Shown: positions 1 to 64,000 of the stretch, one piece after another | Layout: the number at the start of each line of letters is the position of its first letter | Numbering within the stretch: the stretch's first letter is position 1 | The notes under the pieces: model-generated | What the model saw: only the letters and a program-made list of their open reading frames with translations | What the model was told of the DNA's origin: nothing | The model's database searches: none | Origin: Mycolicibacterium litorale | GTDB lineage: Bacteria > Actinomycetota > Actinomycetes > Mycobacteriales > Mycobacteriaceae | NCBI RefSeq assembly: GCF_010731695.1 | Contig: NZ_AP022586.1 | Span: 806,001-870,000, forward strand | Direction of reading: 5' to 3' | DNA: 64,000 nt | Program-made: the position numbers and the translations under genes

Positions 1-2
1 AG

Positions 3-1535
3 GCCTTCGACGAGATGTTCGATCAGCAGGGCAACGTGCGCGGCCCCTACAAGGGCATTCTCAAGGAGCTCGCCCCGTCGGACGCCTCTGACCTGCAGGC
101 TCGCGCGGACGCCCTGGACCGCGCGCTGGTCAACCAGGGCATCACGTTCTCGCTGTCCGGGCAGGAGCGACCGCTGCCGCTCGACCTCGTGCCCCGGGTC
201 ATCTCGGCCGCCGAATGGACCCGGTTGGAACGTGGCATCACCCAGCGCGTGCGCGCGCTCGAGGCGTACCTCGACGACATCTACGGCGAGCAGCACATCC
301 TGCGCGACGGCGTCATCCCGCGCCGGTTGGTCACGTCCTGCGAGCACTTCCACCGTGAGGCTGCCGGCATCAACCCGCCCAACGGTGTGCGCATCCACGT
401 CGCGGGTATCGATTTGATCCGCGACGATCAGGGCAATTTCCGTGTCCTCGAGGACAACCTGCGGTCCCCGTCCGGGGTGTCATATGTGATGGAGAACCGC
501 CGCACGATGGCGCGGGTGTTCCCCAACCTGTTCGCCACCCACCGGGTGCGGGCGGTCGGTGACTACGCGTCGCACCTGCTGCGGGCGCTGCGCAACGCCG
601 CCGCGTCCAACGTGGCCGATCCGACGGTCGTGGTGCTCACGCCGGGGGTCTACAACTCGGCGTACTTCGAACATTCGCTGCTGGCGCGCCAGATGGGCGT
701 CGAACTCGTCGAGGGCCGCGACCTGTTCTGCCGCGACAACACCGTCTACATGCGCACGACGGGCGGTGAGCGGCAGGTCGACGTGATCTACCGCCGCATC
801 GACGACGCATACCTCGATCCCATGCAGTTCCGCCCCGATTCGGTGCTCGGCGTGGCCGGACTGCTCAACGCCGCACGGGCCGGGAACGTCGTGATCTCCA
901 GTGCGGTGGGCAACGGGGTCGGTGACGACAAACTCGTCTACACCTATGTGCCGACGATCATCGAGTACTACCTGGGCGAGAAACCGCTGCTCGCGAACGT
1001 CGACACCTTCCGGTGCTGGCTCGACGAGGAGCGCGAAGAGGTGCTCGACCGCATCGACGAGCTGGTCATCAAACCCGTGGAGGGCTCGGGCGGCTACGGC
1101 ATCGTCTTCGGTTCCGACGCCTCGGAGAAGGAGCTCACCACGATCTGCAAGAAGATCCGCAACGACCCGCGCGGGTGGATCGCCCAGCCGGTGATGCAGT
1201 TGTCGACCGTGCCGACCCGGATCGGTGGCAAGCTGGCGCCCCGCCACGTCGACCTGCGGCCGTTCGCCGTCAACGACGGTGACGACGTGTGGGTGCTGCC
1301 CGGTGGCCTCACCCGCGTCGCGCTGCCCGAGGGGTCGCTGGTGGTCAACTCCAGTCAGGGCGGCGGGTCGAAGGACACCTGGGTGCTGGCGTCGCGCACC
1401 TCGGTCGCCGACCGGGAGCTCGCCGCCGCCGAGGTGGTGCGTTCGCTACCCAAGCAGGCCAAGGCCACGAAGACGGAGAAGGATGCGGACTCCCAGACAG
1501 CCGAACAGCTGCAACAGCAGCAGCAGCAGCAGTGA
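3..1535 (+). CDS. Circularly permuted ATP-grasp protein (5' truncated by window edge)
   Basis: This is a member of the circularly permuted ATP-grasp family (DUF404/DUF407 type; Rv2411c-like). The reading frame is open to the window edge: codons for A-F-D-E precede the first ATG at 15, and they match the usual N-terminal context of the family, so the true start lies upstream. A glycine-rich ATP-grasp loop (VIKPVEGSGGYGIVFG) is encoded near 1066-1110, and a conserved HVDLRPF segment lies near 1248. The family probably ligates amino acids or peptides using ATP, but the substrate is unknown. It is followed 15 bases later by an alpha-E protein and then a transglutaminase-like protein, a trio that is co-conserved widely in bacteria. 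The C-terminus ends in a glutamine run encoded by a CAG tract. Confidence 0.9.
   Translation, partial: AFDEMFDQQGNVRGPYKGILKELAPSDASDLQARADALDRALVNQGITFSLSGQERPLPLDLVPRVISAAEWTRLERGITQRVRALEAYLDDIYGEQHILRDGVIPRRLVTSCEHFHREAAGINPPNGVRIHVAGIDLIRDDQGNFRVLEDNLRSPSGVSYVMENRRTMARVFPNLFATHRVRAVGDYASHLLRALRNAAASNVADPTVVVLTPGVYNSAYFEHSLLARQMGVELVEGRDLFCRDNTVYMRTTGGERQVDVIYRRIDDAYLDPMQFRPDSVLGVAGLLNAARAGNVVISSAVGNGVGDDKLVYTYVPTIIEYYLGEKPLLANVDTFRCWLDEEREEVLDRIDELVIKPVEGSGGYGIVFGSDASEKELTTICKKIRNDPRGWIAQPVMQLSTVPTRIGGKLAPRHVDLRPFAVNDGDDVWVLPGGLTRVALPEGSLVVNSSQGGGSKDTWVLASRTSVADRELAAAEVVRSLPKQAKATKTEKDADSQTAEQLQQQQQQQ
1515..1532 (+). repeat. CAG trinucleotide tract (6 copies) encoding poly-Gln tail
   Basis: Six uninterrupted CAG codons, preceded by one CAA, encode the last residues of the ATP-grasp protein just before its TGA. 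Slippage here would change only tail length because the unit is three bases. Confidence 0.95.
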
Positions 1536-1550
1536 GGCGGTGAGGTAGTG

Positions 1551-2525
1551 ATGCTGGCACGCAACGCCGAATCGCTGTACTGGATCGGCCGCTACGTCGA
1601 GCGGGCCGACGACACCGCGCGCATCCTCGACGTCACGGTGCACCAACTGCTCGAGGACTCCAGCGTCGACCCCGACCAGGCGTCGCGGACGCTGCTGCGG
1701 GTGCTCGGGATGGAAGCGCCCGACCACGCGCTCGACGTGTGGTCGCTCACCGACCTCGTCGCGTTCACCCGCGACGGTGTGGGCGCCACCTCGATCGTCG
1801 ACGCGATCTCCGCGGCGCGGGAGAACGCCCGCGGCGCACGGGAAGTCACCTCGACCGAGATCTGGGAGTGCCTCAACACGACCTACAACGCGCTCGCCGA
1901 ACGCGAACGCGCCGCCAGGCGCCTCGGGCCGCACGAGTTCCTCTCGTATGTGGAGGGTCGCGCGGCGATGTTCGCCGGGCTGGCGGATTCCACGCTCAGC
2001 CGCGACGACGGCTACCGGTTCATGGTGCTGGGCCGCGCGATCGAACGCGTCGACATGACCGTGCGACTGCTGCTCTCGCGGGTCGGCGACAGCGCGTCGT
2101 CGCCGGCGTGGGTCACGCTGTTGCGCTCCGCCGGTGCGCACGACACGTACCTGCGCACCTATCGCGGTGCGCTCGACGCCGCCCGCGTCGTCGAGTTCAT
2201 GCTGTTGGACCGGCTGTTCCCGCGGTCGGTCTTCTACTCGCTGCGGCTGGCCGAGCACAACCTCGACGAGCTGCTCAACCGTCCGCACAACCGGCTGGGC
2301 GCCACCGCCGAGCCGCAGCGCCTGCTGGGCCGGGCGCGCAGCGAGCTGGAGTTCATGCAGCCCGGTGTCCTGCTCGAGTCGCTCGAACAGCGGCTGGCCG
2401 GCCTGCAGAAGATGTGCAGCGACCTCGGAGAAGCGTTGGCGCTGCAGTTCTTTCACGTCGCGCCGTGGGTGGCCTGGACTGACGCCGGCCGCAATTCGCT
2501 GGTCATCGAGGAAGGGGAGATCTGA
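1551..2525 (+). CDS. Alpha-E domain protein (DUF403)
   Basis: This all-helical protein of about 324 residues begins MLARNAESLYWIGRYVERAD, the hallmark opening of the alpha-E (DUF403) family, equivalent to Rv2410c. The biochemical role is unknown. The family nearly always travels with a circularly permuted ATP-grasp protein and a transglutaminase-like protein and is thought to act with them on a peptide substrate. A GTG at 1548 is directly adjacent in frame. ATG 1551 is preferred because the GAGG at 1542-1545 then has better spacing. The stop is 2 bases before the next gene, so the three genes form one operon. Confidence 0.9.
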   Translation: MLARNAESLYWIGRYVERADDTARILDVTVHQLLEDSSVDPDQASRTLLRVLGMEAPDHALDVWSLTDLVAFTRDGVGATSIVDAISAARENARGAREVTSTEIWECLNTTYNALAERERAARRLGPHEFLSYVEGRAAMFAGLADSTLSRDDGYRFMVLGRAIERVDMTVRLLLSRVGDSASSPAWVTLLRSAGAHDTYLRTYRGALDAARVVEFMLLDRLFPRSVFYSLRLAEHNLDELLNRPHNRLGATAEPQRLLGRARSELEFMQPGVLLESLEQRLAGLQKMCSDLGEALALQFFHVAPWVAWTDAGRNSLVIEEGEI

Positions 2526-2527
2526 CA

Positions 2528-3367
2528 ATGTGGCGGATGCGGGTGGTGCACGCGACGGGCTATGCCTACAAGTCGCCGGTCACCGCGTCGTTCAACGAGG
2601 CGAGGCTGACGCCGCGGTCGGACAATCGGCAGAACGTGATCCTCAACCGGATCGAGACGGCGCCTGCCACCCGGCAGTACCGCTACGTCGACTACTGGGG
2701 TACGGCGGTCACGGCGTTCGACCTGCACGCACCGCACACCGAACTCGAGGTGACGGCGTCGTCGGTCGTCGAGACCGACGTCGGGGAGCATCCCGCGGAG
2801 ACGGTGACGTGGGAGGACCTGCGCTCCGAGGCGGTCATCGACCGGTTCGACGAGGTGCTCACCCCAACCGACTACACGCCGCAGAGCAAGAGGATCGCGC
2901 GGGTGGGGGAGCGCATCGCGAAATACCACGACCCGTACGAGGCGGTGACCGCCGCGGCCAACTGGGTGCACAGCGAACTCGACTACGTCACCGGCAAGAC
3001 CGGGGTGTACTCGTCGGGACTCGACGCGCTGCGCGCGGGCAAGGGCGTGTGCCAGGACTTCACGCACCTCTCGCTGATCCTGTTGCGCAGCATGGGAATC
3101 CCTGCGCGCTACGTGTCCGGTTATCTACACCCCAGGCAGAAGGCCGGGGTCGGTGACACCGTCGAAGGCGAGAGCCACGCGTGGATCCAGGCGTGGACGG
3201 GTGGCTGGTGGAATTACGACCCGACCAACGACGTCGACATCAACGAGCAGTACATCAGCGTGGGCGTCGGGCGCGACTACTCCGACGTGTCGCCGCTCAA
3301 GGGCATCTACTCCGGTGAGGGGTCGACCGACCTCGACGTCGTCGTGGAGATCACCCGCCTGGCCTGA
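2528..3367 (+). CDS. Transglutaminase-like cysteine protease-fold protein
   Basis: This 279-residue protein has an N-terminal beta-rich domain (bacterial transglutaminase N-terminal type) and a C-terminal transglutaminase-like core (Rv2409c-like). The catalytic triad is visible: Cys175 in [11 protein letters not shown], His217 in ESHAWIQAW and Asp231 in [11 protein letters not shown]. It is the third gene of the ATP-grasp/alpha-E/transglutaminase operon, starting 2 bases after the alpha-E stop codon. There is no signal peptide, so it acts in the cytoplasm, presumably cleaving or making amide bonds in a product of the ATP-grasp partner; that coupling is inferred from conserved neighbourhood. 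Its last 17 bases overlap the convergent metallo-beta-lactamase-fold gene. Confidence 0.92.
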
Positions 3368-4208
3368 CGCACACCCCGGGGTGCACCTCGACGCGGTGGA
3401 GGTCGTCGCCGAGTTCGACCTGGCGAGGGAACACGGCGGCCGCCCGCGCCCGCCAGTCCTCCTCCTGGCCGGGAGCGATGCCCGGCACGTAGTGGGTCAG
3501 CACGAGGATGCCCACGCGGGCGCGCTCCGCGGTGGCGGCGGCCTGCTCGACCGACGAGTGGTAGTCGCAGATATCACGGAAGCGCTGCTGGGGCATCAGC
3601 TCGACGAGGTCCTTGCGAATCACGGTGTGCACCAATGCGCCTGCACCAGCGGCGAGCGCATCGAGGCTCTCGCACGGCACGGTGTCCCCGGCCAGCACGA
3701 CCGACGCGCCGTCGTGTTCGATCCGGAATCCGATGGTGGGGGCGACGGGCCGGTGATCGGTCGGCGCCACCCGGATCTGCACGGCGTCGTGGTCCCACAC
3801 CGGGCCGTCGGTGACCTCACGCACCTCGACCGGCGGAGGTGCGGTCAGGTCGGCGTGGTGGGCGATGCGGTAGCCGATGTCGTGGCCGAACGCCGTGAGC
3901 GTCGCCTCGACGACCTCGGCGGTGCCGGGCGGGCCGATGACCGGGAGCGGCACCTGCTCGGTGAACGTCGTCACCCATCGCGTGATCAGCAGATCGCCGA
4001 GGTCGGCGATGTGGTCGCTGTGCAGATGCGTCAACAGCAGTGCGGTCAACCCGTTGGCGCCGATTCCGGCCGCGGCCATCCGCTGCTGCACTCCGCGTCC
4101 GCAGTCGACGAGGAAGGCCTGACCCCCGGCCCGCACCAGCGTCGACGGTCCGGCCCGCCGCGGATCGGGGATGGGACTGCCGGTTCCCAGGAGGGTCACC
4201 TCGATCAT
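3351..4208 (-). CDS. rnz: Metallo-beta-lactamase-fold hydrolase, ribonuclease Z-like
   Basis: This 285-residue protein begins [21 protein letters not shown], the RNase Z/ElaC opening with GTGSP. The metal-binding HxHxDH motif is present as H61-L-H63-S-D65-H66, and a further motif GDT ([10 protein letters not shown]) and HYV near the C-terminus complete the metal site. RNase Z removes 3' trailers from tRNA precursors; the orthologue by position is Rv2407. Related hydrolases of this fold (arylsulfatase-like, phosphodiesterase) cannot be excluded by eye. It is transcribed alone and convergently with the transglutaminase gene, overlapping it by 17 bases, and divergently from the CBS-domain gene 111 bases away. 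Confidence 0.85.
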
Positions 4209-4319
4209 GGGCTCATGGGTACTCCACCCGGCCGCGGTCGGGAAGCGATTCCGCTATTCCGTCGACAGCAAAACCGATCTAGCCTGGTGTGAGCCGAATC
4301 ACAACAGCGGGAGGCGGCG

Positions 4320-4748
4320 ATGCGGATAGCGGACGTGCTGCGCGGCAAGGGTTCGGCGGTGGCCACCATCACGGAGACGACGACGGTCACCGGCCTGCTC
4401 GCGGAGCTGGCCACCCACAACATCGGGGCCATGGTGGTCGTGGGTCCCGACGGGATGGTCGGCATGGTCTCCGAACGCGATGTGGTGCGCCAGCTCCAGG
4501 TGCGCGGCGCCGACTTGCTGCGCATGCCCGTGTCGGAGATCATGACCGGCGTCGTGGTGACCTGTACGCCGAACGATCCGGTCGACGACCTGGCGGCGCT
4601 GATGACCAACAACCGCGTCCGGCACGTGCCGGTGCTCGAGAACGGCCGACTGGCCGGCATCGTGAGCATCGGCGACGTGGTCAAGACCCGGATGGAGCAG
4701 TTGCAGGCGGAGCAGGAACAGCTGCAGGCCTACATCACCGGCGGCTGA
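4320..4748 (+). CDS. CBS-domain pair protein
   Basis: This 142-residue protein consists almost entirely of two CBS domains. The first is around residues 5-60 (MVVVGPDGMVGMVSERDVV) and the second around 75-130 (VPVLENGRLAGIVSIGDVV). There is a short acidic and Gln-rich C-terminal helix. Such stand-alone CBS pairs bind adenine nucleotides and act as energy sensors; the partner here is unknown. It matches Rv2406c by position. A strong GGGAGG ribosome site lies 9 bases upstream of ATG 4320. It ends 1 base before the convergent monooxygenase gene ends, so the two 3' ends abut with no room for a separate terminator. Confidence 0.9.
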   Translation: MRIADVLRGKGSAVATITETTTVTGLLAELATHNIGAMVVVGPDGMVGMVSERDVVRQLQVRGADLLRMPVSEIMTGVVVTCTPNDPVDDLAALMTNNRVRHVPVLENGRLAGIVSIGDVVKTRMEQLQAEQEQLQAYITGG

Positions 4749-4749
4749 G

Positions 4750-6156
4750 TCACCGCGCGGCGCTGACGGGTTCGTCCGCCGGGTCGAGCAGGGTGTTGTC
4801 GCCGAACGCACCGCGGTAGGCCGCGGCCGGATGGTTGTCCGGCAATCGATCTCCGCGCCCGAGCAGTTTGTGGCGCAGTGTCCCCGACTTGTCGGTGGCG
4901 ATCAGGCCCCGCTCGCGCAGCGTGGGGAACAGCCGGTCGGCCACCTCGGTGAATGTCCCCGGCACCGTGGCGTGGTAGACGTTGATGCCGTCCACACCGG
5001 CCTCCCGCCACTCCTCGAGGAGATCGGCGATCTCCTCGGCGGTGCCGACGACACGGTTCGCCCCCTCCAGCACCCAGGCGAGGTCGCGGATCGTCGGTTC
5101 GGCATTACCCGACGCCTCGGCCGCCCACCGCGCGAAACCCTGCACACCGGTGAATTCACCGAGTTCGCTCAGCGGCGTCTCCAGCGGGAACCGGCCCGCG
5201 TCCACGCCCGCATCGCCGAGCGCGTGCAGCGCGACCCCTTCGAGGTCGAGGTACCGCTTGATCTCGTCGTTGCGGCGGACCGCCTCACGGTGGGTGTCGC
5301 CGATCACGAACGACAGCCCCTGCGCGAACGTGATGTCCGCGGGATCGCGACCGTTCTCGACGGCCAGCGCCCTGGTCTCGGACGTCAGGGCATGCGCCGC
5401 AGCGGGATTCGGGCTGCTGATGTACACCCCTTCGGCGTTGCGCGCGGAGAACAGCTGCCCGGCCGGTGAGGCGCCTGCCTGGAACAGCACCGGCGTGCGT
5501 TGCGGCGACGGCGAGGTGAAGTGCGGACCCTCCACCCGGTAGCGCTTGCCGACGTGGTTGATGCGATGGATCTTGGCCGGGTCGGAGTGCACGCCGCGGG
5601 CCTTGTCCTGCACGAGTGCGCTCTCGTCCCATGAGCCCTCCCACAGCTTGAAGACGACATCGAGGTACTCGTAGGCCCATTCGTAGCGTTCGTCGTGGCC
5701 GAGAGTGCCGTCATGGCCGAAGCTGCGGAACATGTTCTCGTTGAAGCTGGTCACGATGTTCCACCCGAGCCGGCCCTCGGTGTAGTGGTCCAGCGAGGAC
5801 ATCCGCCGCGCGAAATTGAACGGATGGTCCTGAACGATGGAGCTGGTGAAGACGATGCCCAGCGTTTCGGTCACCGTGGCCAGCGCCGAGGCGAGCACCG
5901 ACGGATCGTTGACCGGCACCTGGATCCCGCCCTCGACGGCCTTGCGCCAGTTGCCGTTCCACGGCGCCCGCAATCCGAACACGTCGGCGAAGAACAACAG
6001 GTCGTACCCGGCCTTCTCGACGGTCGTGGCCAGAGAGGTCCAGTGCCGTAGTGAGTTGAACTCGTGGTTGTGGGCACTCGGATCGCGCCACAGTCCGTGC
6101 AGGACGTGCGATGCGGTGTTCATCACGAACGCCGAGAAGTAGAGCGGCTTGCTCAT
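4750..6156 (-). CDS. FMN-dependent monooxygenase, NtaA/DmoA family (bacterial luciferase fold)
   Basis: This 468-residue protein has the length and motifs of the NtaA/SnaA/DmoA branch of flavin-dependent two-component monooxygenases. It has the N-terminal KPLYFSAFVMNTASHVLHGLWRDP type opening, the central EGRLGWNIVTSFNENM block that binds the substrate and flavin, and YEYLDVVFKLWEGSWD. These enzymes use reduced FMN supplied by a reductase to oxidise substrates such as dibenzothiophene, dimethyl sulfide or nitrilotriacetate. Its start overlaps the end of the MetQ-like gene by 4 bases (ATGA), so it is the last gene of a metN-metI-metQ operon. That context suggests an imported organosulfur substrate, which is inference. 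No flavin reductase gene is adjacent. Confidence 0.88.
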   Translation of the reverse strand: MSKPLYFSAFVMNTASHVLHGLWRDPSAHNHEFNSLRHWTSLATTVEKAGYDLLFFADVFGLRAPWNGNWRKAVEGGIQVPVNDPSVLASALATVTETLGIVFTSSIVQDHPFNFARRMSSLDHYTEGRLGWNIVTSFNENMFRSFGHDGTLGHDERYEWAYEYLDVVFKLWEGSWDESALVQDKARGVHSDPAKIHRINHVGKRYRVEGPHFTSPSPQRTPVLFQAGASPAGQLFSARNAEGVYISSPNPAAAHALTSETRALAVENGRDPADITFAQGLSFVIGDTHREAVRRNDEIKRYLDLEGVALHALGDAGVDAGRFPLETPLSELGEFTGVQGFARWAAEASGNAEPTIRDLAWVLEGANRVVGTAEEIADLLEEWREAGVDGINVYHATVPGTFTEVADRLFPTLRERGLIATDKSGTLRHKLLGRGDRLPDNHPAAAYRGAFGDNTLLDPADEPVSAAR

Positions 6157-7055
6157 GAGATCGGTCCCAGGGTGTCGCGGATCAGCTTGTTGTCGGTGGT
6201 CTCGAGGAACTCGGCGATCTTCGGGTCCTTGAAGGTCGCGATCAGTTTCTGCACGTTGGGATCGTCGAGGTGGCGGTTGCTGACCACCAGTCCGCCCTCG
6301 CTGCCCGCGGGTGCGGGATGGCGGGCCAGGATCTGCTCCTCGGTCAGCCCGGCGGCGTACACGTCGGAGATGTGCACGACGACCGCGTCGACGTCGGCGA
6401 GGCTGCGGGCGAGCTGGCCGATCGGCACCTGCACGAACCGGTAGTTCTTGGGATTCGTCGCGATGTCCCCGAGCTGCGGCAGCCCGGCCACCGTGTCCTT
6501 ACCGGGTTTCAGCGTGATCTGGCCGGCCTCGGCCAGGTCGAGCAGCGCGATGGCCTGTCCGGCTGGGTCGTCGCGCAGCGCGATCCGCGCGCCGTCGGGC
6601 AGCTGCTCCCAGCTGCGGTAGCGGTCGGAGTAGGTGGCCTGGTCCCACGTGAAGGTCGGTGCGGCAAGGGTGAGTTCGAAACCGTTGGCGGCGATCGCGT
6701 CGTTGAGGAACGGCTGGTGTTCGAAGAAGTTGCCCGCGACGTTGCCGGCGTCCACGGCGCGGTTGATCTCGATGAGGTTGTCGATCTGGACGGGTTCGAT
6801 CGTGATCCCGTGCGACGGTGCGATGTTGTCGGCGATGTAGCCCAGCAGGTTCTCGGCGGCGATGTCGGTGCTCCACGTCGCGACCTTGAGGTTGGGACCG
6901 AACGGCTTGTCCTCGTTGGACACGTTGGCGTAGACGATGCCGCCGGTGACGGCGGCGACCGCGACGATCGCGCCGGCGATCCACGGCCACCGTCTGCGCT
7001 TCTTGATCTCGAGGTCGATGCCGGGTCCGGCGGGCGAACTGGTGTGGCTGGTCAT
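6153..7055 (-). CDS. MetQ/NlpA-family ABC transporter substrate-binding protein
   Basis: This 300-residue binding protein belongs to the NlpA/MetQ family. The N-terminus is not a classical lipobox: a basic stretch KKRRRWPWI is followed by a hydrophobic segment (about residues 24-44), so it is probably held by an uncleaved membrane anchor. The domain then follows with LKVATWSTDIAAENLLGYIAD and GNFFEHQPFLNDAI, where the family binds D/L-methionine. A good ribosome site (GAAAGGAAAC) precedes ATG. It is 10 bases downstream of the permease gene and overlaps the monooxygenase gene. The ligand could be methionine or another sulfur compound. Confidence 0.9.
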   Translation of the reverse strand: MTSHTSSPAGPGIDLEIKKRRRWPWIAGAIVAVAAVTGGIVYANVSNEDKPFGPNLKVATWSTDIAAENLLGYIADNIAPSHGITIEPVQIDNLIEINRAVDAGNVAGNFFEHQPFLNDAIAANGFELTLAAPTFTWDQATYSDRYRSWEQLPDGARIALRDDPAGQAIALLDLAEAGQITLKPGKDTVAGLPQLGDIATNPKNYRFVQVPIGQLARSLADVDAVVVHISDVYAAGLTEEQILARHPAPAGSEGGLVVSNRHLDDPNVQKLIATFKDPKIAEFLETTDNKLIRDTLGPIS

Positions 7056-7065
7056 GGGTTTCCTT

Positions 7066-7749
7066 TCAGCGGGTGAGGGCCTTGACGACGCGGTCGCCGG
7101 TGAACTGGACGATCTGAACCGTGATGATCAGCGACACAGCGGTGGCGATCATGATGTTGTCGTCGAATCGGTTGTAGCCGTAGGTGATTGCGAGGTTGCC
7201 CACGCCGCCTGCGCCGATCGATCCGGCGATGGCGGAGTACTCGATCATCGCGATGGTGTTGACGGTGAGCGCTCCGGCGAGGCCGGGCAGCGCCTCGGAG
7301 AGCTGTACGGTCCTGATGACCTGCAGCGTGGATCCGCCTGAGACGAGTCCCATGTCGGCGACATCGGGCCGCACCTCGCGCAGCGCGTTCTGGACGAGCC
7401 GGGCGAAGAACGGGACCCCGGCGACGGTCATCGGCACGATCGCCGCCTGGATGCCGATCGTGGTGCCGACGATGAACCGCGTGACGGGGATGATCGCGGC
7501 CATGAGGATCAGGAACGGAAGGGACCGCCCGATGTTCACGGCCGTGTTGAGCACCGCGAAGATCCGCGCGTTGGGGTAGAGCCCGAGTTCGGAGGTGTTG
7601 TGCAGCGTGATGCCGACCGGGATGCCGATCGCCACCACCAGCGCCATCGTGATGCCGACCATCAGCCAGGTCTCGCCGTAGGCGGGCAGCAACAGATCGG
7701 GCACGTCGGCCCACGGCGTGTTGAAGTCCTCGGCGGCGAGGTAGGTCAT
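7066..7749 (-). CDS. MetI-type ABC transporter permease
   Basis: This 227-residue integral membrane permease has about five hydrophobic helices and the binding-protein-dependent transport (BPD) signature around [25 protein letters not shown] with the GGVGNLAI end block typical of MetI. It forms the membrane channel between the MetQ-like receptor and the MetN-like ATPase. Its start overlaps the metN-like stop by 4 bases (ATGA), implying translational coupling. Confidence 0.92.
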
Positions 7750-8744
7750 GCCGCCGCCTTCCGCGCGGTCGCCGAAATCCGCACGTGCAGCCCGCGGTCG
7801 GTGAGGTACTCGGCGAATCCCGTTGGAGCGCCGGGGGAGATGGCCAGCACGGCGCGGCCCACCGCCACCCCGCGGATCGCCTCCACACTGGCGCTGAGCA
7901 CGCTGACCTGGGCGTCTGAGATGCCCGGGACCGACTGGATCGAGGTGAGCCAGTCCAACGGCACGTCGCGCGAGGCGTAGGACACCTCCCAGACCTCGCC
8001 GTCACCGAGCAGCGGCACGCTGGGCCGTTCGGGCAGCAGTTCCCGCGCCAGCGCCGAACCGGGATCGAGGATGACGTCGGTGACCGAGCCGCTCTCGACG
8101 ATGCGACCGTTGTCGATGCGGGCCACCGAGTCCGCGATCTCGCGGACCACCTCCATCTCGTGGGTGATCAGGATGATCGAGAGGCCGAACTCCTCGCGGA
8201 GGTGGCTGAGCAGCGCGAGGATCGAGCGCGTGGTGGCCGGGTCGAGACCCGAGGTCGCCTCGTCGGAGAGCAGGACCGACGGTCCGAGCGCGAGCGCGCG
8301 GGCGATGCCCACCCGCTGACGCTGGCCGCCCGACAGCTGCGCGGGGTGGTAGTGGCTGCGATCGGCGAGGCCGACGCGGTCGAGCAGTTCGGCGACCCGC
8401 TTGGTCACGGAATCATCAGTGGCGCGCAGGTATTCGAGCGGCAGCGCGATGTTCTGCGCGACCGTGCGCCTGCGCAGCAGTGGTGCGGTCTGGAAGATGA
8501 CGCCGATCTTGCGCCGCGCCGCGATCAACTCGGCGCCATCGAGCCGGGTGAAGTCCTTGCCGTCCACGCGGACGGATCCGCTGGTGGGCCGTTCCAGGAA
8601 GCTCACGCACCGCGACAGCGTGCTCTTGCCCGCACCGCTGGGTCCGACGACGGCGAGGATCTCACCGGCGGCGACGGACAACGAGATGTCGTCGAGCACG
8701 GTGCGGTCGCCGAACCTCTTGGTCAGGTTCTCGATCTCGATCAT
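7746..8744 (-). CDS. MetN-type ABC transporter ATP-binding protein with C-terminal NIL/ACT-like domain
   Basis: This 332-residue ATPase has Walker [10 protein letters not shown] at residues 34-42, the signature LSGGQ at 137-141, Walker B LLSDEA at 158-163 and the H-loop in LIITHEMEV. The remaining residues, about 240-332, match the length and position of the NIL/ACT-like regulatory domain of MetN, which binds methionine and inhibits transport when the cell is replete. It is the first gene of the metNIQ-monooxygenase operon and is divergent from the GNAT gene across 209 bases. This strengthens a sulfur-compound import role for the operon. Confidence 0.92.
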
Positions 8745-8953
8745 GGGGGCTCGCTGGTCTTCTGGGGCAGTCGGCGCTGCACGGGTGGGTGAGGCGGAGA
8801 AGTGCGCCGGCGACCGGCGCGGGCAGACAGGCGCAAAACGTACGCAGTTTCGCGACCGCCGTACACGCTCCGGATCGCCGTGATCTGAATGACGTTGTGC
8901 TCACCCTGATTTGAACCGGTAGCCGCGATGTTGCCGAACGCGGCCGCTGCGGC
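8745..8953. promoter_or_regulatory. Divergent intergenic region between metN-like and GNAT genes
   Basis: Promoters for the metNIQ operon (left) and the GNAT gene (right) must lie here. I see a short inverted repeat, GTACG at 8840-8844 and CGTAC at 8860-8864, that could be an operator or weak hairpin. I found no SAM-riboswitch-like core and no convincing polycysteine leader peptide, although one frame reading toward metN contains several Cys codons. Confidence 0.35.
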
Positions 8954-9586
8954 ATGACCATGTGCGATGGTGGGCGGGTGGTTGCTGTCGAGGTCCGTCC
9001 CGGGCGCAGACCGGATGTCCGAGTGCTGTCCGAGGTGCTCGGGCGCGCCTTCTACGACGATCCGGTGATGACGTGGGTGCTGCCCGACGATGCGGCGCGC
9101 GCCCGCGGTCTCGAGCGCATGTTCGCCACCATGACGCGCCACCACTTTCTGCGCGGCGGCGGCGTCGAAGTGGCTTCCGCCGGTGCGGGCCTGGGCGCGG
9201 CTGCCCTGTGGGATCCGCCCGGCCGATGGAAGCAGACGCGTCTCGAGGAGTTCCTGATGATGCCGGCGTTCATCCGCGCCTTCGGCAACCGGGTGGGCCA
9301 CGGGCAGCAAGTCGCCGAGTTGATGAAGGAGCACCACCCTGAAGAGCCGCACTGGTACCTGGCGATCATCGGCAGCGATCCGACCGTGCGAGGCGGCGGG
9401 TACGGGCAGGCGTTGATGCGCTCACGGCTCGACCGCTGCGACGCCGAGTACGCGCCGGCGTACCTGGAGTCCAGCAATCCCGACAACATTCCGTACTACG
9501 AGCGGTTCGGCTTCGAGGTCACTGGGGAGTTGAAAGTGCCGAACGGCGGCCCGTCGCTGTGGCCCATGTGGCGGCGGCCACGGTGA
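8954..9586 (+). CDS. GNAT-family N-acetyltransferase
   Basis: This 210-residue acetyltransferase has the acetyl-CoA pyrophosphate loop in VRGGGYGQALM (motif A, Q/RxxGxG/A) and the C-terminal NIPYYERFGFEVTGE block typical of GNAT enzymes. The N-terminal part VRPGRRPDVRVLSEVLGRAFYDDPVMTWVLPD is the common mycobacterial/streptomycete form. The acceptor substrate is unknown. Several in-frame starts exist (ATG 8954, ATG 8960); the conserved domain begins only at about residue 11, so the start is uncertain. It is monocistronic. Confidence 0.88.
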   Translation: MTMCDGGRVVAVEVRPGRRPDVRVLSEVLGRAFYDDPVMTWVLPDDAARARGLERMFATMTRHHFLRGGGVEVASAGAGLGAAALWDPPGRWKQTRLEEFLMMPAFIRAFGNRVGHGQQVAELMKEHHPEEPHWYLAIIGSDPTVRGGGYGQALMRSRLDRCDAEYAPAYLESSNPDNIPYYERFGFEVTGELKVPNGGPSLWPMWRRPR

Positions 9587-9609
9587 CGCGATAGCTCCAG
9601 AGGGGTGAC

Positions 9610-10236
9610 TCAGCTCCAGGAGTACTCGGCGCGCAGCCGGGTGGCGACCGCCTCGAACCGTTCGCGGTCGAGGATCGCGCCTTCGCGGCGGATGCCCTCC
9701 TCGGGGACGTCGAGCACCCGGTCCAGCCGCACCCAGCTGACCCGCCCGTCGTAGTCCCAGCTGCCCGCGCCGATCGTGACCCAGTTCCGGTCGTCGTGGT
9801 GGTGGTCCTGGCTGGATAGCATCAGCCCCAGCAGCATCCGGCGGTCGCGGCCGACGACCAGCACCGGGCGGTCCTTGCCGCGGCTCGGGTCGTCCTCGTA
9901 GGCCACCCAGGTCCACACGATCTCGCCCGGATCGGCGCGCCCGTCGAGATCGGGCGCGTAGACGATCTTGCGGGCGCGGTGCGCGGTCGGGACGCTGTTC
10001 CGCGTGACCGGGCGGCCCGCGGCGATGGCCGGCGCGGACGCGGTGGAGGCGCCGGCCAGCGCCGACAGACCCACCCCGAGGCCGATCTTCAGACCCTGTT
10101 GGATGCCCTGCTGCACGGTGCGCGGCCGGTTCTCGGACTGCTGGAGCTGGCGGATCACCTTCGGTGCCTCCTGGAACACAAGCTTCTCCGCCAACCGCTG
10201 AAACGTCTTCCATTGCGACGCCATGTTTTCGAGCAT
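9610..10236 (-). CDS. PemK/MazF-like fold protein (Rv2405-type)
   Basis: This 208-residue protein has a variable N-terminal half and a C-terminal domain (about residues 95-208) with [29 protein letters not shown] sequence, the beta-barrel opening of PemK/MazF-like proteins. The catalytic-type residues of toxic MazF are not obvious. Family members next to lepA in mycobacteria (Rv2405) are not known toxins, and no antitoxin gene is adjacent. It is divergent from lepA with only 67 bases between the preferred starts. Confidence 0.75.
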
Positions 10237-10303
10237 AGGTGAGGACGGCCGGGCGCGATTGTGCCGTGAGGCACCTCGGTCGATACCCTTGAGGTGCGCA
10301 CAC

Positions 10304-12178
10304 GTGCCCCGTTTCGACGTTTACCAGGAGATTCCCATCAGCAGCTTCGCCGACCAGACCTTCACCGCGCCGGCGCAGATTCGGAACTTCTGCATCATCG
10401 CCCACATCGACCACGGCAAGTCGACGCTGGCCGACCGGATGCTGCAGCTGACCGGCGTCGTCGCCGACCGTGACATGCGTGCGCAGTACCTGGACCGCAT
10501 GGACATCGAGCGCGAACGCGGCATCACCATCAAGGCGCAGAACGTGCGCTTGCCGTGGACGGTCAATGGCGAAGAATTCGTCCTGCATCTCATCGACACC
10601 CCCGGCCACGTCGACTTCACCTACGAGGTGTCCCGCGCGCTGGAGGCCTGCGAAGGCGCGGTTCTGCTGGTCGACGCCGCCCAGGGCATCGAGGCCCAGA
10701 CGCTGGCCAACCTGTATCTGGCGCTGGACCGCGATCTGACCATCATCCCGGTGCTCAACAAGATCGACCTGCCCGCCGCCGACCCGGACCGCTACGCCGG
10801 TGAGATCGCCCACATCATCGGCTGCGAACCGTCCGACGTGCTTCGCGTATCCGGTAAGACCGGTGCCGGGGTGACCGAACTGCTCGACGAGGTGGTCCGC
10901 CAGATCCCGGCCCCCACCGGTGACGCCGACGCCCCCACCCGCGCGATGATCTTCGATTCGGTCTACGACATCTACCGCGGCGTGGTCACCTACGTCCGCG
11001 TCGTCGACGGCAAGATCACCCCCCGCGAGCGCATCGCGATGATGTCGACCGGGGCCACCCACGAACTGCTCGAGGTCGGCATCGTCTCCCCGGAGCCCAA
11101 GGCGTCGGCGGGGCTCGGCGTCGGTGAGGTGGGTTACCTCATCACCGGCGTGAAAGACGTCCGCCAGTCGAAGGTCGGTGACACCGTCACGACCGCCCGC
11201 AAGGGCGCCACCGAAGCGCTCACCGGATACCGCGAGCCCAAGCCGATGGTGTACTCCGGGCTCTACCCGGTCGACGGCTCGGACTACCCGGTGCTGCGCG
11301 ACGCGCTGGACAAACTGCAGCTCAACGACGCCGCCCTGACCTACGAGCCCGAGACGTCGGTGGCGCTGGGCTTCGGCTTCCGCTGCGGATTCCTCGGCCT
11401 GCTGCACATGGAGATCACCCGCGAACGCCTCGAGCGGGAGTTCAACCTCGACCTGATCTCCACCTCGCCGAACGTCGTCTACCGCGTCGTGCAGGACGAC
11501 GGCACCGAATTGGTCGTCACCAACCCGTCGGACTGGCCCGAAGGCAAGGTCCGCACGGTCTTCGAGCCCGTCGTGAAGACGACGGTGATCGCACCCAGCG
11601 AATTCATCGGCACGATCATGGAGTTGTGCCAGTCCCGTCGCGGCGAGCTCGGCGGCATGGACTACCTGTCGCCCGAGCGGGTGGAGCTGCGCTACACCAT
11701 GCCGCTCGGCGAGATCATCTTCGACTTCTTCGACTCGCTGAAGTCGCGCACCCGCGGCTACGCCAGCCTCGACTACGAGGAGGCGGGCGAGCAGGAGGCG
11801 GCGCTGGTCAAGGTCGACATCCTGCTGCAGGGCGAGGCCGTCGACGCGTTCAGCGCGATCGTGCACAAAGACAGCGCGGCCGCCTACGGCAACAAGATGA
11901 CCACCAAACTCAAGGAACTCATTCCGCGCCAGCAGTTCGAGGTGCCGGTGCAGGCGGCGATCGGCTCGAAGATCATCGCCCGCGAGAACATCCGCGCCAT
12001 CCGCAAGGACGTGCTCTCCAAGTGCTACGGCGGTGACATCACCCGCAAGCGCAAGCTGCTCGAGAAGCAGAAGGAAGGCAAAAAGCGGATGAAGACCATC
12101 GGCCGGGTCGACGTGCCGCAGGAGGCGTTCGTGGCGGCCTTGTCGACCGACGCGGCCGGGGACAAACCCAAGAAGTAG
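10304..12178 (+). CDS. lepA: Elongation factor 4 (LepA GTPase)
   Basis: This translational GTPase is about 624 residues long and back-translocates ribosomes under stress. GTPase motifs are clear: [10 protein letters not shown] (P-loop), RGITIKAQN (switch I), DTPGHVDF (switch II) and NKIDLP (G4). The C-terminal LepA-specific [16 protein letters not shown] block, which binds the tRNA acceptor region, is present. The start is chosen as GTG 10304 because GAGG lies 9 bases upstream. An in-frame ATG at 10223 would run inside the divergent PemK-like gene. It corresponds to Rv2404c, and the lipoprotein gene lppR follows. Confidence 0.97.
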
Positions 12179-12221
12179 GCCGAACGGTCGCAGGCGCGAC
12201 GCTCGCGTGCTAGAGAAAAGC

Positions 12222-12950
12222 ATGCGCACACCACGCCTGGCTCCGGTCCTGGCCGCGACGTGCGTGTTCGCCGCCGGTTGCTCGGCGACCGTCGACGGTG
12301 TGGCGGTCGAGCAGGCGCCTGCCGCCGCGCCCGGGCCGGCGCGGGCGCTCGAGGTCGTGCTGCCCACCACCGACGAACTGTCCGACGCCCTGGGCATCGC
12401 CCCCACCGGGCTGATGGGCCAACTCGTCGCGGGCGGGGCCGACACCCTGCTGCGCGGCGTCGACCGGGCCGAGGCCACCCCGGTGGAATGCGTCAGCACC
12501 ACCTACCGGCTGCAGGAGGCCGTCTACGGCGCCAGCTCGGTGCGGTCGGTGGCCAGCAGGTCATGGGCGGCCGGAACCGTCGACGGCCCCGCCCTGAGCG
12601 GCTTCTTCGGCGTCGTGCAACTGGCCTCGGCCGACGAAGCGCAGGCGTTCTTCGCCGCCGCGGCGCAGGACTGGCGGGACTGCGACGGCCGGACGATGGT
12701 GCTGCAGCGGGGCGGGACGGCCGCCGGTGAACAGAGCCGTATCACCGATGTGCGCGTCGACGGACCGGTGGTGTCGGCGGTCGTCGTCCACGAGGCAGCG
12801 GGCAGCGGGATGCCGATTCAGCGGGCGCTCGGCGTGGCGGGTGACTCGATCGTCGACGTCGAGGTCACCGACATCGCCGGCGCGAGAGCCGGTGGCGCGG
12901 GCGGTGCGGTCGACGTCGCCGCGCTGATGCTCGAGAAACTGACCGGCTGA
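12222..12950 (+). CDS. lppR: Lipoprotein with PknH-like extracellular sensor domain (LppR-like)
   Basis: This 242-residue exported lipoprotein has a signal peptide ending in the lipobox VFAAGC (Cys about residue 20), followed by SATVDGVAVEQAP. The mature part resembles the PknH extracellular/sensor family: paired cysteines (VECVSTTY and WRDCDGRTM) and the C-terminal VVVHE...ALGVAGDSIVDVEVTD block. Its position next to lepA matches Rv2403c (LppR). The ligand is unknown. The longer frame beginning at 12207 lacks support; ATG 12222 gives a proper signal peptide. Confidence 0.85.
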   Translation: MRTPRLAPVLAATCVFAAGCSATVDGVAVEQAPAAAPGPARALEVVLPTTDELSDALGIAPTGLMGQLVAGGADTLLRGVDRAEATPVECVSTTYRLQEAVYGASSVRSVASRSWAAGTVDGPALSGFFGVVQLASADEAQAFFAAAAQDWRDCDGRTMVLQRGGTAAGEQSRITDVRVDGPVVSAVVVHEAAGSGMPIQRALGVAGDSIVDVEVTDIAGARAGGAGGAVDVAALMLEKLTG

Positions 12951-12966
12951 CGGCAGGCGGGGGGAT

Positions 12967-13668
12967 ATGCGCACGGGCCGGATCGCGGCGGTCGCACTGG
13001 TTGCGGTGGCGCTGCTGGCCGGCTGTGCGAACACGGTGTCGGGCACGGCCGTTCGGCCGGCGGACATCGTGCCTGCGGACGTGCCGCCGCTGTCGGACAC
13101 CCATCTGGCCGAGGTGCTGCTGACCATCGGCGAGCTCAACGGCATCGTTGGGTCCACCCGGATGACGATCACCAGCGATGTGGAGGAGATGACCGATCAC
13201 TCCGGTGCCGTGTCGGATCCGGCCTGCCTCGGCGCGATGTTCGGCGCCGAGGAGCCCGTCTACGCCGACAGCGACTGGACGACGATGCGCGACCAGGTGG
13301 CGCGCGAGCCCGGTGAGGGCAACGAGCACTGGGTGGAGCAGACTGCGGTGCTCTACCCGTCCGAACGCGAGGCGCGACGGTTCTTCGACAGCGCCCGCGC
13401 GATGTGGGATACCTGTTCGGGCATCGAATTGACTGTCGACGACGGCGTGGTGCACTCGGTGTGGGACATGGAGTCGGTGATCGCCGACGGATCCCTCCTG
13501 ACGCAGATGTCGGTCCAGCGGGACGCCGACGGCTGGGCCTGCCAGCACGCGCTGTCGGCGGTGTCGAATCTGACCGTCGAGGCGTGGGCGTGTGCGTTCA
13601 CCCTCGCCGACGAAGCGGCCACCATGGCGACCGAGATGGTGGCCAACGCCGCCGAGGCGGTCCGCTAA
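12967..13668 (+). CDS. Lipoprotein, PknH-like sensor-domain family (second copy)
   Basis: This 233-residue lipoprotein has the signal peptide MRTGRIAAVALVAVALLAGC, with the lipobox Cys at residue 20, followed by the ANTVSGTAV motif common in this mycobacterial family. The mature domain has conserved cysteines in DPACLGAMFG, WDTCSGIEL, GWACQHAL and AWACAFTL, consistent with the two-disulfide PknH sensor fold. It starts 16 bases after the LppR-like gene and is probably a diverged tandem duplicate in the same operon. Its last 4 bases overlap the convergent MddA-like gene. Confidence 0.87.
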   Translation: MRTGRIAAVALVAVALLAGCANTVSGTAVRPADIVPADVPPLSDTHLAEVLLTIGELNGIVGSTRMTITSDVEEMTDHSGAVSDPACLGAMFGAEEPVYADSDWTTMRDQVAREPGEGNEHWVEQTAVLYPSEREARRFFDSARAMWDTCSGIELTVDDGVVHSVWDMESVIADGSLLTQMSVQRDADGWACQHALSAVSNLTVEAWACAFTLADEAATMATEMVANAAEAVR

Positions 13669-14435
13669 CCCGGCGCACCCGACGGGGTGGTCGGCGCGCG
13701 TCCATGGTCGCGATGCAGACCCGGGATGAGCATCGGCACGCGGCTCCGGTAGGTGCGGTATTCGTCGCCCAACTCCTCGACCAGATCGTGCTCCTCGAAG
13801 CGCAGCGCGACCATGATGTAGGCCGTGGTGGCGACGGCGAAGAGCAGGTGGCCGGCGGACATGGTCGGCGCCGCCCAGAACGCGACGATGAAGCCGAGCA
13901 TGATCGGGTGGCGCACCACCCGGTAGAGCAGCAGCGTCTGGAACTTCAGGCCGGTGTACGGCTGACCCCGCCAACCCAGATACACCTGTCGTAGACCGAA
14001 CAGGTCGAAGTGGTTGATCATGAACGTGGACGCGAGCACCGTCGCCCAGCCGGCCCAGAACGCGACCCACAGCATGAACCGCCCGGGCGCCCACGAGACG
14101 TCCCAGACGGTTTGGGGCATGGTCCGCCATTGCCAGAACAGCAGCAACAACAGCAGACTCGCGACGAGCACGAAGGTGCTGCGCTCGATCACCGGCGGCA
14201 CCCAACGTGTCCACCGCCGCTTGAACGCGGGGCGCGCCATGACGCTGTGCTGCACGGCGAACAACCCGAGCAACACCAGGTTCACGACGACCGCTTGGCC
14301 GATCGGCGCCTCGACTCCGTGGTCGACGGTGCGCGGCACCCCGAAGTCGCCGACGAAGCCGATCGCGTACAGGAATGCGGCGAGGAACACCACATAGCTG
14401 ACGATGCCGTATGCAGCGGCGAGGATCCGACTCAT
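13665..14435 (-). CDS. mddA: Methanethiol S-methyltransferase-like membrane protein (MddA)
   Basis: This 256-residue polytopic membrane protein has about six hydrophobic segments. It contains blocks typical of MddA, the SAM-dependent enzyme that converts methanethiol to dimethyl sulfide: GEAPIGQAVVVNLVLLG-like, FAVQHSVMARP, FMINHFDLFGLRQVYL and VRHPIMLGF, with the C-terminal EE-D-E--Y substrate and SAM region (RFEEHDLVEELGDEYRTYR). From memory it is close to Rv3238c. The start is ATG 14435, preceded by GGGAGG at 6 bases. A longer in-frame extension to 14609 has no such site. It is one more sulfur-metabolism gene in this window. Confidence 0.85.
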   Translation of the reverse strand: MSRILAAAYGIVSYVVFLAAFLYAIGFVGDFGVPRTVDHGVEAPIGQAVVVNLVLLGLFAVQHSVMARPAFKRRWTRWVPPVIERSTFVLVASLLLLLLFWQWRTMPQTVWDVSWAPGRFMLWVAFWAGWATVLASTFMINHFDLFGLRQVYLGWRGQPYTGLKFQTLLLYRVVRHPIMLGFIVAFWAAPTMSAGHLLFAVATTAYIMVALRFEEHDLVEELGDEYRTYRSRVPMLIPGLHRDHGRAPTTPSGAPG

Positions 14436-14652
14436 GATGCCCTCCCGGATTGCTGTGTCCGCGACGGCGTGACCGGCGCCCAAGGCGGCCGCATCTTCGG
14501 TGGAAAGGCGTGCCGGAGTGGAGAATCGCGCTTCGCTCCGGCCGGTACGGGGATCCGCGGTATCGGCGGCGGGCGAGATCACGTCTCGTGGCGGCCGTGG
14601 TGGCCACACGTCAACGGTAGACCGTCCGCCGGAGGTCGGGAAGCCCCGAAAG
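14436..14652. other. Non-coding gap between mddA and ANTAR gene
   Basis: These 217 bases carry the mddA promoter on the minus strand. No conserved frame, RNA or repeat was recognised. Confidence 0.5.
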
Positions 14653-14913
14653 CTAGGCCGTCGGGACCCGCCGGGCGCCGCGGATCAGATCGCCCCAGAC
14701 GGTGAACGCCTCGGCGTGGTCGGCCGAGGACGATCCGGCCGCCAGCGCCACCAAACCGGTTGCCACGCGACTCAATCCGAGACCCGTCTCCTTCACCACG
14801 GCGACCAGTTCGTCGAACGCCTGGCGTTCGGTGCAGCCGCGCAGGCCCACCAGGATGCCGATCGCGATGTCGATGACCCGGCGCGACGTCGCGTCCGTGA
14901 TCCGGTTGTCCAT
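14653..14913 (-). CDS. Small ANTAR-like protein
   Basis: This 86-residue protein is made mostly of one three-helix ANTAR-like domain: SRRVIDIAIGILVGLRGCTERQAFDELVAVVKETGLGLSRVA. ANTAR domains bind paired hairpins in nascent RNA to prevent termination, usually downstream of a sensor domain. This protein has no attached sensor, which is common in mycobacteria. The start is ATG 14913 with GGGGAAG upstream; an ATG 54 bases further up gives an unconvincing extension. It lies alone upstream of the trehalase-coding gene on the same strand side. Confidence 0.75.
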   Translation of the reverse strand: MDNRITDATSRRVIDIAIGILVGLRGCTERQAFDELVAVVKETGLGLSRVATGLVALAAGSSSADHAEAFTVWGDLIRGARRVPTA

Positions 14914-15009
14914 GCTCTTCCCCTTACTGACAGCACCATCGTGCTGGGCCGGCGCTGCGTTTGACAAGACATCGATACACCGTGAATCTGACGCCGAGCT
15001 GAACGTTTC

Positions 15010-17031
15010 CTACGTCGGCGCGTTGGCGGGGACGAACACTCCGGAACTGTCGGCCTCCTCCTCGGCACGGATGACGTGGACCACCGCGTTGATCAACGCC
15101 AGGTGGGTGAACGCCTGCGGGAAGTTGCCGAGGTGGCGACCGGTGCGGGGCTCGATCTCCTCGGCGTAGAGATGCAGCGAACTGGCGAACGACAGCAACC
15201 GTTCACACAGGCGTTTGGCACGGCTGACCTCGCCGATCTCCACCAGCGCCGAGACCAGCCAGAACGAGCAGATCGTGAATGTGCCCTCCTCGCCGGCCAG
15301 TCCGTCGTCGGTCTCCTCGACGCGGTAGCGCAGCACCAGCCCGTCCTCGGTGAGTTCGTCGGCGATCGCCAGCACCGTGGCCCGCACCCGCGGATCGTCC
15401 GGCGGCAGGAAGCGCACCAGCGGCACCAGCAGCAGCGAGGCGTCCAGCGCGTCGTGGCCGTACCGCTGGGTGAACACGCCCCGGTCGTCGACGCCGTGGG
15501 CCAGGATGTCGGCCTTGATCTCATCGGCGATGTCGCGCCACTGCTGGGCGTAACTCTTCTCGCCCTCCAGCTCGGCGAGTTTCGCGCCGCGGTCCAACGC
15601 CACCCAGCACATCACCTTCGACGAGGTGAAGTGCTGCGGTTCGCCGCGCACCTCCCAGATGCCGCGGTCGGGTTCCTTCCAGTGCTTGATGGCCTCTTCG
15701 ACCTGGTTCTTGAGCACCGGCCACAGCGCCTCGGGGATCTGCTCGCGCGACTTGGTGTGCAGGTACACCGAATCGAGCATGGTGCCCCAGATGTCGTGCT
15801 GCATCTGGTTGTAGGCGCCGTTGCCGATCCGGACCGGCCGCGCGCCGTCGTATCCCGAGAGGTGGTGCAGTTCCTCCTCGACCAGGCTGCGTTCACCACC
15901 GACGCCGTACATCACCTGCAGCGGGTGGCGTTCACCGTTGTTGGCGCCCGACACGTCGGCGATGAAGGCGAAGAAGTCGTCGGCCTCGCGGTCCAGGCCC
16001 AGCGTGTAGAGGCCCCACAGGGCGAACGTCGAATCGCGCACCCAGGCGTAGCGGTAATCCCAATTGCGTTCGCCCTGAGGGGTTTCCGGCAACGAGGTGG
16101 TGCTCGCCGCCAGCAGTGCGCCGGTCGGGGAGTAGGTCAGGCCCTTGAGGGTGAGCGCGCTGCGCTGCAGGTACGCCCGCCACGGGTGGTCGGGGAAGTC
16201 GCCGACGTTGATCCACTGCCGCCACGCCTCGCTGGTCTGCCACATCTTGTCGGCGGCCTCGTCGTAGTTCTGCGGCGCCGGGTGCTTCGACCAGGACAGC
16301 GCGACGAACACGTTGTCGCCCTCTTTGAGCCGGGTGCGCGCCCTGGCCTCGCGGCCTTCCAGCCCGATCCGCAGGTTGGTGGTGAGCCGCAGTGTCGGGT
16401 GTGAATCGGCGTCGCGGTTGGCCCGCGCGATCGCCTCGCCGTAGGCCGGACCCGAGTACTCCCACTCGGCGCTGACCCGGTGGTAGTCGAAGGACGGCTC
16501 GCAGTTCATCACCAGCTCGACCGTGCCGCTGACGCAACGCACGGTGCGCAGCAGGATGTGCTCGGCATCCCAGTCCATCGGCGTGCGGCGGTGCGTGCGG
16601 GAGCGCGCTTCCAGATCGTGCCAGGGGCCCATCACGAGCGCATCGCGCACGATCAGCCACCCGGTGTGGGTCTGCCAGGTGGTCTCGAGGATCAGGCTGC
16701 CCGGCAGGTAGCGCCGCGCCGCGGGCACCGTCACGCCGTACGGGCCGAGCCGGAAGTGACCGGCGCCGCGGTCGAGGATCGCGCCGAACACGCTCGGCGA
16801 GTCCGGGCGCGGCACGCACAACCACTCCACGGACCCGGCCGAGGAGATCAGGCACGTGTTCTCGCAGTCGGACAGGAAGCCGTAGTCGGCGATCGGGGGG
16901 AAGGGGTTCCGCAGACCGCCCGTCGGCGAGTACGGCACCGGCGCCGTCACCGTCAACGGGGTGTCGGGCAGATAGGCGGGCTGACCGATCGGCGCCGCCT
17001 CGTCGGTGGGCTCGGTGTGTTGCAGAACCAT
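15010..17031 (-). CDS. treH: Trehalase, glycoside hydrolase family 15
   Basis: This protein of about 673 residues matches the mycobacterial GH15 trehalase (Rv2402 type), which hydrolyses trehalose to glucose. It has the N-terminal beta-sandwich beginning RNPFPPIADYGFLSDCENT and the (alpha/alpha)6 barrel with GERNWDYRYAWVRDSTFALW. The catalytic region includes WEVRGEPQHFTSSKVMCWVALDRG and CSFWLVSALVEIGE, the two acidic regions of GH15. MVLQ at 17031 is taken as the start by similarity; ATGs at 17040 and 17043 are also possible. Trehalose is a cell-wall precursor carrier in mycobacteria, and trehalose has been proposed as a signal for IniR-type regulators such as the one at 25.5-28 kb. Confidence 0.93.
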   Translation of the reverse strand: MVLQHTEPTDEAAPIGQPAYLPDTPLTVTAPVPYSPTGGLRNPFPPIADYGFLSDCENTCLISSAGSVEWLCVPRPDSPSVFGAILDRGAGHFRLGPYGVTVPAARRYLPGSLILETTWQTHTGWLIVRDALVMGPWHDLEARSRTHRRTPMDWDAEHILLRTVRCVSGTVELVMNCEPSFDYHRVSAEWEYSGPAYGEAIARANRDADSHPTLRLTTNLRIGLEGREARARTRLKEGDNVFVALSWSKHPAPQNYDEAADKMWQTSEAWRQWINVGDFPDHPWRAYLQRSALTLKGLTYSPTGALLAASTTSLPETPQGERNWDYRYAWVRDSTFALWGLYTLGLDREADDFFAFIADVSGANNGERHPLQVMYGVGGERSLVEEELHHLSGYDGARPVRIGNGAYNQMQHDIWGTMLDSVYLHTKSREQIPEALWPVLKNQVEEAIKHWKEPDRGIWEVRGEPQHFTSSKVMCWVALDRGAKLAELEGEKSYAQQWRDIADEIKADILAHGVDDRGVFTQRYGHDALDASLLLVPLVRFLPPDDPRVRATVLAIADELTEDGLVLRYRVEETDDGLAGEEGTFTICSFWLVSALVEIGEVSRAKRLCERLLSFASSLHLYAEEIEPRTGRHLGNFPQAFTHLALINAVVHVIRAEEEADSSGVFVPANAPT

Positions 17032-17143
17032 GCCCGTCATCATCGGCTGCCGACCTGGTCGGCGTCTACTCAAACCGCCCGCCGGACATTGCTGAACCCG
17101 AGGCAGGCAAGGGTGGGGCCGGCCGATCGCATAGTCTGGCGCG

Positions 17144-17338
17144 GTGGACGCATTCCTGAGTTGGTGGGACGGCGTCGAGCTCTGGCTGACCGGTCTTGGC
17201 TTCGTCGCGCAGACGGCCGTGGTGATGCCGGTGGCCTTGCTGCTGGCCTACGGTGTGGCGGTGATCCTCGACGGTGCGCTGGCCGCGGGTGTCCGTGTGC
17301 TGCGGCGCGCCCGCCACGACGGGCCGGAATCGTCATGA
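17144..17338 (+). CDS. Small membrane protein (Rv2401A-like)
   Basis: This 64-residue protein starts with GTG 17144. A single strongly hydrophobic segment (VAQTAVVMPVALLLAYGVAVIL, about residues 21-42) is followed by a basic tail VRVLRRARHDG, giving an inside C-terminus. It is divergent from trehalase and conserved by position with Rv2401A. The function is unknown. Its TGA overlaps the next ATG (ATGA at 17335), implying translational coupling to a 28-residue membrane peptide. Confidence 0.7.
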   Translation: MDAFLSWWDGVELWLTGLGFVAQTAVVMPVALLLAYGVAVILDGALAAGVRVLRRARHDGPESS

Positions 17339-17421
17339 CCGGCATGCCCCGCTCGCGGGTGACCTTGATCCTCGTCGTCCTGGTCCTGCTGGTCATCGTC
17401 GCGTGGCTGATGACTCGCTGA
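17335..17421 (+). CDS. 28-residue single-span membrane peptide
   Basis: ATG 17335 overlaps the upstream stop (ATGA). The peptide MTGMPRSRVTLILVVLVLLVIVAWLMTR has a basic head, about 16 uninterrupted hydrophobic residues and a basic end, so it is a minimal transmembrane protein. It is too short for most gene finders. The stop-start overlap and the hydrophobic composition are the only evidence. The function is unknown; it could be a partner subunit for the 64-residue protein. Confidence 0.5.
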   Translation: MTGMPRSRVTLILVVLVLLVIVAWLMTR

Positions 17422-17478
17422 CCGCTCGGTATCGATGACGTCCTGGGCACTTGCGCTGAGCCGTCGATCCGCCTCTGT

Positions 17479-17484
17479 TATTCT
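17479..17484 (+). promoter_or_regulatory. Putative -10 hexamer (TATTCT) for leaderless transcript
   Basis: TATTCT fits the mycobacterial TANNNT -10 consensus and ends 7 bases before ATG 17492, so transcription would begin at or next to the A of the start codon, giving a leaderless mRNA. Confidence 0.6.
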
Positions 17485-17491
17485 TCGCGCC

Positions 17492-17584
17492 ATGCATCCG
17501 GCGTCCGGCAACAACGAGTGCCACATCTTGGCGCTCATTGCCGTGGGTCCCTGCGCGGTTGCTGACGTTCACTGTTGTCGCTGA
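17492..17584 (+). CDS. Leaderless cysteine-containing leader peptide upstream of subI
   Basis: This 30-residue frame (Cys at 10, 21, 28 and 29; C-terminus DVHCCR) starts directly after a -10 element and precedes the sulfate importer by 119 bases. In mycobacteria, leaderless short frames rich in Cys codons near their 3' end are reported to act as cysteine-responsive attenuators of sulfur-assimilation operons. When cysteinyl-tRNA is scarce, ribosomes pause at the Cys codons and the downstream ribosome site is exposed. The position, the leaderless arrangement and the terminal CC pair all fit. A second example precedes sirA in this window (41745-41840). Confidence 0.75.
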   Translation: MHPASGNNECHILALIAVGPCAVADVHCCR

Positions 17585-17612
17585 ATCCACCCGTTACGCG
17601 GTTGGGGTTCGG

Positions 17613-17699
17613 CGACGGCTTTCTCGATGTGCGCCTTTTCGTTGCCGCCAGCGTGTGACGGGACATGTCCTGTACTCGACGGAAAACAACCGAAAGGCC
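17613..17699 (+). promoter_or_regulatory. Possible long-range helix sequestering the subI ribosome site
   Basis: CGACGGCTTTC at 17613-17623 can pair with GAAAGGCCATCG at 17692-17703 (one bulged G), burying the GAAAGG ribosome site of subI. The segment lies just after the leader-peptide stop, as expected if ribosome position on the leader controls access. The pairing was found by eye and not folded by computer. Confidence 0.4.
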
Positions 17700-17703
17700 A
17701 TCG

Positions 17704-18741
17704 ATGCTCAGCTCAGTCAAGACCCCCACACGCTGGCGGGCCGCCGCGGCGCTCGCCGCGACGGCGTCCCTGCTCGCGGCCTGTGGGGGTGGTGCCAGCG
17801 ACGTCGCGGGTGAGGACGGCGGTTCAGCCGCGGAGACCACGCTGACCCTCGTCGCCTACGCCGTTCCGGAGCCGGGCTGGGCGAAGGTCATCCCGGCCTT
17901 CGCGGCGACCGAGGAGGGCAAGGGTGTCGGCGTCACCGCGTCCTACGGCGCATCCGGCGACCAGTCCCGCGGCGTCGACTCGGGTAAACCCGCCGACGTG
18001 GTCAACTTCTCGGTCGAACCCGACATCACCCGCCTGGTGAAGTCCGGCAAGGTCAGCGAGGACTGGAACAGCAACGCCACCAAGGGAATCCCGTTCGGCT
18101 CGGTGGTCAGCCTGATGGTCCGCGAGGGCAACCCCAAGGGCATCCGCGGATGGGACGACCTGCTCAAGCCGGGCGTCGAGGTCATCACCCCCAGCCCGCT
18201 GAGCTCCGGTTCGGCGAAGTGGAACCTGCTCGCCCCGTACGCGGTGAAGAGTGACGGCGGCAAGAACCCGCAGGCCGGCCTCGACTACGTCAACAAGCTG
18301 GTGAGCGAGCACATCAAGCTGCGGCCCGGCTCCGGGCGCGAGGCCACCGACGTCTTCCTGCAGGGCAGCGGCGACGTGCTGCTGGCCTACGAGAACGAGG
18401 CGATCAACTCGCGCCGCCTGGGCCACAAATTCGACTACTTCAACCCCCCGCAGACGTTCAAGATCGAGAACCCGGTCGCGGTGGTCAGCTCCAGCCGGCA
18501 TCTGGAGCAGGCGAAGGCGTTCGTGAACTTCCAGTACACCCCCGAGGCGCAGAAGCTGTGGGCCGAGGCCGGGTTCCGTCCCGTCGACCCCGCGGTCGCC
18601 GAGGAGTTCGCCGATGAGTTCCCCGCCCCGGAGAAGCTGTGGACGATCGCCGACCTGGGCGGCTGGCAGAAGGTCGACAGCGAGCTGTTCAACAAGGACA
18701 CCGGGTCGATCACCAAGATCTACACCCAGGCCACTGGATGA
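17704..18741 (+). CDS. subI: Sulfate ABC transporter substrate-binding lipoprotein
   Basis: This 345-residue sulfate/thiosulfate-binding protein is a lipoprotein: after SVKTPTRWRAAAALAATASLLAAC the lipobox LLAAC gives the lipidated Cys at about residue 27. The mature part has family blocks TLVAYAVPEPGWAKVIPAF, GASGDQSRGVDSGKPADVVNFS (oxyanion loop), PSPLSSGSAKWN and GSGDVLLAYENEA. It captures sulfate outside the membrane for CysT/CysW/CysA. ATG 17704 is preferred over the ATG at 17665 because it follows GAAAGG and gives a normal signal peptide. Expression is probably cysteine-controlled through the leader peptide upstream. Confidence 0.95.
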   Translation: MLSSVKTPTRWRAAAALAATASLLAACGGGASDVAGEDGGSAAETTLTLVAYAVPEPGWAKVIPAFAATEEGKGVGVTASYGASGDQSRGVDSGKPADVVNFSVEPDITRLVKSGKVSEDWNSNATKGIPFGSVVSLMVREGNPKGIRGWDDLLKPGVEVITPSPLSSGSAKWNLLAPYAVKSDGGKNPQAGLDYVNKLVSEHIKLRPGSGREATDVFLQGSGDVLLAYENEAINSRRLGHKFDYFNPPQTFKIENPVAVVSSSRHLEQAKAFVNFQYTPEAQKLWAEAGFRPVDPAVAEEFADEFPAPEKLWTIADLGGWQKVDSELFNKDTGSITKIYTQATG

Positions 18742-19583
18742 TCACTGCCGTCGACGGCGACACCGCCCGGGCGCCGGGCGGTCTCGCCCGGCGCCGCGGT
18801 ACGGCGTCCCTTCGGGTCGGGGTCGCGACCATCTGGCTGAGCGTCATCGTGCTCCTGCCGCTGGCCGCGATCCTGTGGCAGTCCGTGGGCGGTGGTTGGG
18901 AGGCGTTCTACCGCGCCGTCACCGGCAACGCCGCACTCGAGTCGTTCCGTGTGACGCTGACCATCTCGGTCGGGGTGACGGTGATCAACGCCGTGTTCGG
19001 GCTGTTGGTGGCGTGGGTGCTGACCCGCGACGACTTCCCGGGCAAGCGGCTGGTCGATGCGGTCATCGATCTGCCGTTCGCGCTGCCGACGATCGTCGCG
19101 AGCCTGGTCATGCTGGCGCTCTACGGGCCGGCGAGCCCGGTCGACCTGCATCTGCAGCACACCAAATGGGGCGTCGGGATCGCGCTGCTGTTCGTGACGC
19201 TGCCGTTCGTGGTGCGCTCCGTGCAGCCGGTGTTGCTGGAGCTGGACAGGGAGGTCGAGGAGGCGGCCGCGTCGCTGGGGGCCAACAACTGGACCATCCT
19301 GACCAAGATCATCCTGCCCGCGCTGCTGCCGTCGCTGCTGTCGGGTGCGGGGCTGGCGTTCTCCCGCGCCATCGGCGAGTTCGGCTCCGTGGTGCTGATC
19401 GGCGGCGCGGTCCCTGGCGAGACCGAGGTGTCCTCACAGTGGATCCGCACGCTGATCGAGAACGACGACCGCACCGGGGCAGCCGCGATCTCCATTGTGC
19501 TGCTGCTGATCTCGTTCGTCGTGTTGTTGATCCTGCGCGCGCTCGGGGCGCGGGCAGCCAAGCGAGAAGAGATCGTGGGGTGA
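18738..19583 (+). CDS. cysT: Sulfate ABC transporter permease CysT
   Basis: This 281-residue permease has six predicted membrane helices and the EAA cytoplasmic loop EEAAASLGANNWTIL that contacts the ATPase. The C-terminal EFGSVVLIGGAVPGETEVSS block is characteristic of the CysT subunit. ATG 18738 overlaps the subI stop (ATGA), and the next gene begins 7 bases after its end. It works as a heterodimer with CysW. Confidence 0.95.
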   Translation: MITAVDGDTARAPGGLARRRGTASLRVGVATIWLSVIVLLPLAAILWQSVGGGWEAFYRAVTGNAALESFRVTLTISVGVTVINAVFGLLVAWVLTRDDFPGKRLVDAVIDLPFALPTIVASLVMLALYGPASPVDLHLQHTKWGVGIALLFVTLPFVVRSVQPVLLELDREVEEAAASLGANNWTILTKIILPALLPSLLSGAGLAFSRAIGEFGSVVLIGGAVPGETEVSSQWIRTLIENDDRTGAAAISIVLLLISFVVLLILRALGARAAKREEIVG

Positions 19584-19590
19584 GCGCGAG

Positions 19591-20403
19591 ATGACACTGT
19601 CGCCGGCGACGCGCTATGCGCTGCGCTTCGTCGCCCTGGCCTACATCCTGGTGCTGGTGGTGGTGCCGGTCGGTCTGATCCTGTGGCGGACCTTCTCACC
19701 CGGGCTGGGTGCGTTCATCGAATCGATCGGCACGCCCGCCGCGATCAGCGCACTGCAGCTGTCGCTGCTCGTGGTGGCGATCGTGGTGCCGCTCAATGTG
19801 TTGTTCGGCGTGCCGACCGCACTGGTGCTGGCGCGCAACAAGTTCCGCGGCAAGAGCGCGTTGCAGGCCGTCATCGACCTGCCGTTCGCGGTCTCGCCGG
19901 TGGTGGTGGGCGTCGCGCTGATCCTGCTGTGGGGTTCGGCGGGGGTCTTCGGCTTCGTGGAGAACAACCTCGGCTTCCAGATCATCTTCGGGCTGCCGGG
20001 CATCGTGCTGGCCAGCATCTTCGTCACCGTGCCGTTCGTCATCCGCGAGGTCGAACCGGTGCTGCACGAGATCGGCACCGACCAGGAAGAGGCCGCCTCG
20101 ACCCTGGGCTCGCAGTGGTGGCAGACGTTCTGGCGGATCACGCTGCCGTCGATCCGCTGGGGTCTGACGTATGGCGTGGTGCTGACCATCGCCCGCACAC
20201 TAGGTGAGTACGGCGCCGTCATCATGGTGTCGTCGAACCTGCCCGGTACCTCACAGACGCTGACGCTGCTGGTGTCCGACCGCTACAACCGGGGCGCCGA
20301 ATACGGCGCCTACGCCGTATCGACGCTGCTCATGGGAGTCGCGGTGATCGTCCTGGTCTTCCAGGTGGTCCTCGACGCCCGTCGGGCCAGACAACACAAC
20401 TGA
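19591..20403 (+). CDS. cysW: Sulfate ABC transporter permease CysW
   Basis: This 270-residue inner-membrane permease has the EAA loop EEAASTLGSQWWQTFWRITLP and the TLGEYGAVIMVSSNLPGTSQT block near the C-terminus. It is paralogous to CysT and forms the channel with it. It lies 7 bases downstream of cysT and 36 bases before cysA in one operon. Confidence 0.95.
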   Translation: MTLSPATRYALRFVALAYILVLVVVPVGLILWRTFSPGLGAFIESIGTPAAISALQLSLLVVAIVVPLNVLFGVPTALVLARNKFRGKSALQAVIDLPFAVSPVVVGVALILLWGSAGVFGFVENNLGFQIIFGLPGIVLASIFVTVPFVIREVEPVLHEIGTDQEEAASTLGSQWWQTFWRITLPSIRWGLTYGVVLTIARTLGEYGAVIMVSSNLPGTSQTLTLLVSDRYNRGAEYGAYAVSTLLMGVAVIVLVFQVVLDARRARQHN

Positions 20404-20439
20404 GTCCCGGACAGCCCCGAGGCCGACAAGGAAGCGAAC

Positions 20440-21486
20440 ATGACAGACGCGATCATCGTGCGCCGCGCCAACAAGCACTACGGCGACTTCGCGGCGCTGG
20501 ACAACATCGATTTCGAGGTTCCCGCCGGTTCGCTCACCGCCCTGCTCGGGCCCAGTGGTTCGGGCAAGTCGACGCTGCTGCGGGCGATCGCCGGTCTGGA
20601 CCACCCCGACACCGGCACCATCACGATCAACGGCCGCGACGTCACCAACGTCCCGCCGCAGCACCGCGGGATCGGCTTCGTGTTCCAGCACTACGCCGCG
20701 TTCAAGCACCTGTCGGTGCGTGACAACGTCGCGTTCGGGTTGAAGATCCGCAAACGCCCGAAAGCCGAGATCAAGGAGAAGGTCGACAACCTGCTCGAGG
20801 TGGTCGGGCTCGCCGGGTTCCAGAATCGCTACCCCAACCAGCTCTCCGGTGGTCAGCGTCAGCGCATGGCGCTGGCCCGCGCGCTGGCGGTGGACCCCCA
20901 GGTGCTGTTGCTCGACGAGCCGTTCGGCGCGCTCGACGCGAAGGTGCGCGAGGATCTGCGGGCGTGGCTGCGCCGGCTGCACGACGAAGTGCACGTCACG
21001 ACCGTGCTGGTCACCCACGACCAGGCCGAGGCGCTCGACGTGGCCGACCGTATCGCCGTGCTGAACAAGGGCCGCATCGAGCAGGTCGGCTCGCCGACCG
21101 AGGTGTACGACACCCCGGCCAACGCGTTCGTGATGTCGTTCCTGGGTGCGGTGTCCTCCCTCAACGGCACGCTGGTGCGTCCGCACGACATCCGCGTCGG
21201 CCGCAACCCGGAGCTGCCGATCTACGAGAGCGACTCGGTTCAGGCGACCGGCGTGGTCAAGGCCACGATCGACCGCGTGGTGGTGCTGGGCTTCGAGGTG
21301 CGCCTGGAGCTGACCAACGCCGCGACGCATGCGCCGTTCACCGCGCAGATCACCCGCGGCGACGCCGAGGCGCTGGGGCTGCGTGAGGGCGAGACGGTCT
21401 ACGTGCGGGCCACCCGGGTGCCGGCAATCCCCGGCGGCGCCGCGTTGCCGAAGGCCGACGAGGACGAGTCGCTGACCAACGCGTGA
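20440..21486 (+). CDS. cysA: Sulfate ABC transporter ATP-binding protein CysA
   Basis: This 348-residue ATPase has Walker [10 protein letters not shown] at about 37-45, signature [15 protein letters not shown] at about 135-149, Walker [12 protein letters not shown] and the H-loop [13 protein letters not shown]-terminal TOBE-like domain follows ([15 protein letters not shown] onward), as in CysA. It energises sulfate/thiosulfate import by SubI-CysT-CysW and ends the operon. The accessory island begins 28 bases downstream with a convergent gene. Confidence 0.96.
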
Positions 21487-21514
21487 GCCGTCAGGCCGCT
21501 GGATGTACCCAGGG

Positions 21515-22693
21515 CTAGGGCTGATCCCCATCGCTGTAACATCCGGCAGCGCCGCCCACCTCGTCGAGCACGAGCGTCTCGGTGGTCTCCGCGTAGCCGG
21601 GTTCCGCGTCTGCTCCGGTCTCGGTCATGTATGTGGTGTCGAGGCCAGGGTCGGTCGCGACCTGGTATTCGGCGGGCGTGCCGTCGACCACGATGTCATC
21701 AGCCCCGTCATCGATGAAGATGTTGCTTGACGCATCGGTCGATGACGACGACAGATCGACGCCCAGCGTTTCGCTCTCCACCGCGACCGTCTCCGATGCG
21801 GTCCACCGCTCCACTTCGTTGCCGTCCGCGTCCGTGCCGTATTCATAGGCGATACGCGCTGTGCCACTCACGTGGTCGGCTTCGTCGCCCAGGGTGCCGG
21901 ACACCTCGTCATGCAGGATGATGCGTTCGCCGTCGGGTCCCCAGGTGTACGCGACTCCCTGTTCGGATGCCACGTCGACGACCTCGTCTCCGTCGACCTC
22001 GATGCTCGCTTCGGTGCTGTGCCGAATACCGATCGTGGATTGTCCGTCAACCAAGGAGAAGTCAACGTCGTTGCCGCTCATCACCGAACCTTCGACCGCG
22101 TCGTCGATATCCGCCGACAACCCGCTGCTTGTTCCGGCCGTCGCCTTGAAGCCGTGGTCGCCCAGGTCCTCATATCCGGCGCGATATTCGACACCCACCG
22201 GAACTCCGTCGATGACCGCCTGCGCTCCGTACTGCCCCTGCACCCGGAAACCGTCATCCGTTTCGCTGTACCGACCCTCCCAGGAAATGCCTGCTTCATC
22301 CAGGCCCACCTTGACGTCTGCGGTCAAACCGAAGTGTCCCTCGTCGTCGTTGCCGGCGTGAGCTTTCACGCTTCCGAAGGGGCCCGCTGAGAACGTGGTG
22401 TCGAATGCGCCGTTCTCGTCGACATCGACGTCGACGTGCGGCACCATCGAATAAGCGCTTTCGGCGAGATCGGCGGCAAGTCCGATCGGATCCGCTTCGG
22501 CGCGGTGAGCAAGGTCATCGACGTACTGCTCCGCGGCGTCATAGGTGGCGTCGACCGCTTCCGCGGCCGTGGCGTAGGCGGCTTGCGCCCCCTCCGCCAC
22601 GGCATCGAAGACATCCACGAGGACATCGGAATCGCCTTGGATTCCTCCTGATCCCGGGTCGATGGGCTCCTCGTTGTCGGCGAAGATTCTCAT
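21515..22693 (-). CDS. Acidic beta-rich repeat protein of the iniBAC-like island
   Basis: I do not recognise a named family. This 392-residue, very acidic protein has no signal peptide. The N-terminal part (about 25-75) is Ala-rich and helical (VFDAVAEGAQAAYATAAEAVDATYDAAEQYVDDL). Residues 80-330 are short beta-like strands alternating with Gly/Asp turns (FGLTADVKVGLDEAGISWEGRY, VEYRAGYEDLGDHGFKATAGT). This style resembles the C-terminal region of the 30143-31987 protein and, loosely, the Ala/Gly-rich body of IniB. The start is ATG 22693. It is divergent from the DG-repeat gene across a region carrying the shared palindrome, so probably the same regulon. Confidence 0.65.
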   Translation of the reverse strand: MRIFADNEEPIDPGSGGIQGDSDVLVDVFDAVAEGAQAAYATAAEAVDATYDAAEQYVDDLAHRAEADPIGLAADLAESAYSMVPHVDVDVDENGAFDTTFSAGPFGSVKAHAGNDDEGHFGLTADVKVGLDEAGISWEGRYSETDDGFRVQGQYGAQAVIDGVPVGVEYRAGYEDLGDHGFKATAGTSSGLSADIDDAVEGSVMSGNDVDFSLVDGQSTIGIRHSTEASIEVDGDEVVDVASEQGVAYTWGPDGERIILHDEVSGTLGDEADHVSGTARIAYEYGTDADGNEVERWTASETVAVESETLGVDLSSSSTDASSNIFIDDGADDIVVDGTPAEYQVATDPGLDTTYMTETGADAEPGYAETTETLVLDEVGGAAGCYSDGDQP

Positions 22694-22794
22694 GGCACTA
22701 CTCCCAACTCGGACACTCAGTCCGATTCGCTGCTGCGATTGACGACCGGACACAGCCCGGTTGCACCAGCGTGAGCGGGGGGCGACGCCGTCGG

Positions 22795-22814
22795 TTGAGT
22801 AGCCGACTACTCGA
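22795..22814. promoter_or_regulatory. Palindromic operator (copy 1): GAGTAG-N4-CTACTC
   Basis: The sequence TTGAGTAGCCGACTACTCGA sits midway between the divergent starts at 22693 and 22935. The arms pair as GAGTAG/CTACTC with one mismatch at the outer position. The same palindrome with a different 4-base spacer occurs at 29927-29946 in the other divergent promoter of the island. The LuxR-type regulator encoded between them is the obvious candidate binder (inference). Confidence 0.65.
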
Positions 22815-22845
22815 ACGCGAATTGCTCGGTGTGGCAAGGGGAGAG

Positions 22846-22896
22846 GCTAGGGCTTTCCCCTAGCGCCCGAGTGGCATGCACGGACCTAGCATGGGC
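22846..22896 (+). promoter_or_regulatory. Conserved core promoter (copy 1)
   Basis: GCTAGGG-CTTTC-CCCTAGC (22846-22864) is itself an inverted repeat and is followed by GTGGCATGCACGGACC and a TAGCAT -10-like hexamer (22887-22892). A closely similar stretch lies at 30069-30120 upstream of the decapeptide-repeat gene. It lies about 40-90 bases upstream of ATG 22935. Confidence 0.5.
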
Positions 22897-22934
22897 CTGC
22901 GCCGCAATCAGCACTTCGCCTGCAAGGAAGAGCA

Positions 22935-24476
22935 ATGGCTGTATCCGCAAGTCTGGGAACCGCACCGACCACCGAGGTCGAACACGCCGATGGCTCGACG
23001 ACAACCGTCAGCGTCACACCGACCGGAGAGGTGTATCGAGCGGTTCGCTTCATCGCCGACGACGGTGCAAAGGTGTCGATCGGCTCCGACGGTGCCGGCG
23101 AGGTGACCGAAATCCACACGTACTCTGACGGTCGGGTCTACACGGAGATTACGCACGACGACGGCACCTCGTTCGCGACCGACCATCGACCAGGCAAGGA
23201 CCAGTCCGACGAGACGATCAGCAGGCATCGCGACGGTTCCGTGCACACATCACGTACCGACGTGGAGCACAACGATCTTGCCCAGATCACCACGACGACG
23301 ACTACGCATCCCGGTGGTGTCGACACGTTGGTCGTCACGGCGGTGCACGGCCCTGCCGGCGACCATGTCATTCGCGAATTCGAGGCTGCCGACGGTACTC
23401 GTGAGGTTCGAACGGAGTTTCCCGACGGCCAGTGGCAGGAGATCAGGACCCTCCCCGATGGATCCTCATCGAGCACCACGTTCGTCCTCGATGCCCACGG
23501 CGGTTCGAGCACAATCGAAGTGGATGCCTCGGGTGCGCAAACAGTGGTCACCCAGGAATTCGACCCGGCGACAAACACGACCACCACGACCACCCGATCA
23601 CCCGACGGACACGCCGAAACTGTGCTCGACCGGGCATATGTCAAACCGGACGGCAGCAGGTTCAGCGAGCACGTCGCGGCCGACGGCACCAGAACCACTC
23701 GGCTGGAACGGCTCGACGGATCGAGCGACGAGACGACGCTGCACACCGACGGGACCACCGAGACCGCGCAGCGGGTCCTCTACCCCGACGGGAGTTCGAT
23801 GCATGAAGTGGTGCACGCAGACGGTACGCGGGAGTCGACGTTGATGGTGCCGCGGCCTGACGGGTCCACCGAGACGGTCTTCAACGCATCCGACGGCACC
23901 ACCGTACGGATGCGCCTGGCCGAAGACGGTAGCGTCGACAGGCACATTCACCGGGAGGACGGCTCGTCGGAGCGCACCATCCTGGGCCCGGAAGGAATGG
24001 GCACAAAGACCATCACGGCTGCCGACGGGTCGACGATGGTGCTGGACCAGTGGATCGATCCGGTGCTGACTGTGGACAGATCCCTGGTGCCCGACGATCT
24101 CACCACGACCGGCGCTGTCGACGACGCTCCTTTCGCTGACGACCCGCTGGTCCTCTGTGACCCCGGCGACTTGCCGATCCCGGATGATCTGACCCCCGTC
24201 GTGCTGGACCGTCCGCTCACCTCCGACGGCATCAATGCGGGCCCGGTCGTGAGCGATGCCTGGGAAGGACCGTTCGATGAGGCCCCTGCGCCGCATCCAG
24301 AAGCGACCAATGTGGAGCCGGACTTCAGCGTGGACGTACTCAAGATGTGCGAAGAGCCCATCGAGACGAATGAGATGAGCGACCTCGGCTACGAGCAGCC
24401 CGTGTACGAAACCACTTGCCAGGATGGGCCAGACGGGGCGGCGGTCGACTGCCTCGATCAACCTGTGGTGGGCTGA
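22935..24476 (+). CDS. DG(S/T)-repeat protein of the iniBAC-like island
   Basis: This 513-residue, Thr/Asp/Gly-rich protein has no signal peptide and no membrane span. Residues about 15-370 are roughly 25 irregular beta units of 10-14 residues with the pattern strand, then DG(S/T), then strand (HADGSTTTV, YSDGRVYTE, AADGTREVR, KPDGSRFSE, HTDGTTETA, YPDGSSMHE, HADGTREST, RPDGSTETV). The C-terminal 130 residues are acidic and Pro-rich, probably disordered. The layout resembles a solenoid or beta-hairpin repeat scaffold. It is not a known enzyme. It is followed 35 bases later by a decapeptide-repeat gene. The shared palindrome and core promoter upstream suggest control with the Hsp70-like and dynamin genes. 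Confidence 0.7.
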   Translation: MAVSASLGTAPTTEVEHADGSTTTVSVTPTGEVYRAVRFIADDGAKVSIGSDGAGEVTEIHTYSDGRVYTEITHDDGTSFATDHRPGKDQSDETISRHRDGSVHTSRTDVEHNDLAQITTTTTTHPGGVDTLVVTAVHGPAGDHVIREFEAADGTREVRTEFPDGQWQEIRTLPDGSSSSTTFVLDAHGGSSTIEVDASGAQTVVTQEFDPATNTTTTTTRSPDGHAETVLDRAYVKPDGSRFSEHVAADGTRTTRLERLDGSSDETTLHTDGTTETAQRVLYPDGSSMHEVVHADGTRESTLMVPRPDGSTETVFNASDGTTVRMRLAEDGSVDRHIHREDGSSERTILGPEGMGTKTITAADGSTMVLDQWIDPVLTVDRSLVPDDLTTTGAVDDAPFADDPLVLCDPGDLPIPDDLTPVVLDRPLTSDGINAGPVVSDAWEGPFDEAPAPHPEATNVEPDFSVDVLKMCEEPIETNEMSDLGYEQPVYETTCQDGPDGAAVDCLDQPVVG

Positions 24477-24511
24477 CACGTCACCATCGATGAAGCACGG
24501 AGGTGTGCGAG

Positions 24512-25438
24512 ATGACAGATCCTGCGGGTGTCGGAATCGATCTGAGCGATGCGTCGGCGGCGCGATCGACCTACGACGCGTCGAGCGGACTCACCCGAAC
24601 GCTTGATTCTCATTCTGGCGTCACGCGGCACTACGACCCGCTGACCGGACTGATGAAAACCTTTGACCCCGTTGATGGGAGCCTTACCACGCTGGATACC
24701 GTGACCGGCACGTTGACGATCACCACTCACGACGAGGTGACCGGCGTGACCACGACCATCATTCCTGCCACCGGTGAGACGCGCGTGTACGACCCGGCCA
24801 GTGGCCAGGTCACGCTGACAGACATGGTCCTGGGACGCACCACAATCCACGATCCGGTACTCGGAGAGACGTCCGTCTACGATCACGCCAGCGGTGAATT
24901 GGCGGTCCACAACCAGTACACCGGTGCGACGACGACGTATGACTCTGCCGGCGACGTCACCGCCATGCGGTCGGTATCGCAAGACTATCTCGACACCGAT
25001 CCGGCTCCCGCCGATGTGGACGGCGACTTCCACATGGGCGGCCAGTCGCTGCAGAACGAGCATTCGACTCCTGCGACTTCGGCCTGGCCCGCTATGGACG
25101 GATCTGCCGGCGGATCCGAATCGGAAGACGTTGATGCGCAACCCATGTGGAGGGATGATTTCAACGGGCCGTCAGACGGCGAGCTAACCGTCGATTGGTC
25201 GGACGACGGCTTCCAGTGGCCCGAATCCCACCATGATGCCACCGTGCCCGACGGTACCGAGGTCGCCTTCGACACTGCGATCCCGTTTGCGCCCGACCCA
25301 CCACAGGACGGAGCAGCGGAGGCGCACTTCGATCCGCTCTCCGAATCAGCAGCAGCCGACGACATGTTCGACGAGTACGCGTACGCGGCGCCACCCGACG
25401 ACTTCTCGGTGGACGACCTCCTGGACCCTGGGCGGTAG
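24512..25438 (+). CDS. Decapeptide (YDPxTG) repeat protein, short form
   Basis: This 308-residue protein opens MTDPAGVGIDLSDASAARST and then carries about 12 tandem units of 10-12 residues, consensus x-T-T-x-Y-D-P-x-[TS]-G (VTRHYDPLTG, LMKTFDPVDG, ETRVYDPASG, RTTIHDPVLG, ETSVYDHASG). The remaining 160 residues are acidic, Trp/Met-containing and low-complexity. There is no signal peptide or membrane span. The repeat is the same as in the larger protein at 30143-31987. ATG 24512 is preferred over GTG 24503 because GGAGG at 24499-24503 is then correctly spaced. It forms an operon with the DG-repeat gene. The function is unknown. Confidence 0.7.
   Translation: MTDPAGVGIDLSDASAARSTYDASSGLTRTLDSHSGVTRHYDPLTGLMKTFDPVDGSLTTLDTVTGTLTITTHDEVTGVTTTIIPATGETRVYDPASGQVTLTDMVLGRTTIHDPVLGETSVYDHASGELAVHNQYTGATTTYDSAGDVTAMRSVSQDYLDTDPAPADVDGDFHMGGQSLQNEHSTPATSAWPAMDGSAGGSESEDVDAQPMWRDDFNGPSDGELTVDWSDDGFQWPESHHDATVPDGTEVAFDTAIPFAPDPPQDGAAEAHFDPLSESAAADDMFDEYAYAAPPDDFSVDDLLDPGR
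24587..24952 (+). repeat. Coding decapeptide repeats (about 12 units)
   Basis: These are tandem 30-36 base units encoding the YDPxTG-type decapeptide. They are diverged at DNA level, so this is an old protein repeat rather than a recent DNA expansion. Confidence 0.75.
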
Positions 25439-25476
25439 ACACGAGTGCTGAAGTGCACCCGGCCCGGTGGATCCGG

Positions 25477-27984
25477 CTACCGGTCGTTCCGCTCGAGCGC
25501 GTGCAGACGCGAGATCAACTCGCTGCGTGAATCCGTACCCATCACGCGCTTGATCTTCGCGACGTGGTATTCGACGGTTTTCGGGGAGATGAACAGGCGC
25601 TCACCCACTCCCTTGTACGTCAGCCCCGCGACAAGCAGAGCTGCGACCTCCCGCTGACGATCGCTCAACGTGTGCATATCCGCGGTGACATGTGCGGGGA
25701 CGACGGTCGAGTCGCTGCCGGGTGCCGGTTGTCCGGCGACCCGCGCAAGATGGAGGAGCTCCGCCGACATTCGATTGTCGGCGCACCGGAGGGCGGCTCG
25801 CGAAGCGAGGTTGGCCGCATCCCAGCCGTGCCCGAAGGACTGAAGCCCGGTGACGGCCATAGTAAGTTCAGCCATGTCCAGCTCAGCGTTGAGTGCCCGC
25901 ACCCACGCCCGACCCGCTGCCGCCAGCGCAGCAGCGTACTCACTCTGTTCGGCGGCCGCGCGCAGTGCCCGGGCGTGCCGGGTCACGTCGCTCGGTGAAT
26001 CCGATCGGATGGCGACCGTCAGTCCGTACCAATGCATCGCACACGTCCAGAACGGTGGACCGCCCAAGCTGTCAGTGAGTGCAAAGGCGTCGTCGACGAG
26101 GTGCCGTACCAAGCCGGCCTCTCCCACTCGTGAAGCGCCCGCCCACAACTCGCCGACCGGAAGCAGACTCAGCAGGTCCACCGAGTAGTCGTCGATACTT
26201 TCCCGTGCCTGGGCCAGCGCGATGTGTAGCTGCCCTACATCAGCGCGTCTGCGTGCCAGGCCGACATGGAGAGCATCAACGAAGAAGCGTTCGCGCGAAG
26301 GCAGGTCCCGTCCGCCGACCGCGGCCAGCTCGCAACCGGCCACCTCCAGGTGGCCCTCGAGCATCATCGTCCACGCCATCAAGAGGCGAAGCCGTACACT
26401 GACCGGCGCAGAGTCCGACCCGCTGTCGAGAGCCCGTCGAAGCACCGTACGCGCCTTGCGGAGGTCACCGACGTGCAACGCCGCGATCGCCGTCACTGCT
26501 GCGACGTCATCGGGTGTGACCACTCGAGTGCTTGACCCATCGAGCACCGTCAAAGAGCGGCTGAACAAGTTCAGTGTCGCCGGCCCGGGCTGTCGCAAAG
26601 ACGTCAGTAGTGCCTGTGCGAGCAATCGGTGGCCGCTGACGTCGGCGGTCGGAGGCCTTGTGCCAGGGGACTCTGCCATCGCCGTCGCCGCCTTCGCGTC
26701 ACCGGCACAGACGAGAAGCATTGCGGCGATTGCACCGTCCTCGCCGACCCGTTGCGGACCGAGCCAGGTGTACAGATCCGCCCCTCGCTTGAGCAGTCCC
26801 CGGGCGCACCAGGTACTGGCCGCAACCCGCGCGGCTGTGGTCACATCGGTGGACGTTGAGTCCTCGAGGGCTACCTCGGCCAATCGGAGTGCATCGTCGA
26901 AGCGGCCGATCCGGAAGGCGGCATCGGCCCGTTCGACGAGCAGGTCGCCGTCTGACGGGGCGGCGTCGATCGCCGCGCGGTAGTAGCGCTCCGCCAAACG
27001 AGGTCGACCTCCGACCTGCCGTACCGCCTCCGCCAGTAGTGCTCGGCACAGGTGGGTGTCGCGCACACCGCACTCCGCGAGATTCGCGGCTAACTCGGGG
27101 TCCAGGTGCTTCTCCTCGCCGCGTGCGCGGTAGTAGCGCTCAGCCAGCGCCGCCACCTGCGGGTGACCCAGCGCTCCGGTGACCTCGGCCGCAACTATGC
27201 GCGCCAAGTCGGTACCTGGGTGCAGCAGACCACAGTTGGTGGCCTCGTCGTAGATGGCGCACACCTGTCCGTCACCGAGTTGCAGGACTTCGCCGAGCTT
27301 CACCTCGTCCGGATCGGCGCCGAAGTTGCTGAGCGCGATGACGCGCACGACGTCGCGACCCAATCGAAGCAGCTTGTCGGCGACCGCATCTCGGACGGCT
27401 GCGGTGGCGCGTTGGGCGACGTCGCCGTGCAACCGAGGATTGGCCCGGCGGAGGCACGGCTCGACGAGATAGGACAGCCCGTCGGTGAGTGCTGAGACGG
27501 TGGACGCGAACTCGGCGGATACGGGTGCGCCGAAAAGTGCTCGCGCCGAGGCCGCCACGCCGAGTTCATCCAGGGCCGAGAGGTCCACTGTGCGGCCGAC
27601 TGCCTCGAAGGTCTTCATCAACGCTGCAAGCTCGGGATATTGATACCTCGGTTGAACGGTGATCACGAGGGTGAGTTCCTCGTGATAAGCGAGGTCGGTC
27701 AGCCGGTGCAGATCGGACGGCGGGAGCAGGTGAGCGTCGTCGATCAGCAGTGCGGAGTGGCCCGCAGGATCGAACCGCCGCAGTGAATCGGCGGTCGCCA
27801 CCTGTGCGGAGCGGAGTACGTGCCGGATGGCCGCGACCAAAGCGCTCTTCCCGGTGCCGCCGCCGCCGCGAACCAATACGCGCTCGGCCGCATGCGGACG
27901 TCCGGCAACGGTGCGGTACAGCGCGTAGGCGGGCGCGGCGCCCGCGACGACCGCGGGCACGGCCGCGATGGGCGACGACGTCAT
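25477..27984 (-). CDS. iniR: IniR-like ATPase/LuxR-type transcriptional regulator
   Basis: This 835-residue protein has an N-terminal STAND/AAA ATPase with Walker A GGGGTGKSA at about 40-48 and Walker B SALLIDDAH at about 77-85. A long helical TPR-like middle follows, and a C-terminal LuxR helix-turn-helix (LSDRQREVAALLVAGLTYKGVGERLFISPKTVEYHVAKIKRVMG). Architecture and length match Rv0339c (IniR, about 832 residues), the regulator of the isoniazid-inducible iniBAC operon, reported to respond to trehalose. Start ATG 27984 overlaps the Hsp70-like stop (ATGA). It likely binds the two palindromes at 22.8 and 29.9 kb (inference) and converges on the decapeptide-repeat gene with a 38-base gap. Confidence 0.85.
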   Translation of the reverse strand: MTSSPIAAVPAVVAGAAPAYALYRTVAGRPHAAERVLVRGGGGTGKSALVAAIRHVLRSAQVATADSLRRFDPAGHSALLIDDAHLLPPSDLHRLTDLAYHEELTLVITVQPRYQYPELAALMKTFEAVGRTVDLSALDELGVAASARALFGAPVSAEFASTVSALTDGLSYLVEPCLRRANPRLHGDVAQRATAAVRDAVADKLLRLGRDVVRVIALSNFGADPDEVKLGEVLQLGDGQVCAIYDEATNCGLLHPGTDLARIVAAEVTGALGHPQVAALAERYYRARGEEKHLDPELAANLAECGVRDTHLCRALLAEAVRQVGGRPRLAERYYRAAIDAAPSDGDLLVERADAAFRIGRFDDALRLAEVALEDSTSTDVTTAARVAASTWCARGLLKRGADLYTWLGPQRVGEDGAIAAMLLVCAGDAKAATAMAESPGTRPPTADVSGHRLLAQALLTSLRQPGPATLNLFSRSLTVLDGSSTRVVTPDDVAAVTAIAALHVGDLRKARTVLRRALDSGSDSAPVSVRLRLLMAWTMMLEGHLEVAGCELAAVGGRDLPSRERFFVDALHVGLARRRADVGQLHIALAQARESIDDYSVDLLSLLPVGELWAGASRVGEAGLVRHLVDDAFALTDSLGGPPFWTCAMHWYGLTVAIRSDSPSDVTRHARALRAAAEQSEYAAALAAAGRAWVRALNAELDMAELTMAVTGLQSFGHGWDAANLASRAALRCADNRMSAELLHLARVAGQPAPGSDSTVVPAHVTADMHTLSDRQREVAALLVAGLTYKGVGERLFISPKTVEYHVAKIKRVMGTDSRSELISRLHALERNDR

Positions 27985-29858
27985 GGCACACTGTCCGGTG
28001 AGGGATCGGATGTTGTTGGTTGAGAAATTTCCTGTGGCACAACGGAACTCGTCTGATTGTTTGTCTCCTGCGGAGACGGCGGCGTGGTGGTCGGTGGGCT
28101 GCTCGTGGTACTGGAGCTCGGCGGCGTCGTCGTCAGGCACACGCCGTCCACCACCTCACCCGGCGGCGGGCACTCGATCACCGGCGGTTGGCATACCCCA
28201 TCGATGAGCTCGTTCGGCGGTTCGCACACCGGTGGCGTCACGCAGACGCCATCGACGATCTGACTGGGCGGTTCACACGGCGCTGCGATCGGGACGCACG
28301 TTCCGTTCTCGGCTTTGGTGCCCGACGGGCACTGCTTCGGTGTAGCGGTCACGCCATCGCCGCCTGAGGTCACCTCCGAGTTCTGAGTGGTGGTCGTGAT
28401 GGTCGTCGTGGGCGGTGTCGTCGTTGTCGACGTAATGGTGTTCGACGTGTTCTCCGCAGGGCCCACGAACATCGTGGCGAGCAAGCCCACGAGGAAGAAC
28501 GCTGCGACCGCGGTGGTGATGAGCAGGGGGATCGACTTGCGGCTACTGCGGTTGCGCGGACGTGTGGTGTGCGTCGACGCGGGTTGACGTTCTGAGGTCC
28601 TGAAGGGTGGTGGCGGCGGCGGGAATGAGCCACTTGCTGCGCCTGTGGGACCCGGGTTCGGTCGAGGCCGAACCTGAGGCGCGGGCGTACCGGCGGTTCC
28701 TGAGGGATCGAGCCGCTCGATCACAGGACCTTGCGGACGCGTGAGCGGCGGATGCGCGTGCTGCCGGTTGGCCACAGGTGGCATCTCGGGTGGTGGTGTC
28801 GGCGGTGGCGATGCCGCCCGCAGCAGTGGCGGCTGCGCCGACATCGCGCCGAGCACCGATGTGAGTGCTGGATCCTGGTCTCTCAGTATCGGTACCCGGA
28901 ATCGTGACGACAGGAATTCCGCGACCAGAGGGATCGCCCCGCCACCGCCCGACAGTACGATCGCCGACAGCGAACGTCGATCGATACCGTTGACCCTCAG
29001 CAGCTCCTCGACCAATTCGGCGCTGTGTTCGATCGGCTGACGGATGAGTTCCTGCAGCTCTGAACGGACCAGTCGAATCCCGTCAGCGAAACCGGCAAGG
29101 TCCACGTCGATGACCGTGGCCGTCTCCGTCGACAACGTCTCCTTGGCGATGCGGCACTGGTCTCGCAGATCGCCGAGTTGGCGCACCACCCCGCTGTCAT
29201 CCAGATCGAGGTCGGCGGCCGATTCCTCGACCAGCGCCAGTACGTGCCGCAGGATCGCGTAATCCGCTTGCGCGACCCCGAAGTCGGTGTTGCGCACGGT
29301 GGGGCCGATCGGTGCCAGCGTGCGCGCATCGGCCAGGGACAAGCTCAGCCCGTTGCCGCCAAGGTCGTAGACGGCCAAGGGCCCGCCACTGGGAACGCCG
29401 CGCATCTGCCGCGTGCGCGCCAGGACGGCCAATATCTCAGGCACCAGTTTGGCGTGGCCAAGGCCAGCCCTCCGCAGTGCCGACCCAAACGCGTTGACAG
29501 CATTGGAGTCCCAGTGACTGGGGTGGCAGATCGCGATGTCCGGCCTACCCTCGACTGCCCCAGAGGAGTACCGCACGAGGTACTCGATTGCGAGGGCCAC
29601 CAAGTCTGCCCCGCGACGCGGCGTCCCATCGGAGGCGACGACTTCGACCGGGTCATCGACCCGGTCCACGAAACCTGCGACCTCAACGTCGGCGGGCACA
29701 CCGAACACCCCCGGCGCGCGCAGTTCGGGCCCTTGTCCGGACCGCCAGACGAGCACCGCCTGCCGGCGTACCGCGTTCACTGGCTGAGACTGCGCCGCTG
29801 ACGTATCGGTGACTGCTGCGAAGATCTCCGACCCGACCTTCATGCTCAACGACGCCAT
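27981..29858 (-). CDS. Membrane-anchored Hsp70-like protein with extracytoplasmic Cys/Pro-rich tail
   Basis: This 625-residue protein has an N-terminal actin/Hsp70-type nucleotide domain (about 1-350), with phosphate-2 motif VYDLGGNGLSLSLAD and adenosine motif AIVLSGGGGAIPLVAEFL. The usual phosphate-1 DLGTT motif is not evident. The Hsp70 substrate-binding domain is replaced by a Pro-rich linker and a single membrane span (IPLLITTAVAAFFLVGLLATMF). A Thr/Ser/Pro-rich tail follows with repeats of the form C-x-P-P-x5-8-G-x-C. So the ATPase is cytoplasmic and the Cys-rich part outside. It is translationally coupled to iniR and divergent from the repeat-iniBAC operon. Similar Hsp70-like genes accompany IniA-type dynamins in other actinobacteria (recalled, not checked). 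Confidence 0.8.
   Translation of the reverse strand: MASLSMKVGSEIFAAVTDTSAAQSQPVNAVRRQAVLVWRSGQGPELRAPGVFGVPADVEVAGFVDRVDDPVEVVASDGTPRRGADLVALAIEYLVRYSSGAVEGRPDIAICHPSHWDSNAVNAFGSALRRAGLGHAKLVPEILAVLARTRQMRGVPSGGPLAVYDLGGNGLSLSLADARTLAPIGPTVRNTDFGVAQADYAILRHVLALVEESAADLDLDDSGVVRQLGDLRDQCRIAKETLSTETATVIDVDLAGFADGIRLVRSELQELIRQPIEHSAELVEELLRVNGIDRRSLSAIVLSGGGGAIPLVAEFLSSRFRVPILRDQDPALTSVLGAMSAQPPLLRAASPPPTPPPEMPPVANRQHAHPPLTRPQGPVIERLDPSGTAGTPAPQVRPRPNPGPTGAASGSFPPPPPPFRTSERQPASTHTTRPRNRSSRKSIPLLITTAVAAFFLVGLLATMFVGPAENTSNTITSTTTTPPTTTITTTTQNSEVTSGGDGVTATPKQCPSGTKAENGTCVPIAAPCEPPSQIVDGVCVTPPVCEPPNELIDGVCQPPVIECPPPGEVVDGVCLTTTPPSSSTTSSPPTTTPPSPQETNNQTSSVVPQEISQPTTSDPSPDSVP
28134..28334 (-). repeat. 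Cys-rich CxPP...GxC repeats in Hsp70-like tail (4 units)
   Basis: Four units of about 16-19 residues encode CPSGTKAENGTC, CEPPSQIVDGVC, CEPPNELIDGVC and CPPPGEVVDGVC, each beginning and ending in Cys, so four intramolecular disulfides are plausible outside the membrane. Flanks are Thr/Ser/Pro-rich stalks. Confidence 0.8.
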
Positions 29859-29926
29859 GCCCCTACCCCCTGCCGGGTGTCCCAAGTGCTGATGCGCCCA
29901 TTGAAGGCCAGGGTGGCTGGGACTCA

Positions 29927-29946
29927 TCGAGTAGTGGACTACTCGA
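29927..29946. promoter_or_regulatory. Palindromic operator (copy 2): perfect 8+8 bp inverted repeat
   Basis: TCGAGTAGTGGACTACTCGA is a perfect inverted repeat (8-base arms, 4-base spacer) between the Hsp70-like/iniR operon and the repeat-iniBAC operon. Core GAGTAG-N4-CTACTC is identical to the copy at 22795-22814. Confidence 0.7.
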
Positions 29947-30068
29947 AATTCCCCAACAACGCACGGCAGGACCTAGGCGACCTCCAAGGGCCTATAGGGC
30001 GGGACTGCGGTCAAGACCGGAGCGGGCGCGCCGCCGCGGCGGCTGTGCGCCCGTCAGACGAGGGGGCC

Positions 30069-30120
30069 GCTAGGGCTTTTTCCTCGTCCCCTTGCGTGGA
30101 TGCGCGACCCACCATGACCT
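30069..30120 (+). promoter_or_regulatory. Conserved core promoter (copy 2)
   Basis: GCTAGGGCTTTTTCCT followed by GTGGATGCGCGACC and CCATGACC aligns with 22846-22896 over about 50 bases. It lies directly upstream of the AAGGAGGAGAGG ribosome site (30124-30135) of the decapeptide-repeat gene. Confidence 0.5.
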
Positions 30121-30142
30121 CACAAGGAGGAGAGGACCCGTC

Positions 30143-31987
30143 ATGCCGAGCAGCGAATCACCCACGGCGACCCCGAGCGCCGAGCCGACCACGACGCCCG
30201 CGAATGATGCGACGGCGCCACCGGAGGTCACACCTGACCCGGTGGCCACTGATGCCCAGCCCGTCGAGCCCGCCGCAGGCGAGGCAACCGATACCGCCCA
30301 GGGAACCACTACCGATGCCGCCGATCACGAGGGAACGGCAGTACTACCCGACGATCCGATGCCGACCTGGCAGTCGGAAACGGAACCCGACACCGGGGTC
30401 ACCACCCACACCAACCGGGAAACCGGTGAGACCGAGACTTTCGATCCGGCGACGGGTGAGACAACCGCGTACGACCCGGCGACCGGCACCACGACCGTCA
30501 CGTCCACTGATTCGGTGTCGGGCGTCGTCACCACTGTCGATGACTCGGGACTGCGTACGTCCATCGACAATTCGACGGGGATCACGACCACCTACGATCC
30601 AGCGACGAACGCCACGACGGTGTCGTACACCGACGCCGTCACAGGGGTCACCACCACCACCGATCCCGCCACGGGTTTCCGTACCACGAGTGATCCGGCG
30701 ACCGGTGAGACAACCACTCATGACCCGCGGACGGGAATCGACACCACGATCGATGACGACACAGGCATCCGCACCACTTACGACCCGAACACCGGCGTGA
30801 CGACGACTTACGACGCGGCCACGGGCGCTGTGACTCTGTCGACCACCGATGCCGCAACAGGACTCGTGACCACTGTCGATGCGGTGACCGGTATCCGCAC
30901 CACGGTCGACCCCGCGACAAATGAGACCTCGACGTACGATCCGTCGACTGGGCACACGCTCACGACCACCACGGACTCGGAGACGGGCACGGTGACCACG
31001 GTCAACGACGTGACGGGCGAACAGACCATCGCCGCTACGGATCCCGAGACCGGAATTCAGACAGTGGTGAACCTCGACACCGGCGTCACGGTGACGACCG
31101 ACCCCGCCAACGACCTCGTCACGACCTTCGACCCGGCAACGGGTGAAACGACAGCCGTCGCCGTCGAGGGCCTCACGGCGGCCGGCGACGCCAGCGTTAC
31201 CGTCGGCCACGTGACCACGGATTCCTACTACGATCCGGAAACCGGGGCGGCCGGTGTCTCCATGGAGGGACACCTCCTGCATGGAAGGGTCGAAGGCGAA
31301 GTCGGTCTGGGTGGGGTCGGGACGGCTTACGGTGCCGCGGAAGCCGTTGTGGGCGAGGTAAAGGCACACGCCGCATGGGATCCGGAGACGGGCGCTTCCG
31401 CGTCAGCCTCAGCCGTCAGCGCGCGAGTCAACGCCGAGGCCGGCATCGATACGGTGCTGGGAGGTGCAGGGGTAGCTGCGGAGGCAGAGGGGCCGGGGGC
31501 CTCAGCGTCGGCGTCGATCGGCGACACGACCGGCTTCTCCGTCGGAGCCTCGGTGGGAGAGGTGGGTGTCGGAGTGGCGACCGACATCGCCGGCCTGGAT
31601 CTCGAGGTGGGTGCGGAAGTAGGGCTCAAGGCCGAGCTGGGCGTCGAGTTCGGGGACAGTACCCACATCGACTTACCTTTGCTTTCGGTCGATGTGCCGA
31701 CGCCCGTCGTCGGGGTCGCGCTCGGAGCTGCGATGGACCTCGTCACCGACCCGGTGGGGACCGTCACCGATGCCGCACAGGACGTCTATGCCTTCGGGAG
31801 CGACGTCGTCGACGTAGTCGGCGATGCGGGCGGCGCCGTGATCGACGTGGGCGGCGCAGTCGGGGGAGTGGCCGAGGATGCGATCGGCGCCGTAGCGACC
31901 GTCGTCGAGGATGCGGGCGGTGCAGCTATCAGTGTGGTCGAGGACGTCGGCGGCGCGATCGGCGGCGTCCTCGACGACATCTTCTGA
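30143..31987 (+). CDS. Large decapeptide-repeat protein with IniB-like Ala/Gly/Val-rich C-terminus
   Basis: This 614-residue protein is in three parts. Residues 1-75 are disordered (Thr/Pro/Ala/Glu). Residues about 75-342 form some 25 tandem decapeptides of consensus x-T-T-x-Y-D-P-A-T-G. The C-terminal 260 residues are Ala/Gly/Val/Asp-rich (AEVGLKAELGVEFGDS, GGAVIDVGGAVGGVAEDAIG) and recall the low-complexity body of IniB. There is no signal peptide. A very strong ribosome site precedes ATG 30143. It is the first gene of the operon that continues with the IniB-like small protein (5 bases later), IniA-like and IniC-like GTPases. I know no named family for the repeat part; a structural or envelope scaffold role is speculation. 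Confidence 0.7.
   Translation: MPSSESPTATPSAEPTTTPANDATAPPEVTPDPVATDAQPVEPAAGEATDTAQGTTTDAADHEGTAVLPDDPMPTWQSETEPDTGVTTHTNRETGETETFDPATGETTAYDPATGTTTVTSTDSVSGVVTTVDDSGLRTSIDNSTGITTTYDPATNATTVSYTDAVTGVTTTTDPATGFRTTSDPATGETTTHDPRTGIDTTIDDDTGIRTTYDPNTGVTTTYDAATGAVTLSTTDAATGLVTTVDAVTGIRTTVDPATNETSTYDPSTGHTLTTTTDSETGTVTTVNDVTGEQTIAATDPETGIQTVVNLDTGVTVTTDPANDLVTTFDPATGETTAVAVEGLTAAGDASVTVGHVTTDSYYDPETGAAGVSMEGHLLHGRVEGEVGLGGVGTAYGAAEAVVGEVKAHAAWDPETGASASASAVSARVNAEAGIDTVLGGAGVAAEAEGPGASASASIGDTTGFSVGASVGEVGVGVATDIAGLDLEVGAEVGLKAELGVEFGDSTHIDLPLLSVDVPTPVVGVALGAAMDLVTDPVGTVTDAAQDVYAFGSDVVDVVGDAGGAVIDVGGAVGGVAEDAIGAVATVVEDAGGAAISVVEDVGGAIGGVLDDIF
30366..31170 (+). repeat. Coding decapeptide repeats (about 25 units)
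   Basis: Tandem 30-base units (occasionally 36) encode variants such as ETTAYDPATG, ITTTYDPATN, FRTTSDPATG, ETTTHDPRTG, VTTTYDAATG and LVTTFDPATG. DNA identity between units is partial, so this is coding repeat rather than CRISPR or satellite. Confidence 0.85.
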
Positions 31988-31992
31988 CGCGG

Positions 31993-32370
31993 ATGACGAC
32001 CATCGGTCGCGAGCTGAGCAATTTCCTCAGCCGGCTGCTCGGCGATGAGGACGCCGCGCAGCGCTACCTCCTCGACCCGGAGGCCGCGCTGGCTGATGCC
32101 GGGCTGTCAGCCGTGACGGCGTCCGAAATCATCGCGGCAACAGAAGCTTTCGAGGAGAGTATCCGCCGGACTCATGGCGACGAGAATGGCGAGCGATCAC
32201 CGAATCGACACCCGCGGGTGGCAACCACATCACCAGGCAGCGGCGACACGATCCGAAACCTGTTGCTCCACAAGTACACCAGCGGCAACGCCTACCACAA
32301 CATCCTGTCCGAAGGCGGCCTCAGCGATGAGTTCGGGCCTTCAGACCATGAGCGAAGGGCCAGTTCATGA
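31993..32370 (+). CDS. IniB N-terminal-domain small protein
   Basis: This 125-residue protein begins MTTIGRELSNFLSRLLGDED, continuing AAQRYLLDPEAALADAGLSAVTASEI. This resembles the conserved IniB N-terminal domain (short helical segment, then a partially conserved DAA-x-FL-xxP-xxAL-xxAGL pattern, also seen in some Hsp70/dynamin-associated mycobacterial proteins). Unlike IniB it lacks the long Gly/Ala-rich body; that part may have been separated into the upstream repeat protein. The C-terminal 55 residues are polar. It starts 5 bases after the repeat gene and overlaps the IniA-like start by 4 bases (ATGA), so it keeps the iniB-iniA-iniC order. Confidence 0.7.
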   Translation: MTTIGRELSNFLSRLLGDEDAAQRYLLDPEAALADAGLSAVTASEIIAATEAFEESIRRTHGDENGERSPNRHPRVATTSPGSGDTIRNLLLHKYTSGNAYHNILSEGGLSDEFGPSDHERRASS

Positions 32371-34493
32371 ACGAGCACAGCGAGCCGGCGGAGCCGGTAA
32401 CTGCTACCCCCCTTGATCCGAACGAGGTCGCGTCGCGTGCCGCCGCAGCGCAGGCTATCGCTCGTCGGGCCGCGGCCGCCCACCATGCTGCTGTCCAAGC
32501 GCGGGCGACCAAGGCCCCACGTCCAGCCGACGCCACGTCCACGCCTGCGCCGGCGGCCGTGTCGAGCGCGCCGGCGTCGTCACCAGTCGGAGCCGGCCGA
32601 CCAAAACCGCCTCCGACTGTGCCCGCCGCACCCAAACCGGTCAGCGAAGCGGTCAGTCGCCATATGACCGAGGCGCGTGCGGCACTCCCGGCGATGATGA
32701 AGCATCTGTGCGAGCTCGCCGAATCGGCCCGTCGGGAGGACCTCATTAGGAGCCTGGAAGCCACAAAACGCCGTTCGGCAGAGACGGCCATTCGCGTCTC
32801 ATTCGTCGGCTTGCGTCGAAAAGGTAAGAGCCATCTGATCAATTCGTTGATCACTTCCGACGTGTGTGCGGTCGGTGAAGCCGGCGGCACCAAGGTGGTC
32901 ACGGTCATACGGCATGCCGAGGTACCAAGCGCCCGACTGCTTGTCGAGCAGCCGGGTGAAGCAGAGCCGAGGACATTGCCCCTGCCCCTCACCGAATTGA
33001 GTTCCGACCTCGCCGCATCCAGCTATGCCGACGGCCGGACTGTCATCGCGGCTGACATCGGAGTGAAGAGTTCCATCCTCGCCGCGAACCTGGCGCTCAC
33101 AGATACGCCGGGTTTCGGGGGACGCGGACAGCCGCACTCCGTCCATGTTCTCAACGAGGTCGCCGCATCCGATGCCGCAGTATTCGTCACCGACGCCAGT
33201 CAGGAGTTCACGCAGCCCGAGCTCCGCTTCCTGCGCAATGTGCGCGAACTCTGTCCGACCACCGTGATCGCGATGACGAAAACAGACCTCTACCCCGACT
33301 GGCGACGCATCGTCGATGCGGACGAGAGTCACCTGGCGCGAAGTGGACTGGAATGCAGGATCATTCCGCTGTCGTCCACCTTGAGGGGACACGCCGTTCG
33401 GCTCGGAGACAAGAGCTTGAACTCAGAGTCCGGCTTCCCGGAGCTGATGCAGTTCCTCCGAACCGGGGTGCTGGCGGACGCATCCACACGGCGGATCGCC
33501 CGGGTCATCTCGGATTTCGACACCATCGCCCAGCATCTGACACTGCCCTTGGAGGCCGAGCTCAACGCCATGCGCGATCCCGAGTTCCGTGAGCGCATGA
33601 CGAGCGAACTCAAGTCGCGTAAGGAACTCTCCGATTCGAGAGCGAAGACCGCATCCTTGTGGCAGCAGACACTCGCCGACGGTATCGCCGACCTCACCGC
33701 CGAGGTGGACCACGACCTGAAGCACCGAATGCGCCTGATAGGCAAAGAAGCTGAAGTATTGATCAACGAATCGGATCCGGACAAGAAATGGCCGCAGCTC
33801 ACCGATTGGGTGCACGAACAGGTGGGCAACGCCGTCGCGGACAACTTCGTATGGGCATTCGAGTCGGCCCAGGCCCTCGCGGAAAAAGTCGCCACCTCAT
33901 TCGCCGAGGACGGTGAGCGCCTGGACCTCCCTGCGCTGGACGCGATCTGCGGCGGCGTAGTGATCGATCCCGAACTGACCGTGGGTCGGCTGAGCGCATC
34001 GAAGGCCTCCACCCTGCAGAAAGTCCTGGTGGCGGTTCGTGGTGGATACAGCGGCTCGATGATGGTGGGAATGGGCACCCAGATGGCTTTCGGCATGGCC
34101 AGCATGAACCCAATCGCGCTCGGCGCCGGAGTACTGCTCGGCGGCCAATCCTATCGAGAGGACCGCAACAACCGACTCACGCGCCGGCGCGCAGAGGCCC
34201 AGGCCAACGTCCGCAAGTACATCGATGAGATCTCCTTCCACGTCGGCAAGTTGTCGCGAGACCGGCTCCGTAACGTACAGCGCATCCTGCGTGATCATTT
34301 CCGATCGATCGCCGAGCAGGAGATTGCCTCGTTGCAAGAGTCGGTCAAGGCGGCGCACGATGCGGCGAATCTTGAACTCGGTGAACGGGAGAAGAAGGCC
34401 GCCGCCGCCGAGAAGAAACTTGCGGTACTCAAGAAGTGCCGCGAACAGGCCAGCCGGCTTCGAGTCGCCGGTGTCGTGCCGGCAAGCCGATGA
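32367..34493 (+). CDS. iniA: Dynamin-like GTPase, IniA-type
   Basis: This 708-residue protein has an Ala/Pro-rich disordered head (about 1-100), then a dynamin-type GTPase: P-loop GLRRKGKSHL near 147-156, DTPGFGGRG near 246, and TKTD near 304. A helical middle follows, with a hydrophobic Met/Gly-rich patch near 560-590 (GYSGSMMVGMGTQMAFGMASMNPIALGAGVLLGG) that would insert in membrane, then a C-terminal coiled coil (about 650-700). IniA of M. tuberculosis is a membrane-fission dynamin induced by cell-wall inhibitors. The protein is longer than IniA (about 640) mainly because of the head. It overlaps both neighbours by 4 bases. Confidence 0.85.
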   Translation: MNEHSEPAEPVTATPLDPNEVASRAAAAQAIARRAAAAHHAAVQARATKAPRPADATSTPAPAAVSSAPASSPVGAGRPKPPPTVPAAPKPVSEAVSRHMTEARAALPAMMKHLCELAESARREDLIRSLEATKRRSAETAIRVSFVGLRRKGKSHLINSLITSDVCAVGEAGGTKVVTVIRHAEVPSARLLVEQPGEAEPRTLPLPLTELSSDLAASSYADGRTVIAADIGVKSSILAANLALTDTPGFGGRGQPHSVHVLNEVAASDAAVFVTDASQEFTQPELRFLRNVRELCPTTVIAMTKTDLYPDWRRIVDADESHLARSGLECRIIPLSSTLRGHAVRLGDKSLNSESGFPELMQFLRTGVLADASTRRIARVISDFDTIAQHLTLPLEAELNAMRDPEFRERMTSELKSRKELSDSRAKTASLWQQTLADGIADLTAEVDHDLKHRMRLIGKEAEVLINESDPDKKWPQLTDWVHEQVGNAVADNFVWAFESAQALAEKVATSFAEDGERLDLPALDAICGGVVIDPELTVGRLSASKASTLQKVLVAVRGGYSGSMMVGMGTQMAFGMASMNPIALGAGVLLGGQSYREDRNNRLTRRRAEAQANVRKYIDEISFHVGKLSRDRLRNVQRILRDHFRSIAEQEIASLQESVKAAHDAANLELGEREKKAAAAEKKLAVLKKCREQASRLRVAGVVPASR

Positions 34494-35989
34494 CAACGGC
34501 CGCGCCGATCGCCCGGCTGGAGCGGGTCATCGCCGACGCTCGGCAGATCTACGCCGGTCACCGCGAACTCGTCGAACGGCTGGATGCGTGCGCGGTTCGT
34601 CTCGAACAGCCGTTGCGCATCGCGGTCGCCGGGGCCATCAAGGCAGGCAAGTCGACGCTGCTCAATGCTCTCGTGGGCGAAGACATCGCCCCTACCGACG
34701 CGACAGAGTGCACTCGCGTGGTCACCTGGTTCCGCCACGGAGCCAAGCCGGCGGTCACCGCGACGGACGGACGCGGACACGCGACAGATATACCGGTTCG
34801 TAGGCGCGGCGGCGGGCTCACGTTCGACCTGGGACAACTGACCGCCCGCGACGTCGACCGTATCGACGTGGAGTGGCCGACCGCCCGGCTGGTGCAGACC
34901 ACGCTGATCGACACTCCGGGCACCACGTCCCTCTCGACAGAGGTATCCGCCCGCACGCTGGATCTGCTGATCCCCGACGAAGGGAACTCCGCCGCCGACG
35001 CAGTGATCTACCTGTTCCGGTCTCTCGACGAGTCCGATCTCGACTTTCTGAGGCAGATCAGCGGGAATGTCGCCGGAGGAGCCGGACCCCTCGGCGTGAT
35101 CGGAGTGGTTTCACGAGCAGACGAGCTCGGCGTCGGCCGCGTCGACGCCATGCACTCCGCACGTCAGATCGCCAAACAATTCACGCGCGAACTCGAGTTG
35201 ACCGGCTTGTGTCAGACTGCGGTGCCGGTGGCCGGGTTGGTGGCCTTCACGGCGAAGACGTTGCGTCAGCACGAGTACAACGATCTCCGCGAGCTGTCGG
35301 CTGTCGCGCCCGACCAACTAGAACTGGCTCTGCTGTCCGCCGACCGCTTCGTCCGGACCGAGACGCTGCCCACCGACTGCGAGGCTCGCGCGCAGCTCAT
35401 TCGTCGGCTCGGCCCGTTCGGTATCCGGATCGCGCTGACGTGCCTACGGGCCGGCGCCCCTGATTGCCAGACGCTCGTCGACGACCTCCTGTACCGCAGC
35501 GGGGTTACCGAACTGGAGCACGTCATCGATGTGCACTTCGGGCAGCGGGCCGACGATCTGAAGGCGCACAACGCGGCTCGGACTCTCAAAGACATGTTCG
35601 CCGCCCATCCAGCGACTGCGGCCGCCCCCTTGGTCAAGGCGGTTGATGAGCTCGTTGCGAATGTGCACGGCTTCCAGGAGTTGCGGCTGCTCGCCAAACT
35701 CCGGTCCACGCCTACGACACTTCGGGACGTGGAACTCACCGATATTCGGCGGATCCTGGGCAGCTATGGAACCGAGCCTGCCCAACGCCTCGACATCGAT
35801 GCCTTCGCGGTGACGGGCGTCGGGATGGACCATGCCCTCGGCGAGGTCAACCGTTGGCGCGCCAAGGCGCGCCACCCCATGACCGATCAGTTCACGGCAG
35901 GCGCCTGCATGGTCGCCGCGCGCAGTGCCGAGCATGTCTTGGCCCGACTCCGGGACAGCGCAGCGGTCGGCCGCGCGTCAGGCATGTGA
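34490..35989 (+). CDS. iniC: Dynamin-like GTPase, IniC-type
   Basis: This 499-residue protein is close to the length of IniC (493). The P-loop GAIKAGKSTLLNAL lies near 45-58, followed by the G2-region threonine in DATECTRVV, DTPGTTSL near 140-147 and G4-like SRADEL near 206. There is no membrane-inserting hydrophobic patch as clear as in the IniA-like partner. The start ATG 34490 overlaps the IniA-like stop (ATGA), so the two GTPases are probably made in fixed ratio and act together. The 3' end overlaps the convergent DUF21 gene by 12 bases, marking the right edge of the island. Confidence 0.85.
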   Translation: MTTAAPIARLERVIADARQIYAGHRELVERLDACAVRLEQPLRIAVAGAIKAGKSTLLNALVGEDIAPTDATECTRVVTWFRHGAKPAVTATDGRGHATDIPVRRRGGGLTFDLGQLTARDVDRIDVEWPTARLVQTTLIDTPGTTSLSTEVSARTLDLLIPDEGNSAADAVIYLFRSLDESDLDFLRQISGNVAGGAGPLGVIGVVSRADELGVGRVDAMHSARQIAKQFTRELELTGLCQTAVPVAGLVAFTAKTLRQHEYNDLRELSAVAPDQLELALLSADRFVRTETLPTDCEARAQLIRRLGPFGIRIALTCLRAGAPDCQTLVDDLLYRSGVTELEHVIDVHFGQRADDLKAHNAARTLKDMFAAHPATAAAPLVKAVDELVANVHGFQELRLLAKLRSTPTTLRDVELTDIRRILGSYGTEPAQRLDIDAFAVTGVGMDHALGEVNRWRAKARHPMTDQFTAGACMVAARSAEHVLARLRDSAAVGRASGM

Positions 35990-36985
35990 GGCCGCCTCGC
36001 CGGGCAGCAACCGGTGCAGCAGATCGGTCAGCGTGAGCAACCCTCGCCCTCCCGCGCCGTCGACCACCACGAGGTGGCTGCGCGTCTCCCGCATGGTGCG
36101 CAGCGCTTCGTAGACCGGCGTCTCCTCGGCCATCGTGAGCACCGGACGCATGAGCGTGCGCGCGGTGCCGGACCCCGGAAGGCTGTCGCGGACGTGCACG
36201 ACGCCCACGGTGGTCGCGCCGTCGCGCACCAGCAGGCGCAGATGGCCGGTGGCGTGGGCGGTCCGCTGGATCTCCGCCGGTGTGGCGTCGGCCCGCACGT
36301 AGCTGTGATCCGCACTGCGACGGGCCACCTGCCCGACGGTCAGCGCCTCGAGTTCCAGTGCGCTGGTGAGGTTGGCGTGGTAGCGCTCGTCGAGGGTGCC
36401 GACCGTGGCCGAGTGCTCGACCAGTTGCCGCAGCGCGTCGGGATCCTGCGTGTCGGCCAACTCGTCCACCGGGATGACCCCGACTCGGCGCAGACACCAG
36501 TTGGCCACCTGGTTGAGGCCGCGCAACAGCGGGCGGGTGACGAACATGAACGCGCGCATCGGCATCGCCAGCAGCGTCGCCGAGCGTTCGGGGTGCGCGA
36601 TGGCCCACGACTTCGGCGCCATCTCGCCGACGACGAGGTGCAGGAACGTGACGATCACCAACGCCAGGACGAAGCCGCCCGCGTCGGCGGCCCACGTCGG
36701 CGCGCCGAGGTCGCCCAACAGCGGTGTGATCGCATGGTGCACAGCGGGTTTGGTCACGGCACCGAGCATCAGCGTGCAGACCGTGATGCCGAGCTGGGCA
36801 CCGGCCAGCAGCACCGAGAGCTCGCCGGCGCTGCGCAGTGCGGCCCTGGCCGCGGCGCTGGTGGCGGCCGCGTCCTCGAGCCGGTTGCGCCGCGCGGCGA
36901 TCAGCGCGAACTCGACGGCGACGAAGAACGCGCTCATGCCGATCAGCGCGACGGTGATCGCCGCGACGACCCACGGGCTACTCAT
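35978..36985 (-). CDS. DUF21/CBS membrane protein (CorC/HlyC family), short form
   Basis: This 335-residue protein has an N-terminal DUF21 domain with three or four membrane helices (VVAAITVALIGMSAFFVAVEF, LVLALVIVTFLHLVVGEMAPK) and a C-terminal CBS pair (about 215-330). The CorC_HlyC C-terminal domain found in its upstream neighbour is missing. Family members are linked to Mg2+/Co2+ homeostasis. Its start lies 8 bases inside the end of the upstream paralogue, so they are translated together and probably form a heteromer. Confidence 0.88.
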   Translation of the reverse strand: MSSPWVVAAITVALIGMSAFFVAVEFALIAARRNRLEDAAATSAAARAALRSAGELSVLLAGAQLGITVCTLMLGAVTKPAVHHAITPLLGDLGAPTWAADAGGFVLALVIVTFLHLVVGEMAPKSWAIAHPERSATLLAMPMRAFMFVTRPLLRGLNQVANWCLRRVGVIPVDELADTQDPDALRQLVEHSATVGTLDERYHANLTSALELEALTVGQVARRSADHSYVRADATPAEIQRTAHATGHLRLLVRDGATTVGVVHVRDSLPGSGTARTLMRPVLTMAEETPVYEALRTMRETRSHLVVVDGAGGRGLLTLTDLLHRLLPGEAASHA

Positions 36986-38351
36986 CGTCGCTTTCCTCGG
37001 ACGCCGTGTCGACGGTGACGAACACGCTCGACGGCACTCGCCGCTCGACCGCCCGCACCTCGGCGACGATCCGCCGCATCGGCGGGGGACCGTCGTGCAC
37101 CAGATCCGCGGTGTCGGTGGGCAATTCGATCTCGACGGTGTCGCCCGGCGCGGGCAACCCGCCGGCCTGCGCAATGACCATGCCTGCGACCGTCTCGTAG
37201 TCGCCGGCGGGCAGCGTGAGCTCGAGGGTGCGTTCGGCCTCGTCGAGAGGTAGGTCGCCGGCCAGCAGCCAGCCGCCGTCGCGGGCGATGACGTCCGCCG
37301 TCGATTCGGTGTCGTGTTCGTCGTCGATCTCGCCGACCAGTTCCTCGGCGAGGTCCTCGACCGTGACGATGCCGGCGAAGCCGCCGTATTCGTCGATGAC
37401 GATCGCCATCTCGTCGCCGGCCTGCGCGAGTTCCCGCACCACGTCGGGCAGTGGGAGTGTCTCCGGCACGACCACGGCTGGGCGGCAACGGTTTCCGGCG
37501 GTACCGGTGGATCCCAAGTCCGGGCCGAGCAGGTCGTGCAGATCGATGACGCCGACGACGTCGTCCGGGCCGGAACCGGTGACGGGATAACGGGTGTGGC
37601 CGTGGGCCATCCGCTCCAGCACCTCGGACACCGCCTCGTCGGCGGCCACGACGTCGACGCGGGAGCGCGGGATCATCGCGTGTTCGGCGTTGCTGGTCGG
37701 GAAGTCGAGGATCCGGTCGAGCAGCGCCGAGAGATCCTTCGGGATCTCACCCGCCTCCCGCGACGCGGCGACGATGTGCTCGAGGTCGCGGGGTGTCGCG
37801 GAATGCTCGACGTCGTGCACCGGCTCGATGCGCAGCAGTCGCAGCAGCATGTTCGACGACTGGTCGAACAACCAGATCAGCCAGCCGAACAGCTTGAGGT
37901 ACAGCGTCGTCGACAACGCCAGCCAGCGGGCCAGGGGTTCGGGCCGGGCGATGGCGAGGTTCTTCGGGAACAGCTCCCCGAACACCATCTGCACCACGGT
38001 CGACACCGCGATCGCGGCCACGCCGCCGATCCCGACCGCCACCACGGTGGGCAGGCCCGCGCCGCCGAGCACCACCTCGAGGCCCTGCCCGATCAGCGGT
38101 TCGGCGACGTAGCCGACGAGCAGGCCGGTGACGGTGATCCCCAGCTGGGCGCCCGACAGCATGAACGACGTGCGGCGGGTGACGGCCAGTGCACGGGCCG
38201 AGGCGTTGTCACCCGCTTCGGCGCGGGCCTTGAGCCTGGACCGGTCGACGGCCATGTAGGCGAATTCCTGGGCGACGAAGTATCCGGTCAACGCGGTGAT
38301 CGCCAGGACGACGAAAAAACCGACAAGAATTCCGAGCACGGCGGTCAACAT
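36978..38351 (-). CDS. DUF21/CBS/CorC-HlyC membrane protein, full-length form
   Basis: This 457-residue protein has the full architecture: DUF21 (about 1-190, four helices, with [17 protein letters not shown]), two CBS domains (about 205-335, including [23 protein letters not shown] and [21 protein letters not shown]) and a C-terminal CorC_HlyC (transporter-associated) domain ending near 440. It is a probable divalent-cation efflux or homeostasis protein of the inner membrane. It is the first of a two-gene operon; the region 38352-38477 upstream separates it from the convergent-side sirB gene. Confidence 0.9.
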
Positions 38352-38477
38352 GTGACCGCCATGGGTCTATGGGGTTGCATCGGTCCTAACTCGGTGGGAG
38401 GGCGGAAAACGTTCCGTCGCCGTCCACAGTACCGAAGCCGGCAGAGTGCGGAATGTGTCGTGCGGGCGCGGGTGCGG

Positions 38478-39236
38478 TCAGGCCGCTGCGCGCGTCCCGG
38501 TGACCTCGTCGAAACGGTCGAGGACCGTGGCCGCCACCAGGTTGTGCGAGCCCAGCGGTCCCGTCATCGAAATGCCCTCGTGCGCAGAGTAATCCGCGAC
38601 GCGGTCGGTGATGCGGCCGTGCGCGAGGAACCACGGCACGATGACCAGCCGCCGGGCGCCGGACCGTCGTAACGCGGCGGCGGTGTCGGCCAGGTTCGCA
38701 TGCGGGCCGGTGGCGAACGCCACGCGCGACCCGGCCCACCGGGTGCCGTCCGCCAGTGCCGACGCGACCGTCGACGTCCTGGCATTGGCGGCCGCTCGCG
38801 ACGAGCCGACCGCGACGGCGATCACGCCGAGACGGTCGTCGTAGGGCGACACCCCGGCCTCGGCCAGTCGCAACCGGGCCACGGTCAGCAGCGCGGGATC
38901 CTCGCCCAGCACACCGGCGGTGCGTACGGGCCGTCCCACCGCGTCGATCACCGCGGGGATGTCGACCCGCGCGTGGTAGGCGTCGGCGAGCAGGAACGGC
39001 ACCACAGTGGCGTGACGGGTCTGCGCCAGCACGTCGGGCAGCGCCGGTTCGGTCTTCTCGAGGAACGCGGCGCGCACGTCGAGCCACGGACGCAGCCGTC
39101 GAATGCGGCCGGCCACCGCGTGGGTGACCGCCGCCGACCGGGGATCGACGCTGCCGTGCGCCGTCAGGACGAGGCTCGGCGGGCAGGAGCGAAGCGACCC
39201 GGGGATGTGTGCGGTCAAGACTGGTGCAGCCCGCAT
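38478..39236 (-). CDS. sirB: Sirohydrochlorin chelatase (SirB/CbiX type)
   Basis: This protein of about 245-252 residues has two CbiX-like halves. The first has LTAHGSVDPRSAAV (metal-binding His) and VVPFLLADAYHARVDIP; the second has RLVIVPWFLAHGRITDRV. It inserts Fe2+ into sirohydrochlorin to give siroheme, the cofactor of the sulfite reductase two genes upstream. The equivalent is Rv2393. The open frame extends to ATG 39236, 22 bases inside cysH. A TTG at 39218 that overlaps the cysH stop (TTGA) is an equally likely start. It ends the sirA-cysH-sirB operon. Confidence 0.85.
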   Translation of the reverse strand: MRAAPVLTAHIPGSLRSCPPSLVLTAHGSVDPRSAAVTHAVAGRIRRLRPWLDVRAAFLEKTEPALPDVLAQTRHATVVPFLLADAYHARVDIPAVIDAVGRPVRTAGVLGEDPALLTVARLRLAEAGVSPYDDRLGVIAVAVGSSRAAANARTSTVASALADGTRWAGSRVAFATGPHANLADTAAALRRSGARRLVIVPWFLAHGRITDRVADYSAHEGISMTGPLGSHNLVAATVLDRFDEVTGTRAAA

Positions 39237-39922
39237 TCGATCTTGCCGGTGCCTGCCCAGCGCCCGCTACGCGGATCGGCGCCCTCGATCGGCTTGGCCG
39301 TGCACGGTGCGCACCCGATCGACGGGTAGCCCTCGTCGACCAGCGGGTTGACCAGCACGCCGTTGGCGTCGATGTAGGCCTGCATCTCCTCGTCCGACCA
39401 CGCCGCGATCGGGTTGATCTTCACCAGCCCGAACGCCTTGTCCCAGCTGATCAGGGGAGCGTTGGCGCGGGTCGGCGCCTCGACGCGGCGGATACCGGTG
39501 ACCCACGCCGAATAGCCGCGCAGCGCCTTGGTCAGCGGCTCGACCTTGCGCAGCCGGCAGCATTCGTTGGGCTCGCGGGCGAACAGGTCCTTGCCGAGCA
39601 GCGCGTCCTGCTCGGCGACCGTCCGCTCCGGGGTGACGTTGACGACGTTGACGTCGTACACCGACTCCACCGCGTCGCGGGTGCCGATGGTCTCGGCGAA
39701 GTGGTAACCGGTGTCGAGGAACAGGACGTCCACACCGGGCCGCACCTTCGAGGCCATGTCGACCAGCACCGCGTCCTGCATGTTGGACGCCACCACGTAG
39801 TTGCCCCGGAAGTTCTCGTCGGCCCAGCGCAGCAGGTCCCACGCGCTCGCGTCGGGTCCGAGTTCGGCCGCACCGCGTTCGGCCAGCTGCTGCAGGTCGA
39901 TGTCAGAGAGCAGGTCAGTCAT
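39215..39922 (-). CDS. cysH: Adenylylsulfate (APS) reductase
   Basis: This 235-residue enzyme reduces adenylylsulfate to sulfite with thioredoxin. The four [4Fe-4S] ligands are Cys121-Cys122 (NECCRLRK) and Cys204/Cys207 (GCAPCTAKP), which distinguish APS from PAPS reductases. The catalytic Cys is Cys230 in the C-terminal ECGLH. The nucleotide-binding part includes LFLDTGYHFAET. It is the middle gene of sirA-cysH-sirB, starting 4 bases after the sirA stop, and matches Rv2392. Confidence 0.96.
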   Translation of the reverse strand: MTDLLSDIDLQQLAERGAAELGPDASAWDLLRWADENFRGNYVVASNMQDAVLVDMASKVRPGVDVLFLDTGYHFAETIGTRDAVESVYDVNVVNVTPERTVAEQDALLGKDLFAREPNECCRLRKVEPLTKALRGYSAWVTGIRRVEAPTRANAPLISWDKAFGLVKINPIAAWSDEEMQAYIDANGVLVNPLVDEGYPSIGCAPCTAKPIEGADPRSGRWAGTGKIECGLHQS

Positions 39923-39926
39923 TCGT

Positions 39927-41621
39927 CTACCTCAAATCCGCTTCGTCGGCACGTAGTGCCCAGGTAGCGAAACGCTCTCCGTGCTCGCGTTGTTTCACGA
40001 AGTTGCGAACCACCCGCTCGATGTAGTCCCCGAGTTCGGTGGCGAGCACCTTGTGCTGGCGCAGCTTGCGCCCGAAGCCGCTGTCCAGACCGAGGCTGCC
40101 GCCCAGGTGGACCTGGAATCCCTCCTCGGGACCGTTGCCCTCGTCGACCATCTGGCCCTTGAACCCGATGTCGGCGACCTGGATACGGGCGCACGAGTTC
40201 GGGCAGCCGTTGATGTTGATCGTCACCGGCACGTCGAGCTGGGCGTTGATGTCCTCGAGACGCTTCTCGAGTTCGGGCACCAGCACCTGGGAACGGCTCC
40301 GCGTCTCGGCGAAGCTCAACTTGCAGAACTCGATGCCCGTGCAGGCCATCAGGTTGCGCCGCCAGTGCGACGGCGTCGAGGGCAGGCCCAACGCGTCCAG
40401 GCCCGCGCGCAGCTCGTCGAGCTTGTCGTCGGGCACGTCGAGCACGATCAGCTTCTGGTACGGCGTGAAGCGGATGCGGTCGGAGCCGGCGGCCTCGGCG
40501 AGGTCGGCCACCTTCTGCAGGATGGTGCCCGAGACGCGGCCGGCGATCGGTGCGACGCCGACGGCGTTGAGGCCGTTCTTGAGCCGTTGCACGCCGACGT
40601 GGTCGATCGGCCGGGTCACCGGTTCGGGCGCCGGGCCGTCGATCATCGGACGCTTGAGGTACTCGTTCTCGAGGACCTCGCGGAACCTCTCGACGCCCCA
40701 GTCCTTGATCAGGAACTTCAGCCGTGCCTTCGACCGCAGGCGCCGGTAGCCGTAGTCGCGGAAGACGCTGACGACGCCCTCCCAGACGTCGGGCACCTCG
40801 TCGAGCGGGACCCAGGCCCCGACGCGCTGGCCCAGCATCGGGTTGGTGGACAGGCCGCCGCCGACCCACAGGTCGAAGCCGGGCCCGTGCTCCGGATGCT
40901 CGACGCCGATGAACGCGACGTCGTTGACCTCGTGGACCACGTCCTGCAGACCCGAGATCGCGGTCTTGAACTTGCGCGGCAGATTCGAGTACTCGGGCTT
41001 GCCGATGTAGCGCTTGACGATCTCGTTGACCGCCGGCGTGCCGTCGATCACCTCGTCGAGCGACTCTCCGGCCAGCGGGGATCCGAGCACCACGCGGGGG
41101 CAGTCGCCGCACGCCTCGGTGGTCTGCAGGCCGACCTCGTCGAGCCGACGCCAGATCTCCGGCATGTTCTTGACGTCGATCCAGTGGTACTGGACGTTCT
41201 GCCGGTCGGAGATGTCGGCGGTGTCGCGGGCGAACTCGGTCGAGATCTGGCCCAGCGTGCGCACCGCCGCCGAGGTCAGCGCGCCGCCGTCGCTGCGGAC
41301 CCGCAGCATGAAGTACTCGTCTTCGAGCATGTCGGTGTTCTCGTCACCGGTCCACGTGCCGTCGAAGCCGGGCTTGCGTTGCGTGTAGAGGCCCCACCAG
41401 CGGAACCGGCCGCGCAGATCACCCTTGTCGATGGACTCGAAGCCACCCTGGGCGTAGATGTTCTCGATGCGCTCCCGCACGTTGAGCGGGTTGTCGTCCT
41501 TCTTGGACTGTTCGTTGGCGTTGAGCGGCTCGCGGTACCCGAGCGCCCACTGACCTTCGCCGCGGGGACGCTTGACGGGCTTGGCGGGACGAGGCTTGGC
41601 CTGGGCCGGAGTCTCGGTCAT
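39927..41621 (-). CDS. sirA: Ferredoxin-dependent sulfite reductase
   Basis: This 564-residue siroheme and [4Fe-4S] enzyme (NirA/SirA family; Rv2391) reduces sulfite to sulfide with ferredoxin. The cluster/siroheme ligands are in ACTGIEFCKLSF and INGCPNSCARIQ (C-x5-C and C-x3-C). Two ferrodoxin-like half domains and the QNVQYHWIDV and EACGDCPRVV blocks are present. Start ATG 41621 is chosen because GAAGGAG lies 9 bases upstream; an ATG at 41669 is in frame but lacks support. That ribosome site lies inside a hairpin, and a polycysteine leader peptide lies further upstream, so the operon is probably controlled by cysteine supply. Confidence 0.95.
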   Translation of the reverse strand: MTETPAQAKPRPAKPVKRPRGEGQWALGYREPLNANEQSKKDDNPLNVRERIENIYAQGGFESIDKGDLRGRFRWWGLYTQRKPGFDGTWTGDENTDMLEDEYFMLRVRSDGGALTSAAVRTLGQISTEFARDTADISDRQNVQYHWIDVKNMPEIWRRLDEVGLQTTEACGDCPRVVLGSPLAGESLDEVIDGTPAVNEIVKRYIGKPEYSNLPRKFKTAISGLQDVVHEVNDVAFIGVEHPEHGPGFDLWVGGGLSTNPMLGQRVGAWVPLDEVPDVWEGVVSVFRDYGYRRLRSKARLKFLIKDWGVERFREVLENEYLKRPMIDGPAPEPVTRPIDHVGVQRLKNGLNAVGVAPIAGRVSGTILQKVADLAEAAGSDRIRFTPYQKLIVLDVPDDKLDELRAGLDALGLPSTPSHWRRNLMACTGIEFCKLSFAETRSRSQVLVPELEKRLEDINAQLDVPVTININGCPNSCARIQVADIGFKGQMVDEGNGPEEGFQVHLGGSLGLDSGFGRKLRQHKVLATELGDYIERVVRNFVKQREHGERFATWALRADEADLR

Positions 41622-41628
41622 GGAGGTT

Positions 41629-41645
41629 GGCTCCTTCTCGGAGCC
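41629..41645 (-). promoter_or_regulatory. Hairpin sequestering the sirA ribosome site
   Basis: Read toward sirA, the mRNA contains GGCTCC-GAGAA-GGAGCC, a perfect 6-base-pair stem whose 3' arm includes the GGAG ribosome site of sirA. This would reduce sirA translation unless the upstream region is remodelled, consistent with the leader-peptide attenuator. Confidence 0.6.
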
Positions 41646-41744
41646 GGCGTTGGGACCGCGCGCTGTCACCGGTGGGCTGACCGGCGGCGCAGATCCGGCG
41701 GCCAGCTGAAGATAGTGGTTGGGCTGGGTCCTAGATCAGGCGCG

Positions 41745-41840
41745 TCAAGGCAAACAGCGACAGGTACACACACGCTTGAAGTCGACATGCCGGCGTGCCA
41801 CCAACGCGATGCGAGTGCGAAGGGTCGGGACGACGGTCAC
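41745..41840 (-). CDS. Leaderless polycysteine leader peptide upstream of sirA
   Basis: This 31-residue frame starts GTG at 41840 and ends with ...KRVCTCRCLP, so three Cys codons alternate near the 3' end (residues 25, 27, 29). A CAGAAT -10-like hexamer ends 6 bases before the GTG, giving a leaderless transcript. It precedes sirA by 123 bases, with the ribosome-site hairpin between. This is the arrangement reported for cysteine-responsive attenuators of mycobacterial sulfur operons. The ribosome would pause at the Cys cluster when cysteine is short and relieve downstream sequestration. Confidence 0.78.
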   Translation of the reverse strand: MTVVPTLRTRIALVARRHVDFKRVCTCRCLP

Positions 41841-41846
41841 GCGGCC

Positions 41847-41852
41847 ATTCTG
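41847..41852 (-). promoter_or_regulatory. Putative -10 hexamer (CAGAAT) for the sirA leader transcript
   Basis: CAGAAT on the minus strand ends 6 bases before GTG 41840. It matches the mycobacterial -10 pattern except for the first base. Confidence 0.45.
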
Positions 41853-41943
41853 CCACGGACGGCCGCACATGCCCTAACCGGCCTATATTTGCGCTCGCGG
41901 TGAGCAAAACTCCGCGCAGGCCGTCGGAGGCGCGTCTGGGACG

Positions 41944-43131
41944 ATGGCGAGTATGAGCATCCGAACCGCCCCCGTGCGCGCGCCCGGACTGGCCGCCACT
42001 CCCGGGCGGCCGTTCGGCCTCTACATCCACGTGCCGTTCTGTGCGACGCGGTGCGGGTACTGCGACTTCAACACCTACACGCCCGCCGAGTCCGGCGGTG
42101 CGAACCCCGACGGCTGGCTGGTCGCGATGCGGCGGGAACTCGCGCTGGCCGCCCGCACGCTGGGGTCGGCGCCGCCGGTGCAGACCGTGTTCGTCGGGGG
42201 CGGCACGCCGTCGCTGCTGGGCGGTGCGGGTCTGCGCGCGGTGCTCGACGCGGTACGCGACCACTTCGAATTGGCGCCCGGCGCCGAGGTCACCACCGAG
42301 GCCAACCCCGAATCGTCGGGACCCGAGCTGTTCGACGCGCTGCGCGACGCCGGCTACACCCGGGTGTCGCTGGGCATGCAGTCGATCGCCCGGCACGTGC
42401 TGACGGTGCTCGACCGGCTGCACTCACCGGGGCGCGCGCTGGCCGCCGCCGGGGAGGCGCGGGCTGCCGGATTCGACCACGTCAACCTCGACCTCATCTA
42501 CGGCACGCCGGGGGAGACCGACGACGATCTGCGCCGGTCGGTCGACGCCGCCGTCGAGGCCGGGGTCGACCACGTCTCGGCTTACGCGCTGGTGGTCGAG
42601 GACGGGACGGCGCTGGCCCGCCGGGTGCGGCGCGGTGAGGTCGCCGCACCGGACGACGACGTGCTGGCGGCGCGCTATGAACTGCTCGACGCTCGGCTCG
42701 CCGAGGCCGGGCTCGGCTGGTACGAGGTGTCGAACTGGGCGAGGCCCGGCGGCGAGTGCCGGCACAACCTCGGCTACTGGGCGGGCGGTGAATGGTGGGG
42801 CGCCGGTCCTGGCGCGCACGGCTTCCTCGGTGAGACCCGGTGGTGGAACGTGAAGCATCCGAACGCCTACGCGGCCGTACTCGCCGAGGGCGAGCTTCCG
42901 GTCGCCGACTTCGAGGTTCTCGACGCCGCCGCGCGCCACACCGAGGACGTGATGCTGCGCGTGCGGCTCCGCAGCGGGTTACCGCTGGACATGCTCGCCG
43001 CCGACGAACGGGGCCGCGTTCAGGCAGTGGTCGCCGACGGGCTCGCCGTGGTCGTCGGCTCCCGGCTGATCCTCACCGATCGCGGCCGGTTGCTGGCCGA
43101 CGGTGTGGTGCGCACGCTGCTCGCCGACTAG
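41944..43131 (+). CDS. hemW: Radical SAM heme chaperone HemW (HemN-like)
   Basis: This 395-residue protein has the radical SAM motif C33-ATR-C37-GY-C40 (CxxxCxxC followed by the DFNTY typical of the HemN/HemW family), GGGTPSLL and NLDLIYGTPGET. Mycobacterial genes of this type (Rv2388c, called hemN) lack the extra residues of true oxygen-independent coproporphyrinogen oxidase and are now mostly regarded as heme chaperones. The start is ATG 41944 or ATG 41953. It is divergent from the sirA leader and is followed, 111 bases later, by the iron-regulated PKS. Confidence 0.9.
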   Translation: MASMSIRTAPVRAPGLAATPGRPFGLYIHVPFCATRCGYCDFNTYTPAESGGANPDGWLVAMRRELALAARTLGSAPPVQTVFVGGGTPSLLGGAGLRAVLDAVRDHFELAPGAEVTTEANPESSGPELFDALRDAGYTRVSLGMQSIARHVLTVLDRLHSPGRALAAAGEARAAGFDHVNLDLIYGTPGETDDDLRRSVDAAVEAGVDHVSAYALVVEDGTALARRVRRGEVAAPDDDVLAARYELLDARLAEAGLGWYEVSNWARPGGECRHNLGYWAGGEWWGAGPGAHGFLGETRWWNVKHPNAYAAVLAEGELPVADFEVLDAAARHTEDVMLRVRLRSGLPLDMLAADERGRVQAVVADGLAVVVGSRLILTDRGRLLADGVVRTLLAD

Positions 43132-43193
43132 ACCCGGAGGTGGTCGCCCCTGATCGGCCCGGCTGTGTCACTATTGTCCGCATGGCCAGGTAC

Positions 43194-43212
43194 TTAGGCA
43201 AGGCTAACCAGA
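43194..43212. promoter_or_regulatory. Iron box (IdeR/DtxR site) upstream of the PKS gene
   Basis: TTAGGCAAGGCTAACCAGA matches the IdeR consensus TTAGGTTAGGCTAACCTAA at 15 of 19 positions, including both central half-site cores. It ends 30 bases before GTG 43243, in the promoter position for repression when iron is replete. Confidence 0.8.
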
Positions 43213-43242
43213 CTGTCTGGGCGTCCACAAGGGTTCGTTGAG

Positions 43243-46200
43243 GTGGCAAACACCGACTCCGCGAACCAGCCTGCGCCCGAACCCGTCGCCATCGTCGGCA
43301 TCGGCTGCCGGCTGGCCGGCGACATCACCACCCCGGCGGACTTCTGGACCTTCCTCCTCGACGGCGGCAGCCATGTGCGCGAGGTACCCGCCGAGCGCTG
43401 GGAGCCCTACCTGCGGCGCGATCCGCGCAACGCCGCGGTGTTGCGCGAGACGACGCCGTGGGGCACCTTCCTCGACGATCTCGCCGGCTTCGACGCCGAG
43501 TTCTTCGGCGTCTCACCGCGCGAAGCGGAACTGATGGACCCCCAGCAGCGGCTCGCACTCGAAGTCTCCTGGGAGGCACTGGAACACGCCGGCGTGCCGC
43601 CACGCTCACTCGCAGGTGGCGACACCGCCGTGCTGATGGGCGTGAACTCCGACGACTACGGCAAGCTCATCATGGAGGACCTGCCGGGCATCGAGGCGTG
43701 GACCGGGATCGGCACCTCGCTGTGCGGCATCGCCAACCGCGTCTCGCATCTCCTCGACCTGCGTGGCCCGAGCGTGGCGCTCGACGCGGCGTGCGCGGCC
43801 TCCCTGGTCGCCGTGCACCAGGCGTGTCAACTGCTGCGGGCGGGGGAGACGTCGCTGGCGTTGGCCGGCGGTGTCAGCGCGCTGATCGGACCCGGCCTGA
43901 CCCGGGTGCTCGACCAGGCCGGCGCCACCGCTCCCGACGGACGCTGCAAGAGTTTCGACGCCGCCGCCGACGGCTACGGGCGCGGCGAGGGCGCCGCGGT
44001 CGTGGTGCTCAAACGGCTCGCCGACGCGCTGCGCGACGGCGACCGGGTGATCGCTGTCGTGCGCGGTGGCGCCGTGGCGCAGGACGGCCGCACCGTCGGC
44101 ATCATGTCGCCCAACGGCGAGGCCCAGGCCGACCTGTTCCGTCACACCTGCGAGATCTCCGGGATCCCGCCCGCCACAGTCGAATTCGTAGAGGCGCACG
44201 GGACCGGCACGCCTACCGGTGATCCCGTCGAGCTCAACGCGCTCGCCGCCGTCTACGGCGCCGGCCGCGCCGGTGGCGAGGCCTGCCGCGTGGGATCGGT
44301 CAAACCCAACACCGGTCATCTCGAGGGCGGGGCCGGTGTGGTCGGCCTGATCAAGGCGGCGATGGCGCTGCAGCACGAGGTCATCCCGCCGACCGCGGGC
44401 GTTCGTGCGCTCACCCCGGCCGTGGACTGGTCGACCAGTGGACTGCGGGTCCCCACCGAGGTCGAGGCCTGGCCGCGCCGTGACGGCAGCCCGCGCCGCG
44501 CTGCGGTGTGCAGCTACGGATACGGCGGCACCATCGCCCACGTCCTGCTCGAGGAGGCGCCGCGCCACGTCGCGTCCTCGGCGCCCGACGGATCTGCGCC
44601 CACGGTGGTTCCGCTGTCCGCGCGGTCATCGGCGCGGCTGGCCCGCGAGGCCACCGCGCTCGCCGAGTATGTTCGGCGACAGCCTGTTTCGCTGAGCGAG
44701 GTCGCCGCGACGCTGTGGACCCGACGGTCACACGAACCGGTCCGGGCCGCTGCGGTGGCGCGCGACAGCGACGAGTTCGTGGCCGCCCTCGATGCGCTCG
44801 CCGACGACCGCCGGACACCGTCGGTGGTCACCGGCAGCGTCCTGCCCGGCGCGGCCGACGGTGCGGTGTGGGTGTTCTCCGGTCACGGCTCGCACTGGTC
44901 CGGTATGGGGCGCGAATTGCTCGACGGCGAACCGGCCTTCGCCGCCGTCATCGACGCGGTGGAACCGGTGTTCGCCGCCGAACTCGGATTCTCCCCGCGG
45001 GCCGCACTGCGCACCGGTGAGCTCGGCGGCACCGACCGCGTGCAGGCACTGACGTTCGCGATGCAGGTCGGATTGGCCGCGGTGTTGCGCGAGCGCGGGG
45101 TACGCCCGGCCGCCGTGATCGGCCACTCCGTCGGCGAGGTCGCCGCCAACGTGGTGGCCGGCGTCTTCGACCTGACCCACGGCGCCGCCGTGGCCTGCTA
45201 CCGCGCGCGTGGCTTCCGCGCGGTCGCGGGCGCTGGCGCGATGGCCCTGGTCCGGCTGCCGTTCACCGAGGCCGAACGGCGCCTCGGTGACCGTGCCGAT
45301 GTGGTGGCGGCGATCAGCGCGTCACCGGAGTCGACGGTCATCTCGGGAACCGTCGCCGCGGTCGAGGAGATGTCGGCGCGGTGGGCCGACGAGGGGCTGA
45401 TGGTGCGCCGGGTGAACACCGACGTGGCGTTCCACAGCCCCGCCATGGACACGCTGACCGCTGAACTCGCCCGTCTCACCGCGGAATTGGCACCGTCACG
45501 GCCCGCCGCGGTGCCGCTCTACAGCACCGCACTGCCCGATCCGCGATCGACCGCCCCGCGTGATCCGGACTACTGGGTGGCCAACCTGCGCGGCCGGGTG
45601 CGCTTCGCCGAGGCCGTCACCGCCGCCGCCGAGGACGGCCACCGGTTGTTCCTCGAGGTGTCCGCACACCCCGTGGTGGCGCACTCCGTTGCGGAGACGT
45701 TGAGTCATCTCGGGATTCGCGACCACGCGGTGGTGCCCGTGCTGCGCCGTGAGCAGCCGGAGCGACCCGCCGTCGCCGCCGCCGTCGGCTCGCTGTACTG
45801 CCACGGCGCACCGGTCGAGCCGGGGGTTACCGCTGAAACGCCCTGGGCGACAGATCTTCCCGGCACCCAGTGGATGCACCGGCGGCATTGGCGCACACCC
45901 ACCGCGCCGCCGGGCGGCCGCGGGGTGCACGAACCCGACACCCACACGCTGCTCGGCGGTCTGATGGAGGTGACCGGCGCCGTGCCCGCCCGGGTGTGGC
46001 AGACACGCCTGGACTTCTCGACGCGCCCCTATCCCGGCGACCACCCGGTGCAGGGCACCGAGATCGTGCCCGCGGCGGTGCTGCTCAACACGTTCCTCAC
46101 CGCCGCCGGAACCGATCTGGCCGACGTGCGGCTGCGCACGCCGGTGCCGCCCGGCCGGGCCAGGGACATCCAGGTGGTCTCCCAGGATCGTTCGCTCGCC

Positions 46201-48372
46201 CTGGCGTCCCGGCTCGTCGACGACGACGAGGCCGGCGCGGCCGACCAGGGCGCCGGCTGGCTGACGCACTGCACGGCGCTGGCCGCGCCCGGCGACGACG
46301 TGGTGCTGACCGTCCTCGACGAGGACGAGATCCGTTCACGCTGCACCGAGGCACTGCCGCCGACTTTCGTCGTCGACACACTCGCGACGCTCGGGGTGGC
46401 GGCCATGGGGTTCGGCTGGCAGGTGCTCGAACTGCACCGTGGTGACGGCGAACTCTTCGCACGGGTCGCGGCCGACGCCGACGGTTCGACACCGGCGACG
46501 TGGGCGGGACTGCTCGACGCGGCGACATCGGCGGCGTCCACGATCTTCGACGGCCCGCCGCGGCTGCGGATGCCCGCCCGGATCGAACACGTACACGTCC
46601 ACGACAAACCGCCCGCGGTCGCGCTGTTGCACGTGCGACGCCGCTCCGCCGGCACCGTCACCGACGTCGTGCTCGCCGAGGAGTCCGGCGCGATCTCCGT
46701 GTCGCTGACGGGTATGGCGTTCGAGGAACTCGAGAACCCCAGCGGCCGCGACACCGTCCGCCTGCTTCACCATGTGGCGTGGCACCCGGTCGACTGGCCG
46801 GACACCGCGCCGCCGAGCGACGTGACCGTGGTCGGCGGCGACGAGGCGACCGTCGCGTTCGTCACCCGGGACCTGGCCGAAGCGGGCGTTGCGCACCGAA
46901 CCGTGCCCAACGCAACGGAACTGGGCGACCTGACGGCCGGATCGGTAGTGCTCCTGCTGCCCCGCACCGACGAGGCGCCGCAAGCCTGCGCCGAATTCGT
47001 GCTGCGCACACTTCAGCACCTCGACGCGTCCGCACGCCGGGCCCGCCTGTGGGTGCTCACCTCTGAAGTGCACGAGGGGATCAACCCCGCCCACGCGCCG
47101 CTGTGGGGGATGGCCCGGGTGGCCGCCGCGGAACACCCGCAGCTGTGGGGCGGTGTGCTCGACGTGGCCGGTGACCGGTTACCGGTGCGGGCGCTGAGCG
47201 CACTGGCCGGACACGGTGTGGTGGTGGTGCGCGACGGGGTCGCGTATGCCGCGCGGCTCGCGCACGCCGGCGCCGGTGAGGCCGCACCGATGCAGTGCTC
47301 GCCGGGCGGTACCTACCTGATCACCGGCGGCACCGGCGTCCTGGGACTGCGGTTGGCGCAGCGCCTGGCCGATCTCGGCGCACGGCGGCTGGTGCTGGTG
47401 TCGCGGTCGGGGATTCCCGACCGCAGCGACTGGCCGGCGCACGCCGACCGCGAGGCCGTCGCCGTGGTGTCCGCACTCGAACAGCGCGGCGTCTCGGTGC
47501 GGGTGGCCGCCGTCGACGTCGGGGCACCCGGGGCCGTGACGGCGCTGCGGTCCGCCCTCGCGGATCTACCGCCTGTGCGTGGCGTCATCCACGCGGCCGG
47601 TGTGGAAGCCGGTGCGCTGCTTGCCAATACGACACCGGAGGATATCGGCGCGGCGATGCGGCCCAAGGTGGACGGCATGGCGGCGCTGCACGAGCTCTTC
47701 GCGCCGGGCGAGTTGGACTGGATGGTGCTGTTCTCGTCGTGCGGTTACCTCGCCGGCTTCCCGGGCCAAGGCGCGTACGCGTGCGGCAACGCCTACCTCG
47801 ACGCGTTCGCCCGCCACCGCCGCCGCCTCGGCGACCGGACCACCAGCGTGGCGTGGACGGCGTGGCGCGGTATGGGCATGGGGTCGGCCTCCGGCTTCGT
47901 CGCCGCTCAACTCGACGCGCTCGGCATGGGCACCGTCGGGGTCGACGACGCGATGCGGGCGCTGGACTCGGCGCTGCGCGACGACGACGCCAACGTGGTG
48001 GTGCTACCGGTGCTGCCCGCCGCGGCGGCGGTGCCGATCCTCGCCGACGTCGCGCCCACCAGTGAGGAGGATGCCGCCGTGGGCCCCGTCGTCGAGGACC
48101 GTGGCGACATGGACGTCGCGGAGTGGTCGGCGCAGCAGGTGCTCACCGCGGTCGCGGCCGAACTCGGCTGCGCCACCGAGGATGTCGACCCCCGCCTGCC
48201 ACTGGTGGAGATCGGCGTCGACTCGATCATGACCGTCGCGCTGCGGCGGCAGCTGGAGAAGCAGACCGGGCTGACCCTGCCGCCGACGCTGCTGTGGGAG
48301 TACCCCACGGCGGCGGCGGTATCGGAGCGGATCGCCGAACTGCTTATAGCCGAGGACGATTCGGCCGCTTAG
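43243..48372 (+). CDS. Iterative type I PKS, 6-methylsalicylic acid synthase type
   Basis: This 1709-residue PKS has domain order KS-AT-DH(thioester-hydrolase-like)-KR-ACP, and both order and length match 6-methylsalicylate synthases. KS: Cys184 in LDAACAASL (the DAACAAS form typical of this clade), His319 in EAHGTG, and VKPNTGH. AT: Ser629 in GHSVGE and VAFHSPAMD. DH/TH: His934 in HPVQGTEIVP. KR: ITGGTGVLGL near 1358. ACP: Ser1661 in GVDSIM. It would build 6-methylsalicylate from acetyl- and three malonyl-CoA. The iron box and its place between hemW and mbtA, where mbtI lies in M. tuberculosis, suggest it makes the aryl cap of a mycobactin. GTG start with weak ribosome site. Confidence 0.85.
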   Translation: MANTDSANQPAPEPVAIVGIGCRLAGDITTPADFWTFLLDGGSHVREVPAERWEPYLRRDPRNAAVLRETTPWGTFLDDLAGFDAEFFGVSPREAELMDPQQRLALEVSWEALEHAGVPPRSLAGGDTAVLMGVNSDDYGKLIMEDLPGIEAWTGIGTSLCGIANRVSHLLDLRGPSVALDAACAASLVAVHQACQLLRAGETSLALAGGVSALIGPGLTRVLDQAGATAPDGRCKSFDAAADGYGRGEGAAVVVLKRLADALRDGDRVIAVVRGGAVAQDGRTVGIMSPNGEAQADLFRHTCEISGIPPATVEFVEAHGTGTPTGDPVELNALAAVYGAGRAGGEACRVGSVKPNTGHLEGGAGVVGLIKAAMALQHEVIPPTAGVRALTPAVDWSTSGLRVPTEVEAWPRRDGSPRRAAVCSYGYGGTIAHVLLEEAPRHVASSAPDGSAPTVVPLSARSSARLAREATALAEYVRRQPVSLSEVAATLWTRRSHEPVRAAAVARDSDEFVAALDALADDRRTPSVVTGSVLPGAADGAVWVFSGHGSHWSGMGRELLDGEPAFAAVIDAVEPVFAAELGFSPRAALRTGELGGTDRVQALTFAMQVGLAAVLRERGVRPAAVIGHSVGEVAANVVAGVFDLTHGAAVACYRARGFRAVAGAGAMALVRLPFTEAERRLGDRADVVAAISASPESTVISGTVAAVEEMSARWADEGLMVRRVNTDVAFHSPAMDTLTAELARLTAELAPSRPAAVPLYSTALPDPRSTAPRDPDYWVANLRGRVRFAEAVTAAAEDGHRLFLEVSAHPVVAHSVAETLSHLGIRDHAVVPVLRREQPERPAVAAAVGSLYCHGAPVEPGVTAETPWATDLPGTQWMHRRHWRTPTAPPGGRGVHEPDTHTLLGGLMEVTGAVPARVWQTRLDFSTRPYPGDHPVQGTEIVPAAVLLNTFLTAAGTDLADVRLRTPVPPGRARDIQVVSQDRSLALASRLVDDDEAGAADQGAGWLTHCTALAAPGDDVVLTVLDEDEIRSRCTEALPPTFVVDTLATLGVAAMGFGWQVLELHRGDGELFARVAADADGSTPATWAGLLDAATSAASTIFDGPPRLRMPARIEHVHVHDKPPAVALLHVRRRSAGTVTDVVLAEESGAISVSLTGMAFEELENPSGRDTVRLLHHVAWHPVDWPDTAPPSDVTVVGGDEATVAFVTRDLAEAGVAHRTVPNATELGDLTAGSVVLLLPRTDEAPQACAEFVLRTLQHLDASARRARLWVLTSEVHEGINPAHAPLWGMARVAAAEHPQLWGGVLDVAGDRLPVRALSALAGHGVVVVRDGVAYAARLAHAGAGEAAPMQCSPGGTYLITGGTGVLGLRLAQRLADLGARRLVLVSRSGIPDRSDWPAHADREAVAVVSALEQRGVSVRVAAVDVGAPGAVTALRSALADLPPVRGVIHAAGVEAGALLANTTPEDIGAAMRPKVDGMAALHELFAPGELDWMVLFSSCGYLAGFPGQGAYACGNAYLDAFARHRRRLGDRTTSVAWTAWRGMGMGSASGFVAAQLDALGMGTVGVDDAMRALDSALRDDDANVVVLPVLPAAAAVPILADVAPTSEEDAAVGPVVEDRGDMDVAEWSAQQVLTAVAAELGCATEDVDPRLPLVEIGVDSIMTVALRRQLEKQTGLTLPPTLLWEYPTAAAVSERIAELLIAEDDSAA

Positions 48373-48403
48373 TTGCTGGTGCGGTGGCGACGATCTGCGG
48401 TGC

Positions 48404-50002
48404 TCAAGCCGCCCGATTTTGCGGGGGTGCGGGGCCCCCGGGTTCACCGGCGTTGTCGGCAAATCGGGTCGGCGAGCCCGGCTCCACGGGCCGCGTCTCG
48501 TCGACGTCGGCCAGTGACGTGGTGGCGTCCGCCGTGCGTAGGGTCTCGCCGGTCTCGTCTGCCACCGGTGCAGCGGTCCCCTCCCTTTCGCCGATGTCGG
48601 CTTCGTCAGCCGGTTCCGCCGATGCACCGTGCACGTCGGGATCGTCGGGTGGGGCGAGGAGGCGTTCGGGTTGGTGGTAGTAGTTCAGCCGGGCTTGGCC
48701 GGTCTCCAGCCGTGGTGGGGGGATCCATTCCACCTCGTGCTGGTCGTTCATGCGGGTGGTCCACCCGTTGTCCTGGTCGACGTTGCGGTTGTCGGGCCCG
48801 CAGGCCAGGCCGAGTTCGTCGACGTTGGTGTTGCCGCCGTCAGCCCAGTCGGTGTCCACGTGATGGGCTTGGCATCCGTAGGCGCCGATGGTGCAGCCAG
48901 GTTTGGTGCATCCGCCGTCGCGCGCGATCAGCATGATGCGCTGCGCCGGGGAGGCGATTCGTTTGGCGCGGAACAGGTCGAGGGCTGATCCGGTCGCGCG
49001 GTCGAACACCGCGAGGTAGTGGTTGGCGTGGCCGGCCATCCGGATCACGTCGGCGATCGGCACGACGGTGCCGCCACCGGTGGTGCCGACCCCGGCGCGC
49101 GACTCGAGGTCTTGCAGGGTGGTGCGGATGATGACCGAGACCGGCAACCCGTTGAGGTGTCCGAGTTCGCCGCTCATCAGGGCGATGCGCCCGATCGCGA
49201 GCATCGCGTCGTGTTGACGCTGGGCCAGGGTGCGGTGGTCGTTGTCGATCTGAGCCTGTGACGGTGTGCCCGAGGTGCAGGGTTGGGGATCGTCGGGATT
49301 GCACATCCCTGGTGCGGCGTATTTGGCGAAGATCGCCTCCCATACCGCCCATGCTTCCGGAGTCAGACTTGCGCTCAGATCGACCATGCCGTCATCGCGC
49401 TGTTTGTGCTTGGTGACCCCGCGCTTGCGGGCGCGTTCGGTGTCATCGGGCTCGGGGCCGTCCTGGTCGAGCAGGAACAGCGTGAGGTCGGCCGCGTCCT
49501 TGAGTTCCTTCGGACCGACACCGACCGCGGTGCGGACCAGGGTGACCTCGAACTGCTCGCGGGTGGCGGTGTCCACCCATCCCCGGAGCTTGTCGACGGC
49601 CTTGCGGATGACCTCGACGTGCTCACCGTTGATCAGTCCCAGCGACTGTGCTGTCGCCGTCGCGGGCAGCAACGGTGGCAGCGAGGGACCGGTCAACGCT
49701 TGACGCGGCGCCAACAACGCCGCTTCGGTGAGTCGTCGGTTGGCCTCAGTGCCCGAGATCCGCCAGCGGACCATCAGCACCTCTTTCCAGGATTTGGCGC
49801 CCATCTGCTGCGGCGTCGCCTCGGATTGCAGGCGGGCCAGCAGGCGGTGGCTCATCGTGGGCAGCCGGCACCACAGGGTTTCGAGATCATCCAGCGCGGC
49901 AACGAGGTCGGGGCGGGTCAGCAAGTCGACATCACAGGCGGCCACCGCCTCGAAGGCGGCACGCAGCGCGGTCACCGCGGCCTGGAGGTCGTTGCCCGAC
50001 AT
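48404..50002 (-). CDS. 13E12-family DUF222 protein with C-terminal HNH endonuclease
   Basis: This protein of about 532 residues has an N-terminal DUF222 domain (helical, SGNDLQAAVTALRAAFEAV, and LPTMSHRLLARLQSE) and a C-terminal HNH nuclease (CTKPGCTIGAYGCQAHHVDTDWADGG and GLACGPDNRNVD). It belongs to the multicopy 13E12 family of mycobacteria, often linked to repetitive or mobile elements. The function is unproven; many are DNA-damage induced. ATG 50002 is chosen because the next in-frame ATG upstream (50017) falls within the SOS box. It lies in a plastic insert between the PKS and mbtA. Confidence 0.85.
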   Translation of the reverse strand: MSGNDLQAAVTALRAAFEAVAACDVDLLTRPDLVAALDDLETLWCRLPTMSHRLLARLQSEATPQQMGAKSWKEVLMVRWRISGTEANRRLTEAALLAPRQALTGPSLPPLLPATATAQSLGLINGEHVEVIRKAVDKLRGWVDTATREQFEVTLVRTAVGVGPKELKDAADLTLFLLDQDGPEPDDTERARKRGVTKHKQRDDGMVDLSASLTPEAWAVWEAIFAKYAAPGMCNPDDPQPCTSGTPSQAQIDNDHRTLAQRQHDAMLAIGRIALMSGELGHLNGLPVSVIIRTTLQDLESRAGVGTTGGGTVVPIADVIRMAGHANHYLAVFDRATGSALDLFRAKRIASPAQRIMLIARDGGCTKPGCTIGAYGCQAHHVDTDWADGGNTNVDELGLACGPDNRNVDQDNGWTTRMNDQHEVEWIPPPRLETGQARLNYYHQPERLLAPPDDPDVHGASAEPADEADIGEREGTAAPVADETGETLRTADATTSLADVDETRPVEPGSPTRFADNAGEPGGPAPPQNRAA

Positions 50003-50005
50003 ACT

Positions 50006-50021
50006 TCGAACATACATTCGA
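50006..50021. promoter_or_regulatory. LexA (SOS) box upstream of the 13E12 gene
   Basis: TCGAACATACATTCGA matches the mycobacterial SOS consensus TCGAAC-N4-GTTCGA at 11 of 12 fixed positions, 4 bases upstream of ATG 50002. It implies DNA-damage control of the 13E12/HNH gene. Confidence 0.8.
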
Positions 50022-50422
50022 CCACCGACAAACTGACCGCTGCGGGTTAGCGGCAGCTGAGGACCCGATCCGACAGGCGGAACGGACATGCGCATCACGC
50101 TGGTGGACCCGAAGATTCCTTGACCACGTCGATGCGCTCGGTTGCGTCGCGGACCCAGCACGAACCCTATGTGTGCCCTGGCTTTCGGAGCCGATCCTCA
50201 CCGCGACCGACGCCGCCCAGGACACCATTGCGGGCATCGCGGGATACATCACCGCAGCGAATCGGTCTCGGTGGCCACGCTGGTCGTGTCGGCAGCGCTC
50301 AGTCCGCTCGAATGCGCGGTGTTCGTGTCGACGTAGGTGTTCGCTTCTGGCCGAGCGGCATCGGGAATGCGCCGACATCGCATTACGCCTCGGTGTCAGA
50401 CCCATCCCCCAGACTTCGGCAC
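50022..50422. other. Non-coding gap between 13E12 and DUF2786 genes
   Basis: About 400 bases carry no convincing gene, RNA, hairpin-plus-T terminator or repeat. Frames open here have no conserved sequence. It contains the 13E12 promoter at its left edge and presumably that of the DUF2786 gene at its right edge. Confidence 0.5.
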
Positions 50423-51730
50423 ATGGGCAAGAGCAACCGCGAGAAGCGGATGGCCAAACAGAGGCGCCGGCGCCGGTCGGCCGCTCAGCATGAGCATCGC
50501 CGGTCGAACTCCGAACCGAACCCGTCCGATTCGGAGCGGGGCCGGGCACAGATTCTCGAGAACCTGATCATCGCCTTGAGCGCGGCCGCGGTCGGTTCCG
50601 CTCCGTGGCGCGTTGCTGAGCTCCTGGAGCAGCATCGCGGCTTCGAGCGTGAACTCGACATCGCTGCCGACCTTGTCGTGCAGGAAGCGATCGATGCGGC
50701 GTGGCAGAACGGGTGGTCGCCGACGGACCTGCACGAGGTGGCGCGCCGCAGGGTCAACGCAGCCGCCGTGAGGTACCTCGACGAGGCGATCGTGTTGGAG
50801 TCGCAGCGGTACTCTGCACCGACGCTGCACCCGCGCTGGCGTGCTGAACTCGCCGCGATCACGACACGAACCGCGCCGACCGCACCGCAGATGTGGCGTT
50901 GGGCCGCTAGGAATTCCGTCGACGAGCGTGCGGTGGTGACGGTGGTCCTCGAGGTGTTACACCTGTTGGTCACGATCCCGCCCCTCCAGCGGGTGCTTCC
51001 ATTGCCCGGAGAGCACCGCCACGTGTCCGGCGCGGGGACGGAGGTCGACGAGAAGATGCTCGCCCGCGTCCGCGCCCTGCTGGCCAAGGCCGAGGCCACT
51101 GAGTATCCGGACGAAGCAGAGGCGCTCTCATCCAAGGCGCAGGCGCTCATGGTGCGTCATTCGTTGAAGGAGGCGGTCGCCGATCACGGCAAGGGGCGCG
51201 CGTCAGTCGCCGCGGCGCGCAGGATCTGGGTAGACAATCCCTATGTGGCGGCCAAGGTCGCCCTGGTACAGGCTGTCGCACAGGCCAATCGGTGCCGCGC
51301 CGTCTGGATCAAGAACCTGGGGTGCGTCGTCGCCGTCGGTTCGGAGACTGACCTGGACATGTTCGATTTGCTCACCACTTCGCTGCTGGTGCAGGCCAAC
51401 CGGGCGATACTCGTTGCCGGACGCCTCCACGGCGTCCGGGGGCAGACGCGCACCAAGTCGTTCCGGCTGGCCTTCCTCGTCGCCTACGCAGCTCGCATCG
51501 GTGAGCGGCTCGCCGCCGCCAGTTCGTCGGCCACCGCCGAAATGCAGCGGGACGAACGGCTGCTGCCCGTGCTGGCGGCCCGCACCCGCGCGGCGGACGA
51601 GGCCTTCGCCCGCCTGTTTCCGACGGCTGTGGGAACCCCGCTGGTGGCCTACGACCCCGTCGGCACGGACGCCGGGCGCGCGGCGGCGGACACGGCCGTG
51701 CTGTACGTCCGCGATGCGATCGCGAGTTAG
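50423..51730 (+). CDS. DUF2786-containing protein
   Basis: This 435-residue protein has a strongly basic N-terminus (SNREKRMAKQRRRRRS), a helical first half and a DUF2786-type segment at about 210-255 (MLARVRALLAKAEATEYPDEAEALSSKAQALMVRHSL). The C-terminal part has VQANRAI and SFRLAFLVAYAARIGERL. DUF2786 is found in actinobacterial and phage-associated proteins of unknown function, sometimes with SprT/peptidase-like regions. No metal motif was seen. ATG 50423 is chosen as the first after the noncoding gap. Confidence 0.65.
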   Translation: MGKSNREKRMAKQRRRRRSAAQHEHRRSNSEPNPSDSERGRAQILENLIIALSAAAVGSAPWRVAELLEQHRGFERELDIAADLVVQEAIDAAWQNGWSPTDLHEVARRRVNAAAVRYLDEAIVLESQRYSAPTLHPRWRAELAAITTRTAPTAPQMWRWAARNSVDERAVVTVVLEVLHLLVTIPPLQRVLPLPGEHRHVSGAGTEVDEKMLARVRALLAKAEATEYPDEAEALSSKAQALMVRHSLKEAVADHGKGRASVAAARRIWVDNPYVAAKVALVQAVAQANRCRAVWIKNLGCVVAVGSETDLDMFDLLTTSLLVQANRAILVAGRLHGVRGQTRTKSFRLAFLVAYAARIGERLAAASSSATAEMQRDERLLPVLAARTRAADEAFARLFPTAVGTPLVAYDPVGTDAGRAAADTAVLYVRDAIAS

Positions 51731-51828
51731 GTGCCAGCGAAACAAAGGGTGAGGTGATGACGTCCCACGAACCGAATGCCGTCCCAGTCCTCACACGCGT
51801 CCATGTCAGGCATCGTGTCGACACGACA

Positions 51829-52119
51829 TCAGCCGTCGATGTGCACAGGTGGTTCGGCGAAGTTCGGATCCGCGGGCGGCCGGCCGAGGCTCATCGGTTG
51901 GCAATGCTTGACAGGCGCAAGATAAGAGGAGGCGCCGCGGGGCACCCACTGCGCGACCACCAGGCAGCGTTCCCACGTGCCGTCCGGCTGGACGGGCCCA
52001 TCGCATCTGCCGAGGGTAGGGCCGCCATACAGACAGCCGGCCGCGGCCTGGGGGGCCGCGGTGAGCAACCCCACGGCCATCACCGTCGCCGCCAACACTC
52101 CGACGATGCAGCGCTTCAT
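51829..52119 (-). CDS. Small secreted protein of unknown function
   Basis: This 96-residue protein has a clear Sec signal peptide (MKRCIVGVLAATVMAVGLLTAAPQAAAG, cleavage likely after AAA). The mature peptide is about 68 residues with cysteines in GCLYGGPTLGRCDGPVQPDGTWERC and HCQP, a pattern common to small secreted mycobacterial proteins. The function is unknown. Confidence 0.75.
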   Translation of the reverse strand: MKRCIVGVLAATVMAVGLLTAAPQAAAGCLYGGPTLGRCDGPVQPDGTWERCLVVAQWVPRGASSYLAPVKHCQPMSLGRPPADPNFAEPPVHIDG

Positions 52120-52187
52120 GGTGGTCTCCCGCCAGCCGATGGAACGACGCTACCTCCTGTATCGGGCGATCGGCGGGTCTTTGCCCG

Positions 52188-52472
52188 ATGAGTACCGCCG
52201 TCCGGCGCAGTCCGTCTGGTGTGGGCAGACTCACCCATGGCTTCAACGTTTCGGTAGACGGATACATCGCCGACGCCCAAGGCAACATCGACTGGTCCGT
52301 TCCGAGCGAGGAACTGCACCAGCACTGTAACGACTTCGAGCCGCCGACCGAGACCCTGACGCCACCCCGTTCATCGTCGACTTCGCTCGTGGCCGGCGCG
52401 ACGCCGGCCGGGCCGATCGTGCAGGCTGGGGCTGATCGCTCCTTCCCGGGTGGCACGGTCCTACTGCGCTAA
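52188..52472 (+). pseudogene. Fragment of a RibD/dihydrofolate-reductase-like protein
   Basis: The frame encodes FNVSVDGYIADAQGNIDWSVPSEELHQHCNDFE, which is the N-terminal block of the RibD_C/DHFR-like family (usually about 190 residues). The family's next block, TPFIVDFAR, is found only in another reading frame near 52360-52395. A possible C-terminal scrap (AGPIVQAG...FPGGTVLL) is back in the first frame. So the gene has at least one frameshift and internal deletions and is inactive. It converges on mbtA. Confidence 0.7.
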
Positions 52473-52479
52473 GAACCGA

Positions 52480-54129
52480 TCACTCACTCAACTGAGTGAC
52501 GATCTTCTTCTTGTCGACCTTGCCCACCGCGGTCAACGGCAGCGACGGCATCGGCACCAGCACGTCGGGCCGGGCGTGGGTGGACGCCCCGCGCTCGTCG
52601 AGGAACGCGTTCAATTCGGCCAGGGTGAGCGGCTTGCCGCGGAAAACCACTGCGGCACAGATCTTCTCGCCCAGATAGTCGTCGGGCAGCGCGACCGCCG
52701 CGGCGGAGTAGATCCCCGGGTGGGTGAGCAGGTGGTCCTCCAGGTCGGTCGCCGAGACGGTCTCGCCGCCTCGGTGGATCACGTCCTTGATCCGCCCGGT
52801 GACCTCGACGTTGCCGGCCAGCGGACCCTCGGCGAAGATCCGGACCCGGTCGCCGGTCCGGTAGAAGCCGTCGGGGCTGAACGAGCGCGCGTTGGCCTCG
52901 TCGGCGCGGTAGTAGCCGTTGAGCGTGTACGGCCCGCGCACCAGCAGTTCGCCCTCCTCGCCGGGCGCGACCTCGGCACCGGACTCGTCGACCACCCGCA
53001 TCTCGTCGTGCGGCGACACCGGCCGGCCCTGGGTGTGCACCACGACGTCGACCGGATCGCCCGGGCGGGTGAAGTTCAGCATGCCCTCGGCCATCCCGAA
53101 GATCTGGGACAGGCCGGGGCTCAACCGGTCGAGGATGAACCGGGCCTCCTCGGGGCTCATCCGCGATCCGCCCACCTGGACCAGGCGCAGCGACGTCGGC
53201 AGCACCGGCTCCCAGTCACAGGCCTGCGCCCACAACTTGCCCAGCGCGTTCACCAGCCCGGTGACCGTCACCTTGTGCTTGTCGATGAGCGCGAACGCCG
53301 CCTCCGGGCTCGGATCGGCGGTGAACACCGTGGTCGCCGCGACGGTCATGGCGCCCAGCATGCCGGGGCACGCGAGCGGGAAGTTGTGACCGGCGGGCAG
53401 CGCCACCAGATAGACGTCGTCGGACGTGAAGTGGCATGCCTCGGCACTCGACACCGCGGTGTATACGTAGTCGTCGTGGGTGCGGGGGATCAGCTTGGGC
53501 AGACCGGTCGTCCCACCCGAGACCAGCAGCAGTGCGGGGGCGGAGGTGTCGACCGGTCCGCGCTGGGGCGGCTGTCCTCCGCCGTCGATCAGTGTCGACC
53601 AGGACTGGAACGGGCCCGGATCGCCGTCGACGACGACGTGCCGCAGGGCGGGGCGGTCCGCCACGAGTTGGGCAGCCATTTCGCGATAGTCGAATCCGCC
53701 CACGGCGTCGGGGATCACCATGGCGACCGCGCCGCTGACGTCGGCGAAATGGCCCAGTTCGGCGGTGCGATGGCCCGGCAGGCACATCACCGGGACCGCG
53801 CCCGCCCGGATCAGCCCGAAGAACGCGACCGCGAACCGCACAGAGTTGGGTAGCTGGAGCAGCACTCGGTCCCCGGGCCGGATGCCGAGCCCGGCGATCG
53901 CCGCCGCGGCCCTGTCGGCGCGAGCCGCCAATTCGGCGTAGGTGAGGGACCCGTCGACGTCGACGACCGCCGGGTGATGGGGCCGCCGCTCGGCCGCGTC
54001 GATCAGTAGGGACTCCAGCGGACGCCCGGTCCAATAGCCCGCTCGCCGGTACTCCTCGGCGCGGTCTTCGGGGAACGGCACGAAGCCTTCGACGAGGTCG
54101 CTCTGTACGTGCTGGAATCCGGTGCTCAT
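52480..54129 (-). CDS. mbtA: Salicyl/aryl-AMP ligase MbtA
   Basis: This 549-residue ANL-superfamily enzyme activates the aryl acid as its adenylate and loads it on the aryl carrier domain of MbtB. The P-loop is LLLVSGGTTGLPKLIPRTHDDYVY, the A5-type motif is QIFGMAEGMLNFTR, the hinge region is VTGRIKDVIHRGGETVSATDLE, and the catalytic lysine block LPLTAVGKVDKKKI is near the C-terminus. In this organism the substrate may be 6-methylsalicylate rather than salicylate, given the PKS upstream (inference). It is divergent from mbtB across 100 bases with two iron boxes. Confidence 0.95.
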   Translation of the reverse strand: MSTGFQHVQSDLVEGFVPFPEDRAEEYRRAGYWTGRPLESLLIDAAERRPHHPAVVDVDGSLTYAELAARADRAAAAIAGLGIRPGDRVLLQLPNSVRFAVAFFGLIRAGAVPVMCLPGHRTAELGHFADVSGAVAMVIPDAVGGFDYREMAAQLVADRPALRHVVVDGDPGPFQSWSTLIDGGGQPPQRGPVDTSAPALLLVSGGTTGLPKLIPRTHDDYVYTAVSSAEACHFTSDDVYLVALPAGHNFPLACPGMLGAMTVAATTVFTADPSPEAAFALIDKHKVTVTGLVNALGKLWAQACDWEPVLPTSLRLVQVGGSRMSPEEARFILDRLSPGLSQIFGMAEGMLNFTRPGDPVDVVVHTQGRPVSPHDEMRVVDESGAEVAPGEEGELLVRGPYTLNGYYRADEANARSFSPDGFYRTGDRVRIFAEGPLAGNVEVTGRIKDVIHRGGETVSATDLEDHLLTHPGIYSAAAVALPDDYLGEKICAAVVFRGKPLTLAELNAFLDERGASTHARPDVLVPMPSLPLTAVGKVDKKKIVTQLSE

Positions 54130-54175
54130 GGCGCGGAATGGGCCCCTCTGGGTAGGAGTGTTCGACTCCTTGAAT

Positions 54176-54194
54176 ATAGGATAGCCTTCCTGAA
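54176..54194. promoter_or_regulatory. Iron box 1 between mbtA and mbtB
   Basis: ATAGGATAGCCTTCCTGAA matches the degenerate IdeR consensus (TWAGGTWAGSCTWACCTWA) at about 14 of 19 positions. It lies 47 bases upstream of mbtA. Confidence 0.6.
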
Positions 54195-54195
54195 G

Positions 54196-54214
54196 TTAGG
54201 GCAGCCTACGTTGA
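54196..54214. promoter_or_regulatory. Iron box 2 (weaker) between mbtA and mbtB
   Basis: TTAGGGCAGCCTACGTTGA matches the IdeR consensus at about 12 of 19 positions, mainly in its left half-site. It abuts box 1, giving a tandem arrangement upstream of mbtB. Confidence 0.45.
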
Positions 54215-54229
54215 CTTGGAGGAAACGCG

Positions 54230-57200
54230 GTGGAGGCCGTTGTGACGAGCTCACAGTCCGTACGCGCCGAGGTTGCAGAACTTCTCGGTATCGACGAATC
54301 CGAACTTGATCCGAACGCCGATCTCATCGCTTCCGGCCTCGACTCCATCCGCATGATGTCACTGTCCGGCCGCTGGCGGAAACAGGGCATCGACGTGCGG
54401 TTCGCGGCGATGGCGGCAAACCCCACGGTGGCGGCGTGGGCCGAACTCGTCGGGGCACACACCGCCGCGCCCGAACCCCGAACGCCGCAGGCCCAGACCG
54501 CCGCGCAGGACCCCGACGCGCCGTTCCCGCTCGCACCGATCCAGCACGCCCTGTGGGTGGGCCGCAACGAACTCACCGAACTCGGCGGGGTCGCCGCCCA
54601 CCTCTACGTCGAATTCGACGGACACGGTGTCGATCCCGAGCGGCTGAGCGCGGCGGCCGCCGCGCTGGCGAGGCGCCACCCCATGCTGCGGGTCGAGATC
54701 CTCGGCGACGGTATGCAGCGCATCAGCGACCGCACCCTGCCGGTCAAACTGGCCGACCTGCGGGACCTCGACGTCGCTGCCGCCGAGGCGCAGCTCGAGG
54801 TCATCCGCGACGCCAAATCCCACCAGCTCCTCGAGGGTGAGGTGCTCGAACTGGCGCTGACGCTGCTGCCCGGCGGACGCACCCGGCTGCACGTCGACCT
54901 CGACATGCAGGCCGCGGACGCCGTGAGCTACCGCAACTTCATGGCCGATCTCGCCGCGCTCTACCGCGGTGTGCAGTTGCCCGACCTGCAGTACACCTAC
55001 CGCGAATACCGCAGTGCGCTCACGGCGACGCCGCCGCCCACCGCCGACGAGGACCGCGCGTGGTGGACCGAGCGCCTGCCCGACCTGCCCGAACCGCCTG
55101 CGCTGCCGCTGGTTCCGCGCGCCGAACAGCGCAACCCGCGCCGCGGCACCCGGCGCTGGCAGTTCCTCGACGCCCGTACCCGCGACGGCCTCTACGCGGC
55201 CGCGCGCAAACGCGGTATCACCCCGGCGATGGCGTTCGCCGCGTCCTACGCCGGGACGCTGGCCCGCTGGTCGACCAGCCGGCACTTCCTTCTCAACCTG
55301 CCGATGTTCGGCCGCGAACCGTTCCACCCCGACGTCGACAGACTGGTCGGCGACTTCTCGTCCTCGCTGATGCTCGACGTCGACTTCACCGACGCGCACA
55401 CCCCGGCGCAGCGTGCGCGGGTGATGCAGGACGCGCTGCACACCTCGGCGAGCCACTCCACCTACTCGGGGCTCTCGGTGCTGCGAGACCTCAGCCGCCA
55501 CAACGGCACCCCCACGCTGGCGCCGTTCGTGTTCACCAGCGCGCTCGGGCTCGGCGACCTGTTCGCCGGCGATGTCACCGACCAGTTCGGTACACCCGTC
55601 TGGCACATCTCCCAGGGGCCGCAGGTGCTGCTGGACTCGCAGGTCACTCCGTTCGACGGAGGGCTGCTCGTCAACTGGGACGTGCGCGAGGAGGCGTTCC
55701 GCCCCGGTGTCATCGACGCGATGTTCGCCCATCAGCTCGCCGAACTCGAGCGGCTCGCCACCGACGACGCGGCATGGGACGCCGTCGATCCGCCCGCGGT
55801 GCCGCCCGCCCAGCTCGCGGTGCGCGACGCGCTCACCACGACCGCCGAGCGCAGCGCCGAAGCCCTGCACGACGGCTTCTTCCGCACTGCGGCAGCCACT
55901 CCCGACGCGACGGCGGTGATCAGCTCCGCGGGCACCCTCACCTACGCCGAACTGCGCGAGCAGGTGCTGGCTGTCACCGGGGCCCTGCAGGTCGCCGGCA
56001 TCAAAGCGGGGGACACCGTCGCGGTGATGGGCCCCAAGTGCGCCGACCAGGTCACCGCGCTGGTGGCCATCCACGCCGCGGGCGCGGTGTACGTGCCGAT
56101 CGGCGCCGACCAGCCCGCCGACCGCGCGGAGAGCATCGTGCGGACCGCCGGGGTGCGGATGGCCCTGGCATGTGGGGAGCCGCCGACCTTCCTGCCCGCG
56201 CTGACCATCGCCGAAGCGGTGCGCGTCGGATCGCGGGCGAACGGCGTCAGCCCCGCGACGATCGCGCCCGACGAGGTCGCCTACGTCCTGTTCACCTCCG
56301 GTTCGACGGGTGAGCCCAAGGGGGTCGAGGTCACCCACGCCGCCGCGATGAACACCCTCGAATTCATCAACGACCACTTCGGAATCGGCCCCGCCGACCG
56401 CTGCCTGGCGCTGTCCACGCTCGAAGGCGACCTCTCGGTGCTCGACATCTTCGGGATGCTGCGCGCCGGCGGCTCACTCGTCGTGGTCGACGAGGCGCAG
56501 CGCCGCGACCCCGACAGCTGGGTGCGGATGATCAACGAACACCGGGTCAGCGTGCTGCACTTCATGCCGGGGTGGTTGGAGATGCTGCTCGGGGTCGGCG
56601 CCTCGCTGCCCTCGGTGCGTGTCGTGCCCACCGGCGGCGACTGGGTACGCACTGAGATGGTCCGCGAATTCCGCAGGGCCGCACCGAACGTGCGATTCGC
56701 TGGTCTGGGCGGTGCCACCGAGACCGCGACGCACAACACGATCTGCGAGCCCGGCGAACTGCCTGCGCAGTGGTCGGCCGTTCCGTTCGGCCGCCCGCTG
56801 CCCAACAACGTCTGCCGCGTCGTCGCGGCCGACGGCGCGGACTGCCCGGACTGGGTGCCCGGCGAACTGTGGGTGGGCGGCCGTGGCATCGCCCGCGGCT
56901 ACCGGGGCCGCCCCGACCTGACCGCCGAACGCTTCGTCGTCCACGACGGCCGAACGTGGTACCGCACCGGCGATCTCGTCCGCTACCTGCCGGACGGGCA
57001 GATCGACTTCGTCGGCCGCGCCGACCACCGCGTCAAGATCAGCGGATACCGGATCGAACTCGGCGAGGTCGAAGCCGCACTGCGGCGCGTCACCGGAGTC
57101 GACGGGGCGGTGGCCGCCGTACTGGCGGCCCCTGGCGACGGCCGTAGCCAGCAGCTCGCGGCCGTCGTGCGCCCCTCGGACCCCCGGTTGACGGTCGAGG

Positions 57201-57715
57201 ATGTGACCCGCCGGTTGGTCGAATTCGTACCGCCGCACATGGTTCCGAGCCACCTCACGCTCGCCGAGGCGATCCCGTTCACGGTGGGCGGCAAGATCGA
57301 CCGCAAGGCCGTCGCCACGGTGCTCACCCAGAGCATGGCCGAGCGCGCCCACGACGGGTCGTCGACCTACCGCGCGCCTGCCACCGCGCTGGAGCGGGCG
57401 CTGGCCGACATCGTCGCGACCGTGCTGGACCGCGACAGCGTCGGGGCCGACGACGACTTCTTCGAACTCGGTGGCGATTCAGTGCTGGCCACCCAGACCG
57501 TGGCGCGGATCCGGGAGTGGCTCGACGCGCCGGACGTCATGGTCACCGACATCTTCGCCGCCCGCAACGTCGGCGCCCTGGCACGCCGGCTCGTCGAGAA
57601 CGAGTCGGGCGGCGACCGCCTCGAAGGTGTCGCCGAGCTCTACCTCGAAGTCGCCGACATGAACTCCGCCGACGTGGCCTCGGCGCTCGATTCGACGTCG
57701 GCGCAGGCTCGATGA
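54230..57715 (+). CDS. mbtB: Phenyloxazoline synthase MbtB (NRPS: ArCP-Cy-A-PCP)
   Basis: This 1161-residue NRPS has an aryl carrier domain (Ser39 in SGLDSIRMM), a heterocyclisation domain with the DxxxxDxxS motif (DMQAADAVS, near 225-235), an adenylation domain (FTSGSTGEPKG near 686, TGDLVRY, and DRKAV) for Ser/Thr, and a terminal PCP (Ser1084 in LGGDSVLAT). It joins the aryl acid to serine or threonine and cyclises to the oxazoline. It is shorter than M. tuberculosis MbtB (about 1414) because the thioesterase is a separate downstream gene here. GTG start, with GGAGG 7 bases upstream. Confidence 0.95.
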   Translation: MEAVVTSSQSVRAEVAELLGIDESELDPNADLIASGLDSIRMMSLSGRWRKQGIDVRFAAMAANPTVAAWAELVGAHTAAPEPRTPQAQTAAQDPDAPFPLAPIQHALWVGRNELTELGGVAAHLYVEFDGHGVDPERLSAAAAALARRHPMLRVEILGDGMQRISDRTLPVKLADLRDLDVAAAEAQLEVIRDAKSHQLLEGEVLELALTLLPGGRTRLHVDLDMQAADAVSYRNFMADLAALYRGVQLPDLQYTYREYRSALTATPPPTADEDRAWWTERLPDLPEPPALPLVPRAEQRNPRRGTRRWQFLDARTRDGLYAAARKRGITPAMAFAASYAGTLARWSTSRHFLLNLPMFGREPFHPDVDRLVGDFSSSLMLDVDFTDAHTPAQRARVMQDALHTSASHSTYSGLSVLRDLSRHNGTPTLAPFVFTSALGLGDLFAGDVTDQFGTPVWHISQGPQVLLDSQVTPFDGGLLVNWDVREEAFRPGVIDAMFAHQLAELERLATDDAAWDAVDPPAVPPAQLAVRDALTTTAERSAEALHDGFFRTAAATPDATAVISSAGTLTYAELREQVLAVTGALQVAGIKAGDTVAVMGPKCADQVTALVAIHAAGAVYVPIGADQPADRAESIVRTAGVRMALACGEPPTFLPALTIAEAVRVGSRANGVSPATIAPDEVAYVLFTSGSTGEPKGVEVTHAAAMNTLEFINDHFGIGPADRCLALSTLEGDLSVLDIFGMLRAGGSLVVVDEAQRRDPDSWVRMINEHRVSVLHFMPGWLEMLLGVGASLPSVRVVPTGGDWVRTEMVREFRRAAPNVRFAGLGGATETATHNTICEPGELPAQWSAVPFGRPLPNNVCRVVAADGADCPDWVPGELWVGGRGIARGYRGRPDLTAERFVVHDGRTWYRTGDLVRYLPDGQIDFVGRADHRVKISGYRIELGEVEAALRRVTGVDGAVAAVLAAPGDGRSQQLAAVVRPSDPRLTVEDVTRRLVEFVPPHMVPSHLTLAEAIPFTVGGKIDRKAVATVLTQSMAERAHDGSSTYRAPATALERALADIVATVLDRDSVGADDDFFELGGDSVLATQTVARIREWLDAPDVMVTDIFAARNVGALARRLVENESGGDRLEGVAELYLEVADMNSADVASALDSTSAQAR

Positions 57716-58445
57716 CGGCGCAGCAGCTCGAATTCGCGCCGTGGGTGAAACGCTTCCCCGCGGCGGGTGGTTCCGCGGCGGTCGTGTTCCCCCACGCGGG
57801 CGGTGCGGCCGCAGCGTACCGCGGGCTGGCGAAAGCGTTCTCGGACACCGGAATCGACAGCTACATCGTGCAGTACCCGCAGCGCGCGGACCGGTTGCGC
57901 CATCCCGCGGCGGCGGGCATCGGTGAGTTGGCGGCCGAGCTGTTCGAGGCCGGTCCGTGGGACCGGGTCGGCCCGCTCGATCTGTTCGGGCACTGCATGG
58001 GCGCGGTCGTGGCGTTCGAGTTCGCGCGGGTCGCCGAACGCCACGGTGTCGCCGTGCGCACGCTGTGGGCGTCGGCCGGTCAGGCCCCGTCGACGGTCGC
58101 CGAGGCGGCGCCGTTGCCGAGCACCGACCGCGACGTGCTCGCCGACATGGTCGACCTCGGCGGCACCGACCCGCGACTGCTCGAAGACGAGGACTTCGTC
58201 GAACTGCTCGTGATGGCCGTGCGCGCCGACTACCGGGCATTGAGCGGATACCGCTGCGGGGTCGACGAGCAGATCGCCGCCGACATCCACGCGCTGCGCG
58301 GTGACCGCGACCACCGGATCAGCCGGGAATGGTCGCAGCGCTGGGCGTTGCACACCACCGGACGGTTCACGCTGTCGACGTTCGAGGGCGGCCACTTCTA
58401 CCTCAACGAACACCTGGACGCGGTCGCGGCACTGGTGAGCGGCGG

Positions 58446-58449
<4 letters not shown>
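57712..58449 (+). CDS. mbtT: Type II-like thioesterase MbtT, Cys in nucleophile position
   Basis: This 245-residue alpha/beta-hydrolase thioesterase has PHAGGAAAAYRGLA, the nucleophile elbow GHCMG with Cys95 where most family members have Ser, and the catalytic His in FEGGHFYLNEH. It likely edits or releases acyl chains from the mycobactin assembly line. The ATG overlaps the mbtB stop (ATGA). It corresponds to the C-terminal thioesterase part of MbtB of M. tuberculosis, split off here. The Cys nucleophile is real in the sequence (codon at 57994); its effect on activity is not known here. Confidence 0.9.
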
Positions 58450-59770
<1,321 letters not shown>

Positions 59771-59774
<4 letters not shown>

Positions 59775-62710
59775 GCAGGCCGAACCGGTGGCCCGACGGT
59801 CGGACCCCGGTGGTGTTGAGCGCGCATGCCGCTGATCTGCTCACCGCCGACGCCCGCGCCGTCCTGGGGCACCTCGAGCGCCACCCGGACGTCTCGGTCG
59901 ACGCCGTGGCCGGTCAGTTGGTGACCACCCGCCGCATGCGGCGGCACCGCGCGGTGGTGCGAGCGGCGGACCGCAACGAACTGGCCGCGGGCCTGCGTGC
60001 AGTCGTCGACGGCGCCGAACACCCGCTTGTGGCCCGCAGCGCCGAGGGTTCCGCCTCGCGCCTGGCGTTCGTGTTCCCCGGCCAGGGCACCCAGTGGCCG
60101 TCGATGGGCGCCCAGGCCTACCGCGAACTCGACGAGTACCGCGCGGCGGTCGATGCCTGCGCCGAGGCGTTCCTCGCGGCGGGGGCCGCGTCCCCGCTGC
60201 GCTACCTCACGACATCCGATGACCCGGCCACGTTCTCCGAGACCGAGATCGAAGGCGCCCAATTCGTCCACGCCGTCGCGCTGGCGCGGGTCTGGCGGTC
60301 GTTCGGGGTGCTGCCCGACCTCACCGTCGGGCACAGCCTCGGTGAGATCGGCGCCGCCCACGTCGCCGGCGCGATGACCCTGCAGGACGCGGTGTCGGTG
60401 GTGGTCGCCCGCGCCGGCGTCGTGGACCGGCTACCCGGCGACTACGCCGTGGCGGTACTCGGCGTCGATCCCGACACCGCCCGGCGGGTCATCGCCGCGA
60501 CCCCGGGCTGGCTCGAGCTGTCGGTCGTGAACGCGTCCACGTCGGTGGCCGTCTCCGGTGACCGGCAGGCGGTCTCGGCGGCCGTCGTCCGCGTGCGCGA
60601 GCAGGGCCGGTTCGCGCGCGAGATCACCGTCGGCTTCCCCGTGCACACCAGCATCCTCGAACCGCTGCGCGACGATCTGCTGCGCCACCTGCCGCAGTCC
60701 GCGTTCGCCGACACGCCGGTGCAGTTCATCGGCGGCGCCACCGGTGACGTCGTCCCGGCGGGCACCTCGTTCGGCGACTACTGGTACGGGAACCTGCGCA
60801 ACATGGTCCGCTTCGACCGCGCGTTCGCCGCCGCATTGCGTTGCGGTGCACGAATTTTCGTCGAGATGTCACCGCATCCCCAGCTGCTGTTCGCGATGGG
60901 CGACATCCTCGGCGACGCCACCGCCACACTCGTCGGCTCCGGCAGGCGCGACGCACCGATCACCGAATCCCTCGCGGCGAACCTGGCCACCGCCGCGGTC
61001 GCCGACCCGGGCCACCCCTGGCGGGACGTCATCGGCCGCAGTTCGCACCGGCTGTCCGGCTTCCCGAACGCGCCGATGCGGGCCACCCCGATGTGGGCGG
61101 TGTCCGAACCGCTTCCCGCCGTCACCGATCTGACCGTCGCCCGTGAGGTGTGGCAGCCGGTGGGCGCAGACCCCGCGCCCGCCCGGACGGCGCCCCTCGG
61201 GGTCGCCATCGTCGACCTCGATGCCGCCGGTGCGCTCGGTGAACGCCTGCGGGCCGCCGCCGACCGCCACCCCGGCGTGGTGCTGACGACGCCGGACGCC
61301 GCGGAGGTGATGGTGGTCGCCGCACCGCACCATGGCACCGCCGATGCCGGTGCCGCCGTCGCAGCGCTCACCGGCCTGGTCGGCGAAGGAGCGCTGCGGT
61401 ACCCGGCCTCGGCCGGGCCGCGGTGCCGCGACATATGGCTGGTCACCGTGGCCGGTGAAGAGGTTCAGGCGGGTGAGCCGGTGGACATGCCCGCGGCCGC
61501 CCTGGCCGCGATGCATCGCAGTCTCGGCCTGGAACATCCCGAGTTGGGCTTCCACCACCTCGACGTGTCGGCCGACACCCCCTTCGACACCACGCTGATC
61601 GACACCCTGCTCGCCGGTGCGGGGGAGTTGGCGCTGCGGAACACCGGCGCGGCGACGACTCTGCACCGGCGCACCATGAGCGACGTGACCGTCGCGCCGG
61701 CGTGGCCGCTGGAGTCCGGCGTGCTCGACAACGTGGTGATCACCGGCGGGGCAGGCGCGATCGGCCTGCACTACGCCCACCACCTCGCCAAGCGGGGGGC
61801 GCGGCGCATCGTGCTGCTCAGCCGCCGAGCCGTCGATCCGGCGGTGTTGACGCGGTTGGCCGCACCGCACGGCGCCGAGGTGCTGTCGGTGCCGTGCGAC
61901 CTCACCGACCGCGCGAGCGTCGCCGCGGCCGCCGCCGGGGCGGGCGACGCGTCGCTGCTGATCCACGCCGCGGGTGCGGCGAGCTTCGCCCCCGGTGCCC
62001 GCCTCGACGCGGCGGACGCCGCGAACACGTTCGGCGCCAAGGTCATCGGCCTGGCGCACCTGACCGAGCTGTGGCCGCTGCGCCACGACGCCGGCATTCT
62101 GCTGTGCTCCTCGGTGTCGGGTCTGTGGGGTGGCCGCGGCCACGCCGTGTACTCGGCCGCCAACCGGATGCTCGACGCGATGGCGGGGCGGCTGCGCGCG
62201 AACGGCCTGCGCGCGGTGGCCATCCGGTGGGGACTGTGGCAGTCCGACGGCGCCTCGGGCATCGTCGACGCGACCGAGACGGCCCGCATCGAACGGTCTG
62301 GGCTGCGGCCGATGGCTCCGGAGCAGGCGATCGAAGCCAGCCTGTGTGACCACGCGGTGGACCCGTTGGTCCTCTCCGCCGACATGCACCGGATGCGGAT
62401 GTTCTTCGGCAGCGCCGAACCAGTTCGCGTGCAATCGGTCTCGGTGACGGCCACCGCGGAGGCGGTCGACACCACCGACGCCGTGCGCGGTGAACTCGCC
62501 GCCGTCCTCAGCATCACCGATCCGGGCGCGATCGACCTCGACGCCTCGCTTTTCGACCTCGGCGTCGACTCGCTCCTCGCGCTCGACCTCCGTAAGCGAT
62601 TCAGACGTGCCATCGGCCGCACCGTTCCGCTCGCCACCCTGTTGGGCGGCATCACCGGCAGCGAACTGGTCGCCGAGCTCGACGAGAAAGTAGAGACTCA
62701 GCGTGACTGA
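59771..62710 (+). CDS. mbtD: PKS MbtD (AT-KR-ACP)
   Basis: This 979-residue partner of MbtC has an acyltransferase domain with Ser189 in GHSLGE (FVFPGQGTQWPSMG upstream), a central region without a clear catalytic dehydratase, a ketoreductase with ITGGAGAIGLHYA near 658 and YSAANRMLDAMAGRLR, and an ACP with Ser934 in GVDSLLAL. It makes the beta-hydroxyacyl unit of mycobactin. GTG start overlaps the mbtC stop (GTGA). Confidence 0.94.
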
Positions 62711-64000
62711 CACCACCGGACCACGGCTGGACGCCGACGCGCGCCTGGAACTGCTGCGCCGCAGGCTCGCCGAGCGCGGGCTCTCGTCGCAGACCGCCGC
62801 GGAATCGCCGACCCGGGAACTGTCCGAGGGTCAGCTGCGGATGTGGTTCGTCCAGGCCGCCGACCCGTCGGGAGCCCTGCTCAACATCTGCCTGTCCTAC
62901 CGCATCCGCGGCGACGTCGACCTCGCCGCGCTGCGCGGCGCACTCGACGCCGTGGCGCGCCGCCACCCGATCCTGCGCACCACCTATACCGCCGACGACA
63001 CCGGCGAACCCCGCCCCACCGTGCACGCCGACCTGCGGCCGGGGTGGGCCGAACACGACCTGACCGCACTGGCGAGTCAATCGGAACAGGCGCAGCGGCT
63101 CCGCCTCGAGGTGCTCGCACAGCGGGAGTTCGCCGCGCCGTTCGACCTGTCCACCGATGCGCCGCTGCGGATCACCATGGTGCGCACCGGCGCCCGGGAA
63201 CACGTCATGCTGCTGGTCGCCCACCACATCGCGTGGGACGACGGGTCATGGGAGGTGTTCTTCGCCGACCTCACCCGCGCCTACGCCGGCGAGGACCTGG
63301 GGGAGGAGCTCACCGCGCACGTCCCGGCCGGGCCCCGCGACGCCGCCGCCGACCTCGACTACTGGCGCACGGTCATGGCCGACCCGCCCGAACCCCTCGA
63401 ACTGCCCGGGCCGACCGGTTCGGCGGTGCCGACGAACTGGCGTTCGGCGCGCACCAGCGTGGCGCTCGGCGTCGACACCGTCCGGCGCGTCACCGACCTG
63501 GCGCGCGAGACGGGCTGCACCCCGTACGCGGTGCTGCTCGCGGCGTTCGGCGCCCTGATCCACCGGTACACCCACACCGACGACTTCCTGGTTGCGACCC
63601 CGGTGCTCAACCGCGGCGCAGGCACGCAGAACCGCATCGGCTACTACGGCAACACCGTGGCGATGCGGCTGCGGCCGCAGTCGTCGATGTCGTTCCGCGA
63701 CATGCTCGGGCATGCGCGCGACACCGCCCTGGGCGCATTCGCCCACCAGGGCGTCAACCTCGACCGGGTGGTCCGCGAGCTCAACCCCGACCGCCGGCAC
63801 GGCACCGAGCGGATGACCCGGGTCAGCTTCGGTTTCCGCGGGCCCGACCGGTTCGGGTTCACCCCGCCCGGCGTGCAGTGTGAGCGGGCCGACCTACGCA
63901 GCCACCTCACCCAGCTCCCGCTGGGCGTCATGGTCGAATTCGACGCCGACCCGACCGGGGGCGGCGCGGTCGTCGAGGTCGAGCATCTGGTCGAGATCAT
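62703..64000 (+). CDS. mbtE: NRPS MbtE, N-terminal part (3' truncated by window end)
   Basis: GTG 62703 lies 5 bases upstream of the mbtD stop, so the genes are coupled. The first 430 residues in the window are a condensation domain: TRELSEGQLRMWF opening, catalytic HHIAWDDGS (His174-His175), NRGAGTQNRIGYYGNT and MTRVSFGFRGPDRFG. MbtE adds a hydroxylysine residue in mycobactin synthesis. The rest (A and PCP domains and beyond) is outside the window. Confidence 0.92.
   Translation, partial: MTDTTGPRLDADARLELLRRRLAERGLSSQTAAESPTRELSEGQLRMWFVQAADPSGALLNICLSYRIRGDVDLAALRGALDAVARRHPILRTTYTADDTGEPRPTVHADLRPGWAEHDLTALASQSEQAQRLRLEVLAQREFAAPFDLSTDAPLRITMVRTGAREHVMLLVAHHIAWDDGSWEVFFADLTRAYAGEDLGEELTAHVPAGPRDAAADLDYWRTVMADPPEPLELPGPTGSAVPTNWRSARTSVALGVDTVRRVTDLARETGCTPYAVLLAAFGALIHRYTHTDDFLVATPVLNRGAGTQNRIGYYGNTVAMRLRPQSSMSFRDMLGHARDTALGAFAHQGVNLDRVVRELNPDRRHGTERMTRVSFGFRGPDRFGFTPPGVQCERADLRSHLTQLPLGVMVEFDADPTGGGAVVEVEHLVEI

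What the first reader, a model, noticed from the sequence alone, without database searches (positions are those of the whole stretch)
21515..35989. An enlarged iniBAC-type locus with Hsp70-like, IniR-like and repeat proteins inserted next to cysA
Gene order iniB-like, iniA-like, iniC-like (31993-35989) with an IniR-like regulator is the drug-induced iniBAC module of M. tuberculosis, but here it carries extra partners: a membrane Hsp70-like ATPase coupled to iniR, two decapeptide-repeat proteins, a DG-repeat protein and an acidic beta-rich protein. All nine genes lie between cysA and the DUF21 pair, where M. tuberculosis has different genes. Seen: gene content, overlaps and shared operators. 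Known: IniA is a membrane-remodelling dynamin; IniR regulates iniBAC. Inferred: one stress-responsive envelope machine, possibly using the repeat proteins as scaffold and the Hsp70-like protein as a sensor or assembly factor.
Basis: partly seen in the sequence, partly recalled or inferred. Interest (0 to 1): 0.88.

Follow-up and report, generated by a model that had tools for sequence, protein, structure and literature searches.

The report
A second, divergent iniBAC-type gene island
This bacterium carries, besides a normal iniBAC envelope-stress locus, a second and very divergent copy on what looks like an inserted 14.5-kb island with its own Hsp70-like partner, regulator, promoter signals and flat beta-sheet repeat proteins, which matters because comparing the two exposes the conserved core and a likely DNA switch of a drug-response system known mainly from tuberculosis research.

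Summary
Nine genes (21515-35989) lie between cysA and a DUF21 pair; profiles and the solved IniA structure confirm IniB-N, IniA- and IniC-type dynamins, an IniR-like regulator and an Hsp70-like ATPase. Two readings change. (1) Hsp70 with IniR, divergent from iniB-iniA-iniC, is no enlargement: Hsp70 lies directly before IniR in 53 of 60 loci I fetched across the order. (2) This is a second locus: a canonical iniBAC lies at 3.85 Mb, and the window copy is a separate lineage (IniR 38% identical; no orthologue in 395 other sampled genomes of the genus; three in unnamed jgi/lgn/ena sources). Island genes have low GC3, and one relative has cysA and DUF21 joined. New: both divergent promoter regions share a palindrome and a second element; two repeat proteins (g3, g6) model as single-layer beta-sheets; and canonical loci carry a directly repeated CCCCTAAYG box (100 forward, 1 reverse, 51 of 53 loci), a strong candidate IniR site, absent from the island's promoters. 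Most likely: a separately switched, membrane-tethered stress regulator driving a membrane-remodelling dynamin pair plus sheet-protein scaffold. Function is inferred.

The parts
21515..22693 (-). g1: 392-aa acidic protein (22% D/E), no family, no relative found
22797..22812 (.). palindrome GAGTAG-N4-CTACTC in the g1|g2 divergent promoter region
22846..22861 (+). shared element GCTAGGGCTTTNNCCT toward g2; overlaps possible diverged boxes CCCTAG at 22847(-) and 22858(+)
22935..24476 (+). g2: 513-aa DG-repeat protein; weak, sub-threshold sequence match to Tcp10_C and to an engineered OspA sheet
24512..25438 (+). g3: 308-aa decapeptide-repeat protein; residues 18-145 predicted beta-sheet; relatives P0021-P0023
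25477..27984 (-). IniR-like ATPase-type regulator with TPR and LuxR HTH, 835 aa
27981..29858 (-). Hsp70-like nucleotide-binding domain, Pro-rich linker, TM 443-461, tail with four C-x10-C units; ATGA overlap with the IniR-like gene
29929..29944 (.). palindrome GAGTAG-N4-CTACTC in the Hsp70|g6 divergent promoter region
30069..30084 (+). shared element GCTAGGGCTTTNNCCT toward g6 (CCCTAG at 30070 on the - strand)
30143..31987 (+). g6: 614-aa decapeptide-repeat protein (26 predicted strands, 76-340) with Gly/Ala/Val-rich C-terminal part
31993..32370 (+). IniB N-terminal-domain protein, 125 aa, without a long repeat body
32367..34493 (+). IniA-like dynamin GTPase, 708 aa
34490..35989 (+). IniC-like dynamin GTPase, 499 aa

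Best explanation
A second, anciently diverged iniBAC-type envelope-stress module on a probably inserted 14.5-kb island. Shown from sequence: a membrane-anchored Hsp70-type nucleotide-binding protein overlaps an IniR/MalT-like ATPase-regulator gene by ATGA; divergently, IniB-N, IniA and IniC genes overlap by four bases each; the two divergent promoter regions that serve all predicted transcription units share two sequence elements. Inferred: the extracytoplasmic tail of the Hsp70-like protein senses the envelope and through its cytosolic actin-fold domain holds or releases the IniR-like regulator, which then activates both promoter regions; IniA/IniC remodel membrane; g3 and g6 (perhaps g2) form flat, solvent-exposed beta-sheets that act as scaffold or docking surfaces, taking the place of the long repeat body that canonical IniB carries. 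Because its promoters lack the box found at canonical iniBAC, the island is most likely switched separately from the canonical locus.
For: Families and long IniA match. Second canonical locus in the same genome. IniR tree: window with P0002-P0004 is a 100% clade, apart from the Mycobacterium clade (100) that holds the own canonical copy. IniA+IniC tree: window outside the canonical Mycobacterium clade (that clade 100; window as its sister 98, long branch); identity to the own copy 42% (IniA) and 49% (IniC). Insertion: GC3 0.738-0.796 in the nine genes against 0.88-0.93 in 23 hand-chosen flanking genes (U=0, p=8e-6), and with every mechanically picked ORF of the window 8 island against 37 others, U=3, p=3e-8; relative G014 has cysA and DUF21 joined. 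Hsp70 directly upstream of IniR in 53 of 60 loci; TM plus long tail in 25 of 25 own-family loci examined and in the window. Periplasmic sensing for canonical iniBAC: PMC5760070, passage. Shared elements: the palindrome has 3 exact places in the whole genome, two here; the second element has exact matches only here. Sheet models.
Against: No expression or binding data. g1 has no relative; g6 as query returned three g3 relatives and one long protein that looks unrelated, no g6 relative; g2 was not searched that way. That P0002 and P0023 lie on one contig is inferred from equal contig length and number. The N-terminal phosphate motif of the Hsp70-like protein is degenerate, so ATP hydrolysis is doubtful (sequence). 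The third exact palindrome of the genome lies between convergent gene ends, so it is not only a promoter element. Controls (pattern read backwards, up to 1 mismatch): palindrome 3 places against 6; second element 6 hits against 3. The IniR equivalog cut-off is not reached. One relative only (of three with a close DUF21 gene opened) shows the joined site; G019 has two other genes there and in G012 the pair is elsewhere, so loss in G014 is not excluded. Eleven of the 37 other ORFs have GC3 under 0.88 and one (94 aa) 0.76. The best box-profile hit of the window is outside the island, at 41868.
Confidence: 0.6

Rival explanations
1. Recent duplication of the organism's own iniBAC locus that has picked up neighbouring repeat genes.
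For: Same core gene order and orientation as the own canonical locus L088.
Against: Only 38% (IniR), 42% (IniA), 49% (IniC) identity to the own copy; separate clade with unnamed-source proteins; low GC3 of the island genes.
Confidence: 0.04
2. A composite island: a real second iniBAC core (Hsp70, IniR, IniB-N, IniA, IniC) beside unrelated repeat-protein genes (g1-g3, perhaps g6) that came along and do another job, for example surface or contact functions.
For: g1, g2, g3, g6 have no match in 60 core loci; g1 has no relative found.
Against: Both promoter regions share two elements; g3 and g6 share the repeat; g3 relatives probably share a contig with an IniR relative; similar GC3 for all nine.
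Confidence: 0.22
3. An anti-phage or similar defence island that uses a dynamin pair, inserted in a sulfate-uptake neighbourhood.
For: Island-like and rare; PADLOC models LeoBC (3.7e-14, IniA-like) and LeoA (1.8e-8, IniC-like) match the two dynamins.
Against: These matches may be general dynamin similarity; the only other PADLOC hit among the nine is a CARF3 model on the LuxR region of the IniR-like protein (9.1e-5); no tRNA in the window and no edge repeat over 8 bases; the core is widespread across the order.
Confidence: 0.1

Closest known systems
iniBAC operon with regulator IniR (Rv0339c/MMAR_0612), PMC5760070
   Same: IniB-N domain, IniA and IniC dynamins in one operon, IniR-type regulator next to it
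   Different: Separate, rare lineage; IniB domain stands alone as a 125-aa protein beside a repeat protein; extra g1-g3; lacks the CCCCTAAYG boxes; own palindrome and element
M. smegmatis-type iniR with a dnaK-like neighbour (PMC5760070, section 10)
   Same: Hsp70-like gene beside iniR
   Different: The paper calls it downstream, here and in 53 of 60 loci it is upstream; window tail has four C-x10-C units; degenerate N-terminal phosphate motif
IniA of M. smegmatis, PDB 6j72/6j73
   Same: Homologous over 110-700 (515.7 bits)
   Different: Window protein has about 100 extra N-terminal residues
TCP10/G-box domain of CPAP/SAS-4 (4ld3, 4mpz, 4bxr) and engineered OspA single-layer sheet
   Same: Predicted one-strand-per-repeat sheet with tight Asp/Gly turns
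   Different: No significant sequence relation; no common origin claimed
MalT of E. coli (directly repeated asymmetric MalT boxes: recalled)
   Same: IniR has a MalT-like domain plan (PMC5760070) and its candidate boxes are asymmetric direct repeats
   Different: Different box sequence; island promoters carry a palindrome instead

Membership tests
iniBAC locus | IniB N-terminal domain at or above curated cut-off | tested here: met
   NF038175 41.3 bits, cut-off 40; narrow
iniBAC locus | IniA-like dynamin homologous over its length to IniA | tested here: met
   6j72, 515.7 bits, query 110-700; Dynamin_N 40.3 bits, cut-off 27
iniBAC locus | IniC-like second dynamin downstream of iniA | tested here: met
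   Dynamin_N 50.5 bits; 49% identity to own canonical IniC
iniBAC locus | iniR divergent to the iniBAC operon, as in canonical loci | tested here: met
   gene map; canonical loci
IniR equivalog (NF038181) | score at or above curated cut-off 750 bits | tested here: not met
   508.5 bits over 22-830; so IniR-like, not IniR in the strict sense
canonical IniR regulon | CCCCTAAYG direct-repeat boxes in the promoter region (candidate site found here) | tested here: not met
   no CCCTAA in either island promoter region; only CCCTAG
iniBAC locus | induction by isoniazid, ethambutol or trehalose | not testable with these tools
   needs RNA measurements
Hsp70 | Hsp70 nucleotide-binding domain | tested here: met
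   PF00012 52.2 bits, cut-off 20.6, residues 108-323
DnaK chaperone | DnaK equivalog score / substrate-binding domain | tested here: not met
   prok_dnaK 40.8 bits against 822.55, match ends at residue 338
TCP10_C (PF07202) | Pfam gathering score for g2 | tested here: not met
   21.9 bits against 36
single-layer beta-sheet (TCP10/OspA) fold for g3 | structural match clearly above unrelated rows | tested here: inconclusive

The most novel reading that the evidence does not exclude
The IniR family is a one-component regulator held at the membrane by a catalytically degenerate Hsp70 that has become a transmembrane envelope sensor; on this island the sensor's cytosolic proline-rich linker (it has a PRxxPxP sequence, PRPNPGP at residue 398) is read by bacterial TCP10-like single-layer sheet proteins g2, g3 or g6, which build a scaffold that recruits the IniA/IniC membrane-fission machine. 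It would be a bacterial counterpart, by convergence, of the CPAP-STIL sheet/proline-motif pair of centriole assembly.
Probability: 0.1. Interest if true: 0.88.

Novelty: new variant of a known kind. Interest (0 to 1): 0.62.

Why it matters
IniBAC is the classic marker of cell-wall drug action in mycobacteria, yet how IniR is controlled and which bases it binds were not given in the paper passages I saw. The comparison forced by this locus gives three directly testable statements: the Hsp70-like neighbour is a core part of the system in most loci of the order; a directly repeated CCCCTAAYG box is the likely IniR site; and the system can exist twice in one cell, with a private switch and a stand-alone IniB domain beside flat beta-sheet proteins.

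Tried and rejected
Led nowhere: named genome contigs for the IniR lineage (two pattern-based scans, no relative); plasmids (only distant, best Nocardia farcinica 34.9%); phages for IniA (none); PHROGs for the repeat proteins and IniB-N (two weak hits over 0.04); sequence search of the solved structures with the g3 profile (none); a paper search for CCCCTAA with iniB returned 85 papers; the 20 listed are not about mycobacterial iniB as far as titles and abstract starts show, mostly drug names ending in -inib; iniBAC with 'direct repeat' gave none; 'IniB N-terminal domain' gave none.

Considered and rejected: recent duplicate of the own locus (trees); the palindrome as the general IniR site (no exact copy in 60 canonical loci; one-mismatch copies in L101, at the start of an iniB-type ORF, and elsewhere in L121 and L126); tRNA- or repeat-bounded integration (no tRNA in the window, longest shared edge repeat 8 bases). 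The PRxxPxP match in the Hsp70-like linker is weak evidence: 29 of 102 linker residues are Pro, and 3 of 53 other Hsp70-like proteins match the pattern.

Limits: the genome surveys are samples (396 of the genus, 397 of the order, own genome included); the 60 loci were chosen by hand from those matches to cover genera; protein searches scored only the 8000 or so candidates sharing most words; the g6 model is from a single sequence; the box profile was built from sites chosen by the string CCCTAA; the binomial p rests on a cut of 12 chosen after seeing the list, and one of those three sites (29857) begins two bases before the counted region; the 23 flanking genes were chosen by hand, so repeats the test with all picked ORFs. 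Fisher p is not corrected for kinship.
Full report
WHAT IS THERE. The nine ORFs exist. Order: g1(-) 21515-22693; then divergently g2(+) 22935-24476 and g3(+) 24512-25438; IniR-like(-) 25477-27984 and Hsp70-like(-) 27981-29858, overlapping by ATGA; then divergently g6(+) 30143-31987, IniB-N 31993-32370, IniA-like 32367-34493, IniC-like 34490-35989, the last three overlapping by four bases each. Family searches and the solved IniA (515.7 bits over 110-700) confirm the core claim that 32367-34493 and 34490-35989 are dynamin-family proteins. The IniR model scores 508.5 bits against a curated cut-off of 750, so the regulator is IniR-like and not an IniR equivalog.

A SECOND LOCUS ON AN ISLAND. The window lies in a 5.58-Mb single-contig genome at C1:806001-870000; a second IniR is at 3,853,335-3,855,791, 38% identical. 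That locus (L088) is of the canonical mycobacterial kind: Hsp70-IniR divergent to a 181-aa IniB-N protein, IniB, IniA, IniC and another Hsp70-like gene. I call the genus Mycobacterium because the nearest named IniR proteins are mycobacterial; the genome itself is unnamed. Among 396 genomes of the genus (own included) 264 have an IniR-like match at E<=1e-60, but the best one outside this genome has 417 bits against 1802 for the window itself; among 397 genomes of the order 171 match at E<=1e-30, none outside closer than 416 bits. Three proteins at 53-54% identity come from jgi, lgn and ena sources without a species name (P0002-P0004). In a 72-row tree the window and these three form one clade (100), inside the family but apart from the Mycobacterium clade (100) that contains the own canonical copy; how the family's lineages join is unresolved. 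In the 55-row IniA+IniC tree the canonical Mycobacterium rows form a clade (100) and the window is its sister (98; long branch, placement less sure). So an ancient side lineage, gained from outside or kept by few. The nine genes have GC3 of 0.738-0.796 against 0.88-0.93 in 23 hand-chosen flanking genes (p=8e-6); with all mechanically picked ORFs, 8 of the island against 37 others, p=3e-8, though 11 others are under 0.88 and a 94-aa ORF has 0.76. In relative G014 cysA and the DUF21 gene are neighbours: window 21462 matches L165:9356 and window 35989 matches L165:9375. In G019 two other ORFs lie between them, and in G012 the DUF21 pair is elsewhere. So about 14.5 kb was inserted here or lost in G014; low GC3 favours insertion. 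No tRNA in the window, no shared edge repeat over 8 bases.

THE CORE IS ORDER-WIDE. I fetched 60 stretches of up to 20 kb around IniR homologues, chosen to cover genera, and compared the nine proteins: IniA and IniC matches in 55 of 60, Hsp70 in 51 of 60 by single-sequence search, IniB-N in 35, g1, g2, g3, g6 in none at E<=1e-3 (none by BLAST at 1e-2 either). With profiles, an Hsp70-like gene lies directly upstream of IniR on the same strand in 53 of 60. The seven others: L103 and L116 end at contig edges; L115 has an Hsp70 ORF that overlaps too far for the rule; L129, L133, L138 and L143 have none adjacent, the first three with dynamin genes pointing toward IniR. In a wider set with 1.5-kb flanks, seven same-genus loci with 852-1470 bases of room show none (L024-L029, L087). 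In the own family all 25 adjacent Hsp70-like proteins have a TM after the nucleotide-binding domain and a tail of at least 127 residues; in family f15 0 of 5 have a TM; in f14 7 of 19 have a TM but none a tail of 40 or more; f16 has both in 3 of 4. The window protein has the TM at 443-461 and a tail with eight Cys in four C-x10-C units; no other tail of that set has more than two Cys. [quoted passage not shown] smegmatis and concludes that the sensing system for trehalose is in the periplasm. A membrane-anchored Hsp70-type partner with an outside tail fits that; that it is the sensor is my inference.

A CANDIDATE IniR BOX. In the 330 bases upstream of the Hsp70 domain start in each of the 53 loci, CCCTAA occurs 100 times toward iniB and once the other way, in 51 of 53 loci and 28 of 30 genera; 200 dinucleotide shuffles give 3.2 forward on average, 11 at most. 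Copies are direct repeats: mostly 15 and 17-18 bases apart in the own family, 8 or 24 in f14, 24 and 33 in f15 (pattern CCCTAA or CCCTAG). The consensus around the fixed string is close to A-N-CCCCTAAYG. L106 has the variant CCCCTATCGG; L119 has none. In the own genome the tandem form occurs only at the canonical iniB promoter region. In 61 genomes it occurs 90 times against 44 for the reversed pattern; 68 of the 90 lie within 5 kb of an IniR match on the same contig. Of 36 same-genus genomes, 26 of 26 with IniR (E<=1e-50) have the tandem box and 1 of 10 without (G005, 84% complete; Fisher p=1e-7, kinship not corrected). Of the 22 boxes away from IniR I opened six: four lie 0-150 bases upstream of the longest ORF of an unlinked iniB-type gene on the same strand (L171-L174, E 5e-18 to 4e-17); L175 lies inside a long ORF and L176 has no IniB. 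PMC5760070 reports a strong IniR ChIP peak upstream of iniBAC (section 11) and iniBAC as the only IniR target by RNA-seq (abstract); the parts I saw give no site. My searches for a printed site found none in this open-licence library; HpoR binds a different palindrome in the iniBAC promoter (PMC13413693, passages). That IniR itself binds the box is inferred.

THE ISLAND'S OWN SIGNALS. Neither divergent promoter region of the island has CCCTAA. They share GAGTAGNNNNCTACTC (22797, 29929) and GCTAGGGCTTTNNCCT (22846, 30069; 73 and 58 bases before g2 and g6). In the whole genome the palindrome has three exact places, the third between convergent gene ends; with one mismatch 6 places against 3 for the reversed control. 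The second element has exact matches only here, though with one mismatch the reversed control gives 6 hits against 3. The element contains CCCTAG, which may be a diverged box; 3 of the 12 best box-profile hits of the 64 kb fall in or at the edge of these 525 bases (p=1e-4, cut chosen afterwards), but the best hit of all is elsewhere, at 41868. I therefore expect separate control of the island.

MECHANISM AND VERDICT. Most likely a separately switched envelope-stress module: membrane Hsp70-like partner and IniR-like ATPase sense and switch, the dynamin pair remodels membrane, sheet proteins scaffold. Shown: anatomy, families, second lineage, island character, shared elements. Inferred: sensing, binding, scaffold, co-induction. 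New variant of a known kind.

Noticed in passing
Hsp70|iniB intergenic regions of L088-L147: Directly repeated CCCCTAAYG boxes, 100 forward against 1 reverse, in 51 of 53 loci of the order: candidate IniR binding site.
   Followed up: yes
L171, L172, L173, L174: Unlinked iniB-type genes with a tandem box just upstream: the box seems to travel with iniB.
   Followed up: partly
L088:1-1344, L091, L092, L093, L099, L100; L095:11594-13036, L097:11297-12985: Further Hsp70-like genes after iniC or after iniR in several mycobacterial loci; in G011 and G033 a tandem box lies just past the 3' end of iniR, before such a gene.
   Followed up: no
L109:8762-19900, L110:4682-8746, L113:2686-6735: Very long IniB proteins (about 1,350 to over 3,700 residues) of repeats; Hsp70-like tails of related genera end in similar Gly-rich repeats.
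   Followed up: no
31993-32370: The IniB N-domain weakly resembles RiPP leader families (Frankia_peptide, NHLP clan; below cut-offs).
   Followed up: no
G000:C1:1809678-1809693 (L164:9679-9694): Third exact copy of the palindrome, between convergent gene ends, so perhaps a terminator-like hairpin.
   Followed up: partly
41868-41881: Best hit of the box profile in the window (GCCCTAACC), outside the island and shortly before the ORF at 41944.
   Followed up: no
43243-63998: Large multidomain biosynthetic genes downstream, mycobactin-like by position (recalled, not searched).
   Followed up: no
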